From positions 62,001-126,000 of the forward strand of contig NZ_ATWH01000009.1 of assembly GCF_000421145.1 (NCBI RefSeq): a stretch of DNA of 64,000 bases, in the 5' to 3' direction. The stretch comes from Glaciibacter superstes DSM 21135. GTDB taxonomy: Bacteria > Actinomycetota > Actinomycetes > Actinomycetales > Microbacteriaceae. How positions within the stretch are numbered: the first letter of the stretch is position 1; each line of letters opens with the position of its first letter. This document shows, in pieces, positions 1 through 64,000 of this stretch. The position numbers were made by a program, and so were the translations under genes. Under the pieces are notes generated by a model, which made no database searches, was not told the DNA's origin, and saw only the letters and a program-made list of their open reading frames with translations.

Positions 1-1075
1 TCATCGCCTGCACACCGGCGGTGTCGGTGGCGCGCTCTACTTTCACGCTGCCATCGATGATCCCGGCCTTGGCATCTTCAACAGCACTCGCAATGTCACC
101 CGAGAGCGACGGCGTGTCCTGCAGGCTGAGACCACCGTTCTCAACGGTCAGCTCATACGTCTTGGTGCCGAATTTGCCTGCTTCGATGTCCTTGATCGCT
201 TCGACATAGGCATTCTTGAAGTTCCAGAGCACCGAGGTCAGCACAATGTCGGGGTTGTCGACGATCGACGTCACATCACCGATGGTGGCAATGTAGTGGA
301 TCGGGTGCCCGGCATCAGCCGTTTCAATGGCCTGGAGGTAGCCGATGGTCGCGCCATCGCCCATGCCGAAGATGACGTCAGCGCCCGCAGCGATGACCTG
401 GGTGGTCACCGTGCTGCCGCCAGCCGAGTCGCCATATCCAGCGGGGCCAACGTAGGCCACCACAACGTTGATCGACGGATCAACGCTGTAGACACCCTGT
501 GCGAAGCCACCAGCCATGAGGAACCAGTTGAGGTCCTCGGCCGATGCGACAATGCCGACGGTCTGTGTTTCGGTCTTCATCGCGGCGGCAACGCCTGCAA
601 GGTAAGCGCCCTCCTGAGCCTGCGTGATCACAGTGCCGACCTTGCCAGGCTCGTTCTTGTCGAAGTCGACGACAAGAGTGGGAACCCCGGTCTGCATGCC
701 GACGCGGTGGCCGGCGGTATTGAACCCGCTAGCGTGGGCAATGATGAAGTCGTTGCCAGCCTCGGCAACCTGGGTCAGGATCGTCTCGGTGTTGTCGTAT
801 CCGACGTTCGAGTTGTCATCGAGCGTGATACCCAGCTCGTCTGCGGCTGCCTCGGCGGCCCAGATCCCCTGTTGATTCCAGCCGTAATCCGACTCCTTCT
901 CAGGGGTCACGATTGCGAACTGGGTAACTTTCTTCCCCGCGGAGGCATCCCCGCTACCGGCGTCATCGGTGTCGCCACCTCGCCCAGAGCAGCCTGCGGT
1001 AAACAACAGCCCCGCGGTAACTGCCAGCGCTATGCCCACGCGGAGCTGCTTTTTTGTTGAACGTCCAGAGAACAT
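1..1075 (-). CDS. BMP-family ABC transporter substrate-binding lipoprotein (3' end outside window)
   Basis: Reading from an ATG at 1075 (GGAGG ribosome site 5 bases upstream), the protein starts with a basic n-region and hydrophobic stretch ending in a lipobox (LLFTAGCS), so it should be a membrane-anchored lipoprotein. The mature part carries BMP/PnrA-like features: an opening FAIVTPEKESDYGWNQQG-type strand, a GADVIFGMGDGAT stretch and a C-terminal DGSVKVERATDTAG segment. At least 358 residues are inside the window, and the stop lies just beyond position 1. Relatives bind nucleosides, purine-like or other small polar ligands for an ABC importer, whose ATPase and permeases would lie to the left. 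It sits beside an IclR gene and a vitamin B6 catabolic operon, so a pyridine or pyridoxal ligand is an inference from position only. Confidence 0.88.
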   Translation of the reverse strand, partial: MFSGRSTKKQLRVGIALAVTAGLLFTAGCSGRGGDTDDAGSGDASAGKKVTQFAIVTPEKESDYGWNQQGIWAAEAAADELGITLDDNSNVGYDNTETILTQVAEAGNDFIIAHASGFNTAGHRVGMQTGVPTLVVDFDKNEPGKVGTVITQAQEGAYLAGVAAAMKTETQTVGIVASAEDLNWFLMAGGFAQGVYSVDPSINVVVAYVGPAGYGDSAGGSTVTTQVIAAGADVIFGMGDGATIGYLQAIETADAGHPIHYIATIGDVTSIVDNPDIVLTSVLWNFKNAYVEAIKDIEAGKFGTKTYELTVENGGLSLQDTPSLSGDIASAVEDAKAGIIDGSVKVERATDTAGVQAM

Positions 1076-1136
1076 GCTGTTCCTCCAATTTCACTCACCA
1101 TTGAGTTGCAGAGCATTTCCAAGTGGGCAAGCTCGC

Positions 1137-1196
1137 CTGAATTATCACTTTGTAATGCTGAATTATGAAGTTATAAGAATTTCGAAGGACTGTCAA
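1137..1196 (-). promoter_or_regulatory. Promoter of the BMP lipoprotein gene with paired direct repeats
   Basis: On the minus strand a TTGACA (1191-1196) is followed after 15-17 bases by TATAAC/TAACTT (1168-1175) in an AT-rich patch. Two copies of CTGAATTAT (plus-strand reading, 1137-1145 and 1158-1166) are spaced 21 bp start to start, two helical turns, just downstream of the -10. This looks like a tandem operator. About 95 bases of leader separate it from the ATG. Confidence 0.55.
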
Positions 1197-1233
1197 GCAG
1201 TGACCAACGACGAGATGAGAGTGTTACCTTCCC

Positions 1234-1251
1234 GGATTTTCGCGAAAATCC
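1234..1251. promoter_or_regulatory. 18-bp perfect palindrome between IclR and BMP genes
   Basis: GGATTTTCGCGAAAATCC is its own reverse complement. It lies 67 bases downstream of the IclR stop and 38 bases upstream of the -35 of the lipoprotein gene, so it is either an operator or an IclR-side stem-loop. There is no flanking T-run, which favours an operator. Confidence 0.4.
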
Positions 1252-1318
1252 TGGCCACGGCGGCCGAGGCCACCCGCTGATAAATCAACCGGGTCGTCCA
1301 GTCCCGTCAGGGGTGAAG

Positions 1319-2083
1319 CTATTCGGAGTGTTCTTCCTCGAGCACCAATGCCGCGATCTCTGAGGCACCCCGTTTCACTTGTTCGAGCAGTTTGTCCTTC
1401 GCTGCGTCGTCGAGGCGGAATTCGAGCCCAGCGATGGAGAGTGCTGCGATGGTGCGGCCTTCCACCACGATCGGCGCGGCGACCGCATAGATCCCCTCGT
1501 CGACCTCGGATGCCGAGATTGCGTGGTTGAGCTTGGACACAAGTGCGAGCTCGCTCCGAAGCTCATCCACCTCTTCTTTCGGCATCACCTGCTCGAGCTT
1601 TCGGAAATGCTTCTCCCGCTTCTCGGGCAGCGCCGCTGCGAGCAGCACTTTTGGTCCCGCCCCCTTGTGCAGCGGCATCAGGTGTCCCGGCTTAAACGAG
1701 ATCGTTGCTGGCTTGTCCGGAATGACCGATGCTACGCAGAGCACCGAATCCTTCACTCGGCGCAGAATGAGGGTCGTCTCGTGGGTCTCCTCAACGATCC
1801 TCTCGAGTACGGGCTTGCCGATCGCTCCGATGTCGAGAAAAGACTCAGCAACACCGGCCAGCCGAAACAGCTGCGCGGTCAGCGTGTACACCCCCCGCCG
1901 CCGCTCTTCGATGAGGTAGAGCTCGCGAAGCAGCGCAATATAGCGGTATGCGCTTGGTATCGAGATCTCGTAGCGGGCTGCAATTTGTTCCACTGTGACC
2001 TCTGGTGAGGCCTCAGTGAAACTGAGCAGAATCTGCAGTACTCGCCTGGCGCTATCTACGCCTTTTGCTCGGCTCGCTTGCAT
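1319..2083 (-). CDS. IclR-family transcriptional regulator
   Basis: The product has an N-terminal winged helix-turn-helix (about residues 10-65, with a VEQIAARYEISIPSAYRYI recognition region) followed by the IclR effector domain with the usual KPGHLMPLHKGAGPK, EVDEGIYAVAAPI and ALSIAG segments. I chose the ATG at 2083 because GGAG lies 6 bases upstream; a GTG at 2119 preceded by GAGG would add 12 residues. It is the last gene of the minus-strand series starting at 8603 and the gene before the BMP lipoprotein, so it probably senses a pathway intermediate and controls the B6 operons and/or the transporter. IclR proteins commonly govern aromatic and ring-compound catabolism; the actual ligand is unknown. 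Confidence 0.9.
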   Translation of the reverse strand: MQASRAKGVDSARRVLQILLSFTEASPEVTVEQIAARYEISIPSAYRYIALLRELYLIEERRRGVYTLTAQLFRLAGVAESFLDIGAIGKPVLERIVEETHETTLILRRVKDSVLCVASVIPDKPATISFKPGHLMPLHKGAGPKVLLAAALPEKREKHFRKLEQVMPKEEVDELRSELALVSKLNHAISASEVDEGIYAVAAPIVVEGRTIAALSIAGLEFRLDDAAKDKLLEQVKRGASEIAALVLEEEHSE

Positions 2084-2125
2084 AGGGTTCTCCATCCTTC
2101 GAGCGGCCCGCGTCTCCACGACTCC

Positions 2126-2140
2126 ACCTCACTGTGAGGT
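2126..2140. promoter_or_regulatory. 15-bp palindrome upstream of IclR
   Basis: ACCTCACTGTGAGGT is a perfect 7-1-7 inverted repeat in the short gap between the PEBP stop (2146) and the IclR start. Its position fits an autoregulatory operator, although it also overlaps the ribosome site of the alternative GTG start at 2119. Confidence 0.4.
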
Positions 2141-2145
2141 TTGCA

Positions 2146-2601
2146 CTAGCGCTGGTACGTTCCGACGAAGCGATTTTGCTCGACAATAGCATCAGCATAC
2201 GAGGCCAGGAACTCTTCGCGCGATGGTTCGCCGGTCACCTTGCGGCTCAGGGCATAGACCCAGAAATAGTAGTGGTGCTTACCGTGCCCTTGAGGCGGCT
2301 GGGGGCCACCGTACGCTGCCTGACCCATCCCGTTCGGGCCGACTCTGCCAGCCTCGGCGTCGCCGCCCAGCTCTGTTGTGCCCGGATCGATGCCATAGAC
2401 GGTCCAGTGGGTGAATCCCTGCGGCAGCGGCGCATCGGGATCGTGGAGGATCACTGCGAGCTCGACGGCGTCAGCGGGTACGCCGGTGATCGCAAGCCGA
2501 GGGGCCTCGTTACCGGTGTCAGCAGCGAAGCGAGGGTCGATGGCCTTGCAGCACTCGATGTCGGGACTTGAGATTGCAAGATCTTGGATGTTGGGGCTCA
2601 T
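2146..2601 (-). CDS. YbhB/YbcL-type phosphatidylethanolamine-binding protein (PEBP)
   Basis: The 151-residue protein has the bacterial PEBP/RKIP layout: an opening ISSPDIE strand, EAPRLAITGVP, the ligand-site motif DPDAP (about residues 54-58) followed by FTHWTVYGID, and a GKHHYYFWVYAL strand near the C-terminus. Length is normal for the family and no signal peptide is visible. The start ATG overlaps the stop of the upstream hydrolase gene (ATGA, 2598-2601), so the two are translationally coupled. The biochemical role of YbhB/YbcL proteins is poorly defined; nothing in known B6 catabolism requires one, so its place in this operon is unexplained. Confidence 0.9.
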   Translation of the reverse strand: MSPNIQDLAISSPDIECCKAIDPRFAADTGNEAPRLAITGVPADAVELAVILHDPDAPLPQGFTHWTVYGIDPGTTELGGDAEAGRVGPNGMGQAAYGGPQPPQGHGKHHYYFWVYALSRKVTGEPSREEFLASYADAIVEQNRFVGTYQR

Positions 2602-3437
2602 GGGGTTCTCCTTCTATTCGGTGGTGAGGAAGTGTGATGCAGAAAATCGAGGACTATGCGGGTGATGGCTTCCGGCTGTTCCTCTGGCACGTAGTGATCA
2701 GCGTTGGCCACGACCTCATATTGGAGGTCGGGCCGACACTCTCGCGATGTTTCGAACGCAGCCTCGGTCACTAGAATGCTCTCGGCCCCACGCACGATGA
2801 CTGCGGGCGTCGCGATGTCGCGGTAATACCCGGTGAGATCGCTTCGCAGCCCGTGCACGATCTGCAGCATCGCCGAGGGTGAGGCTAGCGGCACAAACCC
2901 GTCGTCTGTAAGTCGGTAGCCGTAGTCTGCCCGACGCTCGACTGCGTCGCGCGGCATGTTCACGTATCGTGCCTGGAGGTAGGCCTCGATCGCGTCGACC
3001 GATTCGAAGGCCTGCGCGCCGGCGCCCACCCTCGACTCGAGACTGTCGAATACCTCGACCTCAATGAATGGTGTGAAGTCAATCCCGACGATCCCGTCAA
3101 CGAGCCCTGGGAACATGGCAGCTGCAGCGATCGAGTTGCGAGAGCCGAGGGAGTGACCAACCAGAATATTCTTGCCGGCACCCCCTAACGTCTCGACTAA
3201 CCCGCGAATATCGCCAGCAAAGTCTTCGGCCGTATAACCCGTCTCTGGCTTGCTGCTGTGGCCATGACCGCGCTGGTCGACGGCAATCACACGCACGTGC
3301 GCGGCCAGGGCCGATGCGATGGGCGCCCAGACTCGATGGTTTGCGGTGACGCCGTGGAGCAAGAAGACGGTGGTGTCCCCTTGCCCCTGCTCGGCGTACG
3401 CAATCTCAATCCCACCTACGGGACAGTGCTCGATCAA
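2598..3437 (-). CDS. Alpha/beta hydrolase, probable (E)-2-(acetamidomethylene)succinate hydrolase
   Basis: The 279-residue alpha/beta hydrolase has an oxyanion LLHGVTANHRVW, a nucleophile elbow GHSLGSRN (Ser96) and a late catalytic His in ADHYVPEE. The stretches AVDQRGHGHSSKPETGY, GIDFTPFIE and HGLRSDL match, from memory, the Mesorhizobium loti amidohydrolase of B6 catabolism (mlr6787). That enzyme splits the ring-opened product into succinic semialdehyde, acetate, ammonia and CO2. The gene follows the FHMPC dehydrogenase by 16 bases and overlaps the PEBP gene by 4. Without the neighbours I would call it only a generic hydrolase; with them the assignment is strong. Confidence 0.82.
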   Translation of the reverse strand: MIEHCPVGGIEIAYAEQGQGDTTVFLLHGVTANHRVWAPIASALAAHVRVIAVDQRGHGHSSKPETGYTAEDFAGDIRGLVETLGGAGKNILVGHSLGSRNSIAAAAMFPGLVDGIVGIDFTPFIEVEVFDSLESRVGAGAQAFESVDAIEAYLQARYVNMPRDAVERRADYGYRLTDDGFVPLASPSAMLQIVHGLRSDLTGYYRDIATPAVIVRGAESILVTEAAFETSRECRPDLQYEVVANADHYVPEEQPEAITRIVLDFLHHTSSPPNRRRTP

Positions 3438-3453
3438 CTCACGTGTCCGTTCG

Positions 3454-4398
3454 CTACACCTGGTCGCTGCTCAGCGGCTGAGGCATCGCCTTGCGCACCT
3501 GCACCAGCTGCTGCACGATCTGGGCACGCTTGGCCGCGACCTCGCCCTCCCCATACTCAAAGAGGCCCTTACCGCTCTTAAAGCCGAAGGTCTGTGCCTC
3601 AACGTTGCTCGAGATAACGGCGGGCACGCCGTCGGTCTTCGAGAGGTCAGGATTCAGGTAGCTCGCTACGTTGTTGTAGGTGTCGAGGCCAGCCATGTCG
3701 AGCAGGCGCATCGGCCCGACGACCGCGAGCTTGAAGCCAATGCCCCAGCGCACACAAATGTCCATGTCTTCTTTCGAGATGATGCCCTCGTCGACCAAGG
3801 CCAGGCTCTCGCGCATGATGGCGTACAGGATGCGGTTCTCGACAAACCCGGGAACCTCGCCCTCGCGCACCGCCTCGTAGCCGAACGAGTTGGCTACCGC
3901 GGTGACTCGATCGCTCGTGGCCTCGCTCGTCTGCTTACCGGGTACAACCTCGATGAGCGGGATCACGTGGGGCGGGTTGGACCAGTGCATGCCCACGAGA
4001 CGCTCGGGGTGCTGCAGGTCCGCTCCGAGTTTGGTGATCGGAATGCCCGAGGTGTTCGACGCGATGATGACATCGGGACCGACGAGGCTTTCGACCTGAG
4101 CCAGCACCTGACGCTTGAGATCTTCGCGCTCGGGCACAGCCTCGAGCACAAACTCGGCACCGGCTAGCGCCTCGGCGATATCGGTAGTGAAACTAATTTC
4201 ACCCTGACGGTCGCCACGGGGCGACTCTAGGTTGTCGAGCACGGTTGCGGCAAGTTTCACGCCGTCCGCTGCGCGCACGAGGGCGTCCTCAACCACGTCG
4301 TAAACCGCAACGTCGACGCCAGAGCGCGCAAAGACCGCGGCGATGCCTGGGCCCATAATGCCCGAGCCAAGTACGGTGACCTTCTTCAGATGTGCCAT
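3454..4398 (-). CDS. 3-hydroxyacyl-CoA dehydrogenase-fold enzyme, probable 5-formyl-3-hydroxy-2-methylpyridine-4-carboxylate 5-dehydrogenase
   Basis: The N-terminus is a Rossmann NAD site (VLGSGIMGPGIAAVFARSG, about residues 9-27) followed by the SNTSGIPITKL and GMHWSNPPHVIPLIEV segments and a C-terminal dehydrogenase domain (PGFVENRILYAIMRE, WGIGFKLAVVGP). At 314 residues it is the size of a hydroxyacyl-CoA dehydrogenase. These stretches closely resemble, as I recall it, the M. loti FHMPC dehydrogenase (mlr6793), which oxidises the pyridine 5-aldehyde to the 4,5-dicarboxylate. Nothing in the cluster uses CoA thioesters, which supports the pyridine role over beta-oxidation. It is 16 bases before the hydrolase and 44 after the decarboxylase. 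Confidence 0.82.
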   Translation of the reverse strand: MAHLKKVTVLGSGIMGPGIAAVFARSGVDVAVYDVVEDALVRAADGVKLAATVLDNLESPRGDRQGEISFTTDIAEALAGAEFVLEAVPEREDLKRQVLAQVESLVGPDVIIASNTSGIPITKLGADLQHPERLVGMHWSNPPHVIPLIEVVPGKQTSEATSDRVTAVANSFGYEAVREGEVPGFVENRILYAIMRESLALVDEGIISKEDMDICVRWGIGFKLAVVGPMRLLDMAGLDTYNNVASYLNPDLSKTDGVPAVISSNVEAQTFGFKSGKGLFEYGEGEVAAKRAQIVQQLVQVRKAMPQPLSSDQV

Positions 4399-4442
4399 GT
4401 GTCCTTCTCCTTTGAATGGAATCTCTTGAAACTGATCCGAAA

Positions 4443-5186
4443 CTAGATCGGCTGGGGCTCGCGGCCCTCAGTGCGGTCCAGCAGCCGGTTGAAGTACTTC
4501 CAGTAGTTTTCCTTCGCGTGGTGCGGGTAGATGCGTGCCGCTTTCTCGATCGACTCGTCGTGGTCGGGAATCGGGAACGTGGCACCCGACGACTCGAGGT
4601 CGATCTGAAACTTCGACGACCACTCGAGAAAGATGCCGCAGAGCAGCAGCTCGCGCACGTCGCCACCGGTGAAGGCGATGCCATGGTTTGCGAGCAGGAT
4701 CGCCTCCGCCTTGCCGAGCTTCTGGGCGACGGCCTTGCCAAGATCAACGGTCGTAACGATGTGGCTCGTTTCATCGAAACGGGGCACACCCTCGACCGCA
4801 AACCAGGCGCCGTGGTTACTCACCGGCGCAAGGACGTTGGTTCCCGCGCCAAACACTGTGGCGTAGTGAGGGTGGGAGTGCCCGACGAAGTTGACGTCGG
4901 GGCGCGCGAGGAATATCTCGGCGTGAAGAGGCCACTCCAGGTGCCGAAATCCCTCGCCCTGCAGCACTTCGCCGTCGAGGGTGACGAGCAGGTAGTCGTC
5001 AGCCGTGACTTCTGAGAGGGCGAGGTGTCCTCGCTTCAGCCACATTCCGCGGCCTTCAGGATCGCGGTACGACATGTGCCCCATTGACATATCGCCGTGG
5101 CCCTCGATTTCGAGGATGCGGTGGACCCGGGCGAGATCGTCAAGCACGCTGCGAATCTCCGGTGAGGGGTTGAATGGCTCACGCAC
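4443..5186 (-). CDS. Class II aldolase/adducin-fold protein, probable 3-hydroxy-2-methylpyridine-4,5-dicarboxylate 4-decarboxylase
   Basis: The 247-residue protein is a class II aldolase/adducin domain with likely divalent metal ligands in VGHSHPHY (about residues 100-107) and in the LANHGIAF loop. Family members are metal-dependent aldolases, epimerases and decarboxylases. In M. loti B6 catabolism the 4,5-dicarboxylate decarboxylase is of this fold and Mn-dependent, and the gene here sits exactly between the monooxygenase and the dehydrogenase of that route. My recollection of similarity to the M. loti protein is weaker here than for its neighbours, so a different aldolase-type reaction remains possible. 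Confidence 0.72.
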   Translation of the reverse strand: MREPFNPSPEIRSVLDDLARVHRILEIEGHGDMSMGHMSYRDPEGRGMWLKRGHLALSEVTADDYLLVTLDGEVLQGEGFRHLEWPLHAEIFLARPDVNFVGHSHPHYATVFGAGTNVLAPVSNHGAWFAVEGVPRFDETSHIVTTVDLGKAVAQKLGKAEAILLANHGIAFTGGDVRELLLCGIFLEWSSKFQIDLESSGATFPIPDHDESIEKAARIYPHHAKENYWKYFNRLLDRTEGREPQPI

Positions 5187-5234
5187 GTTGTGTTCCTTCC
5201 TTCTTATGGTCTGTCGTTCGTTGCGCGGCGGGCA

Positions 5235-5822
5235 CTAAAGCTTCGCCAAGGCTTCGGCCTTCGTCAGACCACCAACACGGGCAAGCGGGCGACCGCCGTT
5301 CGACACTGCAACGCAAATCAACAATTCATCGGGCTTGGGCGAGTCGTCAACGTGCAGCGTGATGCCGTCATAGTAGTCGCGCACATACACCTCATCTTTG
5401 AACGCGAGGGGAATATCGATTGCAACTCCAGCGGCTGAGACCTTCGTCATCGACGAGATCCAGGCTTTGCCGCCACCGATCGCGTCGCGGAAGCCGTCGC
5501 CGAAGATCGTCGTTACGCAGGCCACGACGTGCTCTTGCTCGCCGTTGATGCCGGCGACGCCGCCCTTGCCATAGCCCTCGACCTCGCTGCCGCCAAGCAG
5601 CGCCTTCGCGCGGCGGCCGAGTTCGAATGCGAGCTCGCGGCTGGGCTTCGTCAGCACGCTGAGATCCTGTGCAAACGGTTGTCCCGCGAAGGGGTTGCGA
5701 ATCACAACCCCAACCGCAGCCTTGACGAGGGGCTGGTCCAGCGACTGCCCGGCGAGTTCGGTGACCTCAACTACCGCCGAGTGCCACGCGCGGACCTCGT
5801 AGCCATCAATTTGTGTATTCAT
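5235..5822 (-). CDS. DUF1185 (amino acid synthesis family) protein
   Basis: From the ATG at 5822 the product is 195 residues. An upstream in-frame extension to 5918 lies wholly inside the monooxygenase gene and is not needed. The start overlaps the monooxygenase stop (ATGA, 5819-5822). Recognisable family stretches are GVVIRNPFAGQPFAQDLS, EGYGKGGVAGINGEQEH and the VAIDIPLAFKDEVYVRDYYDG strand. The family has solved structures but, as far as I know, no established reaction. A second, divergent copy lies at 10302-10856, so both divergent operons of this block end in or contain one. I infer a role tied to the pathway but cannot name it. Confidence 0.85.
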   Translation of the reverse strand: MNTQIDGYEVRAWHSAVVEVTELAGQSLDQPLVKAAVGVVIRNPFAGQPFAQDLSVLTKPSRELAFELGRRAKALLGGSEVEGYGKGGVAGINGEQEHVVACVTTIFGDGFRDAIGGGKAWISSMTKVSAAGVAIDIPLAFKDEVYVRDYYDGITLHVDDSPKPDELLICVAVSNGGRPLARVGGLTKAEALAKL

Positions 5823-6928
5823 GCGTGCACCACCGTTGTCGGATCGTACTTGGCCGCCTCGAGCACCTCGGGCGTGAACTGGTTTCCGTTTGCCATGCTG
5901 CGCGTCTCGGCGAACCAAGCCGACTTGTTCTGGCAGCGATCCGTGACCTCACGTTCGCGTGCCTGCCAGTCGACGAGCACCTTCGCCATGTCGTCGCCGC
6001 CCTCGCTTGCGGCGACCGCCATCGAGTAGGCGTTCGCCATCGCGGTGCCGGCCCCCTGAGCCAACGCGGGGCACATGGCGTGCGCAGAGTCGCCGACCAG
6101 GGCGACACTGCCGTTCGACCACTCCTTCAGCACGTTGGTCTGGTAGCCGTCGTAGCGACCCGAGATCTTCGCGGCCTCGCGCAGAACGGGGGCGAGGTAG
6201 GGGTGGCTCTCGACCCAGACGTCGTAGTTGATCGGCACAGCCGATCCTTCCTTGTCTTCGATCGGAGCCATCAGAGCGATATACAGCTCGTCCTCATTGC
6301 AGGGCACGTAGAGCACGCGCAGCACACGGGGTTCGAGGTTCCAGAAGTCGATGACGTTATCCCACGCTTCTCCGCCTCCGAGCTCTTCTTTGCAGCGCGG
6401 CACGATCAGGCGGGTCACGCCATCCTTTGAGCGCGTGCGCTCCTGCTCAAATCCGATCGAGTCGCGCACCTTCGAGTTCACACCGTCCGCACCCACGATC
6501 AGGTCGGCGTGGCGCACCTCGCCACTCGTGAGCGTCAGGCTGCCGGCGGGATCCGCCGCGTCCACTTCGGAGCTAACGCGAATCTCGACGCCGGCCTCGC
6601 GGGCGGTATCGACGAGCGCATCGTGCAGCGCTTTCCGGGTCATAGTGCGCCAGTGCAGACCGTCGAAATCCTCGAGCGACTGGGTTACGTTGTGCATGCG
6701 TGTCTCGTAGAACGGCGGCACCATGGTGTGTGGCAGCAGGCGGTCATACGCGCCAATTGCCTTGAGCACCTGGAGACTGTTGTGCCAGAGCACGATTCCG
6801 GCGCCCAACGGGCGAAGCTCGGTGTCCTTCTCGTGCAGAGTGACGTCCCACCCCTTCTGCGCGAGGGTCGTCGCTGCGACGAGGCCGGCGAACCCCGCGC
6901 CCGCAACCTCAGCTTTTCGCTTGCTCAT
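5819..6928 (-). CDS. FAD-dependent monooxygenase, probable 2-methyl-3-hydroxypyridine-5-carboxylate oxygenase (MHPCO)
   Basis: This is a class A flavoprotein hydroxylase of 369 residues from the ATG at 6928 (AAAGG ribosome site). It has an N-terminal GAGFAGL dinucleotide fold, a GADGVNSKVRDSIGFEQ region and the FAD ribityl motif GDSAHAMCPALAQGAG (about residues 290-305). ELRPLGAGIVLWHN, RMHNVTQS and YVPCNEDELYIALMAP closely resemble, from memory, M. loti MHPCO (mlr6788), which both hydroxylates and opens the pyridine ring. A salicylate or kynurenine hydroxylase is the alternative by family alone, but the neighbouring genes make the pyridine substrate much more likely. Confidence 0.82.
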   Translation of the reverse strand: MSKRKAEVAGAGFAGLVAATTLAQKGWDVTLHEKDTELRPLGAGIVLWHNSLQVLKAIGAYDRLLPHTMVPPFYETRMHNVTQSLEDFDGLHWRTMTRKALHDALVDTAREAGVEIRVSSEVDAADPAGSLTLTSGEVRHADLIVGADGVNSKVRDSIGFEQERTRSKDGVTRLIVPRCKEELGGGEAWDNVIDFWNLEPRVLRVLYVPCNEDELYIALMAPIEDKEGSAVPINYDVWVESHPYLAPVLREAAKISGRYDGYQTNVLKEWSNGSVALVGDSAHAMCPALAQGAGTAMANAYSMAVAASEGGDDMAKVLVDWQAREREVTDRCQNKSAWFAETRSMANGNQFTPEVLEAAKYDPTTVVHA

Positions 6929-7062
6929 GCGGTCGATCCTTTCGCGGCCATCACGCGTCGTGATAGCCAAATCTCATTTGATAATAAAAGTCTTCTGACA
7001 TTGGCGAGCACAAGGCGGGCCTCCCTCAGTGGGAAGCCTGCGCTCAGGCACGCGGCCCCGGG

Positions 7063-7797
7063 CTAGTTGCGGGTGTGGCCACCGTCGACCACGAGCAGCT
7101 GGCCGGTGACCCAGCCCGCCTCCTCGGTCGTCAAGAATGCGACGGCCGGAGCGATGTCCTCTGGCTGACCCTTGCGGTTGAATGCCTGCATGGGCACCAC
7201 GTAGGCAAAACCCTCGTTGTGTGGGCCCGCCTTCACGCCTTCACTCTCGGTGAGGCCAGGGGCGACGGAGTTGACCGTAATCCCATCTTTGCCGAGTTCA
7301 GACGCGAGCGAGCGAGTGAAGCCGATGCTCGCGCCCTTGCCCGATACGTAGTGGTTCGCGTTCGGCGTCCCAGCAACGAACGTGTTGGAGGAGATATTGA
7401 CGATGCGACCATAGCCAGCATCGGCCATGTGCCTCGAGACCGCCTTGGTCACCAAGAAGAGCCCATCAACGTTGACAGCCATGACGCGGCGCCACTCCTC
7501 GAAGGTGAGGTCCTCCCAGGCAACGAAGGGGACGATCGCCGCGTCGTTGACGAGAATGTCGATGCGGCCGTACGTTGCCATGACGTCGTCAACGAGACCC
7601 TGCACCGCTGCAGCGTCACTCACGTCGGTGCGGTGGAAGTGGCCCGAGAGCTCGGCAGCGACCGCTTCGCCCTTCTCAGCGTTCACATCGGCAATCACCA
7701 CGGTGACATCGTTTTTCGCGATGCGACGTGCGATGGCCGCGCCAATGCCTTGTGCCGCTCCCGTGACGATCGCCACACGCCTTTCATGCTTCGACAT
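7063..7797 (-). CDS. SDR-family oxidoreductase, probable pyridoxal 4-dehydrogenase
   Basis: A classical short-chain dehydrogenase of 244 residues: TGAAQGIG cofactor loop (12-19), LVNDAA where most SDRs have NNAG, catalytic Ser136/137, Tyr150 and Lys154. The signatures AAIVPFVAWEDL, SSNTFVAGTPN and SEGVKAGPHNEGF are those I remember from M. loti pyridoxal 4-dehydrogenase (mlr6807), which oxidises pyridoxal hemiacetal to 4-pyridoxolactone with NAD+. The gene starts 47 bases after the lactonase stop. The 134-base gap before the monooxygenase contains a weak hairpin and an AT-rich TTTTATTATC stretch that could be a secondary promoter. Confidence 0.85.
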   Translation of the reverse strand: MSKHERRVAIVTGAAQGIGAAIARRIAKNDVTVVIADVNAEKGEAVAAELSGHFHRTDVSDAAAVQGLVDDVMATYGRIDILVNDAAIVPFVAWEDLTFEEWRRVMAVNVDGLFLVTKAVSRHMADAGYGRIVNISSNTFVAGTPNANHYVSGKGASIGFTRSLASELGKDGITVNSVAPGLTESEGVKAGPHNEGFAYVVPMQAFNRKGQPEDIAPAVAFLTTEEAGWVTGQLLVVDGGHTRN

Positions 7798-7844
7798 AGT
7801 TCCTCTATTCCTTCTTCAATACACACAAATAGTTTGAAAAGGCG

Positions 7845-8603
7845 CTAGCCGCCGTAATACTCCGGAGCCTTTTTCCACTTCAGCCACGGCTCCATCTCGT
7901 GCGATGGGTAAATTTCTGCTCCGCGCGTGCGCCCGACGTAGCTGAGCTTGCGCAGCGAGTCCACACAGGCAGCGGGGTCGAGGTGGAATCCACCGATCAC
8001 TTCGGCATCCAGAGCCTTGTACGTGTAGGCCGCGTCGCCAGCGAACAGCATGGCTGGCGAGTCACCCATCTCGACGAGCATGGAGTAGTGGGCGACCGTG
8101 TGGCCGGGCGTCTCGATGAGAGTGACACCGGGCACGACTTGGTACTCCCCAGAGATGAACTTGTATTTGGACTTGTCAAAGTGAAACGAGAGGTCCGAGT
8201 AACCGAGGCGCTCAAAGGGCTCGGGCACGAGGGCGTGCCGCAGTTCGTCCTTGTGCACCAAAATCTGGGCGTTGGTGAGGTACTTATTGCCGCCAACGTG
8301 GTCGAAGTGAAAATGCGAGTTGATGACGATGTCAATGTCTTCGGGCGTCAGCCCACATCGTGCGAGCTGCGCCGGGATGGTCTGCTCGGGCGTCTGCTCG
8401 GGCTTTTCGAACGGCAGCACCTCGTTGACGTGATCGAGGTCAAAGCCCGTGTCGAACAGGATGTTTGGGCCGCCATCGATCTGCACCAGCACGCTATAGA
8501 CCGGGAAACGCACCTCGTTGCCGAGATCGTGGTGCCAGTGCACCTGCGAGCCATCGATTACCAAACTGCCGCCATCGAGCAGCGTGACCTTAGGGTCGGG
8601 CAT
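7845..8603 (-). CDS. Metallo-beta-lactamase-fold hydrolase, probable 4-pyridoxolactonase
   Basis: From the ATG at 8603 (AGGAGG exactly 6 bases upstream decides this start against the longer in-frame ORF) the protein is 252 residues. It has the metallo-beta-lactamase motif SHFHFDH (His97, His99, Asp101, His102), GHT at 167-169 and Asp190. LLDGGSLV, VRFPVYSVLV, HVNEVLPFEKPEQ and ERLGYSDLSFHFD resemble the M. loti 4-pyridoxolactonase (mlr6805) as I recall it; that enzyme hydrolyses 4-pyridoxolactone to 4-pyridoxic acid with zinc. AHL lactonases share the fold but not these stretches. It is the first gene of the long minus-strand operon. Confidence 0.85.
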   Translation of the reverse strand: MPDPKVTLLDGGSLVIDGSQVHWHHDLGNEVRFPVYSVLVQIDGGPNILFDTGFDLDHVNEVLPFEKPEQTPEQTIPAQLARCGLTPEDIDIVINSHFHFDHVGGNKYLTNAQILVHKDELRHALVPEPFERLGYSDLSFHFDKSKYKFISGEYQVVPGVTLIETPGHTVAHYSMLVEMGDSPAMLFAGDAAYTYKALDAEVIGGFHLDPAACVDSLRKLSYVGRTRGAEIYPSHEMEPWLKWKKAPEYYGG

Positions 8604-8673
8604 CAGCATCCTCCTCATTGAGATACGACCACGAGCAGCGCTAAGTTCTCTCAAGCAGCGCAACATTTCTATC

Positions 8674-8703
8674 ATGCTATGAGAACAGTTCAACGCCTGT
8701 CAA
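8674..8703 (-). promoter_or_regulatory. Promoter of the minus-strand B6 operon
   Basis: A consensus TTGACA (8698-8703) is followed after 18 bases by TAGCAT (8674-8679) on the minus strand, about 70 bases before the lactonase ATG. It faces the plus-strand promoter at 8759-8787 across a 223-base divergent gap. Confidence 0.6.
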
Positions 8704-8758
8704 CCGCAGCAAGCCCACGGCGCGGGCGGCCCGGTCGACGATCCGAGCAAACTCGGCC

Positions 8759-8787
8759 TTGAAACTTTTCTCACATAACGAGATAGT
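8759..8787 (+). promoter_or_regulatory. Promoter of the VOC/alcohol dehydrogenase/DUF1185 operon
   Basis: TTGAAA (8759-8764), a 17-base spacer and GATAGT (8782-8787) precede the GTG start at 8827 by about 40 bases. The spacer contains TCTCACATAACGAGA, an imperfect inverted repeat that could bind the IclR protein; its CTCAC half-site recurs in the palindrome at 2126-2140. Confidence 0.5.
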
Positions 8788-8826
8788 TGTATCAACATGC
8801 AATGCGCGAGTCAAAGGAGATTCATT

Positions 8827-9225
8827 GTGCCAGCTCAGACCACGAGGGCCGGGGTCATCCTCGCCGCCGCCGATGTATTTGGCCTCGCCACGTTCTACAC
8901 CCAGGTGCTCGGCTTTGAGGTTTCGTCCAAATACGAGGATCCGCCATACATCATCCTAGAGAAGCAGGGCATGAGGCTCTCGCTCACCGAAGATGGCCAT
9001 CGGGGCGACGACCTGCCCGAGTTCACCTTCCGAAGGGTCGCGTCGACAACCGAGCGACCCGTCTGCCTAGTGCTCGAGGTGGAGGACTGTGATGCAGTGC
9101 GTGCCGAGCTCACCGAGCACGACGTCAACTTCCGGTCCGAAACGTTCCGCCCTTCCTGGGGTGGCGCACGCTTCTTTCTGGCCGATCCCGAGAACAATCT
9201 CATCGAAATCGAGGAGCTGGCATGA
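8827..9225 (+). CDS. VOC-family (glyoxalase/dioxygenase fold) protein
   Basis: The GTG at 8827 is preceded by AAAGGAG at 8 bases and gives a 132-residue protein; the in-frame ATG at 8797 lacks a ribosome site. The fold is a vicinal-oxygen-chelate domain: ILAAADVFGLATFYTQVLGFEV opening, then VLEVEDCDAVRAELTEHDVNF and the closing ARFFLADPENNLIEIEE with the usual Glu ligand. Substrates of the family range from methylglyoxal and antibiotics to ring-cleavage compounds. The gene overlaps the dehydrogenase by ATGA, so it is part of the plus-strand operon of the B6 block. Its exact reaction cannot be read from sequence. Confidence 0.85.
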   Translation: MPAQTTRAGVILAAADVFGLATFYTQVLGFEVSSKYEDPPYIILEKQGMRLSLTEDGHRGDDLPEFTFRRVASTTERPVCLVLEVEDCDAVRAELTEHDVNFRSETFRPSWGGARFFLADPENNLIEIEELA

Positions 9226-10256
9226 AAACAATCGTTCTAGAAGCAAAAGAGAGCATCGGCATCCAGGACCGTCCGAACCCCAAACTCGAGTCGGCCTCCG
9301 ACGCGATCGTTCGCGTCAGCCTTTCCGCCATCTGCGGAGCCGATCTCTTGCCCTACCACGGCCACACGCCGGGCTTCGAGTTCGGCATGATCCCGGGGCA
9401 CGAGTTCGTTGGCGTTGTGACTGAAGTCGGCACCGATGTGATCGGCGTGAAGGTCGGCGACCGGGTCGTGAACACGAGTATGACCAGCTGCGGCGAGTGC
9501 GCGATGTGCGCAAAGGGTCGCTGGACTCAATGCGAATCGCGCGCCCTGTTCGGCTACTCGGGGGTGTACCCCAAGCTTGACGGCGGCCAGGCGGAGTATG
9601 TACGCGTGCCCAACGCCGCCCGCAGCCTCATGCCGCTCGCCGACTCGGTTGCGAGCGAGGACGCGCTATTTCTCGCTGACATTCTGCCGACCGGATACGC
9701 CGGGGTTGACGCGGCTGGCGTGACCGCTGGCGAGCTTGTGGTGGTGCAGGGTGTGGGCCCCGTCGGACTGATGGCAATCATGGTTGCTCTGCAGCGCGGC
9801 GCGCGGGTCGTCGCCATCGACGGTGTGCCGAATCGCCGTGAGCTCGCAGCAAAGCTGGGCGCCATCACCGCAGAGCCGGCCGAGGCGCGAGAGGTTGTTG
9901 CTCGCGAGAGCGCCGGCGACGGGGCCGACTGTGTGATTGAGGCTTCTGGCAGCATCCCCGCGCTCACGGAGGCCCTTCACCTGGCACGACCCCAGGGCAA
10001 GATTTCAGTGATCGGTGCTCACTTTGAGAACGACTTTCCGCTCGACAATGGTGTGATGTTTGAGAAGGAACTCACGTTGAAGTTCTGCATCGGTAATCCG
10101 TTCGAGACCCGCGAATTGCTCCTCGGCATGATCCAGTCGGGCGAGCTCGCGCCGCGTGAGGTCTTGACGCACGTCCTACCCTTCACCGAGGCTGAAGACG
10201 CCTACCGCAAGTTTGACAATCGCGAGTACGTGAAGGTCGCCCTCACTTTCGAGTAG
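9222..10256 (+). CDS. Zinc-dependent medium-chain alcohol dehydrogenase, candidate 4-pyridoxic acid dehydrogenase
   Basis: A 344-residue MDR enzyme with a catalytic zinc site (Cys in AICGADLL, GHEFVGV), the four-Cys structural zinc loop CGECAMCAKGRWTQC (about 90-104) and a GVGPVGLMAI cofactor loop. It starts within the VOC stop codon (ATGA overlap). The otherwise complete B6 route in this block lacks an enzyme to oxidise the 5-hydroxymethyl group of 4-pyridoxic acid to the aldehyde. This is the only alcohol dehydrogenase here, so I infer it does that step, which in M. loti is carried out by a different enzyme. A generic threonine or sorbitol dehydrogenase-like role is the alternative. Confidence 0.85.
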   Translation: MKTIVLEAKESIGIQDRPNPKLESASDAIVRVSLSAICGADLLPYHGHTPGFEFGMIPGHEFVGVVTEVGTDVIGVKVGDRVVNTSMTSCGECAMCAKGRWTQCESRALFGYSGVYPKLDGGQAEYVRVPNAARSLMPLADSVASEDALFLADILPTGYAGVDAAGVTAGELVVVQGVGPVGLMAIMVALQRGARVVAIDGVPNRRELAAKLGAITAEPAEAREVVARESAGDGADCVIEASGSIPALTEALHLARPQGKISVIGAHFENDFPLDNGVMFEKELTLKFCIGNPFETRELLLGMIQSGELAPREVLTHVLPFTEAEDAYRKFDNREYVKVALTFE

Positions 10257-10301
10257 CCCTCGCGCTTTGCAGATCAACCAACCGCAAAATAGGGAATCAC
10301 A

Positions 10302-10856
10302 ATGAAGTTTCGCAAGCTGACGACGACTATCGAAGAGATCGCGTTTGAGGGCGGCCGTCAGGTAGATCCGATCGCACGGGTCGCCATTGTGGCAGCGGTC
10401 ATTGAGAACCCATGGGCGGGCCAGTCTTTTGTGGAAGACCTCGGCCCGGGGATCGCGAGCTGCGCCTCCGACCTCGGAGCGCTACTCGCGCCGCGGGTAA
10501 TGGAAGCGCTTGGTGCCCCACTCGAGGCCTACGGGAAGGCCGCTATTGTGGGGCTGAACGGCGAGATCGAACACGGATCAGCATTGATTCACACCTTGTC
10601 GTTCGGCAATCATTTCCGCAACGCCGCAAACGCTACAACGTTGCTCCCCGCGGGCGAGAAGCGCGGCCCGGCCGGCATCATCTTCGACATTCCGCTCAAG
10701 CACTTCACCGACGCGACGGTGCGCTCGCACCATCAGACGATCGAGGTACGCATCTCAGACGCACCGCACGCCGACGAGATCGTCGTCGCGCTTGCGGGCG
10801 CGGCTCAGGGCCGGCCGCAGCAGCGTCTCGCGACGTTCGACTCGGCTGAAAAGTAG
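10302..10856 (+). CDS. DUF1185 (amino acid synthesis family) protein, second copy
   Basis: The 184-residue protein is a paralogue of the product of 5235-5822: AAVIENPWAGQSFVEDL, EAYGKAAIVGLNGEIEHGSAL and GIIFDIPLKHF align with the corresponding stretches of that protein. It follows the alcohol dehydrogenase by 45 bases and ends 19 bases before a hairpin terminator. Having one DUF1185 gene in each divergent transcription unit suggests the two products could form a hetero-oligomer or serve successive steps, but no reaction is known for the family as far as I am aware. Confidence 0.85.
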   Translation: MKFRKLTTTIEEIAFEGGRQVDPIARVAIVAAVIENPWAGQSFVEDLGPGIASCASDLGALLAPRVMEALGAPLEAYGKAAIVGLNGEIEHGSALIHTLSFGNHFRNAANATTLLPAGEKRGPAGIIFDIPLKHFTDATVRSHHQTIEVRISDAPHADEIVVALAGAAQGRPQQRLATFDSAEK

Positions 10857-10875
10857 CGCGTCGAGCGCAAGTAGA

Positions 10876-10907
10876 CCCCGGGGCAGTTAGTTGCCCGGGG
10901 CTTTACT
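10876..10907. terminator. Hairpin terminator between DUF1185 and lipoprotein genes
   Basis: CCCCGGGGCA and TGCCCGGGG pair around a GTTAGT loop with one bulged G, followed by CTTTACT. It lies between two convergent genes and may work in both directions, overlapping the end of the lipoprotein gene. Confidence 0.6.
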
Positions 10908-11295
10908 ATGCCGCCCGAAAGCCGGGCTGATCCTCGTAGACGGGCATGTCACTGTAGAACGCCCAGAGGTAGCAATAATCGCTGACAGGGTCGCTCGTCA
11001 CGCTGCCAAGGCAGATCATGTCTCGGTATCGTTCGGTGTCGTTCTGCTCGTAATGCAGTCGGCATAGTACGCGAAACGTGTCGTCATCGATCATGCTCTC
11101 CGACGGCTTCCAGCACTCGACCTGTGTGACGGGCTCCGCGAGCTGCGAGTCCTTGGGGGCAATCTCGGCGAGCTGGGCGATGATTCTGCCATCCTCGCCA
11201 CCAACGGTCGGAATCCCGCTCGCGCAACCGGCGAAGCTGAACACCGCGGCGGCGGTCACCAGCGCTAATACGCGCAACATAATCTTCTTCTTCAT
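10906..11295 (-). CDS. Small secreted lipoprotein of unknown function
   Basis: The ATG at 11295 has GTGAGG about 7 bases upstream and gives 129 residues. The N-terminus is Lys-rich (MKKKIML), then hydrophobic, with a lipobox FAGC, so it is a predicted lipoprotein. The mature part is acidic and carries four Cys (VECWKP, VLCRLHY, MICLGS, DYCYLWAF) that may form disulfides outside the cell. I recognise no family. The gene is convergent with the B6 plus-strand operon and is probably monocistronic. Confidence 0.75.
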   Translation of the reverse strand: MKKKIMLRVLALVTAAAVFSFAGCASGIPTVGGEDGRIIAQLAEIAPKDSQLAEPVTQVECWKPSESMIDDDTFRVLCRLHYEQNDTERYRDMICLGSVTSDPVSDYCYLWAFYSDMPVYEDQPGFRAA

Positions 11296-11611
11296 TCGGG
11301 CCTCACCCATCGCGGTCCTACCTCCGTTTCACAGTAGCGGCTTGGGCGTGAGCTCCAACGCCACCGCAACCGCATACCGATCGAGTGTGCAGTTTGACGT
11401 GGTCCGCCAGGGACCGCGACAGTACGGCTCCAGTCCGTCGTTCCATAAGACCGTGACCGGGCATTGGTCACGGCCGGGGCTCGCCAAAACGCTGGACGCC
11501 GGCGCCCGACCGTGCCACGCTTTTCTTCTGGCGGTTTTTCACCCGAGAACGCAGAGAAGCGATACGACCATGACCACACGACCCTGACGACACGACCATG
11601 ACCACACGACG
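11296..11611. other. Intergenic stretch with a hairpin and a 19-bp direct repeat
   Basis: No convincing gene is seen. CCGTGACC and GGTCACGG (11451-11473) form an 8-bp stem around a 7-base loop. Just before the next gene, ACGACCATGACCACACGAC occurs twice (11564-11582 and 11592-11610). Each copy contains an ATG opening a five-codon reading frame (M-T-T-R-P and M-T-T-R-R). The second frame's stop overlaps the start codon of the flavoprotein gene (ATGA, 11612-11615). This could be a leader or chance duplication. Confidence 0.5.
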
Positions 11612-13289
11612 ATGACGTCGGCAGACCTTTCACCCGCGACCGGCGTGGTTCCCGGCAGCCCGCAACTGAGCGATGCACAGCTCGAACGGATGCGCGGCTA
11701 CGGCGTGGCAGAAGACGTCGCCACGGGAGACGTCAACTTTCGCTCCGGCGACCGAAGCTACGACTTGGTACTCGTCGATTCCGGCGAGATCGAGGTGGTG
11801 CGCGAGGCAACGCAAGACGCTCCGGAGGAACGGGTCGGGCGTCACGGCGCCGGGCGATTCATCGGCGAACTCAGCCTCCTCACCGGGCAAACGATCTACC
11901 TCACGGCACGCGCCAGCGAACCCGGCCGCATCCATCGCATCTCCCCCGACCGTTTTCGGCAGTTGATGGCCGAAGACACCGAACTCTCCGATCTGCTGCT
12001 TCGCACGTTTCGAACGCGACGCGACCTCATCCGTAACGGGCCGGCCGCACGCAGCATCGAGGTCTTTGGCACGCCCTGGTCTGCGGCCGGGTTTGCTCTG
12101 AAGTCCTACCTTCTGCGACTTGAGCTGCCGTACCAATGGATTCACGACGAGTCCGTCGCCGGTCTCGCGCTCGCCCGCACACTCGACATCAGCACCACCG
12201 ACTCCCCTGCCGTGGTGATCGGCGACCAGGTGATTCGGAATGCCACGCCCGGCCAGGTTGCCGCCCGGCTGGGTCTCTCGCTGCCCGTCGGCGAAAGCGA
12301 AGACGTCGACCTCGTCGTGGTCGGCGGCGGGCCGGCCGGTCTTGCCGCGGCGGTGTATGGAGCGTCGGAGGGGCCTCAGCACCGTGGTGCTCGACGAAAT
12401 CGGGCCGGGCGGGCAGGCAGCCGCGAGCTCGCGCATCGAGAACTACCTGGGTTTTCCGAACGGCATCAGCGGCGCGGAGCTGACCGCGCTGGCCACCGTG
12501 CAGGCCCAGAAATTCGGCACCCGCATGTACAGCCCGTGCGCAGTGATCGCCCTCACGATTGACGGTGAACGGATGTCGGTCACCCTCGAAGACGGTGCCG
12601 AACTGAACGCCCGCGCCGTGGTCGTGTCGACCGGCGCGCACTATCGTTCGCTGCCTCTGGAGCGGTGGGACGACTACGTCGGCATCGGAATCTACTACGC
12701 GGCGACCGAACTCGAGGCCCGGCTCATCTCCGCGTCGCCGGTGACGGTTGTCGGCGGAGCGAACTCAGCCGGCCAGGCGGCGCTGTTCTTCGCCTCGCGC
12801 GGGAGCGAGGTGTCGCTGGTGGTACGCGGGCCAGACATTCGGGCACGGATGTCGAGCTACCTCGTCGACCGGTTGGTCGTCGATCCGCGGGTGACGATCC
12901 ATCAGTCGGCCGAGGTGTCTGGGCTGGAGGGAGAGGCGCGGCTGGAGCGGATCTCGATCACCGACCACTCGTCGGGCGAGACGCAGCCTCTGGAGTGTCG
13001 CGGGCTGTTCTGCTTCATCGGGGTCGAACCGGCGTCGTCGTGGCTGGACGGCATCGTGACCGATGACGAGGGCTTCATCAAGACGGATGTGCAGCTGGCC
13101 GCCGCAGATCTCGGCGAGGTGTGGTCGGCACTGGGGCGGGCGCCGCTGCCGTTCGAGACGAGCATTCCCCGCGTTTTCGCCGCAGGAGATGTGCGTCGAG
13201 GATCAATGAAGCGCGTCGCGGCCGCCGTGGGCGAGGGCGCGAGCGCCGTCGCATCCGTTCACGTGTCTCTGGGCGTGCGCACGGCCTGA
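11612..13289 (+). pseudogene. cNMP-binding / thioredoxin-reductase-like flavoprotein, frameshifted
   Basis: Two overlapping frames together encode one protein of about 558 residues. The N-terminal 130 residues are a cyclic-nucleotide-binding-like domain (GRHGAGRFIGELSLLTGQ). A glutaredoxin-like segment (FGTPWSAAGFALKSYLLR) follows, then a FAD/NAD reductase fold (VVVGGGPAGLAAAVYG ... VTVVGGANSAGQAA ... RVFAAGDVR). The frame shifts where a run of four G (12370-12373) needs only three; removing one G restores continuity. Where thioredoxin reductases carry the redox CxxC this protein reads YYAATE, so it is not a normal thioredoxin reductase. A sequencing or assembly error in the G-run is as likely as a true mutation. 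No ribosome site is visible at the start. Confidence 0.8.
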
Positions 13290-13308
13290 CGGTTCGCTGG
13301 GTCTGGGT

Positions 13309-13340
13309 CAGGTTGACAGGGTTGCAGGTTGACAGGGTTG
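13309..13340 (+). repeat. Tandem 16-bp repeat in the RES toxin-antitoxin promoter
   Basis: CAGGTTGACAGGGTTG is repeated twice without a spacer (13309-13324, 13325-13340). Each copy contains a perfect TTGACA -35 hexamer. TACTCT at 13345-13350 could be the -10, close to the ATG at 13357. A repeat at this position is a typical autoregulatory operator for an antitoxin. Confidence 0.55.
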
Positions 13341-13356
13341 CGCGTACTCTTGAGAG

Positions 13357-13878
13357 ATGAGCATCCAGCAACCGGCCACGCATCCGATCGACAGTCAAAC
13401 GCGCAAGCGTCTCCTCGAAGCGGTCTCCGTGAGGCTTGACGCTTTGGATGCCGGCCAAGTGACGGCCGGACGCGTCGACGAGCTCGCGGAGCGGATGGTC
13501 GCGGTGATCCCGCAGCCCAGCCCTTGGAACGACGTCCTCGGCCCGTTCTATTCCACGCAGGCCGTTCAACGCTTTCTCGGTGTGACCCGCCAGGCTGTGC
13601 AGAAGCGAGTCCGCTCCGGGTCTCTGGTGCGCGTGGTCACTCAGGACGGAACTTCGCTCTTCCCCGCGTTCCAGTTCCGCGACGCTCGCCCCGTGCAGGG
13701 GCTGCTCGAGGTGGTCGCCGAGCTGCGCCGGGGCACTACTGACGAGTACGCGATCGCACAGTGGCTGGCAATCCGCGACCCGGCCTCAGGGACATCGCCG
13801 CTTGACCGCATGGTTGCCGGCCAGATCGCCGCTGTGCTGAGCGAGGCGGCTCACACCGCGGCGGCTTGGGCCGCCTGA
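13357..13878 (+). CDS. Antitoxin of a RES-type toxin-antitoxin pair
   Basis: The 173-residue protein has a helical N-terminal region and a central DNA-binding segment (FYSTQAVQRFLGVTRQAVQKRVRSGSL, about 63-89) that resembles an excisionase/MerR-like recognition helix. The C-terminal half (FQFRDARPVQGLLEVVAEL, YAIAQWLAIRDP) is the antitoxin domain seen upstream of RES toxins in actinobacteria. The stop TGA overlaps the toxin ATG (TGATG at 13876-13880). It should bind and neutralise the toxin and repress its own promoter through the tandem repeat upstream. Confidence 0.8.
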   Translation: MSIQQPATHPIDSQTRKRLLEAVSVRLDALDAGQVTAGRVDELAERMVAVIPQPSPWNDVLGPFYSTQAVQRFLGVTRQAVQKRVRSGSLVRVVTQDGTSLFPAFQFRDARPVQGLLEVVAELRRGTTDEYAIAQWLAIRDPASGTSPLDRMVAGQIAAVLSEAAHTAAAWAA

Positions 13879-14483
13879 TGGCACCTGCCCAGCAGCTGCC
13901 GGCACCGAATCGCCCACTGACCGGGTTCCCGGAGGCCATCATTCCAGACGGGACTCCTGTCTATCGTGCATTCAACGTCAGTCGCAGTCCCGGCTTCTAC
14001 ACCTCAGGGCGGGGAGGGCGCTTCAACCTCGTCACACCCCGCGGGACACTCTATTTCGCCTCCGACATCGACACTGCGGTCAGGGAGAAAGTCCGCGAAG
14101 CAGTCGTGACCTCTCGCATCATCTCGCGCGGCATGGCCGACAGTTTCCACGTCGCCGTGTTCAACGCCGACGGTGTGCGCGGCGCCGACCTCGCACACGT
14201 TGCAGCCGCCCGGTTCGGCGTTACCCGCGAGCTGGGGACGATGGATGACTACACCGTCACTCGCGCTTGGGCGGCCGCATTCGATGCGGAGGGCTTCGAT
14301 GGAGTCCATTACGGTTCCCGTTTCACGACCCGCCAGGCTGCGGCATGGGCTGTCTTCGGGGCAGAGGGCGAAACCGACCTGTGCGCGACATCCGTCATCT
14401 CAGGAGATGAGGCCTGCCAGATCGCGCACATCACCGTCGCTGGGCCCATCGTCTCTGCGGAGTCCGCTGACATCCTCGAATAG
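13878..14483 (+). CDS. RES-domain toxin (NAD+ phosphorylase family)
   Basis: Starting at the ATG that overlaps the antitoxin stop, the product is 201 residues. It shows the RES layout: VYRAFNVSRSPGFYTSGRGGRFN (the conserved Arg region), LYFASDIDTAVREKV (Glu) and a Ser in LCATSVIS near the C-terminus. Known RES toxins degrade NAD+ by phosphorolysis and arrest growth. The pair lies between a decayed flavoprotein gene and further toxin-antitoxin genes, typical of an accessory region. A convergent hairpin terminator follows at 14542-14573. Confidence 0.85.
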   Translation: MAPAQQLPAPNRPLTGFPEAIIPDGTPVYRAFNVSRSPGFYTSGRGGRFNLVTPRGTLYFASDIDTAVREKVREAVVTSRIISRGMADSFHVAVFNADGVRGADLAHVAAARFGVTRELGTMDDYTVTRAWAAAFDAEGFDGVHYGSRFTTRQAAAWAVFGAEGETDLCATSVISGDEACQIAHITVAGPIVSAESADILE

Positions 14484-14541
14484 CGTCGTGTGCACATTTT
14501 GGGCCCAGACCGCGGCCGATGGCGGGACCGCGGGGTTTGCC

Positions 14542-14573
14542 AGAGCGAATCGCTCAGGGACCGGATTCGCTCT
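14542..14573. terminator. Hairpin between convergent RES toxin and PNPOx-like genes
   Basis: AGAGCGAATC and GATTCGCTCT form a perfect 10-bp stem around a 12-base loop, positioned between two convergent genes. There is no T-run, so termination is inferred from position and stem strength. Confidence 0.55.
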
Positions 14574-14600
14574 CTGACGGGTCGCGCGTCGCCCTCGCCG

Positions 14601-15041
14601 TTATCGGCTCGTGCGAAACCGAATACCCGTGACCGTTCGAGGTGTGACCTCGAAGTAGTTCCACTTGTCGGAACCGGTCATGGTGGGGAGGTCGCTCACT
14701 CCCGAATCGAGGATCTGCGCCTCGTCGTTCAGTCGGTGCGCGTCACCACGGATGACCACGCTGAACCTTTTTCCGCCGTCTGTACCGTCGATCTCCACCG
14801 CCACTCCGGGCCGCTTGGTGAGACTGACGACCTTCGTACCTGGAGCGCTGCGGAAGAACAGCGACTCAGACTCCACGAGGTAGTTGATCGGAAAGATGTC
14901 GGCGCCGAGGTCATCGCACACGGCAAGGCGGGCAACGCGGTTGGCTGAAAGCAGCCGCCAGCATTCGGCCACATCGAGTGTTTCAGTGTCACCCACAGCA
15001 GCTGGTTCTTGGGGCGTGTGAAGGTACGGATTGACTGTCAT
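14601..15041 (-). CDS. Pyridoxamine 5'-phosphate oxidase-like flavin-binding protein
   Basis: The ATG at 15041 with GAGGG 8 bases upstream gives 146 residues of split-barrel fold: LDVAECWRLLSANRVARLAV, FPINYLVESESLFFRSAPGTKV, GVAVEIDGTDGG and the closing YFEVTPRTVTGIRF. Members of this actinobacterial group bind FMN, F420 or heme and often reduce quinones or other substrates; true PLP synthesis is unlikely for this type. The reading frame continues upstream without a stop for another 86 codons into a ribbon-helix-helix-like segment, described separately, so a 232-residue fusion starting at 15299 is possible. Confidence 0.8.
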   Translation of the reverse strand: MTVNPYLHTPQEPAAVGDTETLDVAECWRLLSANRVARLAVCDDLGADIFPINYLVESESLFFRSAPGTKVVSLTKRPGVAVEIDGTDGGKRFSVVIRGDAHRLNDEAQILDSGVSDLPTMTGSDKWNYFEVTPRTVTGIRFRTSR

Positions 15042-15299
15042 GACTGAGCCCTCAGTTTCTGTCGGCGCGCGTCTGGGTGTGAGCGGCCCTCGATCGGGAA
15101 CCGAGGTCTTGGGTGCCACAAATTCTAGCTGTTCTCCCTTTGGCGCGGACGGGGATCCGCTCGAAATCACGGCCGCGAGACGGGTTGCACGCACGACGAA
15201 TGTCGAGACTGATTCGTTCGCCAGCGCCGCCGCTTGAACAATGCGACTCTCGCTGTCGGAGTCAATGCGGGCTTCGATCCTGCGTGTCTTCGCTGCCAT
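15042..15299 (-). other. In-frame ribbon-helix-helix (DUF1778-like) extension upstream of the PNPOx-like gene
   Basis: An ATG at 15299 opens MAAKTRRIEARIDSDSES, then IVQAAALANESVSTFVVRA, which resembles the first half of a DUF1778/TacA antitoxin. The second half is not recognisable, and the frame runs without a stop into the flavin protein. No acetyltransferase toxin partner is present. It is either a truncated antitoxin gene fused by chance or a real DNA-binding extension. Confidence 0.45.
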
Positions 15300-15369
15300 G
15301 GTCACCTCTGAACAATTTGTGCGGGATTTGCACGGCGCTTTGCAGGGTGGAACGCTACGGGTGCAGCAG

Positions 15370-15648
15370 TTAGCCGGCGTGCAGGTAATCCCCGATGGCA
15401 CGACGGATCGCTTCCGAGACGCTGATTTGTTCCTCAGCGGCGCGCAACAGTAGATCGCGTTTGAGTTCCGGATCGAGGCGAACGGATTCGACTGAGGACG
15501 CTGCTGAGCCCATCGCGGGTCGACCGCCGCGCCGTCGATGCAGAATTTCCTCGACGTCGTAGCCTTGTTCGGCTTCATCCGCCAGCGTTTCTATCATCGC
15601 GTCGGTAACGGGCGTGCCATCGGCCGTCCGTCCGTGTGTTGTCGACAT
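15370..15648 (-). CDS. Ribbon-helix-helix antitoxin
   Basis: The ATG at 15648 has AAGGG 9 bases upstream; an earlier ATG at 15657 overlaps the toxin and has no room for a ribosome site. The 92-residue product has an N-terminal TPVTDAMIETLADEAEQGYD segment and a C-terminal RHH/CopG domain (VRLDPELKRDLLLRAAEEQISVSEAIRRAI). It follows the putative toxin gene almost without gap, in toxin-first order. It should repress the operon and bind the upstream product. Confidence 0.8.
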   Translation of the reverse strand: MSTTHGRTADGTPVTDAMIETLADEAEQGYDVEEILHRRRGGRPAMGSAASSVESVRLDPELKRDLLLRAAEEQISVSEAIRRAIGDYLHAG

Positions 15649-15650
15649 GG

Positions 15651-15893
15651 TCACCATCCCTTCGGTAGCAGAACCCGGTACTTTACTCTCATCGGCATCG
15701 CATGGATCACCGCCGGGCCTTGCGGGCGATCCAACACAACCAACTCCATGAGCCTTCCGGCGTCATCAGTGCCGAGAACCAAGAATCGAGCTGGGTCTTC
15801 ACCAATTTCGTCCACGACCAGCGCGTGACGCAGGACGTGTTGAATGCTCTCTCGCTCGACATCGTGCCGAAATGCCGACCGAAGAACTTCCAC
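15651..15893 (-). CDS. Small toxin-like partner of the RHH antitoxin
   Basis: The 80-residue protein starts at a GTG (15893) with GAG immediately before it and AGTACGATACT, a palindromic -10-like site, just upstream. HALVVDEIGEDPARFLVLG, MELVVLDRPQGPAVIHAM and YRVLLPKG are the signature of a small actinobacterial protein regularly paired with RHH proteins and annotated as a toxin. I know of no defined activity, so the toxin role is inferred from pairing and gene order. Confidence 0.65.
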   Translation of the reverse strand: MEVLRSAFRHDVERESIQHVLRHALVVDEIGEDPARFLVLGTDDAGRLMELVVLDRPQGPAVIHAMPMRVKYRVLLPKGW

Positions 15894-15942
15894 CTCAGTA
15901 TCGTACTACGAAACTAATCCGATCACCGAGGTTTCTCTTGGA

Positions 15943-15996
15943 GCCGGTTTCGAGACGGCCCTGGCGGGCCTCCTCAACGAAGGGTTTCGAAACCGC
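15943..15996. repeat. Intergenic palindromic repeat with GGTTTCGA core
   Basis: GGTTTCGAGACGGCC at the left and GGGTTTCGAAACCGC at the right flank CTGGCGGGCCTCCTCAACGA. GGTTTCGAAACC (15983-15994) is a perfect 12-bp palindrome. I recall similar GGTTTCGAGAC/CTCAAC modules scattered between genes of Microbacteriaceae, so this is probably one copy of a dispersed intergenic element. Confidence 0.45.
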
Positions 15997-15999
15997 GTA

Positions 16000-16359
16000 C
16001 TAGGGGTGCAGCCGGGCTTCCCAGTCGTCCGGAACGCGTCCGGCTGGGCCGGGCGCCGGCTGGTCGACCGGACGGTGGTCGGGAGGTGACAGCACTGGGC
16101 CGGTGGCGAACTCGGCAGTCTGGTAGTTCCAGAACCAGTTCTCACCTGGTTCGAAGCTGCGAACGATCGGATGTCCCGTTTCGGCCGAGTGAGCAGTTGC
16201 GTGCTGCATCGGCGACGAGTCGCAGCATCCGATGTGCCCACACGCCGTACAGCGTCGCAGGTGGAACCACCACCCGGCGCTCTCGAGGCATTCAACGCAC
16301 CCGGTGCCCGACGGGGCAGCGTTCTGGTCAGCGGTCTGGTCAGCGAAGCTGTCGCTCAT
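16000..16359 (-). CDS. UBP-type zinc-finger protein
   Basis: From the ATG at 16359 the protein is 119 residues with a ZnF-UBP domain at about 20-85. Its ligands are Cys in GCVECLESAGWW, CTACGHIGCCDSSP, His in QHATAHSAETGHPIVRSFE, and the closing NWFWNYQTAEF. In bacteria these small stand-alone domains are common in actinobacteria and of unknown function; there is no ubiquitin system to serve here. The ORF remains open for another 130 codons upstream, but that part has no recognisable sequence. Confidence 0.85.
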   Translation of the reverse strand: MSDSFADQTADQNAAPSGTGCVECLESAGWWFHLRRCTACGHIGCCDSSPMQHATAHSAETGHPIVRSFEPGENWFWNYQTAEFATGPVLSPPDHRPVDQPAPGPAGRVPDDWEARLHP

Positions 16360-16693
16360 GCAGCCGATTCTACGACGCCCGTCCTTCGCTGCTTGATCCT
16401 GCGCCGTCCTGAGTAGGGCCCACGCCGCCGGTTCCGGGCCTTCTGGAGGATCGACCGGCCGTGCCGGTGGGGAGCGAAGGGTCGAAACCTGCCCAGCCCG
16501 TTCACAACCCTGGCTGGAAATAGCAGCTGTTGTGCACGAAGGACGACGGTCGCGGGTCAGCGCCGTGGCTCGCGACCTCAAGCGGATCGCGAGCGGCTGG
16601 GAGAGCCGACTGGCGCGGATCACGGCGCTGGCGGTGGCAGGCGCCTCACGGGATGCGCGCCCCAAGGGATGCGCGACAAAGGACGTCCCGGTT
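16360..16693. other. Gap with no recognised gene
   Basis: Between the zinc-finger start and the XRE stop, open frames exist on both strands (for example 16532-16783 plus), but their translations are Arg/Ala-rich and match nothing I know. I see no clear promoter, hairpin or RNA here. Confidence 0.5.
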
Positions 16694-17071
16694 CTAGTCG
16701 ATGTCGGAATCCGAGAAATGCCACGGGTTGATCGAGGATGTCCGATTGGAAACGACAACACGACGATCGGATTGACCGTTTGAGGCCGACGTTATGTCGG
16801 CTTCGACAGTGTGATCGACGAGCGCTTCAACCGCATGCGCATAGCGTCGGATCGTCGAGAGCTTAGGATCGCTGTCGTATCGTTCGAAATACGCAACAGT
16901 GGCTTGGGTCACACCCATTCGATCAGCAAGATCTTGCTGCGTCAGACCCTTCGTCTTGCGCACCGCGATAAGGCTCGCGAGCAGGTCGCCATCGTTACCA
17001 GCGAGGATGCGAGCACGACGCTCCGTCGGAGTTTCCGACTCCAGACCGAGAAAATCGTCCTTCGGGTTCAT
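16694..17071 (-). CDS. XRE-family helix-turn-helix regulator, antitoxin-like
   Basis: The 125-residue protein has a Cro/C1 HTH at about 33-85 (IAVRKTKGLTQQDLADRMGVTQATVAYFER, then STIRRYAHAVEALVDHTVE) and a polar C-terminal tail. This arrangement is typical of HigA-like antitoxins and small self-repressors. The start at 17071 lies 10 bases after the stop of an unidentified ORF (17082-17444), the position in which a toxin gene would be expected. Local base composition is lower in GC than the flanks, suggesting acquisition by transfer. Confidence 0.85.
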   Translation of the reverse strand: MNPKDDFLGLESETPTERRARILAGNDGDLLASLIAVRKTKGLTQQDLADRMGVTQATVAYFERYDSDPKLSTIRRYAHAVEALVDHTVEADITSASNGQSDRRVVVSNRTSSINPWHFSDSDID

Positions 17072-17081
17072 AGAGTAAAGT

Positions 17082-17444
17082 CTATATCACGCGCCAGCGA
17101 CTGCCAAGAGCCTGTCTGTTAGGTATGGCCCCAACGGGCCGGCCGACCCGTCCAATATCGGGTTTCTGCGAAATCAATCTCAGAATTCTGCAGTCGATTC
17201 GTCTCGCGCGAGTCGCGCCCGAGTTCTTTGCGGTGAATATGAACCGAGACGACGCACGCCGGTATCTCAACGGGCTCGACATGGTACATGCGAACCAGAA
17301 AACTGAGTAGCCATCAAACAGACTCTCGAACCGCGCCATGAGCGTCGGCTCTTCCGGAATCTGGTACCAGTGAAAGCGAATAGGCGCGTTCCCAGGATCA
17401 CAACAGATCGACGAGCTCATCTCAACACGATCAATCGGGTTCAT
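17082..17444 (-). CDS. Unidentified ORF upstream of the XRE gene
   Basis: An ATG at 17444 with AGGA 8 bases upstream opens 120 codons. The product is basic and Ser/Arg-rich with two short hydrophobic stretches (FDGYSVFWFACT); I recognise no family. It immediately precedes the XRE gene and could be its toxin partner. A competing 56-codon frame starting within it (beginning MYHVEPVEIPACVV) is also open, and codon use is not decisive, so a frameshift or non-coding status is quite possible. Confidence 0.35.
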   Translation of the reverse strand: MNPIDRVEMSSSICCDPGNAPIRFHWYQIPEEPTLMARFESLFDGYSVFWFACTMSSPLRYRRASSRFIFTAKNSGATRARRIDCRILRLISQKPDIGRVGRPVGAIPNRQALGSRWRVI

Positions 17445-17558
17445 GTCGGGGATCCTATTCGTCGCCACCGACGTGAAGGGACCAGACGCACGGAACGAGC
17501 GCATTGCGTCACCAGAAATCCCCGCCGTGTTGGCAATTCGAATAGCGCAGGCGCCGCC

Positions 17559-17620
17559 GTGAGGGGACGCAAAGTGCTCGTGAATGGGCGGCTGTTTGAG
17601 CGCACTTTGCGTCCCCTCAC
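17559..17620. repeat. Large hairpin with 19-bp perfect arms
   Basis: GTGAGGGGACGCAAAGTGC (17559-17577) and its exact reverse complement (17602-17620) surround a 24-base loop. It lies just beyond the stop of the PfkB gene (17654) and upstream of the unknown ORF. It could be a terminator, but the perfect arms, long loop and absence of a T-run look more like a dispersed intergenic hairpin repeat. Confidence 0.55.
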
Positions 17621-17653
17621 AGAACAATGCAGGCGATCAATGCGACGCTCGCC

Positions 17654-18547
17654 TCAGACCGGCTCCGGCAGCCGAAGCAATGCGCCCTCGTGCCGGCACG
17701 TCGTGGCAGCGATGAGCATGGCCTCATCGAGAATCCGACCCCACTGGATCGGCGGGACCTCCGACCCGCTCGCCAGCGCGGCCACAAACGCAGCCAGGCA
17801 GGCATCCCCCGCCCCCATCGTGTCGACGATCGGGCCGGGCAGCACCGCAATGTCAGCCCGCGCCTGCACGCCGGTCGCCGTGGAGACATCCGCCCCGTTC
17901 GCCCCACGCGTCGCCAGCACCACCGCGGCCCCGACGTGCAGCAGGTGATCGCGCACCGGCGACAGCGCCTGGCCGTAGAGCAGGGCCGCGTCTTCTTCGC
18001 CGAGCTTGGTCAGCAAGCTCAGCCCGGCGAGCTGCTCGAAGCCACGCACGAAAGCGCTTCGATCGTGCAACATGCCAGACCGCGGGTTCGGGTCGATAAT
18101 GACGCGACCACGCGAGTGACGGATGCTGTCGGCCAGCCGGCACGCCTGCTCTTCATCATCGAAGGGAAAACAGGTCACGACGATGAAGTCCGCGGCCGCG
18201 ATGGCCTCCCGCTGAGCACCGTCGAATTCGATGCGCCGATGGCGGGCGGCGTCATTGAAGACGTAAACCGGCTCGCCGTTCGTGCGATCGGAAACGGCGA
18301 CCGACGTGCCGCGATCGCCGATGGTGGCCAGGAACCCGACGTCGAACGACCGCAGGTGCTCTCGCACCAGCTCGCCGTCGACATCCGCTCCGACCATGCC
18401 GATCAGTGTGCTGCGAATGCCGAGCACACCGAGCCCGACGGCAACGTTGAGGGCGGCACCCCCGGCGAAGCGTTCGACATCCGTGCCGTTTCGGAACTCA
18501 TCGATCAACGCGTCGCCGATCACCACGACGGAACGCGCGTCACTCAT
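17654..18547 (-). CDS. PfkB-family carbohydrate kinase, probable fructokinase or ribokinase
   Basis: Starting at the ATG inside the end of lacI (overlap 18540-18547), the product is 297 residues. It opens with VVVIGDALIDEF, has the substrate GG motif FAGGAALNVAVGLGVLG (about 26-42) and the C-terminal PfkB signature VDTMGAGDACLAAFVAAL with the catalytic Asp in GAGDA. Family members phosphorylate fructose, ribose, nucleosides or keto-gluconates. It is translationally coupled to a LacI regulator and divergent from a FrcB-like importer, so phosphorylation of the imported sugar, perhaps fructose, is a fair inference. Confidence 0.88.
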   Translation of the reverse strand: MSDARSVVVIGDALIDEFRNGTDVERFAGGAALNVAVGLGVLGIRSTLIGMVGADVDGELVREHLRSFDVGFLATIGDRGTSVAVSDRTNGEPVYVFNDAARHRRIEFDGAQREAIAAADFIVVTCFPFDDEEQACRLADSIRHSRGRVIIDPNPRSGMLHDRSAFVRGFEQLAGLSLLTKLGEEDAALLYGQALSPVRDHLLHVGAAVVLATRGANGADVSTATGVQARADIAVLPGPIVDTMGAGDACLAAFVAALASGSEVPPIQWGRILDEAMLIAATTCRHEGALLRLPEPV

Positions 18548-19595
18548 TCGGTCGGATCTCGCCAGACCCGCGCACGATGAGTGTCGTCGGCACGACATAG
18601 GTCTGGTCTGCCGTGGTGTCGCCGTCGAGCTTCGCGAGCACACGCTCGGCGGCCAGCGCACCGATGCGCTGCGGATTCTGCGCCACGACGGTGATGGCCG
18701 GGTCGAGCAGGTCGGCGAGCGCAATGTCGTCGAAGCCGACCAGTGCGATGCGGTGGCCGGCGTCGTTGTCGCGCAGGCTTCTGATGGCGCCGGTCGTGAT
18801 CAGGTTCTGGCTGCTGAAGATGGCCGTCGGCGGATTGCCGCTGGCGAGCAGGTCGTCAACAGCCTGGCGCGCGGCCTGCTCGTCGACGATCCCCCCTATG
18901 ACCTGCGCGTCGTTCGAGGAAATGCCTGCACGACCGAGCTCGTCGCGATAGCCGCGGCGACGTTCGCGCATGGTCCAGATGTCTTCACGGTCGCCCAGGA
19001 ACGCGATTCGGGTGTGCCCGTGCTCGATGAGATGGCGCGTCGCAACGGCCGCACCGTTCGCGTTGTCGCTGACGACGGCATCCGCTTCGACTCCGACGGG
19101 TTCACGGTCGACGAAGACGATCGGCGTGCCGTGCTCGAGCTCTGGCAGCAGGTAACCCTGGCTCTTGCTCGCGGTGGTGAGAATCAAGCCGTCGACTCGG
19201 CGGCGCAGGAATGTCGAGACGATGCCGCGCTCTCGCGTCGGGTCGTCGTCGAGGCTGGAGGCGAAGACGGCGATGCCCTTCTCCGCAGCTGCGTCTTCCA
19301 CGGCTCGGTGGATCGCACCGGAGAACGGGTTCGCCACACTGCCGACGAGCAGGCCGAGGGTCTGGCTTCTGCGGTCGGCCCTGCGCAGGTTTCCGGCGTG
19401 GATGTCTGGCTCGAAATTCAGTTGCCTGGCCGCATCGCGCACCTTGGCGATGGTGGCCGCTGACACGTTCGGCTCGCCGTTGACAACCCGAGAAACAGTT
19501 TTCACGCCGACCCCGGCGAGGGCGGCGACATGCCGCATCGTCGCCCGCGGTTTCGCGGTGACCGGGTCGTGATGAGGCGTTGATAACGATGTCAC
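18540..19595 (-). CDS. LacI-family transcriptional repressor
   Basis: The 351-residue protein starts at a GTG (19593-19595, GGAG 8 bases upstream). It has the LacI HTH with hinge (TMRHVAALAGVGVKTVSRVVNGEPNVS, about 19-45) and a periplasmic-binding-like sugar domain (TLGLLVGSVANPFSGAIHRA, IVFVDREPV, RIAFLGDRED, ALVGFDDIALADLL). It is divergent from the binding protein gene and coupled to the kinase gene. Two 14-bp operator candidates, one over its own start codon, imply that it represses both directions until the sugar or its phosphate binds. Confidence 0.92.
   Translation of the reverse strand: MTSLSTPHHDPVTAKPRATMRHVAALAGVGVKTVSRVVNGEPNVSAATIAKVRDAARQLNFEPDIHAGNLRRADRRSQTLGLLVGSVANPFSGAIHRAVEDAAAEKGIAVFASSLDDDPTRERGIVSTFLRRRVDGLILTTASKSQGYLLPELEHGTPIVFVDREPVGVEADAVVSDNANGAAVATRHLIEHGHTRIAFLGDREDIWTMRERRRGYRDELGRAGISSNDAQVIGGIVDEQAARQAVDDLLASGNPPTAIFSSQNLITTGAIRSLRDNDAGHRIALVGFDDIALADLLDPAITVVAQNPQRIGALAAERVLAKLDGDTTADQTYVVPTTLIVRGSGEIRPNE
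19581..19594. promoter_or_regulatory. LacI operator candidate O1 (over the lacI start)
   Basis: TGATAACGATGTCA differs by one base from the exact reverse complement (TGACAACGATGTCA) of the second site at 19660-19673. It covers the start codon of the repressor gene, fitting autorepression. Confidence 0.5.
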
Positions 19596-19622
19596 GGATT
19601 GTGCTCCATTTCAGAACGTGAC

Positions 19623-19673
19623 TTGACTATATAGGCATTCATGATCTAGACCTAGCTAATGACATCGTTGTCA
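19623..19673 (+). promoter_or_regulatory. Promoter and LacI operator candidate O2 of the sugar importer
   Basis: TTGACT (19623-19628) followed after 18 bases by TAGACC (19647-19652) is a plausible promoter for the importer genes. Just downstream, TGACATCGTTGTCA (19660-19673) has TGACA/TGTCA arms and lies where transcription would start. The site matches O1 in inverted orientation with one mismatch, centre-to-centre about 79 bp, so looping between the sites is possible. Confidence 0.55.
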
Positions 19674-19708
19674 GGGATCGACAGATCCCCCGACCAAGAG
19701 GAAGTTCA

Positions 19709-20821
19709 ATGTTGATTCCCAGCACGCCAAACACGTTCAGGCGGCGCCTCGCAACCGCGGGTGCCATCGTCGCAGTGGCCGCTTTCGGTATGACCGCCTG
19801 CGCCAGCGCCGACACCGCAAGCACCACGCCGGGAGGCGAGGGCGGCGACGACGAGATCGGCGTCACGCTGATCGTCAAGACCACGACCAACCCGTTCTTC
19901 GTCGCGATGGAAGACGGCGCAAAAGCTGCGGCCGAGAAGGCAGGCGTCAAGCTCACCCTTGCCGCAGGCAAGGAAGACGGCGACGAAGACACCCAGATCC
20001 AGGCCATCGAGAACGCAATCTCGAAAGGCGACAAGGGCATCCTGATCACGCCGAACGGCCCGTCGGTGGTCGACGCCATCCAGAAGGCCAGGGATGCCGG
20101 CCTCTACGTGATCGCCCTCGACACCGCGCCAGACCCAGCCGACGCCGTCGATATCACCTTCGCCACCGACAACCGGGCAGCCGGCAACGCCATCGGCGAG
20201 TGGACCGCCGCCCAGCTCGACGGGGAGACGGCCACCATCGCAATGCTCGACCTCTTCGACGACAAAGTCGTCTCGGTCGACTACAACCGCGACCAGGGCT
20301 TCCTCGAAGGCATGGGCATCGACGTCGCCGACGAGAACACCAACGGCGATGAGGCCAAGACCGGCTCATACAGCGGCGGCGACTACGTGATCGTCGGCAA
20401 CGAAGCGACCACCGGAGCAGAAGACGGCGGGCGCACCGCGATGGAGACGCTGCTCTCACAGAACCCCGACATCAACGTGGTCTACACGATCAACGAGCCG
20501 GCTGCCTATGGCGCCTACCAGGCCCTGCAGGCCGCCGGCATGGAGAAGGATGTTCTCCTGGTCTCGATCGACGGCGGCTGCGCCGGAGTCAAGAACGTCA
20601 AGGAGGGCATCATCGGTGCCACCAGTCAGCAGTACCCGGTGAAGATGGCCGAGCTGGGCGTCGAGGCGATTGCGAAGCTCGCCACCGACGGAACCAAGCC
20701 GTCGACGACGGCCGGCCTCGACTTCTTCGACACCGGAGTCGCCCTGGTCACCGACACCCCCGTCGACGGGCTCGAAAGCATCGACAGCTCAGCCGCAACC
20801 GAAATCTGCTGGGGCCAGTAG
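19709..20821 (+). CDS. Sugar ABC transporter substrate-binding protein (FrcB-like)
   Basis: A 370-residue secreted binding protein: Arg-rich n-region, hydrophobic core and lipobox-like FGMTACAS, then a Gly/Asp-rich linker and the type I periplasmic fold. VTLIVKTTTNPFFVAMEDGAK, GDKGILITPNGPSVVDAIQKA, ALDTAPDP and VVYTINEPAAYGAYQAL resemble the fructose-binding FrcB group of the ribose/galactofuranose cluster. AAGAGGAAG supplies the ribosome site. It is the first gene of a three-gene importer operon divergent from lacI. Fructose is my preferred ligand, but ribose or another ketose cannot be excluded. Confidence 0.88.
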   Translation: MLIPSTPNTFRRRLATAGAIVAVAAFGMTACASADTASTTPGGEGGDDEIGVTLIVKTTTNPFFVAMEDGAKAAAEKAGVKLTLAAGKEDGDEDTQIQAIENAISKGDKGILITPNGPSVVDAIQKARDAGLYVIALDTAPDPADAVDITFATDNRAAGNAIGEWTAAQLDGETATIAMLDLFDDKVVSVDYNRDQGFLEGMGIDVADENTNGDEAKTGSYSGGDYVIVGNEATTGAEDGGRTAMETLLSQNPDINVVYTINEPAAYGAYQALQAAGMEKDVLLVSIDGGCAGVKNVKEGIIGATSQQYPVKMAELGVEAIAKLATDGTKPSTTAGLDFFDTGVALVTDTPVDGLESIDSSAATEICWGQ

Positions 20822-20958
20822 TCGCATCCGTTTGAACCGGGGTGAACTGGTCACGTGAGCATCCGTTTGCGTGACCGGTTCACCCGCCACCCTCGCGTCG
20901 CCGCGTGGCGCCGCACACCTCGACCGCACGCATCCGCCCGACACCACCAGGAGTCCTC

Positions 20959-22005
20959 GTGAGTCAGCAGACCACTCAGTCGCATCCGCAAACCGGCCCT
21001 CACGACCTCGCGTCGGAGTTTCTCGATCGGCAGACGCCGCTCGACCGTGTTCGCAACCTGCTCCACCGTTACCCAGCCATCAGCCCGGCCATTGTGCTGG
21101 TGCTGGCCGTCATCGTCTTCGGCTTCCTCAACGAGCGTTTCCTCAACCCAGCCAACCTGTCGCTCATCACACAGCAGGTTGCGGTCGTCGGCACCCTTGC
21201 GGTGGCGCAGACCCTCATCATCCTGACCGCGGGCATTGACCTCTCGGTCGGCGCCATCATGGTGCTCACCTCGATGGTGGTCGCCCAGACGGCAACGAAC
21301 AACGGCATGCCAGCCGTGATCGCCTTGCTGCTGGGGCTCATCGTCGGCCTGGCGGCGGGTGGCCTCAACGGCATTCTCGTGACCCGCCTCAAGCTGCCGC
21401 CGTTCATCGTCACCCTCGGCACGCTGAATATCTTCGTCGCCCTGACGCTGCTGTACTCGAACGGCGCGACGGTGCGCGGAACCGACATGCCGGCGCTTCT
21501 CACATGGACCGGCACGACCTTCGACGTCTTCGGCGTGCGCATCAGCGTTGGTGTGGTGTTGATGCTGATCCTCTACGTGGTCATTGCCTTCGTGCTCGCG
21601 AAGACCGCCTGGGGTCGCCACGTCTACGCCGTCGGCGACGACAAGGAGTCGGCGCGACTGGCCGGTATCAGCGTGAACCGCGTGCTGATGAGCGTGTACC
21701 TCGCTGCCGGCGTCATCCTGGCGATCGGCGCGTGGATTCAGATCGGGCGCACCAACGCGGCGAGCCCGAACGCCGGCGCAGACCTGAACCTCGACTCGAT
21801 CACGGCGGTCGTGATCGGCGGCACCAGCCTCTTCGGCGGTCGTGGCACCATCTGGGGAACCCTGCTGGGCGCCCTGATCGTCGGGGTGTTCCGCAACGGG
21901 CTCTCGCTCGCAGGGCTCGACGTTCTTTACCAGACCCTCGCCGTTGGCGTGCTGATCGTCGTGGCCGTCTCCGTCGACCAGTGGATTCGAAAGGTACGCA
22001 AATGA
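20959..22005 (+). CDS. Sugar ABC transporter permease (FrcC/RbsC-like)
   Basis: The GTG at 20959 with AGGAG 6-7 bases upstream is preferred over the open frame from 20905. The 348-residue product has a short cytoplasmic N-terminus, about eight to ten hydrophobic segments, and RbsC-family landmarks: NLSLITQQVAVVGTLAVAQT, TAGIDLSVGAIM, the EAA-like GVFRNGLSL and GGTSLFGGRG. Relatives form the homodimeric channel of ribose/fructose importers. The stop overlaps the ATPase start (22002-22005). Confidence 0.9.
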   Translation: MSQQTTQSHPQTGPHDLASEFLDRQTPLDRVRNLLHRYPAISPAIVLVLAVIVFGFLNERFLNPANLSLITQQVAVVGTLAVAQTLIILTAGIDLSVGAIMVLTSMVVAQTATNNGMPAVIALLLGLIVGLAAGGLNGILVTRLKLPPFIVTLGTLNIFVALTLLYSNGATVRGTDMPALLTWTGTTFDVFGVRISVGVVLMLILYVVIAFVLAKTAWGRHVYAVGDDKESARLAGISVNRVLMSVYLAAGVILAIGAWIQIGRTNAASPNAGADLNLDSITAVVIGGTSLFGGRGTIWGTLLGALIVGVFRNGLSLAGLDVLYQTLAVGVLIVVAVSVDQWIRKVRK

Positions 22006-22802
22006 CTCTCACCGAAGAGACGACGCCGGCCGCAGGTGGCCCTGCGCGCACGCCCATTCTCGAGGCGCGCTCGCTCGTGAAGACGTTCGGCCGGGTGGTC
22101 GGGCTCGATGGCGTGAGCCTCGAGCTCTACCCGGGTGAAGTGTTGGCCGTCATCGGCGACAACGGCGCTGGCAAGTCCACGCTCATCAAATGCCTGACCG
22201 GTGCCGAGATTCCCGACGAAGGGTCGATCTTTCTTGACGGGAAGCCGGTCAGCTTCAAGCGTCCGCAAGACGCTCGTGCTGCCGGCATCGAGACCGTCTA
22301 CCAGAATCTGGCTGTCTCGCCTGCCCTCGACGTCGCATCCAATCTCTATCTCGGTCGGGAGGTGAGAAAGGCCGGAATTCTCGGTGCGCTCTTTCGCGTC
22401 ATGGACACGAAGGGCATGCGTCAGTCGGCCCGTGCCGAATTGAACGAGCTGGGGATTTCGACGCTGCAAGACGTGACCGTGCCGGTCGAGAACCTGTCTG
22501 GCGGCCAGCGCCAGGCGGTCGCGGTGGCGCGTGCGGCGGCCTTCGGGTCGAAGGTTGTGGTTCTCGATGAGCCGACAGCGGCGCTCGGCGTGCGCGAGTC
22601 GAACCAGGTGTTGCAGCTGGTTCGCAACCTGCGTGACAAGGGCATTCCGGTGATTCTCATCAGCCACAACATGCCGCACGTGTTCGATGTCGCCGACCGC
22701 ATCCACATCCAGCGCCTCGGAAAGCGCGCTGCGACGATCACGCCGCAGTCGCACTCGATGACGGATGCCGTGGCGATCATGACGGGCGCGGCGACCGCCT
22801 GA
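22002..22802 (+). CDS. Sugar ABC transporter ATPase (FrcA-like, single domain)
   Basis: The ATG at 22002 overlaps the permease stop. The 266-residue protein is a single nucleotide-binding domain: Walker A GDNGAGKST (about 52-60), Q-loop ETVYQNLAVSPALDV, signature LSGGQRQAV, Walker B VVVLDEPTAALGV and H-loop ISHNMPHVF. RbsA-type ATPases usually carry two such domains; a single domain is the hallmark of the fructose FrcA type, supporting that assignment. A palindromic repeat follows the gene. Confidence 0.9.
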   Translation: MTLTEETTPAAGGPARTPILEARSLVKTFGRVVGLDGVSLELYPGEVLAVIGDNGAGKSTLIKCLTGAEIPDEGSIFLDGKPVSFKRPQDARAAGIETVYQNLAVSPALDVASNLYLGREVRKAGILGALFRVMDTKGMRQSARAELNELGISTLQDVTVPVENLSGGQRQAVAVARAAAFGSKVVVLDEPTAALGVRESNQVLQLVRNLRDKGIPVILISHNMPHVFDVADRIHIQRLGKRAATITPQSHSMTDAVAIMTGAATA

Positions 22803-22825
22803 GTGGCGGCGCTTGCTCGCCGAGC

Positions 22826-22909
22826 GTCGCCGTTTGCGCCGAGAATCGCCGGTGCTGCAGCGATTCTCGGCAGCAGCGGCGATTCTCGGCGAGGCGTCGG
22901 GCCCAGCAG
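22826..22909. repeat. Dispersed palindromic intergenic repeat, copy 1
   Basis: The unit contains GCCGAGAATCGCCG (22838-22851) and its exact reverse complement CGGCGATTCTCGGC (22877-22890), with a third related arm between. A second 84-base copy at 36228-36311 differs at only about four positions, and a decayed relative is seen near 48376. It sits between the ends of convergent genes and could also terminate transcription. Confidence 0.7.
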
Positions 22910-22939
22910 GCGGGCGGAATTGCGCAACTAGACAGCGCG

Positions 22940-23971
22940 TCAGGGACTCATCGGGGTGATGAAGACCTTGTCGGCAACGCCGGCAGCCTGGGCCTCGAGC
23001 GCCTCCGAGAACCGGTCGAGAGAAAAGAATGCCGCATTCAGCCGATCAAGCCGTAACTCCCCCAGCATCGCCACAGCCCGCTGGTGGGTGTACGGGTTGA
23101 TGACCGATCCGACGATGCTCAGTTCCTTCTGGAAGATGTCACGCGGTGAGATCTGAGCGAAGTCCCCCGGCTTGCTCACCCCGAACACCATGATGCGCGC
23201 ACCGCGGCCCGCGGCCGCGACGGACTGCTCCACGATCCGGCCAGACCCGACCGCGTCAACAACCCGCCGGTATCCACGATGCTCGACAATCGACTCGAGT
23301 CGCTGCATGTCGGCCTCGTCGCCCGGGTCCAGCGCCACGTGCGCACCCATGCGCAACGCGAGCTCGCGCCTTCGCGCCGACGGCTCAACCACCACGATCG
23401 GCGTCAAGCCGCTCAGCCGCGCAAGGGAAACCAGGATGGCTCCCGCCGGTCCGCATCCGTATATCAGAATCGATTCACCCGAGATCGCGTCCAGCTGATC
23501 CATCGCATGAATGCAACATGCGACCGGTTCGGCGAGCGCACCGATCCACGGCGGGGTGTCATCCGGCAACCGGTAGAGGATGCGCGTTGGCACCACCATC
23601 CGCGTCGCCATTCCACCGTCGAGCTTGACGCCATACCCGCGCTTGCTGTCGCAGAGATGCTCCCTGCCCGCCCGGCAATAGGAGCAGCGCGTGCAATAGT
23701 CATGCGGCTCAACGGTGACAAGATCGCCGACCGCGATGCCGTCGCTGTCCCCCATGATTTCGACCACCCGCGCACAGACCTCGTGCCCGAGCACCACCCC
23801 GGGCGCTGCTTCGAAGTGCCCGGCCACGATGTGAGCGTCAGTGCCGCAGACACCGACAGCCAGCGGCTCGATCACACTCTCGCCATCGCGAGGCAGACTC
23901 CTGGGCTCCTCGGCAAGGGTCACATCATTGATCCCGTTGAAACGCAACGCGGTCATCTGGTCCGTCGTCAT
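22940..23971 (-). CDS. Zinc-dependent medium-chain dehydrogenase (sorbitol/threonine dehydrogenase-like)
   Basis: A 343-residue MDR enzyme with catalytic zinc residues in VCGTDAH and GHEV, the four-Cys structural zinc loop (CTRCSYCRAGREHLC, about 92-106) and the cofactor loop IYGCGPAGAIL. Such enzymes oxidise polyols or sugar alcohols to ketoses with NAD(P)+. It is the last gene of the long minus-strand sugar operon and overlaps the GntR gene by four bases. Together with a second MDR gene at 25542 it suggests that the imported compound is a polyol or that an intermediate needs two oxidations. Confidence 0.88.
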   Translation of the reverse strand: MTTDQMTALRFNGINDVTLAEEPRSLPRDGESVIEPLAVGVCGTDAHIVAGHFEAAPGVVLGHEVCARVVEIMGDSDGIAVGDLVTVEPHDYCTRCSYCRAGREHLCDSKRGYGVKLDGGMATRMVVPTRILYRLPDDTPPWIGALAEPVACCIHAMDQLDAISGESILIYGCGPAGAILVSLARLSGLTPIVVVEPSARRRELALRMGAHVALDPGDEADMQRLESIVEHRGYRRVVDAVGSGRIVEQSVAAAGRGARIMVFGVSKPGDFAQISPRDIFQKELSIVGSVINPYTHQRAVAMLGELRLDRLNAAFFSLDRFSEALEAQAAGVADKVFITPMSP

Positions 23972-24594
23972 TCCGCACCCTCCTTCAGTAGACCCGTCAA
24001 CCGGTGAATGTGCCGACGGGCAGCCTGCTCGCTGCCCTCCGGCTCTCCGGTGACGAGCACATCAAAAATAGCTCGGTGTTCCTCGACCGCCTGCTTCATG
24101 CCGCCGCTGACACTCGTCGACCGCATCGCAACGGCGACCTGCGCCTGAATCTCATCCAGCATCCGCAAGATGGTCGGGCTCCCTGCTGTGCGCCGAATCT
24201 CGAGGTGAAACGCCGCATCAACTTCGATATGCCGCAAAAAGTCACCGCGCCTCGCAACCTCGTCGTGCTCGCGAAGTATCCCCAGCATCCGTTGCCGCTC
24301 GTCTGTCCCGAAGCGCGGCGCGGCCAGTCGCGCGGCCATGCCCTCCAACGCTTCGCGTGCCTCGTAGAGACTGACCAACGCCGCCGGCGTGAACCTGGTC
24401 ACGACGGCGCCGCGGTTGTGGGTCTCCTGGGCCAGGCCCTCGCCGACGAGACCCATCACTGCCTCGCGAACAGGGCTGCGGCTCACGTCGAGTTCGCGCG
24501 CAATGGCGGGAACCGAGAGGCGAGAGCCCGGTTTCAGTTTTCCGCTGACGATCCGAAGGTGGAGAACCTCGTATACCGCGGAGCTGGCCTTCAT
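23968..24594 (-). CDS. GntR-family regulator, FadR/FCD subgroup
   Basis: A 208-residue protein with an N-terminal winged helix (LRIVSGKLKPGSRLSVPAIARELDVSRSPVREAVMGL, about 12-48) and an all-helical FCD ligand domain with probable metal-binding His in FLRHIEVDAAFHLEIRRTAG. These regulators sense small carboxylates or sugar acids. It is cotranscribed with the dehydrogenase genes, giving this cluster a second regulator beside DeoR. The start ATG follows the DUF2090 gene by about 45 bases. Confidence 0.9.
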   Translation of the reverse strand: MKASSAVYEVLHLRIVSGKLKPGSRLSVPAIARELDVSRSPVREAVMGLVGEGLAQETHNRGAVVTRFTPAALVSLYEAREALEGMAARLAAPRFGTDERQRMLGILREHDEVARRGDFLRHIEVDAAFHLEIRRTAGSPTILRMLDEIQAQVAVAMRSTSVSGGMKQAVEEHRAIFDVLVTGEPEGSEQAARRHIHRLTGLLKEGAE

Positions 24595-24639
24595 GAGCGC
24601 ACACGCCCCCCACTCGCTGATTGAGCCGACTGCAGCGGC

Positions 24640-25545
24640 TTAGCCGGCCACACTGCTTGCCCGCTCGGGCTGGGGCGCCAGGAATGCCTGCACGAACTCA
24701 CGGTACTGCGAGGCGATCATGGCCTGGGCTTCATCCCGACGCTCGGGCTCGGCGATATTGAGCTGCACGGCGTCCCACCAGATGCTTCGGCCGATGGCGA
24801 ATCCGATGAAACCGCCTGCAGCAGCCCGGCCGAGCCAGCCCTTGACCGTGTCAGAAGGAGCACCTGCACCAAGCAGAATGCACTCGCTGTCTTGCTCCCT
24901 GGCGATTCGCACCGCGGCATCCGTTGACTCGACGGAATCCTGATGCTCCAACTTCCAGAGATCGACACCCACGCGAGCGCCGATCTCCTCCATCGCCTGG
25001 CGCGTCAGAAGGGGTCGCAGCTCGCTTTCGAAGCGAAGCACGTCACCGTCGACGGCGTGCAGCTGGCTCTGGGTCGGCGGAACCAGGAGCTCGAACAGGA
25101 ACGTTGCACCGGCGTCGCGACTGATGCGGGAGGCTTCAGCCAGCCGCTGCAGTTGCACGTCGTTCTGGTCGGCGTCGTCTTCGGTGTTGTACCGAACGAG
25201 CACCTTCGAGAATTCCGGCTCAAAGCGGGCGAGAAACCCGGCCAGATCGTCTGGCTCGGTTTCGTAGAGTGCTCGCCCCGCCCGCTCAATAGGCATGGCC
25301 AGACGGATGCCGCCTGCCGTCGCCCGCTCGGCTACCCCGGCACCCAGCTGTTCGTCGACAAGTATCGCGGCCGAACTGTCGCCGGCCGTTCGTGCCTGCA
25401 GCAGACCGTCAAGAACGAGGTGCTTCGCCTCGGTGGTGATAGCTCGCTCAGCCGGGGTGACGCCGCCGGTGTGGCCGAAGAGGGCTTTGGTCAGCCACGG
25501 TCGCTGGTCGACGGCGAGTATGAACAGTGGGGTGGGTGCGGTCAC
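24640..25545 (-). CDS. DUF2090 aldolase-like protein (2-deoxy-5-keto-gluconate 6-phosphate aldolase-type)
   Basis: The 301-residue protein opens with LFILAVDQRPWLTKALFG and contains AAILVDEQLGAGVAERATAGG, KVLVRYNTEDDADQN, LFELLVPPT, WKLEHQDS and a C-terminal GGFIGFAIGRSIWWDAV. This is the class I aldolase-like DUF2090 domain, best known fused to the kinase IolC in inositol catabolism, where it cleaves a keto-deoxy sugar phosphate. Here it stands alone, overlapping the downstream end of an MDR gene by four bases. It belongs to the same broad aldolase superfamily as the YihT-like protein at 34538, so the cluster encodes two distinct aldolases. Confidence 0.8.
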   Translation of the reverse strand: MTAPTPLFILAVDQRPWLTKALFGHTGGVTPAERAITTEAKHLVLDGLLQARTAGDSSAAILVDEQLGAGVAERATAGGIRLAMPIERAGRALYETEPDDLAGFLARFEPEFSKVLVRYNTEDDADQNDVQLQRLAEASRISRDAGATFLFELLVPPTQSQLHAVDGDVLRFESELRPLLTRQAMEEIGARVGVDLWKLEHQDSVESTDAAVRIAREQDSECILLGAGAPSDTVKGWLGRAAAGGFIGFAIGRSIWWDAVQLNIAEPERRDEAQAMIASQYREFVQAFLAPQPERASSVAG

Positions 25546-26579
25546 GAAACTGGCTCCTGGTTCTCATGCGGTCTGGTGGTTGTGGCACGGTTCTCGTGCG
25601 TGACGTATGGCTTGATGTACTCACCAGAGGTGAAGCGCTCGAACGTCTGGGGCAGCTCGTCGAGCGTTGTGGCCGACATGATTGCGTTCTGCAGCCGGGC
25701 GCCGTGGCGCCGCAACAGCTCCCAGTTCGCGTCGAGTTCGGCGTGCGGAAAGTAGAACGACCGCACAGTGAAACAGTCGGTTCTTCGCCACCGGGGGTTC
25801 GCCGGCATCGAATACGGTTCATTGGACTCGCCAAGGGCCAGGATGGCGCCGCCTGGTTCGGTCACGCGCTGCGCCAGTTCCCGGCCGGATGCCGAGCCAC
25901 TCACTTCGACGGCCATCTGAAACTGGTTGACGGTGTCGAGGTCGGTCGCCGGGGCGGCCCCGAGTTCCAGCGCCATCTGCAGGCGTTCCCGGTTCGGGTC
26001 GAACGCGTAGACCTTCTCTATGCCGAGTTCCTGAGCGACGGCGATCACGCCGAGACCCAACGGTCCGCACCCGATCACGAGCGCGGAGCTCACGTTTCCT
26101 TCCTGGGTACGGATACCCATCCGCAGGCCATGGGCCGCGGTACCGATCGTGTCGAGGCCGAGCACAGCGACCTCGAACGAGATGTCGTCTGGTATCGGGA
26201 AGGCACACTGCGCCGGGATGTCGACCAGGTCGGCGAAGCCACCGTCGACCTGCCAGCCGATCAGTTGTTCAAGCTGGAAGCAGCGGTTGGTCTGACCCTG
26301 CAGGCACGCCTTGCACTCACCACAGAAGACGGGAATGTAGACGAGCACACGCGCGCCGGTTTGCGGGTCGCCGACGGCGGCAGAGTCCACAACAGTGCCA
26401 GCCAGTTCATGGCCTGGAACGACCGGCGATCCGCTCTGAAGGAGGCGCTTGTCCGATCCGCACAGCGCGCACACCGCCACCCGCACCCGCAGCCACCCCT
26501 CCTTCAGCGGAGGCATCACCACATCTTCGAACTCGATAACACCGTCGCCACGGAACCTGGCCACTCGATTGGTTGTCAT
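25542..26579 (-). CDS. Zinc-dependent medium-chain dehydrogenase, second copy in the sugar operon
   Basis: A 345-residue MDR protein with catalytic zinc residues in ALCGSDKR and GHELAGT, a structural zinc loop CGECKACLQGQTNRC (about 89-103) and VIGCGPLGLGVIAVA as the cofactor loop. Only distant similarity is seen to the other MDR proteins in this window. It overlaps the permease gene upstream (26576-26579) and the aldolase-like gene downstream by ATGA-type junctions, so it is part of one transcript. The substrate is unknown; a polyol or sugar is likely from context. Confidence 0.88.
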   Translation of the reverse strand: MTTNRVARFRGDGVIEFEDVVMPPLKEGWLRVRVAVCALCGSDKRLLQSGSPVVPGHELAGTVVDSAAVGDPQTGARVLVYIPVFCGECKACLQGQTNRCFQLEQLIGWQVDGGFADLVDIPAQCAFPIPDDISFEVAVLGLDTIGTAAHGLRMGIRTQEGNVSSALVIGCGPLGLGVIAVAQELGIEKVYAFDPNRERLQMALELGAAPATDLDTVNQFQMAVEVSGSASGRELAQRVTEPGGAILALGESNEPYSMPANPRWRRTDCFTVRSFYFPHAELDANWELLRRHGARLQNAIMSATTLDELPQTFERFTSGEYIKPYVTHENRATTTRPHENQEPVS

Positions 26580-27418
26580 TTCACTGCGCCTCCGGTCAGT
26601 CCGCGGATCAGCCAGCGCTGGGCAACGATCGCCAGGATCAGCGCGGGCAGTGAGATGAGGGTGCTGGCAGCCATCAATCCGCCGTAGTCACCCGCGCCCT
26701 GCCCGATGAAGTTGAAGGCGATCACCGGCAATGGCATCGTGTCGGCGTTGGCGAGCGCCAGCGCGAACAAGAAGTAATTCCACGAGAAGATGAAACTCAG
26801 CGTGATCGCGACCGAGAGCCCGGGCGCCACCAGCGGCAGCACAACCTGCACGAATCTCTGCCACACGGAGCATCCGTCGATCATCGCGGCCTCCTCGAGG
26901 CTGCGGGGGATCTCTTCGAAGAACGGCACCAGCAGCCAAATGCACAACGGCAACGTGATGATCAGATGCGCCGCGATGAGAAGCAAGAAGTTCAGCGCAT
27001 CGTTCGACGGCGCCCCGACCGCGATCGAGAGCACAAACAGTGGCACAACGAACATCACGCCTGGCGCCATCCGGGCGAGCAGGGTGAAGAACCCCAGTCC
27101 GGCCAGCTTCCTGCGCACCACCACATAGGCCGCAGGCACCCCGAGAATCAGGCCGAGCAGCGTCGACCCGCCCGCGATGATGAAGCTGTTGCGAATGTAG
27201 TAGACGAAGTCGAAGCGCTCGAAGAGGTTCACGAAGTTCGACAGCGTGAGCGGCGTCGTGAAATCGAAAATGCTGCCGGTGATGTCGATATTGCGACGGA
27301 AGGCCGACCACAGCATGAACAGCACTGGCACAAAGAAGATCAGTGCCGCAACCACGTAGCCCACGTAGACCAGGGCGATCTTCCGGCGTTTCTGTTTCAC
27401 AGCACTTCTACTCGGCAT
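26576..27418 (-). CDS. Sugar ABC transporter permease, MalG type
   Basis: The 280-residue protein has six predicted membrane segments and the MalG EAA loop (EEIPRSLEEAAMIDGCSVWQRF, about 180-201). It opens with a basic tail (MPSRSAVKQKRRK) followed by YVGYVVAALIFFVPVLFMLWS. It overlaps the stop of the MalF-type gene (27408-27418). With that partner and the binding protein at 28363 it forms a CUT1-type importer. No ATPase gene is present in the operon, so a shared MsmK/MalK-like ATPase encoded elsewhere must energise it. Confidence 0.9.
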   Translation of the reverse strand: MPSRSAVKQKRRKIALVYVGYVVAALIFFVPVLFMLWSAFRRNIDITGSIFDFTTPLTLSNFVNLFERFDFVYYIRNSFIIAGGSTLLGLILGVPAAYVVVRRKLAGLGFFTLLARMAPGVMFVVPLFVLSIAVGAPSNDALNFLLLIAAHLIITLPLCIWLLVPFFEEIPRSLEEAAMIDGCSVWQRFVQVVLPLVAPGLSVAITLSFIFSWNYFLFALALANADTMPLPVIAFNFIGQGAGDYGGLMAASTLISLPALILAIVAQRWLIRGLTGGAVK

Positions 27419-28352
27419 TGGACTGCTTCCCTCTCAGCCAGGTGAATGCGCCGGCAACGATGATCACCAGAAAGAACAGGCTCAGCTGCAGCGCCGCCGC
27501 ATAGCTCGGGTCCTGGTCGATGAACGCGGCTGTGTAGCCGTACACGTTGAGGGTGTTCGTCGCGTTCACCGGCCCTCCCTGGGTCATGATGTACACGGTG
27601 TCGAAGAAACGCACCAGGTCGACGGTGCGCAGCAGCATCGCCACAGTCAGCACCGGGTAGAGCAACGGCAACCCCACGAACAGCGCCTTCTTGATGCTTC
27701 CTGCCCCGTCGATCACCGCCGCTTCGAACGGCTCAGAAGGCAGAGAACGGATGCCCGCAGCAATGATCAGCGCCATGAACGGCGTCCACTGCCAGATGTC
27801 GACGATCGCAATAGACCACGGCGCCATCTCGCGGCTTCCCAGCCACACCACCGGGTCTATCCCGATGGCCTCAAGTAGCTGGTTCGCCGCCCCGAGGGTC
27901 GGATCGTAGATCAGCAGCCAAACCAGCGCCACCGCCACCGAAGCAGTGATCGCAGGAATCAACATCAGTCCCTGAAAGATGGCACGACCGGGAACATCGA
28001 TGCTCAAAAGGTAACCAAGAGCCAGTCCGCCGACCGTCTCCACCACCAGGCACAACACGAAAAGAAAGAGCGTCACCCGAATCGAGTTCCAGAACTCCGG
28101 TTCGGCGAACATCGTCTGAAAGTTCGCCAAGCCGACGAAGCCGCTGTTCGACCCGTCGATCTTCCGGTCTGAGAGCGACAGCCAAATCGTGTAGAGAACC
28201 GGAAGCACCACAAGCAGGATGGTGACGATCAGCGCCGGCCAGATCAGGGGCATCACGCCCCTCGCCACCGGCTCTGGGGCAAAGCGCCCCCGTCTCCGCT
28301 GCAGCGACGGTCGTGCCGCTGCAGCGGATTCGGTTTTGGTGGTGGAGAACAC
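27408..28352 (-). CDS. Sugar ABC transporter permease, MalF type
   Basis: I place the start at the GTG at 28352, ten bases after the binding-protein stop; the longer open frame overlaps that gene. The roughly 314-residue product has a hydrophilic N-terminus, then six membrane segments (PLIWPALIVTILLVVLPVLY first) and the EAA motif SLPSEPFEAAVIDGAGSIKKAL. It pairs with the MalG-type permease. The ribosome site is weak, consistent with translational coupling. Confidence 0.88.
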   Translation of the reverse strand: MFSTTKTESAAAARPSLQRRRGRFAPEPVARGVMPLIWPALIVTILLVVLPVLYTIWLSLSDRKIDGSNSGFVGLANFQTMFAEPEFWNSIRVTLFLFVLCLVVETVGGLALGYLLSIDVPGRAIFQGLMLIPAITASVAVALVWLLIYDPTLGAANQLLEAIGIDPVVWLGSREMAPWSIAIVDIWQWTPFMALIIAAGIRSLPSEPFEAAVIDGAGSIKKALFVGLPLLYPVLTVAMLLRTVDLVRFFDTVYIMTQGGPVNATNTLNVYGYTAAFIDQDPSYAAALQLSLFFLVIIVAGAFTWLRGKQSNAE

Positions 28353-28362
28353 AGTCACCGGC

Positions 28363-29670
28363 TCACTTGGTGTCGAGGAGCGGCGTGAGCCCCTCCTGAA
28401 TTTCGGCCGCGGCCTGTTCTGCGGTGATCTCACCGAGAATGGCCTTGCCAATTGCGTCGCCGATCACCTTGCGCATCGCGGGAGCCTCGGCACCGACCGG
28501 CCCGACCTCGACAAACCCGTTGGCCTGGATGTCGGCGACGGCCTCGCCCCATTCCTTCTTGGCATCCGTGTCGAAGGTGTCGGTGTATTCGGGGTCAGCG
28601 GCAACGGAGTCACGAGGAGGGGCGATCTCGCCCTCGGTCAGCGCCAGCTGAATCTCTGGTGACGTCGCCCACTGCATGAACTCCCACGCGGCATCCTTCG
28701 ACTCGGAGAACGGCGACATGCCGATACCCCAGGAAAGCGCCGTCGGCGCCGCCTCGACGGAACCGGCCGGAATCGGCGCTACGCCCACCTGGTCTACGAC
28801 TGTCGAACTTTCACCGATGACGCTGTTCAGCTCGTTGCTGGATTCGAGTTCCATGGCGACCTTGCCCTGGGCAAAGAGGTTGGAAGACTCGGTGAAGGAG
28901 TAGTTGATCACTCCGGGAGGGCCGCAGTCACGGGCGAGCGTGGCGTACTCGTCGATCGCCGTTGCGGCAGCCGGGTCATCGAAGTTCGCCTTTCCGTCGG
29001 TCGTCCACGACAGACCTTCACCGTGGAAGAACGGGCCGAAGGTGAACGGGATGGCAGCAGAAGCGCCTCGAAGGGTGATCGGGATCATGCCGTCGCCCTG
29101 TTCTTTGATGGTCTTGGACACCTCGATCAGTTCTTCCATGGTTCCCGGAACCTTCAGTCCAAGCTCGTCGAAGACGTCTTTGCGGTAGTAGAGGACGGGG
29201 CCCTCGACGTTGATCGGAAGGGCGATGGTGGCGCCGTCTGCCTGCATTCCGTCCATGGCACCCGGCGAGAAGTCGGTCGCCTTGTAGTCCTCTGGTGCGC
29301 TCTCCAGGTAATCGTCAAGTTCTTCGTAGTAACCGGAAGAGGAGAACTGAGGGCCTTCCCTGGATGGCAGTGTCATGTAGACGTCCATGGCGTTGCTCTT
29401 GGACTGCAGGTTCAAGAGAATTTTGTCCCTGGCCTGCTGCTCGGCGAACGTCTGCACCTTGACCTCGATGCCGGATTCCTTCTCGAACTCGGGGATGAGC
29501 GGTTCGAGTGCTCGCTGCCACGGGTGGTTGGAGAGCACAACGGTGATGGTTCCCCCGCCTTCTGCATCACCTCCGCCCGCGTTGTCGCTCGGGCTGCCGC
29601 AGGCGGCGATCGACAGGACCATCCCGAGCCCGGTCAGTATGGCCAGGGACTTTCTGGTTGTTTTCTTCAT
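28363..29670 (-). CDS. Extracellular sugar-binding lipoprotein, family 1 (MalE-like)
   Basis: The ATG at 29670 has AAAGGAG 5 bases upstream and gives 435 residues. Signal peptide with lipobox (LSIAACGS), Gly-rich linker, then a family 1 solute-binding fold: ITVVLSNHPWQRALEPLIPEFEKESG, YYRKDVFDELGLKVPGTMEELIEV and APIPAGSVEAAPTALSWGIGM. It is the binding component for the MalFG permeases downstream. Ligands of the family include oligosaccharides, polyols and sulfoquinovosyl glycerol; the neighbouring YihT-like aldolase makes a sulfosugar worth testing. Confidence 0.9.
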   Translation of the reverse strand: MKKTTRKSLAILTGLGMVLSIAACGSPSDNAGGGDAEGGGTITVVLSNHPWQRALEPLIPEFEKESGIEVKVQTFAEQQARDKILLNLQSKSNAMDVYMTLPSREGPQFSSSGYYEELDDYLESAPEDYKATDFSPGAMDGMQADGATIALPINVEGPVLYYRKDVFDELGLKVPGTMEELIEVSKTIKEQGDGMIPITLRGASAAIPFTFGPFFHGEGLSWTTDGKANFDDPAAATAIDEYATLARDCGPPGVINYSFTESSNLFAQGKVAMELESSNELNSVIGESSTVVDQVGVAPIPAGSVEAAPTALSWGIGMSPFSESKDAAWEFMQWATSPEIQLALTEGEIAPPRDSVAADPEYTDTFDTDAKKEWGEAVADIQANGFVEVGPVGAEAPAMRKVIGDAIGKAILGEITAEQAAAEIQEGLTPLLDTK

Positions 29671-29699
29671 GATTTCTCCTTTGAAGGTGAAGATGCTTG

Positions 29700-30842
29700 T
29701 CACGGGTGTGAAAGCGGTGTTCGGATGAGCGGGTCAAGCCAGTCATAGAAAGTGGAGAGTTGTTGTGGGTCGCTTTCGCGCCACATTTCCGGCACCGCGC
29801 GCACGTGGCCGGCAACAGTCCCGAGCGAAATCGGCGTGAATGAGGCCACGTATGTCTCAGGGGCGGCGGTTGCAGAGTCGGCGACCTCGATTCCCACCAT
29901 GACGTCGGTGTGTTCGCCGCTGGTCAGCCAGGTGGCGGCGATCGCTCCGACTGTCTTCGCCTCTTCGGCGTCAACCGCACTGATTGCCGTGGACGCGGAT
30001 CGTTGGAGCGTGCCGATGACCTCCCCGCGCGCCGCGAAGCCGAGGTTCTCGCGAACCTCGCCGGCCAGCACCCGGGAGATGCCGCCTTGGATCAGGCGGG
30101 TGTGGTTCGTGTCATGCACCGGCTGGAGCGTCAGTTCGGGTGCCACACCTTCGCTCACGACCACGAGTGCACGACCGCGTTGTTCGACGATGTCCTCCAC
30201 CCTGGCGAGGAAATGCGGAAGCTCGAATGTCGTCTCCGGTATCAGAACCAGATCTGCCGCGAACTCCGGGTCGTGCCGGGCGTAGCTCGCGGCCAGAGCG
30301 AGCCAGCCGGTCGACCTGCCCATGGTCTCCACGATCCGCACCGGCTCGACGTTTCCCATCGCGGACTGGTCGCGCGCGAGATCTGTGACGGTGCGCGCGA
30401 GATAGCGCGCCGCGGATGCAAACCCCGGCGTATGGTCGACGCCGACGATGTCGTTGTCGATGGTCTTCGGAATGCCGACGCAGCGCAGCGCCATGCCCCG
30501 AGCACTGGCGGTCTTAGAGATCGCCTCGAGGAGTGCCATCGTGCCGTTGCCGCCGATGATCGCGAGGCCGTCCACCCGGTGGCGCACGAGGGTGTCGACC
30601 ATGGCGCTGAGGTCGTTCTCCCCCACCGAGAAACGCCCGCCGCCGAGCCAGGAACCGACCCTCTGCAATTCTGAACTTGAGACATCCGCTCGGGTGATCG
30701 CTCTGACCCTGTCGTTCAGCAACCCGGTGGCACCCCCGAGAATCGCCACCACATCGTTGCCGACGGATGCCGACAAAAAGCCGTCGAGGCTGCGATTGAC
30801 CACCGCAGTCGGGGCGCCGGTTTGGGCGATCGCGAGGCGCAT
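29700..30842 (-). CDS. PfkA-type phosphofructokinase homologue with altered nucleotide motif
   Basis: The 380-residue protein has the phosphofructokinase landmarks IAQTGAPTAVVNRSL, PKTIDNDIVGVDHTPGFASA (with the catalytic Asp region) and METMGRSTGW-type substrate loop. The expected GGDGS/GGDGT motif reads GGNGT (in IIGGNGTMALL), replacing the metal-linked Asp with Asn. That change and its place in a sugar-specific operon argue against housekeeping glycolysis. I infer that it phosphorylates C1 of a ketose or sulfoketose such as 6-deoxy-6-sulfofructose, to feed the YihT-like aldolase. It lies 3 bases after the aldehyde dehydrogenase gene. Confidence 0.85.
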   Translation of the reverse strand: MRLAIAQTGAPTAVVNRSLDGFLSASVGNDVVAILGGATGLLNDRVRAITRADVSSSELQRVGSWLGGGRFSVGENDLSAMVDTLVRHRVDGLAIIGGNGTMALLEAISKTASARGMALRCVGIPKTIDNDIVGVDHTPGFASAARYLARTVTDLARDQSAMGNVEPVRIVETMGRSTGWLALAASYARHDPEFAADLVLIPETTFELPHFLARVEDIVEQRGRALVVVSEGVAPELTLQPVHDTNHTRLIQGGISRVLAGEVRENLGFAARGEVIGTLQRSASTAISAVDAEEAKTVGAIAATWLTSGEHTDVMVGIEVADSATAAPETYVASFTPISLGTVAGHVRAVPEMWRESDPQQLSTFYDWLDPLIRTPLSHP

Positions 30843-30844
30843 GA

Positions 30845-32338
30845 TTAGACCCGCACTTCCGCGACGGTGTGAAAGGACTGGAACGCTTCCAGACCCTTAA
30901 GCCCGCCTTCGTATCCCATGCCGGAGAGCCCGAGGCCGCCGAATGGTGCACCCGGGTAATTCGGAGTGGCGTTGTTGATTCCGATGATTCCAGCGCGCAT
31001 CCGCTCTGCAACCCCCCGAGCGCGATCGAGGTCGGTGCCGCACACGTAGCCGGCCAGGCCGTAGCCCGTTGCGTAGTGCAGGGCGAGCGCCTCCTCGACG
31101 TCGTCAAAGACGTGGATGCCGGCGGCCGGCCCGAAGACCTCTCCGGCGAAGAGTGCCGAATCGAGCGGAACGTTCTTCACGAATTGCGGTGAGACATAGT
31201 TGCCGGCGGAAGGAACCGACCTGCTCGCGACCAGGGCTTCTCCACCCTCGCGGATCGCGTCATCGACCAGGCGGGTGATACGTGTCGGGTCCTGTGCCGG
31301 TGCGAGCGGGCCAAGGTCGATGTCGGCCTCCCGCGGGTCGCCGATCGTGAGGGCTGCGGTCTTCTCGGTCAGGAGCGAGAGGAACTCTTCGCTGATCGAG
31401 CGAGCCAGGAACACCTGGTTGGCCGCGATGCATGACTGCCCGTTGTTGCGGAACTTGGCGATCATCAGGGTGTCGACGGCGTGCGCGACGTTCGCGTCGC
31501 CCAGAACAACGAAGGGTGCGCATCCGCCGAGTTCCATCACTGCCGGGAGGAACCGATCGGAGACCGCTGCCGCGACGAGGCGACCGACGCGGGTGGAGCC
31601 GGTGAAGGTGACGGCGCGCACCCGCTCGTCGGCGAGCCACAGGTCGGCCACCTCGTCAGGGTCTCCAAGAACGGTGTTGACGACACCGGTTGGGAGATGT
31701 TCGTCAAGCAGCCGGGCGAGCACCATGGAGGAGAGCGGGGCGAGCTCAGACGGCTTGAAGACGGCGGTGCAGCCGGCCGCCAGCAGCGGCGCGATCTTGC
31801 GTGCCGGGATGGACACCGGGAAGTTCCAGGGCGTCAGTACCGCAACCACGCCGAGCGGGCGGGGTGAGACGCGGTGTGTGAAACCGGGGACCGCGCGAAA
31901 TTCTTCTTCTGCCTGGTTCTCGAGGAGCTGCGCGAAGGTGGTGAAATACACGGCAGAGAGTTTCAGCTCTGCGGCGGCTTCCGGGGTGCGCTTACCAGTC
32001 TCGGTGGTGATCAGCCCGGCCCACTGCTCGTGGTTTGCGGCGTCGGATAGTCCGGCTGCGATCCGGCGCAACGCCGTGGCCCGTTCTGCGGCTGGGGTCG
32101 CGCTCCACGTCGGAAGGGCACCTTCTGCGGCGCGCACGGCGGCGGCCGCATGGTCAGCGTTGCCGTATCCGACCTGGGCGATGGCCGTGTTGTCGGTCGG
32201 ATTGAGGAGCGTTCGGTGCTCGAGGCCTTCAGAGACAACCGCACCATTGATCCGGACTCCGGACGCCTGGCTCAGCACGCCGGCAACCCAGTCTTCGCCG
32301 AAAGTGGTTGCGGTCGATGGGGATGATTCGATGGTCAC
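30845..32338 (-). CDS. NAD(P)-dependent aldehyde dehydrogenase, GabD-like
   Basis: A 497-residue ALDH with TPWNFPVSIPARKIAPLLAAG, FTGSTRVGRLVA, the catalytic Glu in MELGGCAP and catalytic Cys in NNGQSCIAANQ, plus the late EVFGPAAGI and GLSGMGYEGG motifs. It is closest in style to succinate-semialdehyde dehydrogenases. In sulfoglycolytic pathways GabD-like enzymes oxidise sulfolactaldehyde to sulfolactate, and this gene sits between the kinase and the enolase-superfamily gene of such a candidate cluster. Its start overlaps the upstream stop by four bases. Other aldehydes cannot be excluded. Confidence 0.9.
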   Translation of the reverse strand: MTIESSPSTATTFGEDWVAGVLSQASGVRINGAVVSEGLEHRTLLNPTDNTAIAQVGYGNADHAAAAVRAAEGALPTWSATPAAERATALRRIAAGLSDAANHEQWAGLITTETGKRTPEAAAELKLSAVYFTTFAQLLENQAEEEFRAVPGFTHRVSPRPLGVVAVLTPWNFPVSIPARKIAPLLAAGCTAVFKPSELAPLSSMVLARLLDEHLPTGVVNTVLGDPDEVADLWLADERVRAVTFTGSTRVGRLVAAAVSDRFLPAVMELGGCAPFVVLGDANVAHAVDTLMIAKFRNNGQSCIAANQVFLARSISEEFLSLLTEKTAALTIGDPREADIDLGPLAPAQDPTRITRLVDDAIREGGEALVASRSVPSAGNYVSPQFVKNVPLDSALFAGEVFGPAAGIHVFDDVEEALALHYATGYGLAGYVCGTDLDRARGVAERMRAGIIGINNATPNYPGAPFGGLGLSGMGYEGGLKGLEAFQSFHTVAEVRV

Positions 32339-33504
32339 AGGGTCTCCTCAAAGTCGGACAGTGATTCAAAGTCGATGTGCACGCCCAGGCCCGGGCCTTG
32401 CGGAACGAGTACGGTGCCGTGATCGGTCAGCACGTGGCCGATGGGCTCCCTGAGGCGATTGGAACGGATGTCCCACTCGACCCACGGGGTGGTGGGATTG
32501 GCGGCTGCGACCTGCAGCGTCGCCGCGGTGGCGAGGGCGCCGTTGTACAAGTGGGGCGCGACAAGAGTGCCTCGCGGGGCCGCGTACTGCACCACTCGCC
32601 AGTAGTCGGTCACGCCGCCGACCTTGCTCACGTCGGGCTGCACAATACGGATACTGGGCTGGTCGATGTAGTCGTGGAATGCGGCGGCGCCGTACAGGTT
32701 CTCTCCGGTCGCCACCGCGAGGCCCGCGGCCTCACCGAACCGGGAGAGTTCGCCTGCATCGTCGCCGGCGATCGGCTCTTCGATCCACTCAACGCCGAAT
32801 TCCGTGAGCACCGGCGCCATGGCGAGGGCCTCGGAGGGCGTCCAGGCCTGGTTGGCGTCGGCGAAGAGGCGCGCTTCGTCTCCGAGCACACGCCGCGTGG
32901 CGGCGAGGTTGGCCTCATCCGTTTCTCGCCCGAAGCCCACTTTGACCTTCACCGCGTGGATGTTGAGCTCGAGGCAGGTGTGCGCGGTCGCCTCGACGCC
33001 GGTCGGCCCCAGACTCGAGGCATAGACCGGAAGTTCTCCCCGCGTTTCAGAAGCCAGCAAGCGGCCGAGGGGCACACCGCGTTCTTCTGCCGCTCGTGTC
33101 CAGAGGGCGACGTCAACTGCGCTGATCGCCTGGCGGATCGGCCCAGGTGCTCCCCATTGGCGCCCAAGCGCACCGAGCCGTGTTGTCATCAGGTCGTGAG
33201 CCTCGGACGTGCTGGTGAATGCCTCGCCGACAAGCAGCGGGGCTACGCCGTGTTCGACGGTTGCCCGGCGCTCCTGCCAGGCCCACGACGGGTAGTTCGC
33301 CCAGGTCTCGCCCGCTGACGAGGTTCCGTCCTCAAACTCCAGCTCGATGACCACCATCACGCGGTGGGTGAGCGGAGCGAACGACATTGCGACGTTGTCG
33401 GTCGACGGCGCCCGGAAGACACGACAGTGCACCCTCCTGATGGGCACTCCCGACAGCGGCGCGGAGACGGCCGGTGTGGTGATTGAATGTGCGGTTTCGA
33501 ACAT
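32335..33504 (-). CDS. Mandelate racemase/muconate lactonizing (enolase) superfamily enzyme
   Basis: From the ATG at 33504 the protein is 389 residues: an N-terminal capping domain, then the TIM barrel with KVKVG (catalytic Lys pair), DANQAW, EEP and GENLYG metal ligands, DVSKVGG and the terminal APHLYNG His. Members dehydrate or racemise sugar acids, acid sugars or amino acid derivatives. It is first in the operon, with a promoter whose start site coincides with the ATG. A sugar-acid or sulfosugar-acid dehydratase or epimerase role is possible, but the precise subgroup cannot be told from sequence by eye. Confidence 0.85.
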   Translation of the reverse strand: MFETAHSITTPAVSAPLSGVPIRRVHCRVFRAPSTDNVAMSFAPLTHRVMVVIELEFEDGTSSAGETWANYPSWAWQERRATVEHGVAPLLVGEAFTSTSEAHDLMTTRLGALGRQWGAPGPIRQAISAVDVALWTRAAEERGVPLGRLLASETRGELPVYASSLGPTGVEATAHTCLELNIHAVKVKVGFGRETDEANLAATRRVLGDEARLFADANQAWTPSEALAMAPVLTEFGVEWIEEPIAGDDAGELSRFGEAAGLAVATGENLYGAAAFHDYIDQPSIRIVQPDVSKVGGVTDYWRVVQYAAPRGTLVAPHLYNGALATAATLQVAAANPTTPWVEWDIRSNRLREPIGHVLTDHGTVLVPQGPGLGVHIDFESLSDFEETL

Positions 33505-33510
33505 TGCATG

Positions 33511-33540
33511 CAGTCTGCCGGGATCTGAAGCCGATGTCAA
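33511..33540 (-). promoter_or_regulatory. Promoter of the enolase-superfamily operon, probably leaderless
   Basis: TTGACA (33535-33540), an 18-base spacer and AGACTG (33511-33516) on the minus strand place the start of transcription at or next to the ATG at 33504. No ribosome site precedes that ATG, which fits a leaderless mRNA. Confidence 0.5.
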
Positions 33541-33638
33541 CACCACGCTACGAACCTGCGAGGGTGCTGGCAACATCCGTCGCCTGCGGCAACAAACCGT
33601 CTACTGCAACATCGAACCGTCGCGAGACGACCGCGACG

Positions 33639-34436
33639 CTAGAGTGCGATGAGAATCTGCGCGCCGGCCTGCCGAATGGCAGCAGAGAGCTCGGGCGCGA
33701 GTGCCTGGTCAACCACAACGGCGTCGAACACATCGAGTGAGCACACCCGAACCGCCCCACTGGTCTCCTGCTTCGAGGCGTCGCACACCAGGATCACTTC
33801 GTCGGCAGCCTCGATGAGCGCCTGCTTGACGGCGAGCTCCAGGCTCGTATGCACGTAGACGCCGCGACTGTCGATGGAGCTGGCGCCCACGACAAATGTC
33901 TGTATCCGAAGATTGCGAATCGAGGAGACGGCCTCCGAACCGACCATTGCCTGGTTTTGGTGCAAGAGATCACCGCCGAGCCCGATGACCGGGATGTCCG
34001 GCCGGCCGAGCAGCGTTGCCAGCACGGGCACGGAGTGCGAGACGATGGTTCCCCTGAAGTCCTCTGGGAGCTGAATCGCCGCCTCAAGTGCCGTCGTGCC
34101 CGCGTCGATTCCGACGGTTCCGTCTAGGGGCAGCAGGCCGACGACCGCGGCACCGATCCGCCGTTTGGCCGACGCCTGCTCGACCGCCCGAACCGAGAAC
34201 GCAGCCGGTGTGTGTCGATCCTGAGGCAACCGCGCGCCGCCGTGCACAAGACTCGCCGCGCCTTCACTGGTGAGTTGGCGCAGGTCTCTCCGAATGGTCA
34301 TCTCGGAGACTTTGAAATCTGCGCTGAGCGCCGAGACGGAGACATGGCCCGTTCGATATAGGCGCTGCAGGATCTCGGATCGCCGGATCGAACCGGGACC
34401 GACATGCAGGGAAGTCTTCGTCGCGGCCACAGCCAC
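33639..34436 (-). CDS. DeoR/GlpR-family transcriptional regulator
   Basis: A 265-residue protein with the DeoR winged helix (RRSEILQRLYRTGHVSVSALSADFKVSEMTIRRDLRQL, about 18-54, including the VHGGA element) and a C-terminal sugar-phosphate sensor (GIDAGTTALEAA, VIGLGGDLLHQNQAMVGSEA, DEVILVCDASKQ). Start is a GTG at 34436 without a clear ribosome site. It is divergent from the YihT-like/TauE pair and precedes the operon beginning at 33504, a position like that of the DeoR-type regulator in the E. coli yih locus. A sugar phosphate from the pathway is the likely inducer. Confidence 0.9.
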   Translation of the reverse strand: MAVAATKTSLHVGPGSIRRSEILQRLYRTGHVSVSALSADFKVSEMTIRRDLRQLTSEGAASLVHGGARLPQDRHTPAAFSVRAVEQASAKRRIGAAVVGLLPLDGTVGIDAGTTALEAAIQLPEDFRGTIVSHSVPVLATLLGRPDIPVIGLGGDLLHQNQAMVGSEAVSSIRNLRIQTFVVGASSIDSRGVYVHTSLELAVKQALIEAADEVILVCDASKQETSGAVRVCSLDVFDAVVVDQALAPELSAAIRQAGAQILIAL

Positions 34437-34451
34437 ATGCTACGACATGAC

Positions 34452-34497
34452 TTGATCTCTGACTGTCGTTGATGTTAGATTCCGAACATTGTTTTCG
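34452..34497 (+). promoter_or_regulatory. Promoter and DeoR-type operator candidate upstream of the YihT-like gene
   Basis: TTGATC (34452-34457), a 17-base spacer and TTAGAT (34475-34480) form a good promoter. Immediately downstream CGAACATTGTTTTCG (34483-34497) has CGAA/TTCG inverted arms, the kind of half-site used by GlpR/DeoR regulators. Confidence 0.5.
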
Positions 34498-34537
34498 ATT
34501 TGGCCGTGAGTGCCATACGTCAGGAGCGTGTTCTTCC

Positions 34538-35401
34538 ATGTCAGATGCCCGTGTGCTTGCTCGTCCATCCGGAGGATTCGCGATGCTGGCCGTTGACCAG
34601 AGAGAGGCGCTCAGGGCCATGATGGCCGTCGGGCGCCCCGGCGAGGTCAGCGACGCCGACCTGACCCGTTTCAAGGTGAGCGCGGCGAAGGCGCTGAGTC
34701 CACACGCGTCCGCAATCCTCATCGACAAGCAGTTCGGATGGGACGCCGTCGTTGGCGCGTCGGTTGTCGATCCGTCCTGCGCGATGATTGCGGCTGTGGA
34801 CGCGTTCACACCGAGCAAGCACGAGTTCGTGGCGGAGTCCGTCATCGACGAGGAGCTGGACTTCGCCGAGCTGAAGCGCCAGGGCGCGAAGGCACTGAAG
34901 CTGCTGGTACTCTGGCGCCCCGACACGGACCCGGAGGAGCGCGTCGCGATGGTTGACGACTTTGTGGCACGGTGCCGCACGCACGACCTCGTCAGCGTGG
35001 TCGAACCGGTCTCGCGAGGGCGCCGTGACAAGGCGGCATCCGACCTGGAAGCAGGCATCCTTTCGGCGGCTCGCGAACTCGGCGACCGCGGCGCCGACAT
35101 CTACAAGTCCGAAGTGCCGACCCATGGCACAGGGACCGACGCCGAGATCGACGCGAAATGCCGCGAGCTGACCGATGCGATCAACGGGCAGTGGGTGGTG
35201 CTTTCGTCGGGTGTCGACGCAGAGCGCTTCCCCGAGGTGGTCGACGTCGCCTGCCGCGCAGGCGCCTCCGGCTTCCTTGCGGGTCGCGCGGTGTGGGCAT
35301 CTGTCGTCACGCATGACGACTGGGACTCGGAGCTCGAGCGCGTTTCGATTCCGCGCCTCGAGCGCCTGGCTGCGATCGTCGACGATGCGGTAACGCGCTA
35401 G
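34538..35401 (+). CDS. Class I aldolase, probable 6-deoxy-6-sulfofructose-1-phosphate aldolase (YihT-like)
   Basis: From the ATG at 34538 the 287-residue protein aligns along its whole length, from memory, with E. coli YihT: PSGGFAMLAVDQREALRAM, LTRFKVSAAKALSPHASAIL, KALKLLVLWRPDTDPEERV, ELGDRGADIYKSEVP and AGASGFLAGRAVWASVV. Lys190 (GADIYK) would form the Schiff base and Arg250 (LAGRAVW) corresponds to the Arg that contacts the sulfonate of sulfolactaldehyde. LacD tagatose-bisphosphate aldolases share the fold but, as I recall, match much less well. The reaction would yield DHAP and sulfolactaldehyde. A TauE/SafE exporter gene follows 9 bases later. Confidence 0.82.
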   Translation: MSDARVLARPSGGFAMLAVDQREALRAMMAVGRPGEVSDADLTRFKVSAAKALSPHASAILIDKQFGWDAVVGASVVDPSCAMIAAVDAFTPSKHEFVAESVIDEELDFAELKRQGAKALKLLVLWRPDTDPEERVAMVDDFVARCRTHDLVSVVEPVSRGRRDKAASDLEAGILSAARELGDRGADIYKSEVPTHGTGTDAEIDAKCRELTDAINGQWVVLSSGVDAERFPEVVDVACRAGASGFLAGRAVWASVVTHDDWDSELERVSIPRLERLAAIVDDAVTR

Positions 35402-35410
35402 CCTCGCCGC

Positions 35411-36133
35411 ATGCTGCTTGCGCTGGCACTGGTGGCCGTTCTGGCCGGCGCAGGCCTGCAACGGATGACGGGGCTGGGTTTCGCGCTCGTCTCCGGCCCT
35501 GTGCTGGTGTTGTTGCTTGACCCAATCAACGGCATCTCGCTCGCCAATCTCCTCTCCGCCATCACCGCAGTGACCGTGCTTGCGACCACGTGGCGTCACA
35601 TCGACTGGCGTTTGGCGTGGCAACTGTCGCTCGGCATCGCGATCGCCGTGGTTCCCGGTGCGCTCGTGGTGCACTCCCTGCCGCGGCCGTGGCTCCTGAT
35701 CCTTGTCGGAGCGTTGACCGCGGTGGCTGTTGCCGTGGTCATGGCCCGACGGCCACTGCGGCTGCTGCGAAAACCGGGCGGGGCGGTTGTGGCGGGTCTC
35801 GTGTCGGGTTTCAGCAACGTGACCGCGGGCGTCGGCGGCCCGGCGCTGGCGGTCTATGGAGCAAGCACCGACTGGCACTCGAAGACGTTTGTGCCGACGG
35901 TGCAGGTTTCCCTGTTGCTGGCGAACGTGTTGTCGCTGGTGTCGAAGCAGCAGTTGACCCTTCCACCGGCGATCGTGCTGGCGGCCGTCGGGGCGGTGGT
36001 GGCCGGCATCCTCGTCGGGTCGTACATCCAGCGCTGGGTCGATCACTCGCTGGCCAGGCGACTCGTTCTCGTCATAGCGCTGATCGGCGCGCTCGCGTCG
36101 GCCGGCAAGGGTCTCTTCGAGCTCTTGTCGTAG
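35411..36133 (+). CDS. TauE/SafE-family sulfite/organosulfonate exporter
   Basis: The 240-residue protein is almost entirely hydrophobic with seven to eight membrane segments and the family's two-fold repeat. The halves are marked by AGAGLQRMTGLGFALVSGPVLVLLL near the start and AGLVSGFSNVTAGVGGPALAVYG in the middle. TauE/SafE proteins export sulfite, sulfoacetate, sulfolactate or related C2-C3 sulfonates. It is cotranscribed with the YihT-like aldolase, which strongly suggests export of sulfolactate or another sulfonate end product. No other sulfur-metabolism gene is adjacent. Confidence 0.88.
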   Translation: MLLALALVAVLAGAGLQRMTGLGFALVSGPVLVLLLDPINGISLANLLSAITAVTVLATTWRHIDWRLAWQLSLGIAIAVVPGALVVHSLPRPWLLILVGALTAVAVAVVMARRPLRLLRKPGGAVVAGLVSGFSNVTAGVGGPALAVYGASTDWHSKTFVPTVQVSLLLANVLSLVSKQQLTLPPAIVLAAVGAVVAGILVGSYIQRWVDHSLARRLVLVIALIGALASAGKGLFELLS

Positions 36134-36227
36134 CGGCCGGCGCTGCTGGCGCTGCCGCCTCACACGCATGTGGCGGTCCTGGCCCCAGCACAATCTGCGG
36201 ACGTTCGAGTCCCCGACCCCACCGAAA

Positions 36228-36311
36228 GTCGCCGCTCGCGCCGGGAATCGCCGGTGCTGCAGCGATTCTCGGCAGCAGCGGCGATTATCGGCGAGGCGTC
36301 GGGCCCAGCAG
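36228..36311. repeat. Dispersed palindromic intergenic repeat, copy 2
   Basis: About 80 of 84 bases match copy 1 at 22826-22909 in the same orientation, including GGTGCTGCAGCGATTCTCGG. It lies between the convergent TauE-like and MFS genes and overlaps neither. Confidence 0.7.
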
Positions 36312-36328
36312 CGCCAGCCCGCCAGGCG

Positions 36329-37930
36329 CTAGTGCGCGGCGAAGGCCGGGGCGTCGGAGAGGTCGTCGACGGGCTTCCGCACGAAGAACGCGGCCACCAC
36401 CGCCAGGATCGAAATGATCGCACCAGTGAGGAACGCTGCGCGCACACCGCCGGCGACGGCGACGGCATCCGTCGCCCCGCCTACCGCAAGCACGGCAGAC
36501 TGCGCGCTCATCACCGTCACGAACAGCGCGGTACCGGCAGCACCGGCCACCTGCTGCACCGTTCCGACGATCGCGCTGCCGTGTGAGTACAGGTGCGGCT
36601 TGACCGCTCCCAGCGCCGAGGTGAACAGCGGCGTGAACAGCAGCGACAACCCGATGCTCAGCACCAGGTGCGCCCCGAGCAGGAACATCCACGAGGTGTT
36701 CTCGCTCACCGTCGTCAGCGCCCACAGCACAACACTCACCAGAATCGACCCTGGAACCACCAGTCGCGACGGCCCAATGCGGTCGTACAGTCGCCCGACG
36801 AACGGCGCCAACAGACCCATCAGCAACCCGCCGGGCAGCAGCAGCAGACCGATCTGCACCGGCTCGAACCCGAGCACCTGCTGCATGTAAATCGGCAGGA
36901 GAATGATGGTTCCGAACAGCGCCACCATGCTGACCGCCATCATGACGATCGACACCGTGAAGATCGGCGACTTAAAGGTGCGCAGGTCGAGCAGCGCGCG
37001 GTCACGACGCTGCAGCAACAGCTGACGGATGATGAACGCCGCGAGCGAGGCCACGCCGACACCCAGGGCCAGCCACATCATCATCGGACTGACCGCAGAC
37101 GACGCGGCACCACCGGCATCCGCACCGCCCTCACTGCCACCGCCGATGTTGCTGAGCCCATAGATCAGACCACCGAAACCGAACGCAGACAGAATCACCG
37201 AGGTGACGTCGAGCGGCACGCGCCTCGGCTCGGTCACGTTCTGAACGCGACGGATGCCGATGATCAGCATGACGACGGCGATCGGGAGAACGAGCCAGAA
37301 CATCCAACGCCACGACAGGGTGTTGAGGATGATGCCCGAGATCGTCGGGCCGATCGCGGGGGCGACCGAGATGACGATCGACACGTTACCCATGGTCTTG
37401 CCTCGCTGTGCAGGCGGAACCAGCGTCATCAGCGTGGTCATCAGCAGAGGCATCATGATCGCGGTACCTGACGCCTGCACGACGCGGGCGGCGAGCAGCA
37501 CCTCGAAGCCCGGCGCCATTGCGGCGACCAGGGTTCCGATCGAGAACAGCGACATCGCGGTGATGAAGATCGGCCGGGTGTTGAAGCGCTGCAGCAGGAA
37601 TCCGGTGATCGGAATCACCACGGCCATGGTCAGCATGAATGCGGTGCTCAGCCACTGCGCGGCGCGCGCGTCAATGTTGAGGTCGATCATGAGTTCGCGA
37701 ATGGCGACGCTCATGATCGTCTCGTTCAAGATGACGACGAAGGATGCCGCCAGCAGCAGCCAGATCACCCGGCGGTTGCGAACGGAGTGGTCGGGGGTCG
37801 CCGCGGCCGGTGTATGGCCGTCGAGTGGGGCGTTTTGCGCGGCCGCGGTCGGCGCGGCCGCCGTTGTCGGCGCCGTCGTTGTCGGCGCCGTCGTTGTCGG
37901 CACAGATGCGGTGGATGTGGATTCAGTCAC
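36329..37930 (-). CDS. MFS drug/metabolite efflux transporter, DHA2 (EmrB/QacA) type
   Basis: The 533-residue protein starts at a GTG with GGAAA 7 bases upstream. A Thr/Ala/Pro-rich N-terminal tail with a threefold 15-bp repeat in the DNA precedes about 14 membrane segments (RVIWLLLAASFVVILNETIMS first). LLAARVVQASGTAIMMPLLMTTL and GPTISGIIL are the antiporter motif regions of DHA2 efflux pumps. No TetR or MarR regulator is adjacent, so substrate and control are unknown. It is transcribed towards the repeat copy at 36228. Confidence 0.9.
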   Translation of the reverse strand: MTESTSTASVPTTTAPTTTAPTTAAAPTAAAQNAPLDGHTPAAATPDHSVRNRRVIWLLLAASFVVILNETIMSVAIRELMIDLNIDARAAQWLSTAFMLTMAVVIPITGFLLQRFNTRPIFITAMSLFSIGTLVAAMAPGFEVLLAARVVQASGTAIMMPLLMTTLMTLVPPAQRGKTMGNVSIVISVAPAIGPTISGIILNTLSWRWMFWLVLPIAVVMLIIGIRRVQNVTEPRRVPLDVTSVILSAFGFGGLIYGLSNIGGGSEGGADAGGAASSAVSPMMMWLALGVGVASLAAFIIRQLLLQRRDRALLDLRTFKSPIFTVSIVMMAVSMVALFGTIILLPIYMQQVLGFEPVQIGLLLLPGGLLMGLLAPFVGRLYDRIGPSRLVVPGSILVSVVLWALTTVSENTSWMFLLGAHLVLSIGLSLLFTPLFTSALGAVKPHLYSHGSAIVGTVQQVAGAAGTALFVTVMSAQSAVLAVGGATDAVAVAGGVRAAFLTGAIISILAVVAAFFVRKPVDDLSDAPAFAAH

Positions 37931-38313
37931 GAAAGAGTTTCCAATCGAGGGCGACCGAGTGATGACTCCGCTGAGATGGGACTCTGGCGAGCTATGACTC
38001 TGCCGCTGATAAAGCGGACCCTACCGCCGGGAAGCGGAAAAAGGCAGAAACCGGGTAAAGAGATTAACGATAAGAGGGAGCCGATATTCCCGCCGGGCAA
38101 TGCCTCGGACGCGGGCGAATATTTCTTCAGATGATCATAGCGTCGACGACACTATCGGGCCGCGGCATCCGTCGTCAAGTGATTCATGTTCCTTTCTATC
38201 GATCGTTCATGAGCGGTTCACTTCGGCGAGAAGCAATGTGGACGATGTTTACTTTAGAACGAGCGGATGCCTGAGGTCAAGATGTCGAGTTGCGTCGCCG
38301 GCCAAGATGGTTG
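37931..38313. other. Intergenic region upstream of the MFS gene
   Basis: No gene is recognised. The region is unusually AT-rich for this genome (for example AAAGAGATTAACGATAAGAG near 38057) and should carry the MFS promoter. I see no strong inverted repeat, RNA gene or riboswitch-like structure. Confidence 0.5.
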
Positions 38314-39462
38314 CTACCGAACGCCGCGGAAGAACGTGCGCACATCGCCGACCAGAAGGTCCGGGACCTCCAGCGCCGGGAAGTGGCCACCCCGCTCGAA
38401 CTCCGACCAGTGCACCACGTTGTTATCGCGCTCGGCGATCGGCCGAATTCCGAAGTCGCCAGGGAAGACCGCGAACCCCGACTGCACCTCTGACCGCTCC
38501 GCCGGCTGGCCCCAGCTGGCCTGGCCCTCCCTGTAGAGCCGCGCCGCCGACGTGGCCGTGTTGGTGAGCCAGTACACGCTGACATTGGTGAGCATCAGGT
38601 CTCGATCGACGGCGTCCTCGGGCAGCTCGAAGGCAGGATCCGTCCACTCCTTGAATTTCTCGACGATCCAGGCCAACTGCCCGACCGGTGAGTCGGCGAG
38701 TCCGAAGCCCAGTGTCCGCGGCCGCGTCGACTGGATGATCGCGTACCCCGTGCCATCCGTCATCTGACTCTGCAGGGCACCAAGCCTTGCCAACTCGGCT
38801 TCACTCATGGCGGCCATCTCGGCCGGATCGCCGGTGGGGAATCCGAGACTGCCGTTGACGTGCACGCCGACGACGCGCTGCGGATCGATGCCGCCCAGCA
38901 TCGGCGAGATCACCGAACCCGCGTCGCCGCCCTGTGCGCCGTACCGCTCATACCCGAGCCGACGCATCAACTCGGCCCAGGCGTGCGCTATCCGCGCCAT
39001 GTCCCAGCCCGTCTCGCGCGTCGGCCCGGAGAACCCGAACCCGGGCATGGATGGGATGACGACATGGAAGGCATCCGCCGGGTCACCGCCGTAGGCACAA
39101 GGGTCGGTGAGCGGCCCGATGACGTTCATGAACTCCACGATCGATCCCGGCCACCCGTGCGTGAGGATCAGCGGCAGCGCGTTCGGTTCGGGCGAACGCA
39201 CGTGCAGGAAGTGGATGTTCTGTCCGTCGATCTCCGTGGTGAACTGTGGAAAGTCATTGAGCTTCGCCTCGAACGTGCGCCAGTCGTAGGAGTTGCGCCA
39301 GTACTCGGCGAGCCCTTTCAAATAGCTGACTGGAACACCGTAGGTCCACCCGACGCCCGGCAGTTCGTCTGGCCACCGGGTGTTGTCGAGCCGGTCGTTC
39401 AGTGCGTCCAGGTCGGCCTGCGGGATCTGGATGCGGAAGGGCGAAATCAGTGCGTCGGTCAT
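38314..39462 (-). CDS. Epoxide hydrolase, EHN-domain family
   Basis: A 382-residue alpha/beta hydrolase with the N-terminal epoxide hydrolase domain ([26 protein letters not shown]). It has an oxyanion motif LTHGWPGS (about 100-107), a nucleophile Asp in GAQGGDAGS (about 178) and a catalytic His in [11 protein letters not shown] near the C-terminus. These enzymes hydrolyse epoxides of xenobiotics or lipids; bacterial physiological substrates are usually unknown. It is divergent from the DUF222 gene across a 213-base gap and appears monocistronic. Confidence 0.92.
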
Positions 39463-39675
39463 GTGGAATGCCTCTCTCGTTGTCGGACACCACCGACGAT
39501 ATGCGCCCTATAGGACAGATCTTGTCCGCTATGCGGTGATGTGGATGACTCGAATCTCTCTTCGATTTTTGTCAAATACATTACTCTGAACACTAGTAAT
39601 CCTGTTTGGTTATTGGTACGGTGGTGATACCCAAGAAACCCCGCTCGACTGGTATCAGGAAGGTGACCTGGCTCA

Positions 39676-41469
39676 ATGACAATGACGGCCCCGACTCCCG
39701 CAGGTTCCGGCGCAGACACCGGTGCTGTTGCGGCACCGCTTCCATTGCCGGATGCGCTTCGGGTGGCGGAGGAGATCATTCGAGAGTCGCTGGCGGCGAC
39801 GTCGTTCACGGCGATGGACGATGACGGAAACGTCGAGTCGATGGATGGCTTCGAGAGAGTCGGCCGGCTGATCGATGCCGGCCGTGTCGGTACCGCCCAC
39901 CAGGTCGAGGAACGCTCCGCCCGGCACCTGGGCCGGGAGTCGCTGGCGTGGAAGCGTGGGTGCAAGTCTGGTCGTGACCTGATCACCCGCGTCACCGGTG
40001 TCTCGGGGAAGGAAGCGGCCCGCCGCATCAACTTGGGCAACCGGGTCGAGCCTCGCCCGCAGGGCGGAACAGTGCTCCCACCGTTGTTCCCCGCCGTGAA
40101 TGCGGCGCTGACCGCGGGACTGATCACACTTGACCAGGCCGATGTGATCGTCAACGGCCTGAGCAGTCTCACCAACCACTGCACCCCCGGCGATCTCGCC
40201 GCCGCCGAAGGCGCCCTCATCGCCTCCGCCATCGGAGCCGCCGATGCGGAGACCCCCGACGGGTCCGATGCGGGTTCGGAAGATGCCCGGCGCGATGAAC
40301 CGGGCGACGCCGGTGCGGGGCGCACTACCGGGTTCGCGTTCAGCGCCGACCTGCTCCGCATCCAAGTAGGCGTGTGGAAAGCACGCCTCGACCCCGACGG
40401 CACCGCGCCCAACGAAGAACCCTCCGAAGCACGCAGCAACTTCGGATTCGGACGCATACGCAACGGCCTCTACCCGCTACGCGGCGGCGTGACCCCAGAA
40501 ATGCGCGGCGTCCTAAACGGACTCTTCGACACCTACCTCAGCGCCCACGCCGCAACCCCGTCGTTCCCCAGCAAGAAGGAACAAGCCACCTTCGATCAGA
40601 TCGTCGCCCAACGCGACCAAGACATTGAGAACCGTGAAGGCATCGAAGCCGGGGAGATCATCCCCGGCGCTGAACTCGACACCGAGTTCACCGGACCCGC
40701 CCGGCCCATCGGCGAGAAAAGGGCAGACATCCTCCGCGCCGCTTTGGAATGCATTACCCGCGATGCCGACACTCCCACCCTGGGCGGTGCCGCACCGACC
40801 GTGATGGTCCACGTCAACGCCGCCGACCTGGCCTCGGGCACCGGTGTGGGCTGGGTTGATGGTGTTGAAGACCCCATCAACCTGAAGACCGTGCGGCAAA
40901 TGATGTGCGCCGGCGGCTACCAGACCATCGTCTTCGGCGACGATGGTGACATCCTCCACCTCGGCGGCAAACAACGCTGCTTCACCACCAACCAACGCAA
41001 AGCCATCATCGCAAGAGACGGCGGCTGCATAATCCCCGGCTGCAACGCCCCCACCTCCTGGGTCGAACTCCACCACGTCACCGAATGGGCCAAAGGCGGA
41101 CCCACCGACATCACAAACGGCGTCGCCCTCTGCTGGTACCACCACCACAGCATCGAAACCTCCGGCTGGAAAATCCGCATCGTAGGCGGTGTCCCTCAGA
41201 TCAAAGCCCCCTACTGGATGGACCCCACCCAAATCTGGCGCCACACCAACACCCACCGCGCCAACCGAGCCACCGACCCGGCCAACAGTCGACCCGGCAG
41301 CGGCGGAAACCCCACCCGCCACGCCGACCCCGGCACCCTGGCCAGCGCCAGCCCCGGTCCCGGCCCCAGCGATGCACCTCCCGGCCGTGACGACCCCGGC
41401 CGCACCGGTCAAGGCACAACTGCGCCTACCGGCCGCGACCCCAGCGACGGCCCACCCTCCCGCGAATAG
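39676..41469 (+). CDS. DUF222 / HNH endonuclease domain protein
   Basis: The 597-residue protein has an N-terminal DUF222 region (VAEEIIRESLAATSF onward), a variable acidic middle and a C-terminal HNH nuclease motif at about 445-500 (ARDGGCIIPGCNAPTSWVELHHV, DITNGVALCWYHHHSIETSG). A Pro/Thr/Gly-rich tail follows. Proteins of this type occur in many near-identical copies in actinobacterial genomes and are thought to be of mobile or 13E12-repeat origin; their cellular role is not known. An AGGAAGG site lies about 12 bases upstream. Several frames are open across the gene, but only this one encodes a recognisable product. Confidence 0.92.
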   Translation: MTMTAPTPAGSGADTGAVAAPLPLPDALRVAEEIIRESLAATSFTAMDDDGNVESMDGFERVGRLIDAGRVGTAHQVEERSARHLGRESLAWKRGCKSGRDLITRVTGVSGKEAARRINLGNRVEPRPQGGTVLPPLFPAVNAALTAGLITLDQADVIVNGLSSLTNHCTPGDLAAAEGALIASAIGAADAETPDGSDAGSEDARRDEPGDAGAGRTTGFAFSADLLRIQVGVWKARLDPDGTAPNEEPSEARSNFGFGRIRNGLYPLRGGVTPEMRGVLNGLFDTYLSAHAATPSFPSKKEQATFDQIVAQRDQDIENREGIEAGEIIPGAELDTEFTGPARPIGEKRADILRAALECITRDADTPTLGGAAPTVMVHVNAADLASGTGVGWVDGVEDPINLKTVRQMMCAGGYQTIVFGDDGDILHLGGKQRCFTTNQRKAIIARDGGCIIPGCNAPTSWVELHHVTEWAKGGPTDITNGVALCWYHHHSIETSGWKIRIVGGVPQIKAPYWMDPTQIWRHTNTHRANRATDPANSRPGSGGNPTRHADPGTLASASPGPGPSDAPPGRDDPGRTGQGTTAPTGRDPSDGPPSRE

Positions 41470-41603
41470 GCGCCGATTACCTCTCCTCGCCCGCCTAAAT
41501 GATTGGGCTGGCGCGCACAGTTCCGTCGGTCGTCAGTGTCGGCCGCTCCTGTGACTCGGCGACGGCGCCGCGCCACTCGACCCTCATTCCGCCACCTTTA
41601 GCG

Positions 41604-41912
41604 TCGATCCACCGATAGTTGTGTTGGATGCGCGGCGGGTTAAGCAGAGAATGCCCTTCTCATCAGGGAAAATAGTACTTGTCTAAGGAACTATTCCCCT
41701 GAGTGGAAGACATCTCGTAGATGCAACTTTCTCATGGTCGCCGCAACGTGTCAGCCATTTTCGATGAACCGAATCTCGTGTCGGCCGCGGGGCTGGTCCC
41801 GGTGCTGAGGCTGGCCCAGGATGCGAGGCTGCGCCAGCTGGCGGATCGGTGGCTGAGCGTCCTGACCGACAAGGGCGCCAACGCCGGGTTGAAGGTCGCC
41901 TCGCTGGTGGGT
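41604..41912 (+). mobile_element. IS1380-type insertion sequence remnant (left end plus transposase N-terminus)
   Basis: Bases 41604-41700 are the IS left end, repeated at 45249-45345 with one mismatch. From the ATG at 41721 the frame encodes the typical IS1380 opening: [44 protein letters not shown]. After about 64 residues the frame passes into antisense miaB sequence, so the element is broken near 41912. The rest of the transposase and the right end are missing. Confidence 0.75.
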
Positions 41913-42412
41913 GGGATCGCGCACGATTCCGCCAGTGACCGGTCCCATGCGTCGCCGGCACGGGTGCGGCGGATTCGCAGCCGTGCGCCGGTGGAAGCGT
42001 CCGCGAGCAGATGGAACGGCGGGGCATGGGTGATCGTGACTGTGACGACGTCGCCTGGTCGCGGCCGCTCCGAGCCCTCCGGCAGCTCGAAGTGCACCAG
42101 GCGGTTGTCTTCGGCGCGACCCGTGAGCCGGTGGGTCGCAGCATCCTTCTTGCCTTCGCCCATCGAGACGAGTAGCTCGACCTCGCGGCCCACCTGTGCC
42201 TGGTTCTCTTCCAGCGAGATGCGCTCCTGCAGTGCGATGAGCCGGTTGTAGCGCTCCGGCACGACGGCCTTCGGCACCTGGTCGGCCATGGTCGCCGCGG
42301 GCGTGCCCTCGCGGATCGAGTACTGGAAGGTGAAGGCGCTCGCGAAGCGAGCCTGCTCGACGACGCGCATGGTTTCTTCGAAGTCCTCGTCGGTCTCGCC
42401 GGGGAAGCCCAC
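41913..42412 (-). pseudogene. miaB fragment (tRNA methylthiotransferase, 3' part)
   Basis: About 165 codons match the C-terminal part of Mia[23 protein letters not shown] at the end of the radical SAM domain, [14 protein letters not shown], then a TRAM domain ([38 protein letters not shown]) and ...[13 protein letters not shown]. The N-terminal two-thirds with its iron-sulfur cysteines are missing, and the 3' end runs into the IS1380 fragment in antisense. It cannot be functional. The complete miaB must lie elsewhere if the gene is retained. Confidence 0.8.
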
Positions 42413-42436
42413 CGCTCAGCGTGCGGTGGGCTTCCC
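42402..42436. terminator. Perfect 14-bp hairpin at the regulator/miaB-fragment junction
   Basis: GGGAAGCCCACCGC (42402-42415) and its exact reverse complement (42423-42436) flank a 7-base loop that includes the regulator's stop codon. One arm is miaB coding sequence and the other is the 3' end of the regulator gene, so it marks the rearrangement joint and may now act as a terminator. Confidence 0.5.
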
Positions 42437-43369
42437 ATCCGCGGCCCACGCCACACCTAAGGCGAACAATGTCGACACGCCGTACTGCTCCATCGCCGCC
42501 GCAATGCGACGCCGACCCGTTCGCGGGTTGATCCCGAGCCTGCGCGATGCCGCGTCGAGAGTGACGCCCTGCTTCATCAGCACAAGAAGCGGCGCCCACG
42601 GCTGCTCAACGCCACCGATCGGCTCGCCGCGACGCCAGAGCTCGCGGTACAGGCTTCGGCCCAGCTCGGCGAGGGACGCGCTACGGACACCGATCACGCT
42701 GGACGGCCATCCCTCGCCCCATTCGATCGGCAATGCGAGCACATCGCCGTCGATCCAGAACCAACTCGGAAGATCGTCGAGAAGGCGGAACTCCACCCCG
42801 ACGGCCGCGTAGCGTTTGGCGATCGCCACGAGCCGGGCGTTCTCTGCCATCGAACGAGGGAGAAGGGCTCGCACCGATCGCTTGCCGGCGAACATCTCCG
42901 CGAAACGGCTGGCGCGCGCCGGATCGGTCTGCAAGTAGCGTCCGAGATCGGGAAGCACTGACCAGGCGGTGTCGCTCCCCTCCCGCGCGATGTCGTACCA
43001 GAGGTCTTCTGCCGCCTGCGGCCCGTGTCGCACGAAAACGGGAACGATATCACCGGATGCCTCGCCCACAGCCCAGTGACGCAGCAGAGCCGGTAGGTCT
43101 GCAACGAGCGCCTCGATTCGCGAGGCGGCCTCGTCCGCCGTCTGCCGCATCGCACGCGCTTCGCGTTCGACGACGTCGGCCGTCCACATTGCCGGCGTCG
43201 CGTACGCGATCGTGCCATCGCGCACCGAGATCGCACCTCCCCGCGCGAGACGCGCAACGGCGTCGGCGGCCTCGCCCTCATCCGCGTGCGCGGTGCCGGC
43301 GAGCTCCGCCACCGTCTCAGGGCGGCTGCGGTAGATCAGTTCGAGCAGTGCCCTATCTTCCATGTCCAC
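42416..43369 (-). CDS. Helix-turn-helix transcriptional regulator (TrmB/LuxR-like)
   Basis: A 317-residue protein with an N-terminal winged-helix region (ALLELIYRSRPETVAELAGTAHADEGEAADAVARLARGGA) and a C-terminal LuxR-like HTH (LLVLMKQGVTLDAASRRLGINPRTGRRRIAAAM, about 268-300). The central region resembles a phospholipase D-like sensor domain as found in TrmB-type regulators. It is divergent from the serine hydrolase gene, with a 17-bp palindrome between them, and probably controls it. Its 3' end abuts the miaB fragment. Confidence 0.8.
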   Translation of the reverse strand: MDMEDRALLELIYRSRPETVAELAGTAHADEGEAADAVARLARGGAISVRDGTIAYATPAMWTADVVEREARAMRQTADEAASRIEALVADLPALLRHWAVGEASGDIVPVFVRHGPQAAEDLWYDIAREGSDTAWSVLPDLGRYLQTDPARASRFAEMFAGKRSVRALLPRSMAENARLVAIAKRYAAVGVEFRLLDDLPSWFWIDGDVLALPIEWGEGWPSSVIGVRSASLAELGRSLYRELWRRGEPIGGVEQPWAPLLVLMKQGVTLDAASRRLGINPRTGRRRIAAAMEQYGVSTLFALGVAWAADGKPTAR

Positions 43370-43494
43370 CCTCCGGAGCGTGTGTGAACATCATTATGGC
43401 GCATGTGACCGTTTCCGGACGCCCTCTTAAGGACGTGGCCGGAAGCGGAGGTTGTTTTGTCCGCTTCTGTCCATGCACACTGTCTCTGTGGGAC

Positions 43495-43511
43495 CGAAGT
43501 CCAGGACTTCG
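43495..43511. promoter_or_regulatory. 17-bp palindrome in the regulator/serine hydrolase divergent gap
   Basis: CGAAGTCCAGGACTTCG is a perfect 8-1-8 inverted repeat 58 bases before the hydrolase ATG. It is a good operator candidate for the divergent HTH regulator. Confidence 0.45.
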
Positions 43512-43568
43512 TATGTGCGCGTAGGAAGCCATGGGTCCGCTAACAGATAGTCAACCGGAGGCAGCGAC

Positions 43569-45245
43569 ATGAACGGCATGAGCAGCACGAACAAGGGCAT
43601 CGCACGCGTTGTCGCCGTCGGGGCGGTGGCAGTACTCACGCTGGGGATCACGGCCTGCACCGCGGGTACGGCCGAGGAAGCGTCGTCCTCGAGCGGGCTT
43701 GCCGTCGCACTCGGCGAAGATCCCGGCCAGGACGTCGTCGACCTATACACGGATCGCGACACGGCAGTGGCCGCGGCCGTCGATGCGCTTCCCCAGTTCA
43801 TCAAGAAGGCGCTCGAGCAAACCGGAGTGCCCGGCGCGGGAGTCGCGATCGTCTCGAACGGTGAGGTCGTGTTCGAAGAGGGATACGGTGTGCGGGACGT
43901 GACGACGGAGGAGCCCGTAGACGTCGACACCGTGTTTCAGCTCGCGTCTTTGTCCAAGCCCCTCTCGTCGAGCGTTGTGGCCAAAGCGATCACCGAAGAC
44001 GCCGATCTGTCCTGGGAGGATCCGGTCGTCGAATACCTCCCCGACTTCGCGCTGAACGATCCGTACGTGACCGAGCATGGAAAGATCGCCGACTACTTCT
44101 CGCACCGCACCGGCATTCCGACCGGTGCCGGCGATGAACTCGAGGACATCGGCTTCGATGTCGACTACATCATGGCCCACATGAACCAGATTCCTCTGGC
44201 GTCATTCCGCGACACGTACCAGTACTCCAACTTCGGCCTGACGGTGGGCGGCGAGGCCGTCGCGGCGTCGCGCGGGCAAACGTGGGCGGAGACCGCGCAA
44301 GAATTGCTGTTCGAGCCGCTCGGCATGACTTCGACGAACACCGTCCACGACGAATTCCTCGCCGTAGATGATCGCGCGGAGATGCACGCGCGTACCGGAG
44401 AAGGTCAGTACGAGCAGCTGTTCGACCGTAACGCTGATGCCGAGGCTCCTGCCGGCGGTGTCGCCTCCACTGCCGGCGACGTTGCGAAGTGGATGAATAT
44501 GGTGCTAGCCAACGGCGAGGTCGACGGCGCAGAATTCATCGACCCGCTCGTGCTCGCAAAGACCTATTCCGCCCATTCAATCATGGGTGGCGATGCCAAA
44601 AACCTGACAACGCGCACATCGCACTACGGCTTCGGCACGAACGTCGGTGCCACCGTGGCCGGCCGCGTCAGCATCAACCACTCCGGCGCATACGGTTGGG
44701 GTACAGCCACCAACGCCACGATGATCCCCGATCTGAACCTCGGGATCGTCGTGCTCACGAACGGAGCGCCGTCGGGAGTTCCGGAGATGATCGTTTCGGA
44801 ATTCGTCGACCTCGTTCAGTTCGGTGAGGAGACGCGACCCTGGATGGACCTATGGCCCACCGTCTTCGAGCACTTCGCCGACCCGGCGGGCGACCTCGTC
44901 GGCGAGGAGGTCCCCGCAGGTGCCGCGGCAGCGGGTCCGGCCGGTGACTACGTCGGCACGTACACGAGCCCCTACTTCGGCAACTTCGTCGTGACAGAGG
45001 AGAACGGCACCCTCACCGGCGCGCTCGGCCCAGAGGGCGGCTACACGTTCGAGATCGATCCATGGGACGGCGACACCCTGTCCTTCGTGCCGACAGGTGA
45101 GAATGCGCTCCCCGGTTCACTCTCCTCAGCGGTCTTCGTCCGCGAGGGCGAGCAGATCACCGGGGTCACCCTGACCTACTTCAACAAGTTCCCGGCGAAG
45201 GGGCAGGAGCCGAACGGGCTCGGCGTCTTCACCCGGGCCGGCTGA
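43569..45245 (+). CDS. Serine hydrolase lipoprotein, class C beta-lactamase/esterase family
   Basis: The ATG at 43569 with CCGGAGG upstream gives 558 residues. Signal peptide with lipobox (LTLGITACTA), then a beta-lactamase-type domain with SLSK (SxxK, about residue 127), YSN (YxN, about 219) and HSGAYGWG replacing the KTG motif. A C-terminal beta-rich domain (YVGTYTSPYFGNFVVTEENG) resembles DUF3471. Family members are esterases, D-aminopeptidases or penicillin-binding relatives rather than true resistance enzymes. The stop is followed directly by the terminal-inverted-repeat element. Confidence 0.88.
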   Translation: MNGMSSTNKGIARVVAVGAVAVLTLGITACTAGTAEEASSSSGLAVALGEDPGQDVVDLYTDRDTAVAAAVDALPQFIKKALEQTGVPGAGVAIVSNGEVVFEEGYGVRDVTTEEPVDVDTVFQLASLSKPLSSSVVAKAITEDADLSWEDPVVEYLPDFALNDPYVTEHGKIADYFSHRTGIPTGAGDELEDIGFDVDYIMAHMNQIPLASFRDTYQYSNFGLTVGGEAVAASRGQTWAETAQELLFEPLGMTSTNTVHDEFLAVDDRAEMHARTGEGQYEQLFDRNADAEAPAGGVASTAGDVAKWMNMVLANGEVDGAEFIDPLVLAKTYSAHSIMGGDAKNLTTRTSHYGFGTNVGATVAGRVSINHSGAYGWGTATNATMIPDLNLGIVVLTNGAPSGVPEMIVSEFVDLVQFGEETRPWMDLWPTVFEHFADPAGDLVGEEVPAGAAAAGPAGDYVGTYTSPYFGNFVVTEENGTLTGALGPEGGYTFEIDPWDGDTLSFVPTGENALPGSLSSAVFVREGEQITGVTLTYFNKFPAKGQEPNGLGVFTRAG

Positions 45246-45405
45246 ACCTCGATCCACCGATAGTTGTGTTGGATGCGCGGCGGGTTAAGCAGAGAATGCC
45301 GTTCTCATCAGGGAAAATAGTACTTGTCTAAGGAACTATTCCCCTCCGCGCCACCGCCAACCCGAATCCCAACCACAAGCGACATCCGATCGGTGGATCG
45401 AGGTT
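45245..45405. mobile_element. Short IS1380-derived element with 17-bp terminal inverted repeats (MITE-like)
   Basis: AACCTCGATCCACCGAT (45245-45261) and its exact reverse complement (45389-45405) bound a 161-base element. Its left 97 bases (45249-45345) equal the left end of the IS remnant at 41604-41700 except for one base; the rest should be the IS right end. The element lies exactly between the stop codons of two convergent genes and may act as a terminator. No target duplication is obvious. Confidence 0.65.
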
Positions 45406-45932
45406 TAGTCAGCCGGTATGCGGTGCATCGCAAGTTCGTCGGCCAGTTCCCTGAGTGCCGCCTCGGTCGTGCGTTCGACAACAGATGACGGGTCACCGTC
45501 GAAATGGAACAGCCGAGAACGCGAGCCATGATGGCCGGCAACCCCGACATAGACCGTGCCCGCGGGATGCCCTTCCTCCGAGCCAGGGCCACCTACCCCG
45601 GTCACCGACACCGCGACATCCGCGCCCAACAGGGCTGCAACACCGCGCGCCATCTGCTCCGCGCACTCTGCGGTGACCACCGGACCCGGTTCAACACCCA
45701 GCACCTCGAACTTCACACTGGACTCGTAGGCGACCACCGCGCCCGCAAACCACTCTGACGAATCACGCGCCGCACTCAGGTGCGTCGAAATCGCTCCGCC
45801 CGTCAACGACTCCGCCACCGCCACCCTGACGCCAGAGTGCGCGGCCGCCGCGCTGATGCGACGCGCCACCGACTCCAGCACCTCGCCCGCATTCAGGTTC
45901 CCACCACTGCCGTCATTCGCGCGCTCGCTCAT
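45405..45932 (-). CDS. CinA C-terminal-type nicotinamide-nucleotide amidase
   Basis: From the ATG at 45932 (ATGA overlap with the EamA stop) the protein is 175 residues and consists of the CinA C-terminal amidase domain only: VAVAESLTGGAISTHLSAA, FAGAVVAYESSVKFEVLGV, VTGVGGPGSEEGHPAGTVYVGVA. It hydrolyses NMN to nicotinate mononucleotide and ammonia in pyridine nucleotide recycling. In many actinobacteria a stand-alone form lies near pgsA and recA; here it follows an EamA exporter instead, and its 3' end was met by the IS-derived element. Confidence 0.9.
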   Translation of the reverse strand: MSERANDGSGGNLNAGEVLESVARRISAAAAHSGVRVAVAESLTGGAISTHLSAARDSSEWFAGAVVAYESSVKFEVLGVEPGPVVTAECAEQMARGVAALLGADVAVSVTGVGGPGSEEGHPAGTVYVGVAGHHGSRSRLFHFDGDPSSVVERTTEAALRELADELAMHRIPAD

Positions 45933-46891
45933 TCCCGGATAATAGTGCGCCGGCTCCCCCAATTTCTACCCCTCCCAGGCGAGGCCGCCTCCGACTGGTC
46001 CATCGCACGGGCGGGACGACTGAGTCGAGTACGCACGGCCACGCCCGCGCACAGCACAACGGCGAGGCCGCCGAGAACAGTCGCCCAGCCAAGCTCCTCA
46101 CGAAGGAGAAGTGCTGCCCAGAGGATACTGAGCACGGGTTGAACAAGTTGCACCTGGCTGACCCGCGCCATCGGCCCGATCGCGAGTCCGCGATACCAGG
46201 CGAAGAAACCCAGGAACATGCTGACGACAGCCAGGTACGCGAAGGCAGCCCACTCGGTCAGGCTGCCTACCGGCGGTTGCTGCACCGCAGAAACGATGGT
46301 CAGGACGATCATCAGAGGCGAAGAGACCACCAGCGCCCAGGACACGGTCTGCCAGGAGCCGAGCTCTCGTGCGAGCAGTCCACCCTCCGCGTAGCCGACC
46401 GCCGCCGCGATGACTGCACCGAACAGCAGAAGATCTTGCCACGTCAGTTGTGCAAAACCGCCGCCTTGCAGCGATGCAAAGGCGACGGTCACCACCGCGC
46501 CGGCCGCGGCCATCGCCCAGAACGATCGCGGTGGGCGTTCCTTCCCACGCAGAACCGCCATCACCGCCGTCACGGCCGGCAACAGGGCGATGACAACAGC
46601 GCCGTGACTGGCCGGAACGCTCGTCAGCGCGAACGAGGTCAACAAGGGGAATCCAACCACAACGCCGGCGGCGACCACCGCGAGGCGAGCCCACTGAGTC
46701 CCGCGCGGGAGTCGCTGCCTCGTCAAAGTGAGAACGGCGACTCCCAGGACCGCGGCGATCACTGCTCTCCCGGAACCGATGAACAGCGGCGACAGTCCGC
46801 CGACGGCGACCCGGGTGAACGGCACCGTAAAGGAGAAGGCCACGACCCCGACGAGACCCCACCAGAGACCAGCGCGTGACGGCGATATCAC
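45929..46891 (-). CDS. EamA/DMT-family exporter
   Basis: About 320 residues with ten membrane segments in two EamA repeats: WGLVGVVAFSFTVPFTRVAVGGLSPLFIG at the start and GYAEGGLLARELGSWQTVSWALV at the second. Such proteins export amino acids or metabolites. I give the GTG at 46891 as start because the ATG at 46930 overlaps the start codon of the divergent MocR gene and the palindrome between them; the ATG would add 13 residues. The stop overlaps the CinA start. Divergent pairing with MocR suggests control by that regulator. Confidence 0.85.
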   Translation of the reverse strand: MISPSRAGLWWGLVGVVAFSFTVPFTRVAVGGLSPLFIGSGRAVIAAVLGVAVLTLTRQRLPRGTQWARLAVVAAGVVVGFPLLTSFALTSVPASHGAVVIALLPAVTAVMAVLRGKERPPRSFWAMAAAGAVVTVAFASLQGGGFAQLTWQDLLLFGAVIAAAVGYAEGGLLARELGSWQTVSWALVVSSPLMIVLTIVSAVQQPPVGSLTEWAAFAYLAVVSMFLGFFAWYRGLAIGPMARVSQVQLVQPVLSILWAALLLREELGWATVLGGLAVVLCAGVAVRTRLSRPARAMDQSEAASPGRGRNWGSRRTIIRE

Positions 46892-46906
46892 GTGATTCTT
46901 AGAGAC

Positions 46907-46918
46907 AGTAGCGCTACT
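46907..46918. promoter_or_regulatory. 12-bp palindrome between EamA and MocR genes
   Basis: AGTAGCGCTACT is a perfect palindrome 10 bases before the MocR ATG. It is a candidate MocR operator acting on both directions. It would fall inside the EamA coding region if that gene began at 46930. Confidence 0.4.
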
Positions 46919-46928
46919 ATGTATCGTC

Positions 46929-48338
46929 ATGGACAACGATAGCAGCTCCCGAATTGTGTCCGACTTGCTGGACTGGATCGCCGAGGCGCCGGCCGGGGCA
47001 AAGTTGCCATCGACGCGGGCGCTGGTCACGCGCTACAACGCGAGCCCGGTAACCGTGCAGAAAGCCATTCGCACTCTCACCTCACGGGGGCTCATCGAGA
47101 GCAGGCCAGGAGTCGGCACATTCGTGCGAGCGGTTCGCATGGCGCGGCCGCTTGATTACGGCTGGCAGACCGCCGCGCTCCGCGCGCCGCAGAGCCGGCT
47201 CCCCTCGTCCACAACGACGATGCGCAGCACCCCTCACGGCGGGGTCGCCCTCCATGCCGGCTACCCCGACCGAGAGTTGCTTCCCGAGCGACTCATCCGT
47301 TCCGCACTCGCGCGTGCCGCTCGAAGCGACGCAGCCCTGACTCGATCGCCTGTCCCAGGGCTCCCCGAACTGCAATCCTGGTTCGCCGGCGAACTTGCCG
47401 GCGCAACCCCGGTCGGCATCACCCCGCCGACAGCGAGTGACGTCATCGTGTTACCCGGCAGCCAGAGTGGGCTCAGCTCCACGTTCCGGGCACTCGTGAC
47501 CACCGGTCAGCCCCTCCTCATGGAGTCCCCCACCTACTGGGGTGCGATCCTCGCCGCCGCACAGGCCGGCGTGCACGTGTTTCCCGTTCCGACCGGACCG
47601 ACCGGACCTGACCCCGACGAGGTGGCACGCGCGTTCGAAGAGTCGGGCGCCCGGGCGTTCTACGCCCAGCCGAATTATGCCAACCCGACCGGTGCGCAGT
47701 GGTCTGCCGACACCACTCGCCGGATCCTCGACATCGTTCAGGCCCATGGCGCATTCCTCATCGAGGACGACTGGGCCAACGACTTCGGGATCACCTCCAC
47801 ATCCGTGCCCGTAGCCACACAGGATGACGCTGGACACGTCGTCTACATCCGCTCGCTCACCAAGAGCGTCTCCCCCGCCATCCGTATCGCCGCCGTCGTC
47901 GCCCGTGGCCCCGCACGCGAGCGCATCCTCGCCGACCGTGGCGCGGCGGCCATGTACGTGAGCGGCGTCCTCCAGGCTGCAGCACTCGACATCGTGACCC
48001 AGCCCGGCTGGCAGACGCACCTCCGCGGTCTGCGCCAACAGCTCCGCGCCCGCCGCGACCTGCTTATCGACAGCGTGACCGAGCACGCGCCACTCGCCGA
48101 CCTCACCGCGGTGCCGCCCGGAGGACTCAACCTCTGGCTCCGCCTCCCAGATACCGCTGACCTCGACCAGCTCGTTCGCGAGTGCGAACGGGAGAACGTG
48201 CTCATCGCCCCTGGGACGGAATGGTTCCCGGCAGAACCCTCCGGCCCGTTCATCCGGCTCAACTACTCTGGCGCCAACCCCGGTGCCTTCCCTGACGCCG
48301 CGCGAGTCATCGGCCGCGCGCTCGAACGTGCCACCTGA
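46929..48338 (+). CDS. MocR/PdxR-type regulator (GntR HTH fused to aminotransferase fold)
   Basis: The 469-residue protein has a GntR winged helix (KLPSTRALVTRYNASPVTVQKAIRTLTSRGLIESRPGVGTFV, about 24-64) followed by a fold type I PLP-dependent aminotransferase domain. The PLP Lys is in RSLTKSVSPAIRIA (about 315), and NYANPTGAQWS carries the expected Asn. These regulators sense PLP or amino acid ligands. Target is most likely the divergent EamA exporter. Its ATG overlaps the alternative EamA ATG, and no ribosome site is visible, suggesting leaderless translation. Confidence 0.92.
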   Translation: MDNDSSSRIVSDLLDWIAEAPAGAKLPSTRALVTRYNASPVTVQKAIRTLTSRGLIESRPGVGTFVRAVRMARPLDYGWQTAALRAPQSRLPSSTTTMRSTPHGGVALHAGYPDRELLPERLIRSALARAARSDAALTRSPVPGLPELQSWFAGELAGATPVGITPPTASDVIVLPGSQSGLSSTFRALVTTGQPLLMESPTYWGAILAAAQAGVHVFPVPTGPTGPDPDEVARAFEESGARAFYAQPNYANPTGAQWSADTTRRILDIVQAHGAFLIEDDWANDFGITSTSVPVATQDDAGHVVYIRSLTKSVSPAIRIAAVVARGPARERILADRGAAAMYVSGVLQAAALDIVTQPGWQTHLRGLRQQLRARRDLLIDSVTEHAPLADLTAVPPGGLNLWLRLPDTADLDQLVRECERENVLIAPGTEWFPAEPSGPFIRLNYSGANPGAFPDAARVIGRALERAT

Positions 48339-48375
48339 ACCGAGCTCGCGGGTGCGGTCGCGGTCGCGAGCCCGC

Positions 48376-48452
48376 GCCGCGAATCGCCGCTTCGCCCCGG
48401 AATCGCCGCTGCTACGGCGTCAGGCGGCGCAAACGGCGACTCTCGGCGAAAA
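48376..48452. repeat. Decayed relative of the GAATCGCCG palindromic repeat
   Basis: The gap between MocR and the ABC permease contains GCGCCGCGAATCGCCGC, CCCCGGAATCGCCGCTGCT and CGGCGACTCTCGGCGA, the same words as in copies 1 and 2 but more diverged and rearranged. I treat it as a degenerate member. Confidence 0.4.
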
Positions 48453-48464
48453 ACCGGCCCGGCG

Positions 48465-50036
48465 CTACGCTTGCCGCGTCAACCGCGCGAGCAGCTCTGC
48501 CGCCGAGCGATCGAGACGCGCACCACCGACACGAATGCCGGCCACCAGCAACCCCGCTCCCAGCACCACACCCACCACGAGCGCGATCCACCCGAACAGC
48601 ACCTGCCCGGTGGTGAAACCGATAATCGCCAGCGCCAGCTCTGGAATGACCAGCACCAGCAGAATCCCCCAGGCCGCGAACATCATCAGCCCCGTCGTGA
48701 AGCCGCCGCCCGGCGGCGACTTGAACGGGCTGTCCCCCGGCGCCGGAACCGGCACCACGATGAGCGACGAACTCACACTCGCCAGACCGAGACCACTGAA
48801 CAACACCCCGAGTGTCAGGCCCAGAAGCCCGGGCAGAATGCTCCAGGCATCCGAGATCCACACCGTCGCCACCGCCAGCACCAGCACAGCCGGCAACGCG
48901 ATCGAGCCGAGCGCAATCACCCGACCAGCACGATCTGCGACACCGCTCACCCCCTTCGACACATGCAGGGCGAACGCCGTGTTGTCATACGCGACATCCG
49001 TGAAGATCGACAGCGACATCAGCAACGCCACCAACGGCGCCGTCGCATTCAAAAACCCCAGCGACTGCATATTGTTCGCGTAGAACAGCATCAAAACCGG
49101 AATCAGCGGCACAATGATGAACTGCCGCGCGTACCGCGGATCGCGCAGCCAATACGTCAACGCCCGAGCCGCCACCGCCCCGGTCGGCGTCGCCGGCAGC
49201 CGACCGAAGAACCCCAGCTTGCCTTGCACCTGCTTGCGCGACGCCGACTGCATCGGCGACACCTGCGACCGCGACAGACTCGCCCGCCAGATCCACGCAC
49301 ACAGCGCCAGCGTCGCCAGAGCAATCACGAACTTCAGCGCGGCCGCCCCGCCGTTACCGAGAACCACGTCAGCCGGAACCGACCAGATCGCCCCCAGCGG
49401 CGTCCACGACAGCGCCTCCGCAAGCCCCGGCAACGCGTCACTGGAATCGCGGAGCCCCGAACTCACGAACACGATGATCGGCCCGAGTAACACCAGCGGC
49501 ACAAACGCGATGATCCCGCTGATCTCCCGAAACCTGCGCCCAGACGCCAGCCCGGTCGAGATCGACGCCACCATGCGCGACGCGACAACACAGGTCAGCA
49601 TGCCAACGAACGCGCACACCACCGCAATCAAGGCGGCAAACGGATGCTGCCACCAGGTTCCAGCCGTCGCCAGCGCTCCGAGCAGCGTCAGCACACCCGG
49701 GATCCCCAGCACCCCGCTCACCAGCAGCCCCACGAACAGGCTGTTCAGCGGAATCGGAAAGGTCACGAGTTTGGCCGGGTCGAGCGTCTGGTCCATGCCC
49801 GCGGCGAACAGAGGAATGATCACCCAGCCGAGCACCACGGCAGAACCGGCCAGCACCACAATCGTGCGCGCGAGATCTGGCGACGCCGCACTCAGAGCGA
49901 CGAGTCCTGCTGCCGCGAGCGCCAGCATCCCGAGCCCGTAGAGTGCACCGAGGATGACGGCCACCATCTGCCAGGGGCTACGCCGCAGGGAGTTCCACAG
50001 AACCAGCAGCCGGAGCCTTACGAGATGCGCAACCAC
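48465..50036 (-). CDS. ABC exporter permease, 12-TM type
   Basis: The 523-residue membrane protein starts at a GTG and overlaps the ATPase stop by 19 bases. Around twelve hydrophobic segments, for example LAGSAVVLGWVIIPLFAAGMDQTLDPAKL and RQFIIVPLIPVLMLFYANNM. It resembles the large actinobacterial permeases paired with CcmA-type ATPases, with no defined substrate. The pair likely exports a lipid, peptide or drug. The C-terminal end (AGIRVGGARLDRSAAELLARL) is followed by the decayed repeat. Confidence 0.85.
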   Translation of the reverse strand: MVAHLVRLRLLVLWNSLRRSPWQMVAVILGALYGLGMLALAAAGLVALSAASPDLARTIVVLAGSAVVLGWVIIPLFAAGMDQTLDPAKLVTFPIPLNSLFVGLLVSGVLGIPGVLTLLGALATAGTWWQHPFAALIAVVCAFVGMLTCVVASRMVASISTGLASGRRFREISGIIAFVPLVLLGPIIVFVSSGLRDSSDALPGLAEALSWTPLGAIWSVPADVVLGNGGAAALKFVIALATLALCAWIWRASLSRSQVSPMQSASRKQVQGKLGFFGRLPATPTGAVAARALTYWLRDPRYARQFIIVPLIPVLMLFYANNMQSLGFLNATAPLVALLMSLSIFTDVAYDNTAFALHVSKGVSGVADRAGRVIALGSIALPAVLVLAVATVWISDAWSILPGLLGLTLGVLFSGLGLASVSSSLIVVPVPAPGDSPFKSPPGGGFTTGLMMFAAWGILLVLVIPELALAIIGFTTGQVLFGWIALVVGVVLGAGLLVAGIRVGGARLDRSAAELLARLTRQA

Positions 50037-50851
50037 TCTGGGCCCTCCGCGTGGCTGCGTCCGCCGACGAGTTCAACGAATCGATCTTCGAGCGTCTGGC
50101 CGTCTCTCACCTCATCGACGGTGCCGGCCGCCAACACCCGGCCGGCCGCGATCACCGCCACGTGGTCGCACATGCGCTGCACCAGGTCCATGGAGTGACT
50201 GGAGACGATGACCGTGCCGCCCGAGGTCACGTACCCCTTCAGAATGTCGCGGATGTTGGCGGCCGACACCGGGTCGACCGATTCGAACGGCTCGTCGAGC
50301 ACCAGCAGTCGCGGCGCGTGCACCAACGCGCAGGCGAGTGCAATCTTCTTCGTCATGCCGGCGGAGTAGTCGACGACGAGAACACCGGCCGCGTCCTCGA
50401 GGTCGAGCAGCCGGAGGAGGTCGGCGACCCGTTCACCAACCGTCTCGCGCGACATGCCGCTGAGGTAGCCGGCGTAGGTGACGAGCTGCTCGCCGGAGAG
50501 CCGGTCGAAGAGCTTCACACCGTCGGAGAGAACTCCGACGAGCCGCTTGGCCTCCAGCAGGTTCTGCCAGACGTCGATGCCGTGCACCTGGATCTGCCCG
50601 GCATCCGGCCGCAGCAACCCGGTCGCCATCGAGAGGGTCGTGGTCTTGCCCGCGCCATTGGGGCCGACAAGCCCATAGAACGAACCGGCCGGCACATCGA
50701 GGTCAATGTGATCGACGGCCACGTTCTCACCGAACGCCTTGACCAGGCCACGGATGCTGAGGGCCGGGCCGGCAGCGGATTGGCTGAGCGCGGCGGGTGG
50801 TTGGTCTGGCGGCTGGGGCTGGTGTGTCGGCTGGGGCTGAGACTCAGTCAT
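50018..50851 (-). CDS. ABC transporter ATP-binding protein, CcmA type
   Basis: A 277-residue ATPase with a Pro/Gln-rich N-terminal tail (QPQPTHQPQPPDQPP), Walker A GPNGAGKTTT (about 67-76), signature DYSAGMTKK, Walker B RLLVLDEPFESVDP and H-loop VSSHSM. It overlaps the permease gene and forms an exporter with it. The signature YSAGM in place of LSGGQ is common in this subgroup. Confidence 0.9.
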   Translation of the reverse strand: MTESQPQPTHQPQPPDQPPAALSQSAAGPALSIRGLVKAFGENVAVDHIDLDVPAGSFYGLVGPNGAGKTTTLSMATGLLRPDAGQIQVHGIDVWQNLLEAKRLVGVLSDGVKLFDRLSGEQLVTYAGYLSGMSRETVGERVADLLRLLDLEDAAGVLVVDYSAGMTKKIALACALVHAPRLLVLDEPFESVDPVSAANIRDILKGYVTSGGTVIVSSHSMDLVQRMCDHVAVIAAGRVLAAGTVDEVRDGQTLEDRFVELVGGRSHAEGPEWLRIS

Positions 50852-50907
50852 TCAAGCCACCCTAACGGAATACCCCGAAGTGGTCAGGCACGTGGTCACA
50901 CGCCCCG

Positions 50908-51345
50908 TCAGGTCAGACCGGGCGTCCTCGGCGCAACGGTCGTGGACTGCACGATCGACGTCGTCGTCTGCCCATAGAGCAGAAACTTGTCGAGCACCAC
51001 TTCGAACGTGCTCAGGTCTGTCGCGTGCACCTTGAGGAGGAAGCAGTCCTCACCGGTGATGCGATGGCACTCACTTACTTGCGGGATGCTGCGCGCCAGC
51101 TCGGCGATCTTCGCCAGCTGTCCTGGCCCCGGCCGCACACGCACGTAGGCCGCGACCGGCAGGCCGAGGGCGGCCGGATTCACCTCGAGCCGGTAGCCGA
51201 GAATCACGCCGCTCTCCTGCAGCCTGCGCACGCGTTCCCGCGCCGTCGGCACGGACACCTGCACCCGGCGCGCCAGCTCCGCCGTCGACAGTCGCGGATC
51301 GGCATCGAGTTCGGCCAACACCCGGCGGCCAGCGCGGTCTTCCAC
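50908..51345 (-). CDS. Lrp/AsnC-family transcriptional regulator
   Basis: The 145-residue protein begins directly with the Lrp helix-turn-helix (VLAELDADPRLSTAELARRVQVSVPTARERVRRLQESG, about 9-46) and ends with the RAM ligand domain (YVRVRPGPGQLAKIAELARSIPQV, GEDCFLLKVHA). The start is a GTG at 51345 with a poorly placed GAGG. The first residues (MEDRAG) do not look like the usual Lrp opening, and the gene meets the divergent EamA gene with no intergenic space, so the true 5' end may be lost. It would normally control the adjacent exporter in response to an amino acid. Confidence 0.85.
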   Translation of the reverse strand: MEDRAGRRVLAELDADPRLSTAELARRVQVSVPTARERVRRLQESGVILGYRLEVNPAALGLPVAAYVRVRPGPGQLAKIAELARSIPQVSECHRITGEDCFLLKVHATDLSTFEVVLDKFLLYGQTTTSIVQSTTVAPRTPGLT

Positions 51346-52167
51346 TACCTCGGCCCGGCGTTCGCCGTACTCCTGTTCGCGAGCGTCGATGCCCTCGGCG
51401 TCGTCTGGCTGCGCATCGCTTCCGCCGCCGTGATCTTCGCGATCTGGCGTCGCCCCTGGCGCACCTGGCAGGTCTCGACCTGGCGTCAGCGCCGGCTGCT
51501 CATCGCTCTCGGAGTGGTACTCGGCGCCATGAACAGCGTGTTCTACCTCGCCATCGAGCGGCTCCCGCTGGCGACAGTAGGCGCAATCGAATTTCTCGGG
51601 CCGATCGTGCTCGCGGCCATCGGCATCCGTTCACGTCGCAACCTGGGCGCCGCCCTTCTCGCCTGCGCCGGCGTCTGGCTGCTCACTACCGTGCATCTGG
51701 GCGGCGCCGGGCAACTGAGCGGCACTGTGCACCTCAGCGGGGCGGCGCTCGGCCTGATCTTCGCGTTCGCGAACTGCGCACTGTTCGCGGCATACATCGT
51801 GCTCGGCCACCGGCTCGCGGCCGACGGTGGCGCGTCTGGCATCGACCGGCTCGGTGCCGCGATGCTCATCGCAATGGTCGTCGTCGCGCCGATCGGCATC
51901 GCGGATGCCGCGGCCACGCTCGCCGCGCCGCTCCTGCTGGCCGCCGCGATCGGCGTTGGCGTCTGTTCCTCCGTGATTCCGTACGTCTGCGACCAGCTCG
52001 CCATGGCACGGATGCCGCGCGCCACCTTCGCCCTGATGCTGTCGTTGCTGCCCGCAACGGCCACCGTCATCGGGGTGCTCGTGCTTGCGCAGGTGCCGAG
52101 CTGGATCGAGGCGCTCGGCGTACTTCTCGTGATCGGCGGCGTCGCCCTGCACCGGCAGCGGGCGTAG
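51331..52167 (+). pseudogene. EamA/RhtA-type exporter lacking a usable start
   Basis: From about 51331 the frame encodes an amino-acid-exporter-like DMT protein (AVFHYLGPAFAVLLFASVDALG, VGAIEFLGPIVLAAIGI, FANCALFAAYIVLGHRLA) of about 278 residues. No ATG, GTG or TTG occurs in frame between 51183 and the first membrane segment, and everything upstream is antisense Lrp gene. Relatives have some 10-15 more residues here. The 5' end and promoter seem to have been deleted together with the Lrp promoter, or the assembly has collapsed. Confidence 0.7.
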
Positions 52168-52203
52168 TGGATTTGTCTTACACAACGTCGTATCATGGCT
52201 GCT

Positions 52204-52434
52204 ATGCCCGTCGTGAACTTCAGAACCGATGAACCCTCGGAGCGCGCCCTGGCCGAGCTGACTGCAGACGGCGCGAGCGTGTCGGAGGCCGTGCGCCGGG
52301 CCCTGATCGATGCGGTGCGACTGCGCAGACGCGAGCAGATGCGCCGGGAATCGCTGCAGGCGGCGAATGATCGAGACGATGTTGCCGAGAGCCGACGAGT
52401 GGCAGAAGAGATGGACGACCTGCGTGCGTGGTGA
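52204..52434 (+). CDS. Ribbon-helix-helix antitoxin (MazE-like partner)
   Basis: From the ATG at 52204 the product is 76 residues with an RHH core (VVNFRTDEPSERALAELTADGASVSEAVRRALIDAV, about 3-38) and a charged helical tail ending EEMDDLRAW that should wrap the toxin. An in-frame ATG at 52195 would add three residues. The end overlaps the toxin start by 11 bases, so the two are coupled. TTGTCTTACACAACG upstream holds a likely promoter. Confidence 0.82.
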   Translation: MPVVNFRTDEPSERALAELTADGASVSEAVRRALIDAVRLRRREQMRRESLQAANDRDDVAESRRVAEEMDDLRAW

Positions 52435-52738
52435 CATCCGTCGCCTGAATGCCCCGCGAAACGCCAGGGGTCACGAGCAGACGGGTCCACGATATGCCGT
52501 TGTGGTGCAGTCAGACGACCTGCTGCTCTCCACAATTCTTGTAGCACCGACGTCGCGTTCTGCATCACCTCGCATCTTTCGGCCGACCATCGTTATCGGA
52601 AACGACGAGACCCAGGTGCTCGTGGAGCAGACGACTGCAGTCGCGCCTGAACGCCTCGGCGATTTCGTCGGCAGGGTCAGCCGAAGCGAACTTGACGAGA
52701 TCGATCAGGCCCTGCGGCTTGCCCTGGAGCTGGACTGA
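52424..52738 (+). CDS. MazF/PemK-type endoribonuclease toxin
   Basis: Starting at the GTG inside the antitoxin end, the product is 104 residues. VRGDIRRL opening, GPRYAVVVQSDDLLLSTILVAPTS and PTIVIGNDETQVLVEQTTAVAPERLG are the MazF barrel strands; the GDI and TS elements correspond to the catalytic Arg and Thr/Ser region of the family. MazF toxins cut mRNA at short motifs. The longer upstream frame lies within the antitoxin gene and is not coding. Confidence 0.85.
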   Translation: MRGDIRRLNAPRNARGHEQTGPRYAVVVQSDDLLLSTILVAPTSRSASPRIFRPTIVIGNDETQVLVEQTTAVAPERLGDFVGRVSRSELDEIDQALRLALELD

Positions 52739-52774
52739 TTGAACTTGGACTGAGTGAGGCCGGCCTGAGTGAGG

Positions 52775-53170
52775 TCAGCTACCCAACACAGTCAATCCGC
52801 GGGTCGAAGCGGCTCGCGCAAGCCGATCGTCGAATGTGGCCACACTCGCGCCGGATTCCTCAGCCGCGAGCAGCACGCAGCAGTCCGGCATCTTCAAGCC
52901 CGTGTCAGCTCGCAATCGGACCAGCCGTTCTGCGACTTCGGCAGGAAATGACAACTCCCTCATCTCCAGATCGCGCAATACCGCCTGCACCAGGTCCAAC
53001 CGACCCATGCGAATGGGTGCGACAAGCACTTCTGCCAGGGTGAGCGAGCTGATGGCGAGGTCGTCATCGATCGCTTCGGCGAGGATCGTTTCCGCAGCAG
53101 CATGGTGGGTAGCATCGCCGTCGAGATAGGCAATGAGAACGCTGGCGTCGAGAACGATCACGCCGGCCAC
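52775..53170 (-). CDS. VapC-type PIN-domain ribonuclease toxin
   Basis: A 131-residue PIN domain with the acidic active site: VLDASVLIAYLDGD (Asp8), LTLAEVLVAP (Glu about 46), MPDCCVLLAAEE (Asp about 95) and VATFDDRLAR (Asp about 113). VapC toxins cleave tRNA or rRNA. It overlaps the antitoxin gene by 13 bases in the usual antitoxin-first order. The neighbouring MazEF-like pair is convergent with it. Confidence 0.9.
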   Translation of the reverse strand: MAGVIVLDASVLIAYLDGDATHHAAAETILAEAIDDDLAISSLTLAEVLVAPIRMGRLDLVQAVLRDLEMRELSFPAEVAERLVRLRADTGLKMPDCCVLLAAEESGASVATFDDRLARAASTRGLTVLGS

Positions 53171-53421
53171 TCGTCGCGAGCGTGCTCGAGGTAGCCAGGC
53201 CCATATGTTCCGGTGAGGGCACCACTGTGCTTGCGAACGGCGTCAAGCCTGCGACGGCGCTGTTCTTCGTGCACCTGCTGCGTTGCGTGGTGGCCCTCGA
53301 GCGCGAGTCGTGCGAGCAACTGGGGGCGACTCAGGCCCGGCCACAGGACGGCAGCATCATCCAGCGCTGCAGCGAGCGCATCGGTTTCGGTCACAAGATG
53401 CCGGGGTCGAGTGGTGGGCAT
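53158..53421 (-). CDS. VapB-like antitoxin
   Basis: From the ATG at 53421 the product is 87 residues: LVTETDALAAALDDAAVLWPGLSRPQLLARLALEGHHA, then a Gln/Arg-rich helix and a C-terminal TGTYGPGYLEHARDEWPA that should contact the toxin. It resembles small VapC-linked antitoxins of actinobacteria rather than a classic AbrB or RHH VapB. A TGACACTGGTGGCACGG stretch upstream may hold the operator. Confidence 0.75.
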   Translation of the reverse strand: MPTTRPRHLVTETDALAAALDDAAVLWPGLSRPQLLARLALEGHHATQQVHEEQRRRRLDAVRKHSGALTGTYGPGYLEHARDEWPA

Positions 53422-53483
53422 AGTCCAAGTGTGACACTGGTGGCACGGGTGATACACCGCCGAGTGCGGGCCGAATGGGTCGG

Positions 53484-53759
53484 TCAGGAGTCCTTGGTCA
53501 TACGGCGAACCTCAGCGTCGACCTTGTCATCCGTTATCACGCCGCGGCCGGGGCCGTATGCATCGATGCCACTGAACACGGCGGCAACGCCCATGCCACC
53601 GATGACCCAGATCGGCCAGAAGAAGCCGCCGGGGCTGGTGATGAACCAGACACCCACGACGAGAATCGTGACGGCCGCCCAGATGAGCAGGTAGTGCTTG
53701 AAATCGGACTGCGCCTTCAGCCGCTTGTGCGCAATCTTCCTGAGCTCCTCGTTGTCCAT
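53484..53759 (-). CDS. 2TM-domain membrane protein
   Basis: The 91-residue protein has a basic helix (ELRKIAHKRLKAQSDFKHY) followed by two membrane segments (LLIWAAVTILVVGVWFI, FWPIWVIGGMGVAAVFSGI). This 2TM domain is widespread, often beside histidine kinases, and of unknown function. It appears to be transcribed alone. Confidence 0.82.
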   Translation of the reverse strand: MDNEELRKIAHKRLKAQSDFKHYLLIWAAVTILVVGVWFITSPGGFFWPIWVIGGMGVAAVFSGIDAYGPGRGVITDDKVDAEVRRMTKDS

Positions 53760-53819
53760 GGGATGAGGCTACCGCTCGAAGAGGCCGGTTGACCAGACCG
53801 CACCGCACCCCGTTCAGGG

Positions 53820-54638
53820 TCAGACCCGTTCTGGGGACGCCTCGGGCGCGACGCTCGGCTGCGCCTCTGCCGCACGGGCGTGCGACGGAAACGGTGCTGC
53901 GGCATCCGTTGGCGGCGGACCCGGCTGATGCGCGGCGGCGACCGGATGCTGCATGTGGCTGCCAGAGGCGCTCATCTTGTCGATCCAGGCGAGCGCGACT
54001 GCGGAAACGATGAACACCATGTGAATCACGACCTGCCAGAGCACGCCGTCCCAGGTATACGTCTCGCCGGTCAGGCTCTCCTGCTCACCCTCCTGCCCCC
54101 GCGGCGGGAGGTCGCTGACGCCGATGAACGTCTTCAACAGGTGGATGGACGAGATGCCGATGATCGCCATGGCTAACTTGACCTTGAGCACATTCGCGTT
54201 GACATGTGAGAGCCACTCAGGCTGGTCGGGGTGCCCATCGATCTTGATCTTCGACACGAAGGTCTCGTAGCCGCCGATGATCACCATGATCAGCAGGTTC
54301 GCGATCATCACGACGTCGATCAGGCCGAGCACCATGAGCATGATCTTGGCCTCGTTGATGTGCGAGATGTCGGTGAAGACCTCTTCTCCGAGGTGGAAGA
54401 GCTCCACCATGAAGACCACAACGTAGACGAGCTGGGCGAGGATCAGGCCGAGGTAGAGCGGCGCCTGCAGCCACCGGCTGAAGAAGATCAGCCCGCCGAC
54501 GCCGGAAACCCAGGGTGACGGTTCACGGAACTGGCGGGCCGTCGGCGGATTCGGCAGGTTTGGCGCGTTCGGTGCATTCTGCGGTGCGGTAATTGGTGCG
54601 GTGGACGAGGGCGCTGGCGTTTCATTCACGTCGGTCAC
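53820..54638 (-). CDS. YqhA/UPF0114 (TIGR00645) family membrane protein
   Basis: A 272-residue protein: Pro/Asn-rich tail, then four membrane segments with the family's EVFTDISHINEAKIMLMVLGLIDVVMIANLL and MVIIGGYETFVSKI, IDGHPDQPEWLSHVNANVLKVKLAMAI. A long Pro/Ala-rich C-terminal extension is unusual compared with E. coli YqhA (about 164 residues). The family has been linked to acid or membrane stress, but its biochemical function is not established. Confidence 0.88.
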   Translation of the reverse strand: MTDVNETPAPSSTAPITAPQNAPNAPNLPNPPTARQFREPSPWVSGVGGLIFFSRWLQAPLYLGLILAQLVYVVVFMVELFHLGEEVFTDISHINEAKIMLMVLGLIDVVMIANLLIMVIIGGYETFVSKIKIDGHPDQPEWLSHVNANVLKVKLAMAIIGISSIHLLKTFIGVSDLPPRGQEGEQESLTGETYTWDGVLWQVVIHMVFIVSAVALAWIDKMSASGSHMQHPVAAAHQPGPPPTDAAAPFPSHARAAEAQPSVAPEASPERV

Positions 54639-54712
54639 TCGCAGAATTCTAGGGGGAGAAACCTGAGGAAAACCCGGGGATTACGCGCTCGGTTCGCGAC
54701 ATGTGCGCCCAA

Positions 54713-54760
54713 CCGTGAGCTGAGCACCTTCATTCGCGCGGGAAGGTGCTTACGTCACGG
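54713..54760. repeat. Palindromic AGCACCTTC repeat, copy A
   Basis: CCGTGAGCTGAGCACCTTC (54713-54731) pairs imperfectly with GAAGGTGCTTACGTCACGG (54742-54760). It overlaps the end of the small membrane protein gene and may terminate it. A second copy at 62976-63016 is cut by an insertion sequence. Confidence 0.55.
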
Positions 54761-54996
54761 CTCGGCGAGGTGGAGGCGGGCCGGGTGGCGACGGGCTGAG
54801 CAGGCGCGACATGTGCGGCGACCGGCTGAGCAGGCGCGACGGCAGGACTCTCGGCCGGCTCGAACTTGAAGAGCGTCACGTAGATCGGGCCGGCTACGAA
54901 CCAGATCAGCAGGATGGCGCTCAGGCGGGCGATCATGCTCCACATCACGTCGTGTTCGAACAGCGCGTCCCAGGAATCGGCGCCGGTGAAGGTCAT
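54730..54996 (-). CDS. Small one-TM membrane protein
   Basis: An 88-residue protein with one membrane segment (MIARLSAILLIWFVAGPIYVTLF, about 21-43) and a cytoplasmic or external Pro/Ala tail containing APAQPVA twice, from a 16-bp repeat in the DNA. No family is recognised. The stop lies inside the palindromic repeat. Confidence 0.6.
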   Translation of the reverse strand: MTFTGADSWDALFEHDVMWSMIARLSAILLIWFVAGPIYVTLFKFEPAESPAVAPAQPVAAHVAPAQPVATRPASTSPSRDVSTFPRE

Positions 54997-55107
54997 GAGT
55001 CAAGCCTGCGAGGCGAACGGATGCCGCGCATCCGTCATCTGTGGCATCTTACGACCGGCGGATACCCACTTCGATGTACGCCGTTTCGAAGTACGTCACT
55101 CGCCGAC

Positions 55108-55749
55108 TCACGCCGCAAGCACCTGTACCTCGTGTTCGAACAGTGCGTCGGCGTCAATGTGCATGGCACTGTAAGCGCCACCGGCCTCGAGGCTGACCAG
55201 GCCGTGCAGGCGCGACCACACCCGGACGGCCTGTTGGAAGTCGTCGGTGCCGCCGCTTCGAGCGGTCAGCACCTCGTCGTTGGTGAGGTGCGCCGGGCGC
55301 TCCTGTGAACCCTGGCGGCCGGCAAGGATGCTGAGCACAATACCCATCAGTGATCGCGCGGCGTTGGACAAGGGCTCGGCGTGCGCGTTGTAACCGGGAA
55401 GGGGCGCCTTGAAGAGCAATTCGTAGCGATGAGGCTGCGCGAGTGCCCACTGCCGGTACGCACGCGCCAACCCCCGGATGCGATCCTCGGGCGTCGCCGC
55501 GCCCTCACTCACGGCAGCATCGCGCGCCAGGGCGTCGCGCAGGTCGGAATAGGCGTCGATGACGAGGGCGGTGAGCAATTCGTCGCGATTGGCGAAGTAC
55601 CGGTACAGGGCCGATCCGGAGACGGAAAGCTCCTTGGCGATGGCGTTGAGCGAGATCGCCTGGGCTCCTCCTTCAACCAACTGCGCCAGAGCCACCTGCT
55701 TCACGTCGTCGCGCACCTGCTCGCGAAACCGCTCTCGCGTCGAACTCAT
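55108..55749 (-). CDS. TetR-family transcriptional regulator (WHG-type C-terminal domain)
   Basis: The ATG at 55749 has GAGGG 4 bases upstream and gives 213 residues; the longer frame is not supported. TetR HTH at about 20-60 (QLVEGGAQAISLNAIAKELSVSGSALYRYFANRDELLTAL) and a C-terminal ligand domain (YRQWALAQPHRYELLF, VWSRLHGLVSLEAGG) of the WHG group. It is divergent from the COG4315/DyP operon and is the likely regulator of it. Confidence 0.9.
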   Translation of the reverse strand: MSSTRERFREQVRDDVKQVALAQLVEGGAQAISLNAIAKELSVSGSALYRYFANRDELLTALVIDAYSDLRDALARDAAVSEGAATPEDRIRGLARAYRQWALAQPHRYELLFKAPLPGYNAHAEPLSNAARSLMGIVLSILAGRQGSQERPAHLTNDEVLTARSGGTDDFQQAVRVWSRLHGLVSLEAGGAYSAMHIDADALFEHEVQVLAA

Positions 55750-55903
55750 GCGTCCCTCACTGGGCTCGCTTGACTCATTTGGCAGTCGAATCACCTCCAC
55801 GGTCGTAGATCCCAACAGTCTCACACAAGAGAATAGTATCCCCAAACGAGAGAGGTTGCCGCAAAACTAGACAAGCTTCTCGATTTGTGTGAGGCTCTAT
55901 CGC

Positions 55904-56440
55904 ATGGACACCATTACTCACCCCAAGCCCACATCCACCCAGCCTTCGACCTCAGGTCGGAAGCGCCGAAACTCCCTCATCTGGGGCGGGGCCGCCGTAG
56001 CGGCGCTTGCCGTCGGCATCACGGCAGCGCTCGTCTTCACGAACCGTGACACCCCCGTCGTCGACGCCGGCCCGGCGCGAGTAGACGTCGCAACGATCGA
56101 CGGACTCGGTGAGGTCCTGGTCGACGGCCAGGGTCGCACGTTGTACCTCTTCGAACCGGATGAAGCAGCCGACGTCACCTGCACGGGCGGGTGTGCCGAC
56201 AAATGGCCGCCGCTTGTGGCGATGGACGACGCAGAGCCCGAAGTCGGCGGAGACGTCGATCCCGCATTGGTCGCCACTGTCGCGGATCAAGTCGGCGCAG
56301 AGGTGCTGACCTTCGAAGGCTGGCCGCTGTACCGCTACGTCTCTGATGAGGTTGGCGAGGCCACCGGAACAGGGAAAGACCAAAACGGTGGCGTGTGGTG
56401 GGCACTCACCCCGGCCGGAGAGCGAGTGGAAGCCCCCTGA
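55904..56440 (+). CDS. COG4315 (secreted repeat of unknown function) membrane-anchored protein
   Basis: From the ATG at 55904 (GAGG 9 bases upstream) the product is 178 residues: basic tail, one membrane anchor (LIWGGAAVAALAVGITAALVF), then two copies of the PF03640-type repeat (GLGEVLVDGQGRTLYLFEPD, VTCTGGCADKWPPLVAM; GAEVLTFEGWPLYRYVSDE). The repeat is seen in surface proteins near redox or metal systems. It is coupled to the peroxidase gene through TGATG (56438-56442). A role in extracellular redox or heme handling is inferred only from this pairing. Confidence 0.85.
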   Translation: MDTITHPKPTSTQPSTSGRKRRNSLIWGGAAVAALAVGITAALVFTNRDTPVVDAGPARVDVATIDGLGEVLVDGQGRTLYLFEPDEAADVTCTGGCADKWPPLVAMDDAEPEVGGDVDPALVATVADQVGAEVLTFEGWPLYRYVSDEVGEATGTGKDQNGGVWWALTPAGERVEAP

Positions 56441-57765
56441 TGTCCAGCACAGATCACAACGAGGGCCCGGCCCGCGACAGCCCAGCGGATGCCCAGGCCG
56501 AACCCGAGAAGGCCTCTGGCGGCATCAGTCGGCGCGGCATGTTCGGACTGTTCACGGCGACTGCCGCGCTCGGCGTGGCCGGATTCGCGGTCGCGTCACA
56601 AGTGACCGGTGCGACGTCTGATCCGTCGAGCGCGGGTTCCCGCGCCGGCTCTGGCGACCTTGGGGCAGGCAACACGGCGGAGACCGATATCGCCGGGTCC
56701 GGCATCGTCGAGTTCGACGGACTCCATCAGGCCGGCATCGCCACCCCTGCCCAGTCGAACATCGTGCTCACCAGCTACGACGCCAACCAGAACGCGAGCC
56801 GTTCCGACCTTGCCGCAACCATGAAGGCCTGGACCGTCGCGGCCCGCGCCATGACATCGGGCGGTTCGGCTAAAGGCGACCCCGGCATCAGCACCGGGAG
56901 CCGCCCCGCGAATCTCACCGTCACCATTGGTGTCGGAGCAAGCCTCGTGCAGCGTCTCGGGGCCGGGCGTCCGGCCGCCCTGGCCGACATGCCGGCATTC
57001 GCTGGAGACCAGATCGATCCGGCACGCAGTGATGGTGACATCGTCGTGCAATTGTGCGCGGATGACCCGCTCATCCTCGCGCACGCCGAACGCGTGCTCA
57101 CCCGCCTTGCCAGTGACACGCTCACGCTCCGCTGGCAGGAACAGGGTTTCGGCAGCACCGGTGCCCGCCGTGATGGGCGCACCGGCCGAAACCTCATGGG
57201 GCAACTCGACGGCACCAACAACGTCACGACCAGTCAACTCGCAACATCCGGCCCCATCTGGGTCGACGAGGCCGAACCGGCATGGATGACCGGAGGGTCC
57301 TACCTCGTGGTGCGACGCATCCGGATGCTGCTGAACACCTGGGAGCACGAGAGCACAACTCGTCAGGAACACGTGATCGGCAGAACCAAAGCCACGGGTG
57401 CACCGCTGGGAGGAAAGTTGGAGTCTGATTTCGTCGATCTCGAGGCGCGCAATCCAGACGGCAGTCCCACCATCCCGGTAGACAGCCACGTGCGACTGTC
57501 GAAGCCACAATCCACGGGCGAAAGCATGATGCGGCGCGGCTACTCGCACCGAGGGGCGGTCCTCCCCGACGGCACCGTCGACCAGGGCCTGCTCTTCCTC
57601 GCGTACCAAAAGGACCCGACCACCAGCTTCATCCCCGTGCAGCAACGCCTGTCGGCGCACGACGCCCTGAGTGCCTTCACCGTGACCACGGGCAGCGCCG
57701 TGTTCGCGATACTTCCTGGCACCTCGTCTCACTCTGACTGGCTCGGATCGACGCTCCTCGCCTGA
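56440..57765 (+). CDS. Tat-exported DyP-type heme peroxidase
   Basis: A 441-residue protein with a twin-arginine signal (GGISRRGMFGLFTATAALGV, about 27-46). The DyP fold shows VTIGVGASLVQRLG, the distal GxxDG motif in GRNLMGQLDGTNN (Asp about 238) and the proximal His in PVDSHVRLSKP (about 355). It ends FVPVQQRLS-like and ILPG, as in EfeB-type peroxidases. DyP enzymes oxidise dyes, lignin-like phenols or porphyrins with hydrogen peroxide. No EfeU/EfeO iron transport genes accompany it; the partner is the COG4315 protein. Confidence 0.9.
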   Translation: MSSTDHNEGPARDSPADAQAEPEKASGGISRRGMFGLFTATAALGVAGFAVASQVTGATSDPSSAGSRAGSGDLGAGNTAETDIAGSGIVEFDGLHQAGIATPAQSNIVLTSYDANQNASRSDLAATMKAWTVAARAMTSGGSAKGDPGISTGSRPANLTVTIGVGASLVQRLGAGRPAALADMPAFAGDQIDPARSDGDIVVQLCADDPLILAHAERVLTRLASDTLTLRWQEQGFGSTGARRDGRTGRNLMGQLDGTNNVTTSQLATSGPIWVDEAEPAWMTGGSYLVVRRIRMLLNTWEHESTTRQEHVIGRTKATGAPLGGKLESDFVDLEARNPDGSPTIPVDSHVRLSKPQSTGESMMRRGYSHRGAVLPDGTVDQGLLFLAYQKDPTTSFIPVQQRLSAHDALSAFTVTTGSAVFAILPGTSSHSDWLGSTLLA

Positions 57766-57797
57766 CTGGCCATACCCACTTCCTGGCGCCCGGCCCG

Positions 57798-58886
57798 TCA
57801 GACCGGTCGCACGGTGCCGTCTGCTGCGACCACCAGCATCCGCTGGTCTGCCGGTCCGATGACGATCGTGGCGCGCTCCGCGCGATCGCGCGGGAGCAAC
57901 CGGGCCGTGAACCGGCCGTACTCGACCGACTGCAACTGCTCGGCAATCGCACGAGCGATCGCCGGCGGCTCCGCGCGGGACGCGTCGGTCACCGGGTCCA
58001 ACGGCAGATCACCGCTGTCGTCGAGCAACATCACCTCGACCCCGCGGGCACGGGCGGCCCGCGCCGCACCGATCACCGGGTCGATGAAGAGACCGCGACC
58101 ACGGATCGCGTCTCTCAGGGTTGCCTCGACCAGCAGGCACTCCGCCCGCTCCTCGGCATCGAGGGCATGCTCCTGCGCGAGCCGCACCAGCGTCGGACGC
58201 GCCAGCGCATTCACCCTGGCCAGCTCCGCTTCGCGTTCCGCGAGCGCCGCGAGTTCGGTCGCCTCGATCGCGGCCTGCCGTGTGCGCGTTCGATTGACGT
58301 CTGCCAGCGCGCGCGTCGTGCGTCGCAACCCGATCAGGAACAGGGTGCCGGCCAGCAGTGTTCCGGCATGCCTGATGACGAGCGCCACACCATCGAGCGC
58401 TGTAAGCCCGACGGCCAGCGCCCAGCCGACCGTCGCGAGAAACAGCCCAGCGTAGGCGAACCACGCCCACCACGGCCGACCGCGTGCCACGAGCATGACC
58501 AGCACCAGGGTGATGGCACCGAGATGCCAGTGCCCATACGGCGGCGTGTCGATCGGTGAGATCTGCATCACCAGCATGCCGGTCGTCACCGCACACAAGG
58601 CCAGGATGCCTGCCGTGCGCAGGCGGGGCAGGGGATCGGCACCCTCCTTCGTCACCCAGATCGCGGCGGCGGCCACGGAGACGACACCGATGCCCTCCAT
58701 GGGGAAGGAGGCCGGCCCCTCCTTGTCTGCGAAGGCCACGAACACGTGCACACCGATGAAGAAGAGAAGAATGATCCTCGCGACCGGAGTAGAGATGCCG
58801 AGTAGTCCGGAGAGCGGAAGTGCGAGTTGCTGCGCACCGCGGCGGGACTGGGTGCGGCGGGACTGGGTACGGCTCAGCGATGCCAT
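57798..58886 (-). CDS. Sensor-like membrane protein lacking a kinase core
   Basis: The 362-residue protein has a basic N-terminus with a duplicated RTQSRR word, about six membrane segments (IILLFFIGVHVFVAFA to HAGTLLAGTLFLIGL), a coiled coil (RQAAIEATELAALAEREAELARV) and a soluble domain. The phosphoacceptor His and ATP-binding N/G boxes of a histidine kinase are not recognisable. It overlaps the downstream end of a real kinase gene by 13 bases. It is probably a degenerate kinase-like partner or signal sensor of that system. Confidence 0.75.
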   Translation of the reverse strand: MASLSRTQSRRTQSRRGAQQLALPLSGLLGISTPVARIILLFFIGVHVFVAFADKEGPASFPMEGIGVVSVAAAAIWVTKEGADPLPRLRTAGILALCAVTTGMLVMQISPIDTPPYGHWHLGAITLVLVMLVARGRPWWAWFAYAGLFLATVGWALAVGLTALDGVALVIRHAGTLLAGTLFLIGLRRTTRALADVNRTRTRQAAIEATELAALAEREAELARVNALARPTLVRLAQEHALDAEERAECLLVEATLRDAIRGRGLFIDPVIGAARAARARGVEVMLLDDSGDLPLDPVTDASRAEPPAIARAIAEQLQSVEYGRFTARLLPRDRAERATIVIGPADQRMLVVAADGTVRPV

Positions 58887-60091
58887 GTCAGCACCACTTC
58901 CGTGCCGGCGCCGGGGCTCGACCGCACGAGCACCCCACCACCGGGAACACGACGCATGCGCCCCAGGATGCTGTGCGCGATTCCGAGTCGTTCAGTCGGA
59001 ACATTCGTCGGGTCGAACCCCACACCGTCATCGGCGATGACGATTCGCACCAGCTCGTGGTCGGCCTCGAAGGTGACCCGGCGCTCGACCCGACGCTCGG
59101 CGGGCCCGGCGGGCCCGCCTCCCGCATCGGCGATCGAGTTGCGGAGCGCCTCGCCCGCTGCCCCGAGGAGCGCCGCAGCGGCCGCCCCTGGGAGGGGGCT
59201 CTCTGACTCGACCTCGGCACGGAAGACCACAGCCGGGGCGAGCTCGTTCGCCAGTTGCTGCAGTCGACGGGCGACGTCTGAACCGCGCAGCTGGGGTTCG
59301 GGCTTCTGCATCCGAAGTGCATCGAGGCTGTCAAGGGTAGCTGCGGCGCTCTCCGAAACTGCTGCGGGGGCGATCTGTGCCCGCCCTGCCATCAGCAGGG
59401 TCGACAGCACGCTGTCATGCACCATGGCGTCGACCGAGAGCCGCGCCTCATTGCGCGCCAGTCTCTCGGCACCGAGCGTGGCCTCGGTGCGAGCCGCGTG
59501 GATCGCCGCGTCGACCTCACCGGCGTTTCGCCTGATTGCGATGGTGAGTCCGACAAAAACCGCCACCAGCAACAAGGTAATCAGCGCGTCTTCGACGCCG
59601 ATCAAGCCGGCTGTCTCGCCAGACGACGAGACTGCACGAACCACGCCGCCCAACCCGCAGACCGCGATCGAGTATGTCCAGGCCACCCACCCAGGGAATC
59701 CGATCGCCAGCGCTACGCACGGAACCGCCGTGAACGTGGTCACCCACGGGATGTCGGCGCCGGCCGGCAGCGGGTGAGGGAGGAGCAACAGCCACGACAG
59801 CAGCACAGCGACGAATACAACTGCTTCGACGACAGTGATGAAGCGGAGAGTGCGGAGCGGAGCCACCGGGGCGAGTGCAGCGAGTGACGCCGGTAGTCCG
59901 AAGACGGTGAGGAAGCCCAGCAAAGCCAGCCCGAAGTATCCGTTGTCTGCCTGCTGCAGGAAGTTGTCGAAGCACAACGCACCGAAGACGATGGCCGAGA
60001 CTCCGACGGCGACGTAGATGACACGGCCAAGCTGATCGGCCGAGCCGCGGGAGGCGGTAGGCGAGAAATCAGACGCGGACAGCCTGCTCAT
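58874..60091 (-). CDS. Sensor histidine kinase, NarL/DesK type
   Basis: From the ATG at 60091 the product is 405 residues: five to six membrane segments (VIYVAVGVSAIVFGALCF first), a HisKA_3 dimerisation helix with the phosphoacceptor in MVHDSVLSTLLMAG (His about 230) and an ATPase domain with GAAGEALRNS, VIADDGVGFDP and RSSPGAGTEVVLTW. It would phosphorylate the LuxR-type regulator encoded 31 bases upstream. The signal is unknown. Confidence 0.88.
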   Translation of the reverse strand: MSRLSASDFSPTASRGSADQLGRVIYVAVGVSAIVFGALCFDNFLQQADNGYFGLALLGFLTVFGLPASLAALAPVAPLRTLRFITVVEAVVFVAVLLSWLLLLPHPLPAGADIPWVTTFTAVPCVALAIGFPGWVAWTYSIAVCGLGGVVRAVSSSGETAGLIGVEDALITLLLVAVFVGLTIAIRRNAGEVDAAIHAARTEATLGAERLARNEARLSVDAMVHDSVLSTLLMAGRAQIAPAAVSESAAATLDSLDALRMQKPEPQLRGSDVARRLQQLANELAPAVVFRAEVESESPLPGAAAAALLGAAGEALRNSIADAGGGPAGPAERRVERRVTFEADHELVRIVIADDGVGFDPTNVPTERLGIAHSILGRMRRVPGGGVLVRSSPGAGTEVVLTWHR

Positions 60092-60122
60092 CGGTATTCG
60101 TAACGACCGTCGGCAACAGCCG

Positions 60123-60797
60123 TCAGGAACGACCGGGGATGGGGAGGATGCCGTCTTCCAACGCACGTTTGTAGAGGTCGACCTTGGTGCTCGCGGGGCG
60201 ACCGACCCGTTCATACTTGGTGCGCACGCGACGGATGTAGTCGATCACCGTCAGCTCGGAAAGTCCGGTTCGCTCTGCGACCAGCGGCGCCTTCGCACCC
60301 GCGGCGTATAAGGAGAGCACTTCACGTTCGCGCGGGCTGAGGCCGGCGTCCGCGAGGTCTGGGTCACCGTCGAGGGCAGCGGCCCACTCCGTGGATGCGA
60401 CCGCCTCCCCCGCGGCAGCCCTGGTGATCGCTTCGAGTAGCACGGCCGTCGGCTCCGATTTGCGCACCACCCCGAGCACCCCGGCGCGCGCGGCCTCGCG
60501 CATCAGCTGCGCGTCGTCGCCGCCGGTGAACGCCAGCACGCCGGCGCCGGTATCGCGCAGCCGGCCCACGTTGCTGGTGACCGTTGAGCCGTCTGACAGG
60601 CGCAAGTCGAGAATGACGAGGTCGAGTCCTGCGGCCGCTGTCTGCGAGTCGACAAGCTCGTCGACAGATGCCACGGTCGCCACAACCTCGATCTCGGGGA
60701 TCGAACTGAACAGGTCGGCAAACCCGCGCGCAACGATCTCGTGGTCGTCGATGAGGGCAACGCGGCAGACAGTGATGTCGTTCGTCTTCTCGTTCAT
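60123..60797 (-). CDS. LuxR/NarL-family response regulator
   Basis: From the ATG at 60797, which overlaps the thymidine kinase stop (ATGA), the product is 224 residues. Receiver domain: VALIDDHEIVARGFADLF, phosphorylation Asp in DLVILDLRLSDG (about 57), LAFTGGDDAQ and GVVRKSE with the conserved Lys. LuxR HTH: LSPREREVLSLYAAGAKAPLVAERTGLSELTVIDYIRRVRTKY. It pairs with the downstream kinase; coupling to thymidine kinase translation is unusual. Confidence 0.92.
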   Translation of the reverse strand: MNEKTNDITVCRVALIDDHEIVARGFADLFSSIPEIEVVATVASVDELVDSQTAAAGLDLVILDLRLSDGSTVTSNVGRLRDTGAGVLAFTGGDDAQLMREAARAGVLGVVRKSEPTAVLLEAITRAAAGEAVASTEWAAALDGDPDLADAGLSPREREVLSLYAAGAKAPLVAERTGLSELTVIDYIRRVRTKYERVGRPASTKVDLYKRALEDGILPIPGRS

Positions 60798-61414
60798 GAT
60801 CGCCGCCTGTTGTTCAAGACGCCGGAACTCTCTTCGAGATAGCAGGCGCCGCACAGCGACTCGTACGACACTTCGACACCGTCGATCGCGACCTGGGCAC
60901 CGTCGAACACGAACACGCCGCCGATCTTGCGGGCGTTGAACACGGCTTTGCGTCCGCAGCGGCAGATGGTCTTCAACTCTTCGAGACTGTGCGCCACCTC
61001 GAGTAGGCGGCGACTCCCGGGGAAGGCGACGGTCTGGAAGTCGGTACGGATGCCGTATGCCAGAACCGGCACATTCTCCAGGATCGCGATGCGCAGCAGG
61101 TCGTCGACCTGCACCTCGGTGAGAAACTGCGCTTCATCGAGGAGCAGTGCGCTGACATCGAGCCCGGAGTGAGCCAGGGTTTCCTTGCGGTGTTCCTGGA
61201 ACGCGGCGTAGGCATCCGTTTCAGGAGTCAACAGAAAATCGACCTCGCGGGTCACGCCCAGGCGGGAGAGAATGCCCATGTCGCCCTTGGTGTCTACCGA
61301 CGGCTTTGTCAGCAACACGCGGTGTCCGCGCTCTTCATAGTTATATGCGGCCTGGAGCATCGACGTGCTCTTGCCGCTGTTCATCGCGCCGTATCGAAAG
61401 TACAGTTTCGCCAT
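60794..61414 (-). CDS. tdk: Thymidine kinase
   Basis: The 206-residue type II thymidine kinase begins MAKLYFRYGAMNSGKST (P-loop at about 9-17). It continues with LLLDEAQFLTEVQVDDLLRIA (DEAQF), the lasso region and a zinc site formed by CRCGRKA and LCGACY. It phosphorylates thymidine and deoxyuridine in salvage. The start at 61414 is chosen because the P-loop is at the family's normal position; the upstream open frame is low-complexity Arg-rich. Length is normal. Confidence 0.95.
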   Translation of the reverse strand: MAKLYFRYGAMNSGKSTSMLQAAYNYEERGHRVLLTKPSVDTKGDMGILSRLGVTREVDFLLTPETDAYAAFQEHRKETLAHSGLDVSALLLDEAQFLTEVQVDDLLRIAILENVPVLAYGIRTDFQTVAFPGSRRLLEVAHSLEELKTICRCGRKAVFNARKIGGVFVFDGAQVAIDGVEVSYESLCGACYLEESSGVLNNRRRS

Positions 61415-61439
61415 CTTCGCGTGTCCGTCCGGGGCCGGT

Positions 61440-61673
61440 TTAGATGCTCGGCGGGGCGCCTGGAGTGTTCGGCGGCGTGCCTGGCGTGTTCGGCGGCGTG
61501 CTCTCGTCGCTACCAGGAGCAGCCGCTGCGGAATCGACGGCAGATCGGCGGCGTCGTCCGGCGAAGAACGCTGCGGCGGCCCCACCGAGAACCAGCACTG
61601 CGGCGATAGCGATGACCAGCTCCACCGGGAAGTTGACGCCGGTTGCGGCGAGTGCAGCGTGCAGGTTCGTCAT
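61440..61673 (-). CDS. Small membrane protein with LAATG sortase-like signal
   Basis: The 77-residue product reads MTNLHAALAATG, a hydrophobic segment (FPVELVIAIAAVLVLGGAAAAFFA) and RRRR, then a Pro/Thr tail with repeated NTPGTPP. LAxTG-hydrophobic-Arg is the layout of a C-terminal cell-wall sorting signal, but here it is at the start of the protein. It may be the surviving end of a larger surface protein or simply a small membrane protein. It follows no obvious operon partner. Confidence 0.5.
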   Translation of the reverse strand: MTNLHAALAATGVNFPVELVIAIAAVLVLGGAAAAFFAGRRRRSAVDSAAAAPGSDESTPPNTPGTPPNTPGAPPSI

Positions 61674-61788
61674 GGATGTGCCCCTCTTTCAGCGCTCGCA
61701 ATCGGAGCGCTCCCTTCGAATACTACCGAACACGGCGAAGGCGGCGTCAGAAGAGGGGCGCCAGATGAGCTGCGTCAGAAGAGCTGCG

Positions 61789-62910
61789 TCAGAAGAGCGT
61801 GGGCGCCAACTCGGGCGGGAGCTCCTCTTCGATGAGTGAACGCGGCCGCTCTCCGTCGTCGGTGCGCAGCAGGCCGAGGTGCTTCTGCGCAGACTGGTTT
61901 TGGGCAGGCTGGCTTTGGGCGAGGGCGGCGGAGCGCACTCCGCCGGTCGCCGGGTCTTCGGGTGCGCGCTCGAGTCCGTGCTTTCGAATCAGGGGTTTGA
62001 TGCGGGCGGCGAGCCATTTGCGATAGTCCTTGGGCGCGTAGGTGGTGGTGTACATGGCCCGATAGCGCGGCATCAATTCCGGGTGGTCGCGGGCCAGCCA
62101 CTGGTAGTACCAGTCCTTCACGCCGGGTTTCAGGTGCAGGGCCGTGTAGAGAACGGATGTCGCCCCGGCCGCCTTCGCCTGCCGCAGTGCCTCATCGAGG
62201 TGGGCGGTCGTGTCGGTCAGAAATGGCAGGATCGGCATCATGAATATTGAGCAATCGAGCCCTTTGTCGCGCACAGCGCTTACCGTGGCCAGTCGGGCCT
62301 TCGTCGACGGGGTGCCGGGTTCGACGGCTTGCTGGAGGTCGTCGTCGTAGATGGCGATCGACATCGCGAGGTCGACGGGCACGCGTTCGGCGGCTTCGGC
62401 GATGAGATCGAGGTCGCGGCGCAGCAGCGTGCCCTTGGTGAGGATGCTGAATGGGGTGTCTGCGTTCGCCAGCGCAGCGATGATGCCTGGCATCACTCGG
62501 TAGCGCCCTTCTGCGCGCTGGTACGGATCGGTGTTGGTGCCGAGGGCGACCGGATGCCGCCCCCAGCCGGGCTTGGCGAGTTCTTTCTGCAGGATCTCGG
62601 ACACGTTGACCTTCACGATGATCTCATTGTCGAAGTCTTTGCCCGAGTCGAGGTCGAGGTACTTGTGGGTGGGCCGAGCAAAGCAGTATGAGCACGCATG
62701 ACTGCATCCTCTGTAGGGGTTGATGGTCCAGCCGAAGGGCATCTGGCTCTGGCCGGGCACGTGGTTCAGCGCCGACTTCGCGAGCACCTCGTGAAACGTG
62801 ATCCCGGCGAACTCCGGAGTGGTGACGCTTCGCACCAGGTTGTTCAGGCGCGCCAGTCCGGGCAGCGTTCCCGCCTGCTCCGTCTGCAATTCCTGCCCGC
62901 TCCACCGCAT
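61789..62910 (-). CDS. Rv2578c-family radical SAM protein
   Basis: The 373-residue protein has the radical SAM cluster motif in RGCSHACSYCFARPTHKYL (Cys about 68, 72, 75). It continues with GTNTDPYQRAEGRYRVMPGII, ILTKGTLLRRDLDLI and MMPILPFLTD. Relatives (SplB/Rv2578c-like) are common in actinobacteria; the reaction is not established. I chose the ATG at 62910 because no family sequence precedes it. A long charged C-terminal tail with repeated AQSQPAQNQSAQ is present. Confidence 0.88.
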   Translation of the reverse strand: MRWSGQELQTEQAGTLPGLARLNNLVRSVTTPEFAGITFHEVLAKSALNHVPGQSQMPFGWTINPYRGCSHACSYCFARPTHKYLDLDSGKDFDNEIIVKVNVSEILQKELAKPGWGRHPVALGTNTDPYQRAEGRYRVMPGIIAALANADTPFSILTKGTLLRRDLDLIAEAAERVPVDLAMSIAIYDDDLQQAVEPGTPSTKARLATVSAVRDKGLDCSIFMMPILPFLTDTTAHLDEALRQAKAAGATSVLYTALHLKPGVKDWYYQWLARDHPELMPRYRAMYTTTYAPKDYRKWLAARIKPLIRKHGLERAPEDPATGGVRSAALAQSQPAQNQSAQKHLGLLRTDDGERPRSLIEEELPPELAPTLF

Positions 62911-62975
62911 ACTCGTTATTCGAACACAACTTCTATTCTGACGCAAGTGCTTTGCACTCACTCTCGTACGTCGAG

Positions 62976-63016
62976 CCGTGACTTGAGCACCTTCCCGGGC
63001 GTCGGGAAGGTGCTTA
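62976..63016. repeat. Palindromic AGCACCTTC repeat, copy B, interrupted by an IS
   Basis: CCGTGACTTGAGCACCTTC (62976-62994) and GAAGGTGCTTA (63006-63016) repeat copy A at 54713-54760. The last eight bases of the right arm are absent: from 63017 the sequence changes to GGGCTCTCTGATTATC, which I take as the end of the insertion sequence. Confidence 0.5.
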
Positions 63017-64000
63017 GGGCTCTCTGATTATCAACACGCTCATTCTTGGGGTGGGTTGAGGGTGTAGTTCCATTCGGGGTGCCAGTCGTGGCGGGCCAGA
63101 ATCCGGCCGGTCTCGAGAGCTCTCATCTGCTGGTCAGGGATCTTGACGCCGAGGGGGTATTCGTTCTCGTCAAGTTCAGCATGGACGCTCAGGCCGGTTC
63201 TGGTTGTCGTCCCGGCGATGGTGTTCACGATGACGTCGTGACTGGTCAGCGGCCGGCCTCGCCAGTTCATCGAGATGTGGGAGAACAGGCGGTGTTCGAT
63301 CTTGTTCCACTTCGACGTGCCTGGCGGGAGGTGGCAGACGGTGATGGCCAGCCCGGTCTCCTCGGCCAGGGCGGCCAGTTCGGTCTTCCATAGCCGGGTG
63401 CGGTACCCGTTGGAGCCGCCGCCATCGGCGGTGATCAGCAGCCGGGTCGCGCCCGGGTAGGCGTGGCGGCCGGTGCTGTTCCACCAGGAGCGGATCGTGT
63501 TGACCGCGAACGTGGCCGTGTCGTGATCGGTGCCCACGCTGACCCACCCGGTGTTGCCGGCGATGTCGTACACCCCGTACGGGTTCGCCTTGCCCAGTTC
63601 GGGGTCGATGAAGTCATGCACCTTCACCGGTTCCGGATCCCCCAAGGGTCGCCACTGCGTCCCGTTGTTTCGGTAGTTGCCGACCAGTTCCTTCTTCTTC
63701 GCGTCTACGCTGATCACCGGATCGGCGGTGCCGAGGTGATCAGCGGCCTGCTCGTTGAGGTAGGAGAACTGTCCGTCCCGGTCCGGGTGCTGGTTGCCCT
63801 CCACCATCTTCGCGTTCGCTTGCAGGCTGAACCCCTGCTCTTTCAGCAGCCGGGCCACGGTATCCGCACTGACCGGGTGACCGGTCGCGGTCAGCTCGGC
63901 GGCGAGCTTCTCCGTCGACAGTGTCGTCCATGACAGAGCCGACTCCGGATCCCCACGACGTGTCGGTTCCACCAGGGCCAGCAGCGCGGGAACCAGACCC
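63017..64000 (-). mobile_element. ISAzo13-type insertion sequence (one end in window)
   Basis: The element starts at GGGCTCTCTGATTATCAACA, where a palindromic repeat is interrupted, and contains the transposase gene reading leftwards. The other end and any target duplication lie beyond position 64000. Confidence 0.6.
63040..64000 (-). CDS. ISAzo13-family transposase (5' end outside window)
   Basis: About 320 codons are present. Visible family features are the N-terminal LVPALLALVEPTRRGDPESALSWT, SADTVARLLKEQGFSLQ and a DDE nuclease region. The latter has VISVDAKKKELVGNYRNNG, LLITADGGGSNGYRTRLWKTE and LPPGTSKWNKIEHRLFSHISMNWRGRPL with the final Glu. It moves its element by a DDE cut-and-paste or copy mechanism. 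No frameshift or stop is seen, so the copy may be active. Confidence 0.9.
   Translation of the reverse strand, partial: GLVPALLALVEPTRRGDPESALSWTTLSTEKLAAELTATGHPVSADTVARLLKEQGFSLQANAKMVEGNQHPDRDGQFSYLNEQAADHLGTADPVISVDAKKKELVGNYRNNGTQWRPLGDPEPVKVHDFIDPELGKANPYGVYDIAGNTGWVSVGTDHDTATFAVNTIRSWWNSTGRHAYPGATRLLITADGGGSNGYRTRLWKTELAALAEETGLAITVCHLPPGTSKWNKIEHRLFSHISMNWRGRPLTSHDVIVNTIAGTTTRTGLSVHAELDENEYPLGVKIPDQQMRALETGRILARHDWHPEWNYTLNPPQE

Follow-up and report, generated by a model that had tools for sequence, protein, structure and literature searches.

Among the described sulfoglycolytic systems, the sulfo-EMP loci of Arthrobacter AK01/AK04 share with the cluster analyzed here a YihT aldolase, a GabD-like aldehyde dehydrogenase (acting on sulfolactaldehyde, SLA, in Arthrobacter and putatively so here), an ABC importer, TauE (in AK04) and, in related loci, a DeoR-type regulator (PMC8873060, available excerpt). 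Compared with that excerpt, the cluster in our window (the whole stretch of 64,000 nucleotides analyzed) lacks YihS, YihV (a PfkA-type kinase is found instead) and GH188, and adds two medium-chain dehydrogenases (MDR1 and MDR2), a DUF2090 aldolase, a GntR regulator and an enolase-type enzyme (ENO); its predicted end product is sulfite rather than sulfolactate. The sulfo-EMP2 pathway of Bacillus urumqiensis (PMC9594981, available excerpt) has a PfkA-family (PF00365) SF kinase and SLA oxidation, to which a kinase of that family and a predicted SLA oxidation correspond in the window; the window differs in having a class I YihT rather than the class II SqiA and in lacking, within its cluster, the SqvD isomerase and YihQ. 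Paracoccus wurundjeri, which combines a sulfofucolytic ED pathway with a sulfolactate sulfolyase (PMC12421959), resembles the route predicted here in complete carbon use, sulfite release, TauE and an enolase-superfamily enzyme; its cluster likewise pairs a kinase with an aldolase and includes an MDR named "threonine dehydrogenase" that has no assigned role. In that organism, the enolase-type enzyme acts as a sulfogalactonate dehydratase and SuyAB frees sulfite after racemization, whereas the window genome lacks a SuyA/SuyB pair and its cluster a lactonase and a KDG-type aldolase.

A conserved 13-gene cluster

The unit comprises 13 genes at 22940-36133 (Table 1), and is thus larger than the segment 28363..36133 singled out in an earlier note on this DNA. 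Its left edge was placed at 22940 because MDR2 orthologues adjoin the cluster in 6/6 window-type genomes (10 genomes searched). The set is found again in Micromonosporaceae, Microbacterium, and Haloactinopolyspora, and ten further loci (L149-L158) have GntR/FCD-like regulators close to their enolase-type gene. Permease 1 probably starts later than its ORF, given the overlap with the binding-protein gene. A search for an operator between the DeoR and YihT genes returned one imperfect 9-nt inverted pair and nothing more.

Table 1. Genes of the cluster, with coordinates in the window
Feature	Coordinates	Strand	Evidence
MDR2, zinc-dependent medium-chain dehydrogenase	22940..23971	-	PF08240/PF00107; orthologues 54-63%
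GntR/FCD regulator	23968..24594	-	135-168 bit matches in L149-L158
DUF2090 class I aldolase, unfused	24640..25545	-	PF09863, 65.9 bits
MDR1, proposed sulfo-polyol dehydrogenase (in place of isomerase)	25542..26579	-	present in every PfkA-type copy not contig-cut
CUT1 ABC importer permease 2	26576..27418	-	PF00528
CUT1 ABC importer permease 1	27408..28451	-	PF00528
Solute-binding protein (CUT1)	28363..29703	-	matches to solved binding proteins
PfkA-type kinase, proposed sulfoketose 1-kinase	29700..30842	-	PF00365; GGNGT and PKT[IV]DND motifs
Aldehyde dehydrogenase (ALDH), proposed sulfolactaldehyde dehydrogenase	30845..32338	-	tree grouping with ALDHs of sulfoquinovose (SQ) clusters
ENO, enolase superfamily (mandelate racemase, MR, subgroup), proposed sulfolactate sulfo-lyase	32335..33576	-	PF13378/PF02746; motif, tree, contexts
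DeoR-family regulator	33639..34436	-	PF00455/PF08220
YihT-like class I sulfoketose-1-phosphate aldolase	34538..35401	+	aldolase matches, conserved columns
TauE/SafE exporter, proposed sulfite (or sulfolactate) exporter	35411..36133	+	PF01925, 82.5 bits

Pfam matches bear out the ALDH, PfkA-type kinase, and CUT1 importer named in the earlier note, and the exporter indeed directly follows the aldolase, with DeoR before it. This aldolase-exporter adjacency, the conservation of which had been in question, is seen in 8/12 PfkA-type clusters and also in L015, L016, and L075. The dehydratase and two dehydrogenases had been regarded as extra; they are instead conserved parts of the unit, and C-S lyase activity is possible for the dehydratase. 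A reading as "two separate sugar pathways in one place" was set aside as the main one, with gene set and order kept across families. In reduced variants the core and the ENO/ALDH module can part: these clusters retain importer, MDR1, kinase, and YihT, the kinase being PfkA in L123 and L125 and PfkB in L012-14 and L041.

The aldolase and the other core enzymes

The window aldolase finds its top matches in three solved SFP aldolases (7ag1, 280.9 bits; 7ag7, 268.3; YihT 1to3, 268.2), followed by a DUF2090 protein at 68.2 bits and LacD enzymes at ≤61.5. By these scores it is clearly of the SFP type rather than LacD, in keeping with the likeness to YihT first noticed. Lys190 and Arg250, cited earlier alongside this likeness, are present and invariant in every row of the three aldolase groups compared, namely 69 mostly isomerase-type rows (among them L095, a disrupted copy of the window type), 13 window-type rows (9 distinct), and 13 other MDR-type rows (12 distinct). 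They are not diagnostic, however, because two distant paralogues carry both, and Arg250 was accordingly rejected as a sulfonate signature. Columns S11, D129, and S224 are kept in all window-type rows and differ in both paralogues.

The kinase (PF00365) is nearest to a PPi-PFK-like NCBIfam subfamily (272.5 bits against a cut-off of 273), its GGNGT and PKT[IV]DND motifs occur in 11/11 rows, window included, and a search for a YihV (PfkB) SF kinase gave no match at 60 bits in L005-L011. The ALDH clusters with ALDHs of SQ clusters in a quick tree (SH-aLRT, 97) in which L119 and L094 are labeled as SQ group though no isomerase was seen in either; Shinella and Cereibacter ALDHs lie outside the sulfolactaldehyde-type group. 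Both Arg residues proposed for sulfonate binding (PMC10599462) are present, as they are in generic ALDHs of the same alignment.

An ordinary polyol or tagatose pathway, with the aldolase acting on unsulfonated ketose phosphates and TauE exporting another anion, would accord with the LacD-family fold, with MDRs of the sorbitol/threonine dehydrogenase type, and with the CUT1 solute-binding protein, whose best solved match is a sorbitol-binding protein (111.9 bits) and whose third is the SQ-glycerol-binding SmoF (82.8 bits). The gap between 281 bits to SFP aldolases and ≤61.5 to LacD, together with the neighboring TauE and an ALDH that groups with those of SQ clusters, makes such a pathway very improbable.

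In inositol users, the DUF2090 deoxy-ketogluconate-phosphate aldolase is fused to an IolC kinase (PMC9007349, available excerpt). The window enzyme is a stand-alone 301-amino-acid ORF with no such fusion; in the alignment its Lys, Lys/Glu pair and GR motif are conserved and it retains the residues of DHAP aldolases, and it probably acts on an epimeric sulfoketose phosphate. Both aldolases of the cluster are of the class I type, SqvD is absent from it, and its genes include no SDR dehydrogenase, lactonase, or PF03328 aldolase.

Isomerase or dehydrogenase

Among the best 80 of 147 YihT loci, 63 contain an SQ isomerase, always without an MDR; 17 are isomerase-less, 16 of them with an MDR and the remaining one on a cut contig with neither. 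Sulfoquinovosidase follows the same division (61/63 isomerase clusters versus 0/17), and the isomerase-less clusters have no mutarotase either. Since isomerase and MDR are mutually exclusive in these 80 loci, the MDR probably stands in for the isomerase, converting a sulfonated polyol to a sulfoketose. The label changes three times on the best YihT tree, from which roughly half of the isomerase-type rows had been removed and in which L119 was put in the isomerase group though no isomerase was seen there; two of the changes are forced by starred branches. Outside the best 80 the rule is less clean: no isomerase or MDR is seen with more distant aldolases (45-48%; L127-L130, L159) or in plasmid locus L117, and L119 lacks an isomerase but carries a GH188-like gene. 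The plasmid survey covered 4 of 23 YihT records. Sequence comparison establishes gene identity, the conservation of the set and, within the best 80 of 147 loci, the swap of isomerase for MDR. The earlier guess at a variant pathway is right, the cluster not being of the usual sulfoquinovose type, and the reported absence of a YihS-like isomerase and a sulfoquinovosidase extends to window-type clusters as a group, none of which contains an SQ isomerase (YihS or SqvD) or a sulfoquinovosidase.

Support for the sulfo-EMP route proposed earlier extends to sulfosugar breakdown by its YihT-like aldolase, to the oxidation of SLA, and to export by TauE, and not to sulfoquinovose as substrate. If a sulfo-EMP pathway served sulfoquinovose or some other sulfo-aldose, the isomerase would lie elsewhere in the genome, TauE would export sulfolactate as end product, and MDR, dehydratase, and second aldolase would be left to another sugar. 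The YihT-like aldolase, GabD-like ALDH, and TauE do match the Arthrobacter set, and PfkA-family SF kinases are known in sulfo-EMP2 (PMC8873060 and PMC9594981, available excerpts). We nevertheless regard it as rather unlikely, given the 17 clusters without isomerase, sulfoquinovosidase, or mutarotase and the conservation of the "extra" genes in order with the core. In addition, the window's own genome yields only a 24-bit match to the PF07221 isomerase (SqvD was sought in clusters only) and no close GH188 match (best, 53 bits, 28%; GH31, too, was sought in clusters only).

An enolase-superfamily enzyme in sulfonate contexts

ENO has the KxK motif, the Asp/Glu/Glu metal ligands, and the Asp-His of the MR subgroup. 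Its capping-loop motifs, [SA]F-x5-R and GE-x-[WF]-x-N-x-P, occur in 28/28 members of the ENO clade versus 0/8 other superfamily rows; the tree split isolating this clade carries a long-branch warning, and the ENO and ALDH trees recover the same groups. A solved relative, 3ddm, titled only "putative," has the ENO-type capping-loop motif along with KxK, D-E-E, Asp, and His, and the NCBIfam names matching ENO are sugar-acid dehydratases. The alignment omits repeats (L001, L085-L087, L121, L131, L132, L134-L136), the cut L010, and pieces of <300 residues (including the broken L163), and the tree leaves out 3 of 36 alignment rows. Among the 13 of 44 plasmid ENO records examined, those of Thioclava, R. 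tumorigenes, Caballeronia, Halostagnicola, and Bosea lie outside the motif clade.

Neighborhood comparison links ENO to sulfolactaldehyde-type ALDHs, sulfonate-type importers, and TauE: in Actinobacteria and Proteobacteria the subfamily adjoins importers of this type, TauE/TSUP exporters, and sulfolactaldehyde-dehydrogenase-like enzymes. Five genomes carry modules of a GntR gene beside SsuABC - beta-HAD - ENO - ALDH, with all three importer genes in each (the SsuA match, at 123.7 bits, falls short of its 163.5-bit cut-off), and an SsuABC-family importer is also next to ENO in Variovorax and Bradyrhizobium. Two Shinella, one Rhizobium, and one Neorhizobium record have the order importer-MDR-UgpC-kinase-aldolase-(ALDH)-SDR-ENO-TauE/TSUP, the ALDH being annotated in Shinella only. 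Sulfitobacter has TctABC beside LysR - TauE - ENO, and L152 has TctABC-ENO. Genes in L149-L158 and L120 were named by reading the sequences and by phmmer against annotated or profiled neighbors, not from record annotation. ENO is present and TauE absent in L011 and L124, the latter also without ALDH.

At 1e-80, ENO is found in only 10/394 genomes, yet in 6/6 MDR-type genomes of the sample (4 in the cluster, 2 elsewhere); one of the ten ENO counts in the 80-locus survey is a distant relative without the motif (L016, 19.6 kb). All 5/5 actinobacterial MDR-type genomes without ENO in the cluster have it elsewhere, and it is absent from four Acetobacteraceae and one Propionivibrio MDR-type genome. 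Two of the five actinobacterial "elsewhere" cases are the Prauserella copies; in two Prauserella and in G368 a close ENO (48-49%) has a generic ALDH and a gene resembling L-arabinonate dehydratase as neighbors, and in these genomes its role may rather lie in sugar-acid metabolism. A plain sugar-acid dehydratase function for ENO was retained as a competing reading. An "Nramp-like transporter" in Prauserella was discarded, being a sequence reading only whose called ORF has no Pfam match.

This Prauserella/G368 context would suit a mixed ED/EMP scheme in which ENO dehydrates a sulfo-aldonate, the product is split by the DUF2090 aldolase or some other enzyme, and YihT serves a parallel branch for a sulfoketose. 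Sulfogalactonate dehydration is proven for SfcF (PF13378/PF02746), whose cluster also has a PF00294 kinase and a PF01791 aldolase (PMC12421959), and Arthrobacter YA7-1 combines PfkB-YihT-ALDH-TauE with an SDR, a lactonase, a DapA-type aldolase, and a dgoD-like gene. The YA7-1 dgoD-like gene, however, is of a different subfamily (54 bits, ENO motif absent), the DUF2090 enzyme has DHAP-aldolase residues, and a KDG-type aldolase, SDR, and lactonase are missing from the window cluster, with none noticed among the L015 ORFs read; we consider the scheme unlikely.

The core pathway could also run with ENO as a sulfolactate racemase or epimerase and TauE exporting sulfolactate. The clade retains the catalytic residues of the mandelate racemase type, including both opposing bases (KxK, His-Asp), and a racemase could feed the SuyAB-like pair of some ENO genomes. 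As ENO is the sole enzyme seen beside importer and exporter in Sulfitobacter, and beside an importer in L152, which fits a lyase and not a lone racemase, this assignment seems quite unlikely.

SuyAB-like pairs, each an SAF protein of about 100 amino acids with a 387- or 382-amino-acid PF04295 protein, occur in 4/14 ENO genomes tested (G019, G090, G164, G217), some adjoining a sulfolactate-dehydrogenase-like gene. In these four, therefore, ENO would be a second lyase or have another function, and the idea that ENO stands in where SuyAB is missing does not hold generally; this finding reduced our confidence in the lyase reading. In Haloactinopolyspora (G164), the SQ-type YihT cluster ALDH accompanies a SuyAB-like pair and the MDR-type cluster ALDH accompanies ENO. 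In the window's own genome, the PF04295 search found no separate SuyA/SuyB pair, the sole such protein being a fused 522-amino-acid galactarate-dehydratase-like ORF with an SAF domain.

Proposed pathway

We tentatively favor, at somewhat less than even confidence, a reading in which the cluster fully degrades a sulfonated sugar alcohol through MDR, kinase, YihT, ALDH, and an ENO lyase, with sulfite export. The substrate, most simply a 6-deoxy-6-sulfo-hexitol, would enter by the CUT1 importer and be oxidized by MDR1 (perhaps also by MDR2, for an epimer) to a 6-sulfo-ketohexose; such direct formation of the ketose would require neither an aldose-ketose isomerase nor a sulfoquinovosidase. The PfkA-type kinase would then phosphorylate C1, the YihT-like aldolase would yield DHAP and sulfolactaldehyde, and the ALDH would oxidize the latter to sulfolactate. 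ENO may take the alpha proton of sulfolactate and expel sulfite from the beta carbon, leaving pyruvate, and TauE would export the sulfite. What we infer here is which compound precisely serves as substrate, what the kinase makes, the lyase step, and the part played by the DUF2090 aldolase. A literature search found neither catabolism nor occurrence of a sulfo-hexitol.

With a touch more reserve, we propose that the enolase superfamily may hold a so far unnamed C-S lyase family converting sulfolactate to pyruvate and sulfite, acting in Actinobacteria and Proteobacteria both downstream of an isomerase-free sulfo-polyol EMP pathway and in separate modules that handle imported C3 sulfonates. The enzyme possibly takes the S enantiomer without a SlcC/ComC racemase step. 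The literature search found no MR-subgroup member described as acting on C-S bonds and no enolase-type sulfolactate-splitting enzyme in print.

If correct, this would add sulfonated polyols as a new substrate class of sulfosugars, with an isomerase-free entry to sulfoglycolysis, and a new enzyme family freeing inorganic sulfur from sulfolactate, a breakdown product of plant sulfolipid. The solved structure 3ddm, of unassigned function, would gain a testable one, and organisms now thought to excrete sulfolactate, or not classed as desulfonating for want of SuyAB, could mineralize it.

Conservation of the cluster

The cluster, carried by contig C9 of a 4.8-Mb genome, comprises 13 genes (see the table), including two zinc-dependent medium-chain dehydrogenases (MDR1 and MDR2) and an enolase-superfamily enzyme of the mandelate racemase subgroup (ENO). 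No match at 1e-60 was found in the two listed congeners or in 18 other listed family members of a class sample of 394 genomes. A genome scan with the window's YihT-like aldolase returned 147 relatives, the best 80 of which were analyzed. In loci L005 to L009 and L011, from Paractinoplanes, Micromonospora, Microbacterium sp. MPKO10, and Haloactinopolyspora, the stretch from the DUF2090 aldolase through YihT keeps the gene order of the window at about 47 to 80% identity, with TauE present in all of L005 to L009 and absent from L011; L010 is cut by a contig end. MDR2 orthologues adjoin the cluster in six window-type genomes. We observe another full copy in L122, as well as reduced copies in L123 (importer, MDR1, PfkA, YihT, DeoR, GntR, and MDR2), L125 (importer, MDR1, PfkA, YihT, and DeoR), and L124, where ENO and DUF2090 are present, ALDH and TauE are missing, and the aldolase gene is broken. 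YihT and TauE are neighbors in 8 of the 12 clusters with a PfkA-family kinase (PfkA-type, window counted). As judged from these comparisons, the 13-gene cluster is a conserved unit.

Coordinates of the cluster and of compared neighborhoods
Locus	Position	Strand	Content
Window	18540-22802		LacI-type regulator and CUT2-type sugar ABC importer, separate, immediately left of the cluster
Window	22940-36133		13-gene cluster
Window		-	Left to right: MDR2, GntR/FCD regulator, DUF2090 aldolase, MDR1, two CUT1 permeases, solute-binding protein, PfkA-type kinase, aldehyde dehydrogenase (ALDH), ENO, DeoR regulator
Window	29700-30842	-	PfkA-type kinase
Window	32335-33576	-	ENO
Window		+	YihT-like aldolase, TauE
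L115, Cereibacter sphaeroides 2.4.1 plasmid pB	5367-10780		Tartrate dehydrogenase between ALDH and aldolase
L119, Arthrobacter sp. YA7-1 plasmid	4066-12134		SDR, dgoD-like dehydratase, DapA-type aldolase, and lactonase joined to PfkB-YihT-ALDH-TauE
L125 (G019)	7969-11270		TctABC-type importer directly adjoining the reduced MDR-type YihT cluster
L149, Streptomyces sp. ODS25	7743-10129		Two different mandelate-racemase-type enzymes, back to back
L160, rhizobia	8001-15870		Formylglycine-generating enzymes and sulfatases adjoining an ENO cluster
L163, rhizobia	9927-15875		As L160, with SsuC-like permease
L164, Sulfitobacter sp. THAF37	3150-13899		ENO, then fumarase and succinate-dehydrogenase-like genes
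L166, rhizobia	9935-15898		As L160, with SsuC-like permease
L172, Haloactinopolyspora (G164:C1)	3200-12600		SQ-type cluster: SqvD, YihV, YihT, SuyAB-like pair, ALDH

In the few relatives inspected, the region left of MDR2 showed no obvious counterpart of the importer that adjoins the window's cluster. Elsewhere, the window's own genome holds a paralogous set (L004, G000:C19) in which DeoR-like, LacD-like aldolase (38%), and PfkB-like matches lie together. The TctA of L125 scores 323 bits.

A dehydrogenase in place of the isomerase

The 80 loci were typed with reference proteins at a 60-bit threshold within about 10 kb. An isomerase (YihS or SqvD) occurs in 63 of them, none with an MDR, and is missing in 17, of which 16 carry an MDR and the 17th is a cut contig. 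In addition, a sulfoquinovosidase (YihQ or GH188) is found in 61 of the 63 isomerase loci versus 0 of the 17 others, and a mutarotase never occurs together with an MDR in the 80 loci. Fisher's test gives P = 6e-16 for the isomerase/MDR split with kinship ignored; in a quick 59-aldolase tree, the label switches three times, two of the switches being forced by starred branches. Among MDR clusters, the kinase is either PfkA or PfkB, the importer is CUT1 or MFS-type, and the final enzyme is an ALDH or, in Propionivibrio, a YihU-like reductase; MDR, kinase, and YihT therefore form the constant core. The simplest chemistry is that the MDR stands in for the isomerase, and that this core would oxidize a sulfonated polyol to a sulfoketose used by the kinase and aldolase.

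In the accessible parts of two reviews (PMC9594981, PMC12890257) and of a 2026 survey (PMC13372026), the sulfo-EMP pathway always begins with an isomerase. We found no report of sulfo-polyols in the open-licence literature, nor of a sulfo-hexitol under various names, which may reflect true absence, other names, or subscription journals. For Paracoccus wurundjeri, the accessible part of another study describes an induced, functionally unassigned "threonine dehydrogenase" that is encoded near a paired kinase and aldolase and showed no sulfolactaldehyde (SLA) oxidation (PMC12421959); it would fit the same polyol-oxidizing role.

Outside the 80 loci the rule is less clean. Isomerase and MDR are both absent from five longer loci (L127 to L130 and L159; aldolases at 45 to 48% identity) and from plasmid locus L117, the MDR of L116 lies 7 kb off, and L119 is without an isomerase, yet has an ED-type gene set along with a GH188-like gene; 3.8-kb pieces from other genomes are too short for this typing. 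From its gene content, L119 appears to be an ED/EMP hybrid in an actinobacterium. Plasmid pB of C. sphaeroides 2.4.1, a widely known laboratory strain, bears an MDR-type cluster (MDR, no isomerase), whose tartrate dehydrogenase (550.6 bits, above cut-off) could conceivably perform a malate-like oxidation of sulfolactate.

The window aldolase scores 280.9, 268.3, and 268.2 bits against three solved sulfofructose-1-phosphate aldolases and at most 68.2 bits against any other solved protein. Among solved structures, a sorbitol-binding protein is closest to the solute-binding protein. The DUF2090 aldolase, found in every full PfkA-type copy, keeps the Lys, Glu, and GR motif in the alignment, and any substrate named for it would be a guess only. 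The counterpart of GGDGS in Escherichia coli PfkA is GGNGT in the window kinase, with Asn in 11 of 11 rows (window counted).

Genomic neighborhoods of ENO

Five genomes of the window's class share a module of GntR, an SsuABC-type importer with all three genes present, beta-hydroxyacid dehydrogenase, ENO, and ALDH. One of the binding proteins reaches 123.7 bits against the SsuA family (cut-off 163.5) and weakly matches solved nitrate-, taurine-, and sulfonate-binding proteins. In both Bradyrhizobium and Variovorax, ENO adjoins the same importer family (SsuA, 280 to 291 bits), a GMC oxidoreductase also being present in Bradyrhizobium, and L152 combines a GntR match, TctABC, and ENO. In Sulfitobacter sp. 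THAF37, TctABC lies beside LysR, TauE, and ENO; given the genes that follow in L164, conversion of sulfosuccinate to fumarate and sulfite would also fit this unit.

Two Shinella records, Rhizobium CC-CFT758, and Neorhizobium NCHU2750 display the order importer, MDR, UgpC, kinase, LacD/PRK12858-type aldolase (not YihT), SDR, ENO, and TauE/TSUP, with ALDH before SDR in the Shinella records only. Their MDR scores 246 to 252 bits against MDR1, and the binding protein 291 to 303 bits against the window's in the two records showing one; the Neorhizobium exporter, annotated as hypothetical, matches PF01925 at 73.3 bits. The sulfatase-type genes beside rhizobial ENO clusters suggest that sulfate-ester use may be linked.

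Some neighborhoods do not fit. L011 and L124 have ENO without TauE, and a close ENO in two Prauserella and in genome G368 adjoins an arabinonate-dehydratase-like gene (799 bits when scanned from Prauserella, cut-off 882). In Paracoccus seriniphilus, ENO is paired with a GMC enzyme, a TRAP importer, ALDH, and SulP transporter lie nearby, and no YihT was seen at the locus.

Distribution and sequence of ENO and ALDH

At an E value of 1e-80, ENO occurs in 10 of the 394 genomes of the class: in 6 of the 6 MDR-type genomes identified in the sample (four in the cluster, two elsewhere) versus 4 of 388 others. Eleven MDR-type genomes or records have no in-cluster ENO; all five actinobacteria among them have one elsewhere, two of these being the ambiguous Prauserella copies, and it is absent from four Acetobacteraceae, Propionivibrio, and the single Cereibacter plasmid record. 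The window ENO bears the mandelate-racemase catalytic set. Capping-loop motifs [SA]F-x5-R and GE-x-[WF]-x-N-x-P are present in 28 of 28 clade rows versus 0 of 8 other superfamily rows; in a careful 33-row tree, a starred branch separates the 28 from the remainder, with a warning of long branches meeting at that point. The motif is also borne by PDB 3ddm, a solved enolase-superfamily protein titled "putative," and of the paired enzymes in L149 one falls in the motif clade and one outside.

The ENO and ALDH trees agree in grouping the SsuABC modules with L015/L075 (starred in both) and window-type loci with L149 (not starred). On a quick tree, the ALDHs of the window, other actinobacterial ENO loci, and 13 sulfoquinovose (SQ)-type clusters form one group (SH-aLRT 97), within which the 13 SQ-cluster and 14 ENO-linked ALDHs are sister groups. 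Eight other ALDHs stand apart; the Shinella and Cereibacter cluster enzymes are among them, and this speaks against a uniform story. Two Arg residues are proposed for SLA binding in RlGabD in the accessible part of PMC10599462; both are present in the window ALDH, and generic enzymes of the alignment have them too. Overall, we read neighbors, co-occurrence, and sequence as three lines of comparative evidence that tie ENO to sulfonates.

A candidate sulfolactate sulfo-lyase

In the enolase superfamily, a base removes the proton alpha to a Mg2+-bound carboxylate and the beta carbon loses a substituent. Because the hydroxyl of 3-sulfolactate sits on the alpha carbon, water cannot leave by this route, and the sulfonate is the sole beta-carbon leaving group, so ENO acting on sulfolactate would either free sulfite or racemize its substrate. 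Release is favored since ENO is the sole enzyme seen beside importer and exporter in some units; expulsion of sulfite would yield enolpyruvate and then pyruvate. In the open-licence literature, we found no enolase-superfamily or mandelate racemase enzyme acting on sulfolactate, acting as a sulfo-lyase, or linked with sulfite or organosulfonates. S-Sulfolactate is proposed, in the accessible part of PMC12421959, to need SlcC/ComC racemization ahead of the known sulfolyase SuyAB, a detour that might be unnecessary for an enzyme carrying a base on each face.

In the window's own genome, the sole PF04295 protein is encoded by a fused, galactarate-dehydratase-like ORF of 522 aa that includes a SAF domain. 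Of 14 other ENO genomes, four (G019, G090, G164, and G217) carry shorter PF04295 proteins, most of them directly preceded by a small called ORF of SAF type, six have long PF04295 ORFs only (at least 513 aa), and four have none. Next to some of the short genes lie a D-2-hydroxyacid dehydrogenase and an Ldh_2 protein; for the latter, NCBIfam gives L-sulfolactate dehydrogenase as the top name (202 of 500 bits). SuyAB-like pairs in 4 of 14 ENO genomes indicate that ENO is not simply a substitute for a missing SuyAB, which lowered our confidence. The whole proposed route, from sulfo-hexitol via MDR1, kinase, YihT, and ALDH to sulfolactate and its cleavage by ENO, with export by TauE, is now slightly less well placed than before and would have somewhat short of an even chance.

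Haloactinopolyspora (G164) harbors both cluster types: L172, likely a complete sulfoquinovose mineralization cluster in an actinobacterium, and the MDR-type L011 with MDR1, PfkA, YihT, ENO, and ALDH. The SuyAB-like pair and ENO may be alternative ways of carrying out one final step. The ENO family would be an enolase-superfamily C-S lyase converting sulfolactate to pyruvate and sulfite, both after an isomerase-free sulfo-polyol EMP pathway and in stand-alone C3-sulfonate modules, a proposal likewise lowered a little and, if anything, a touch more tentative than the route as a whole.
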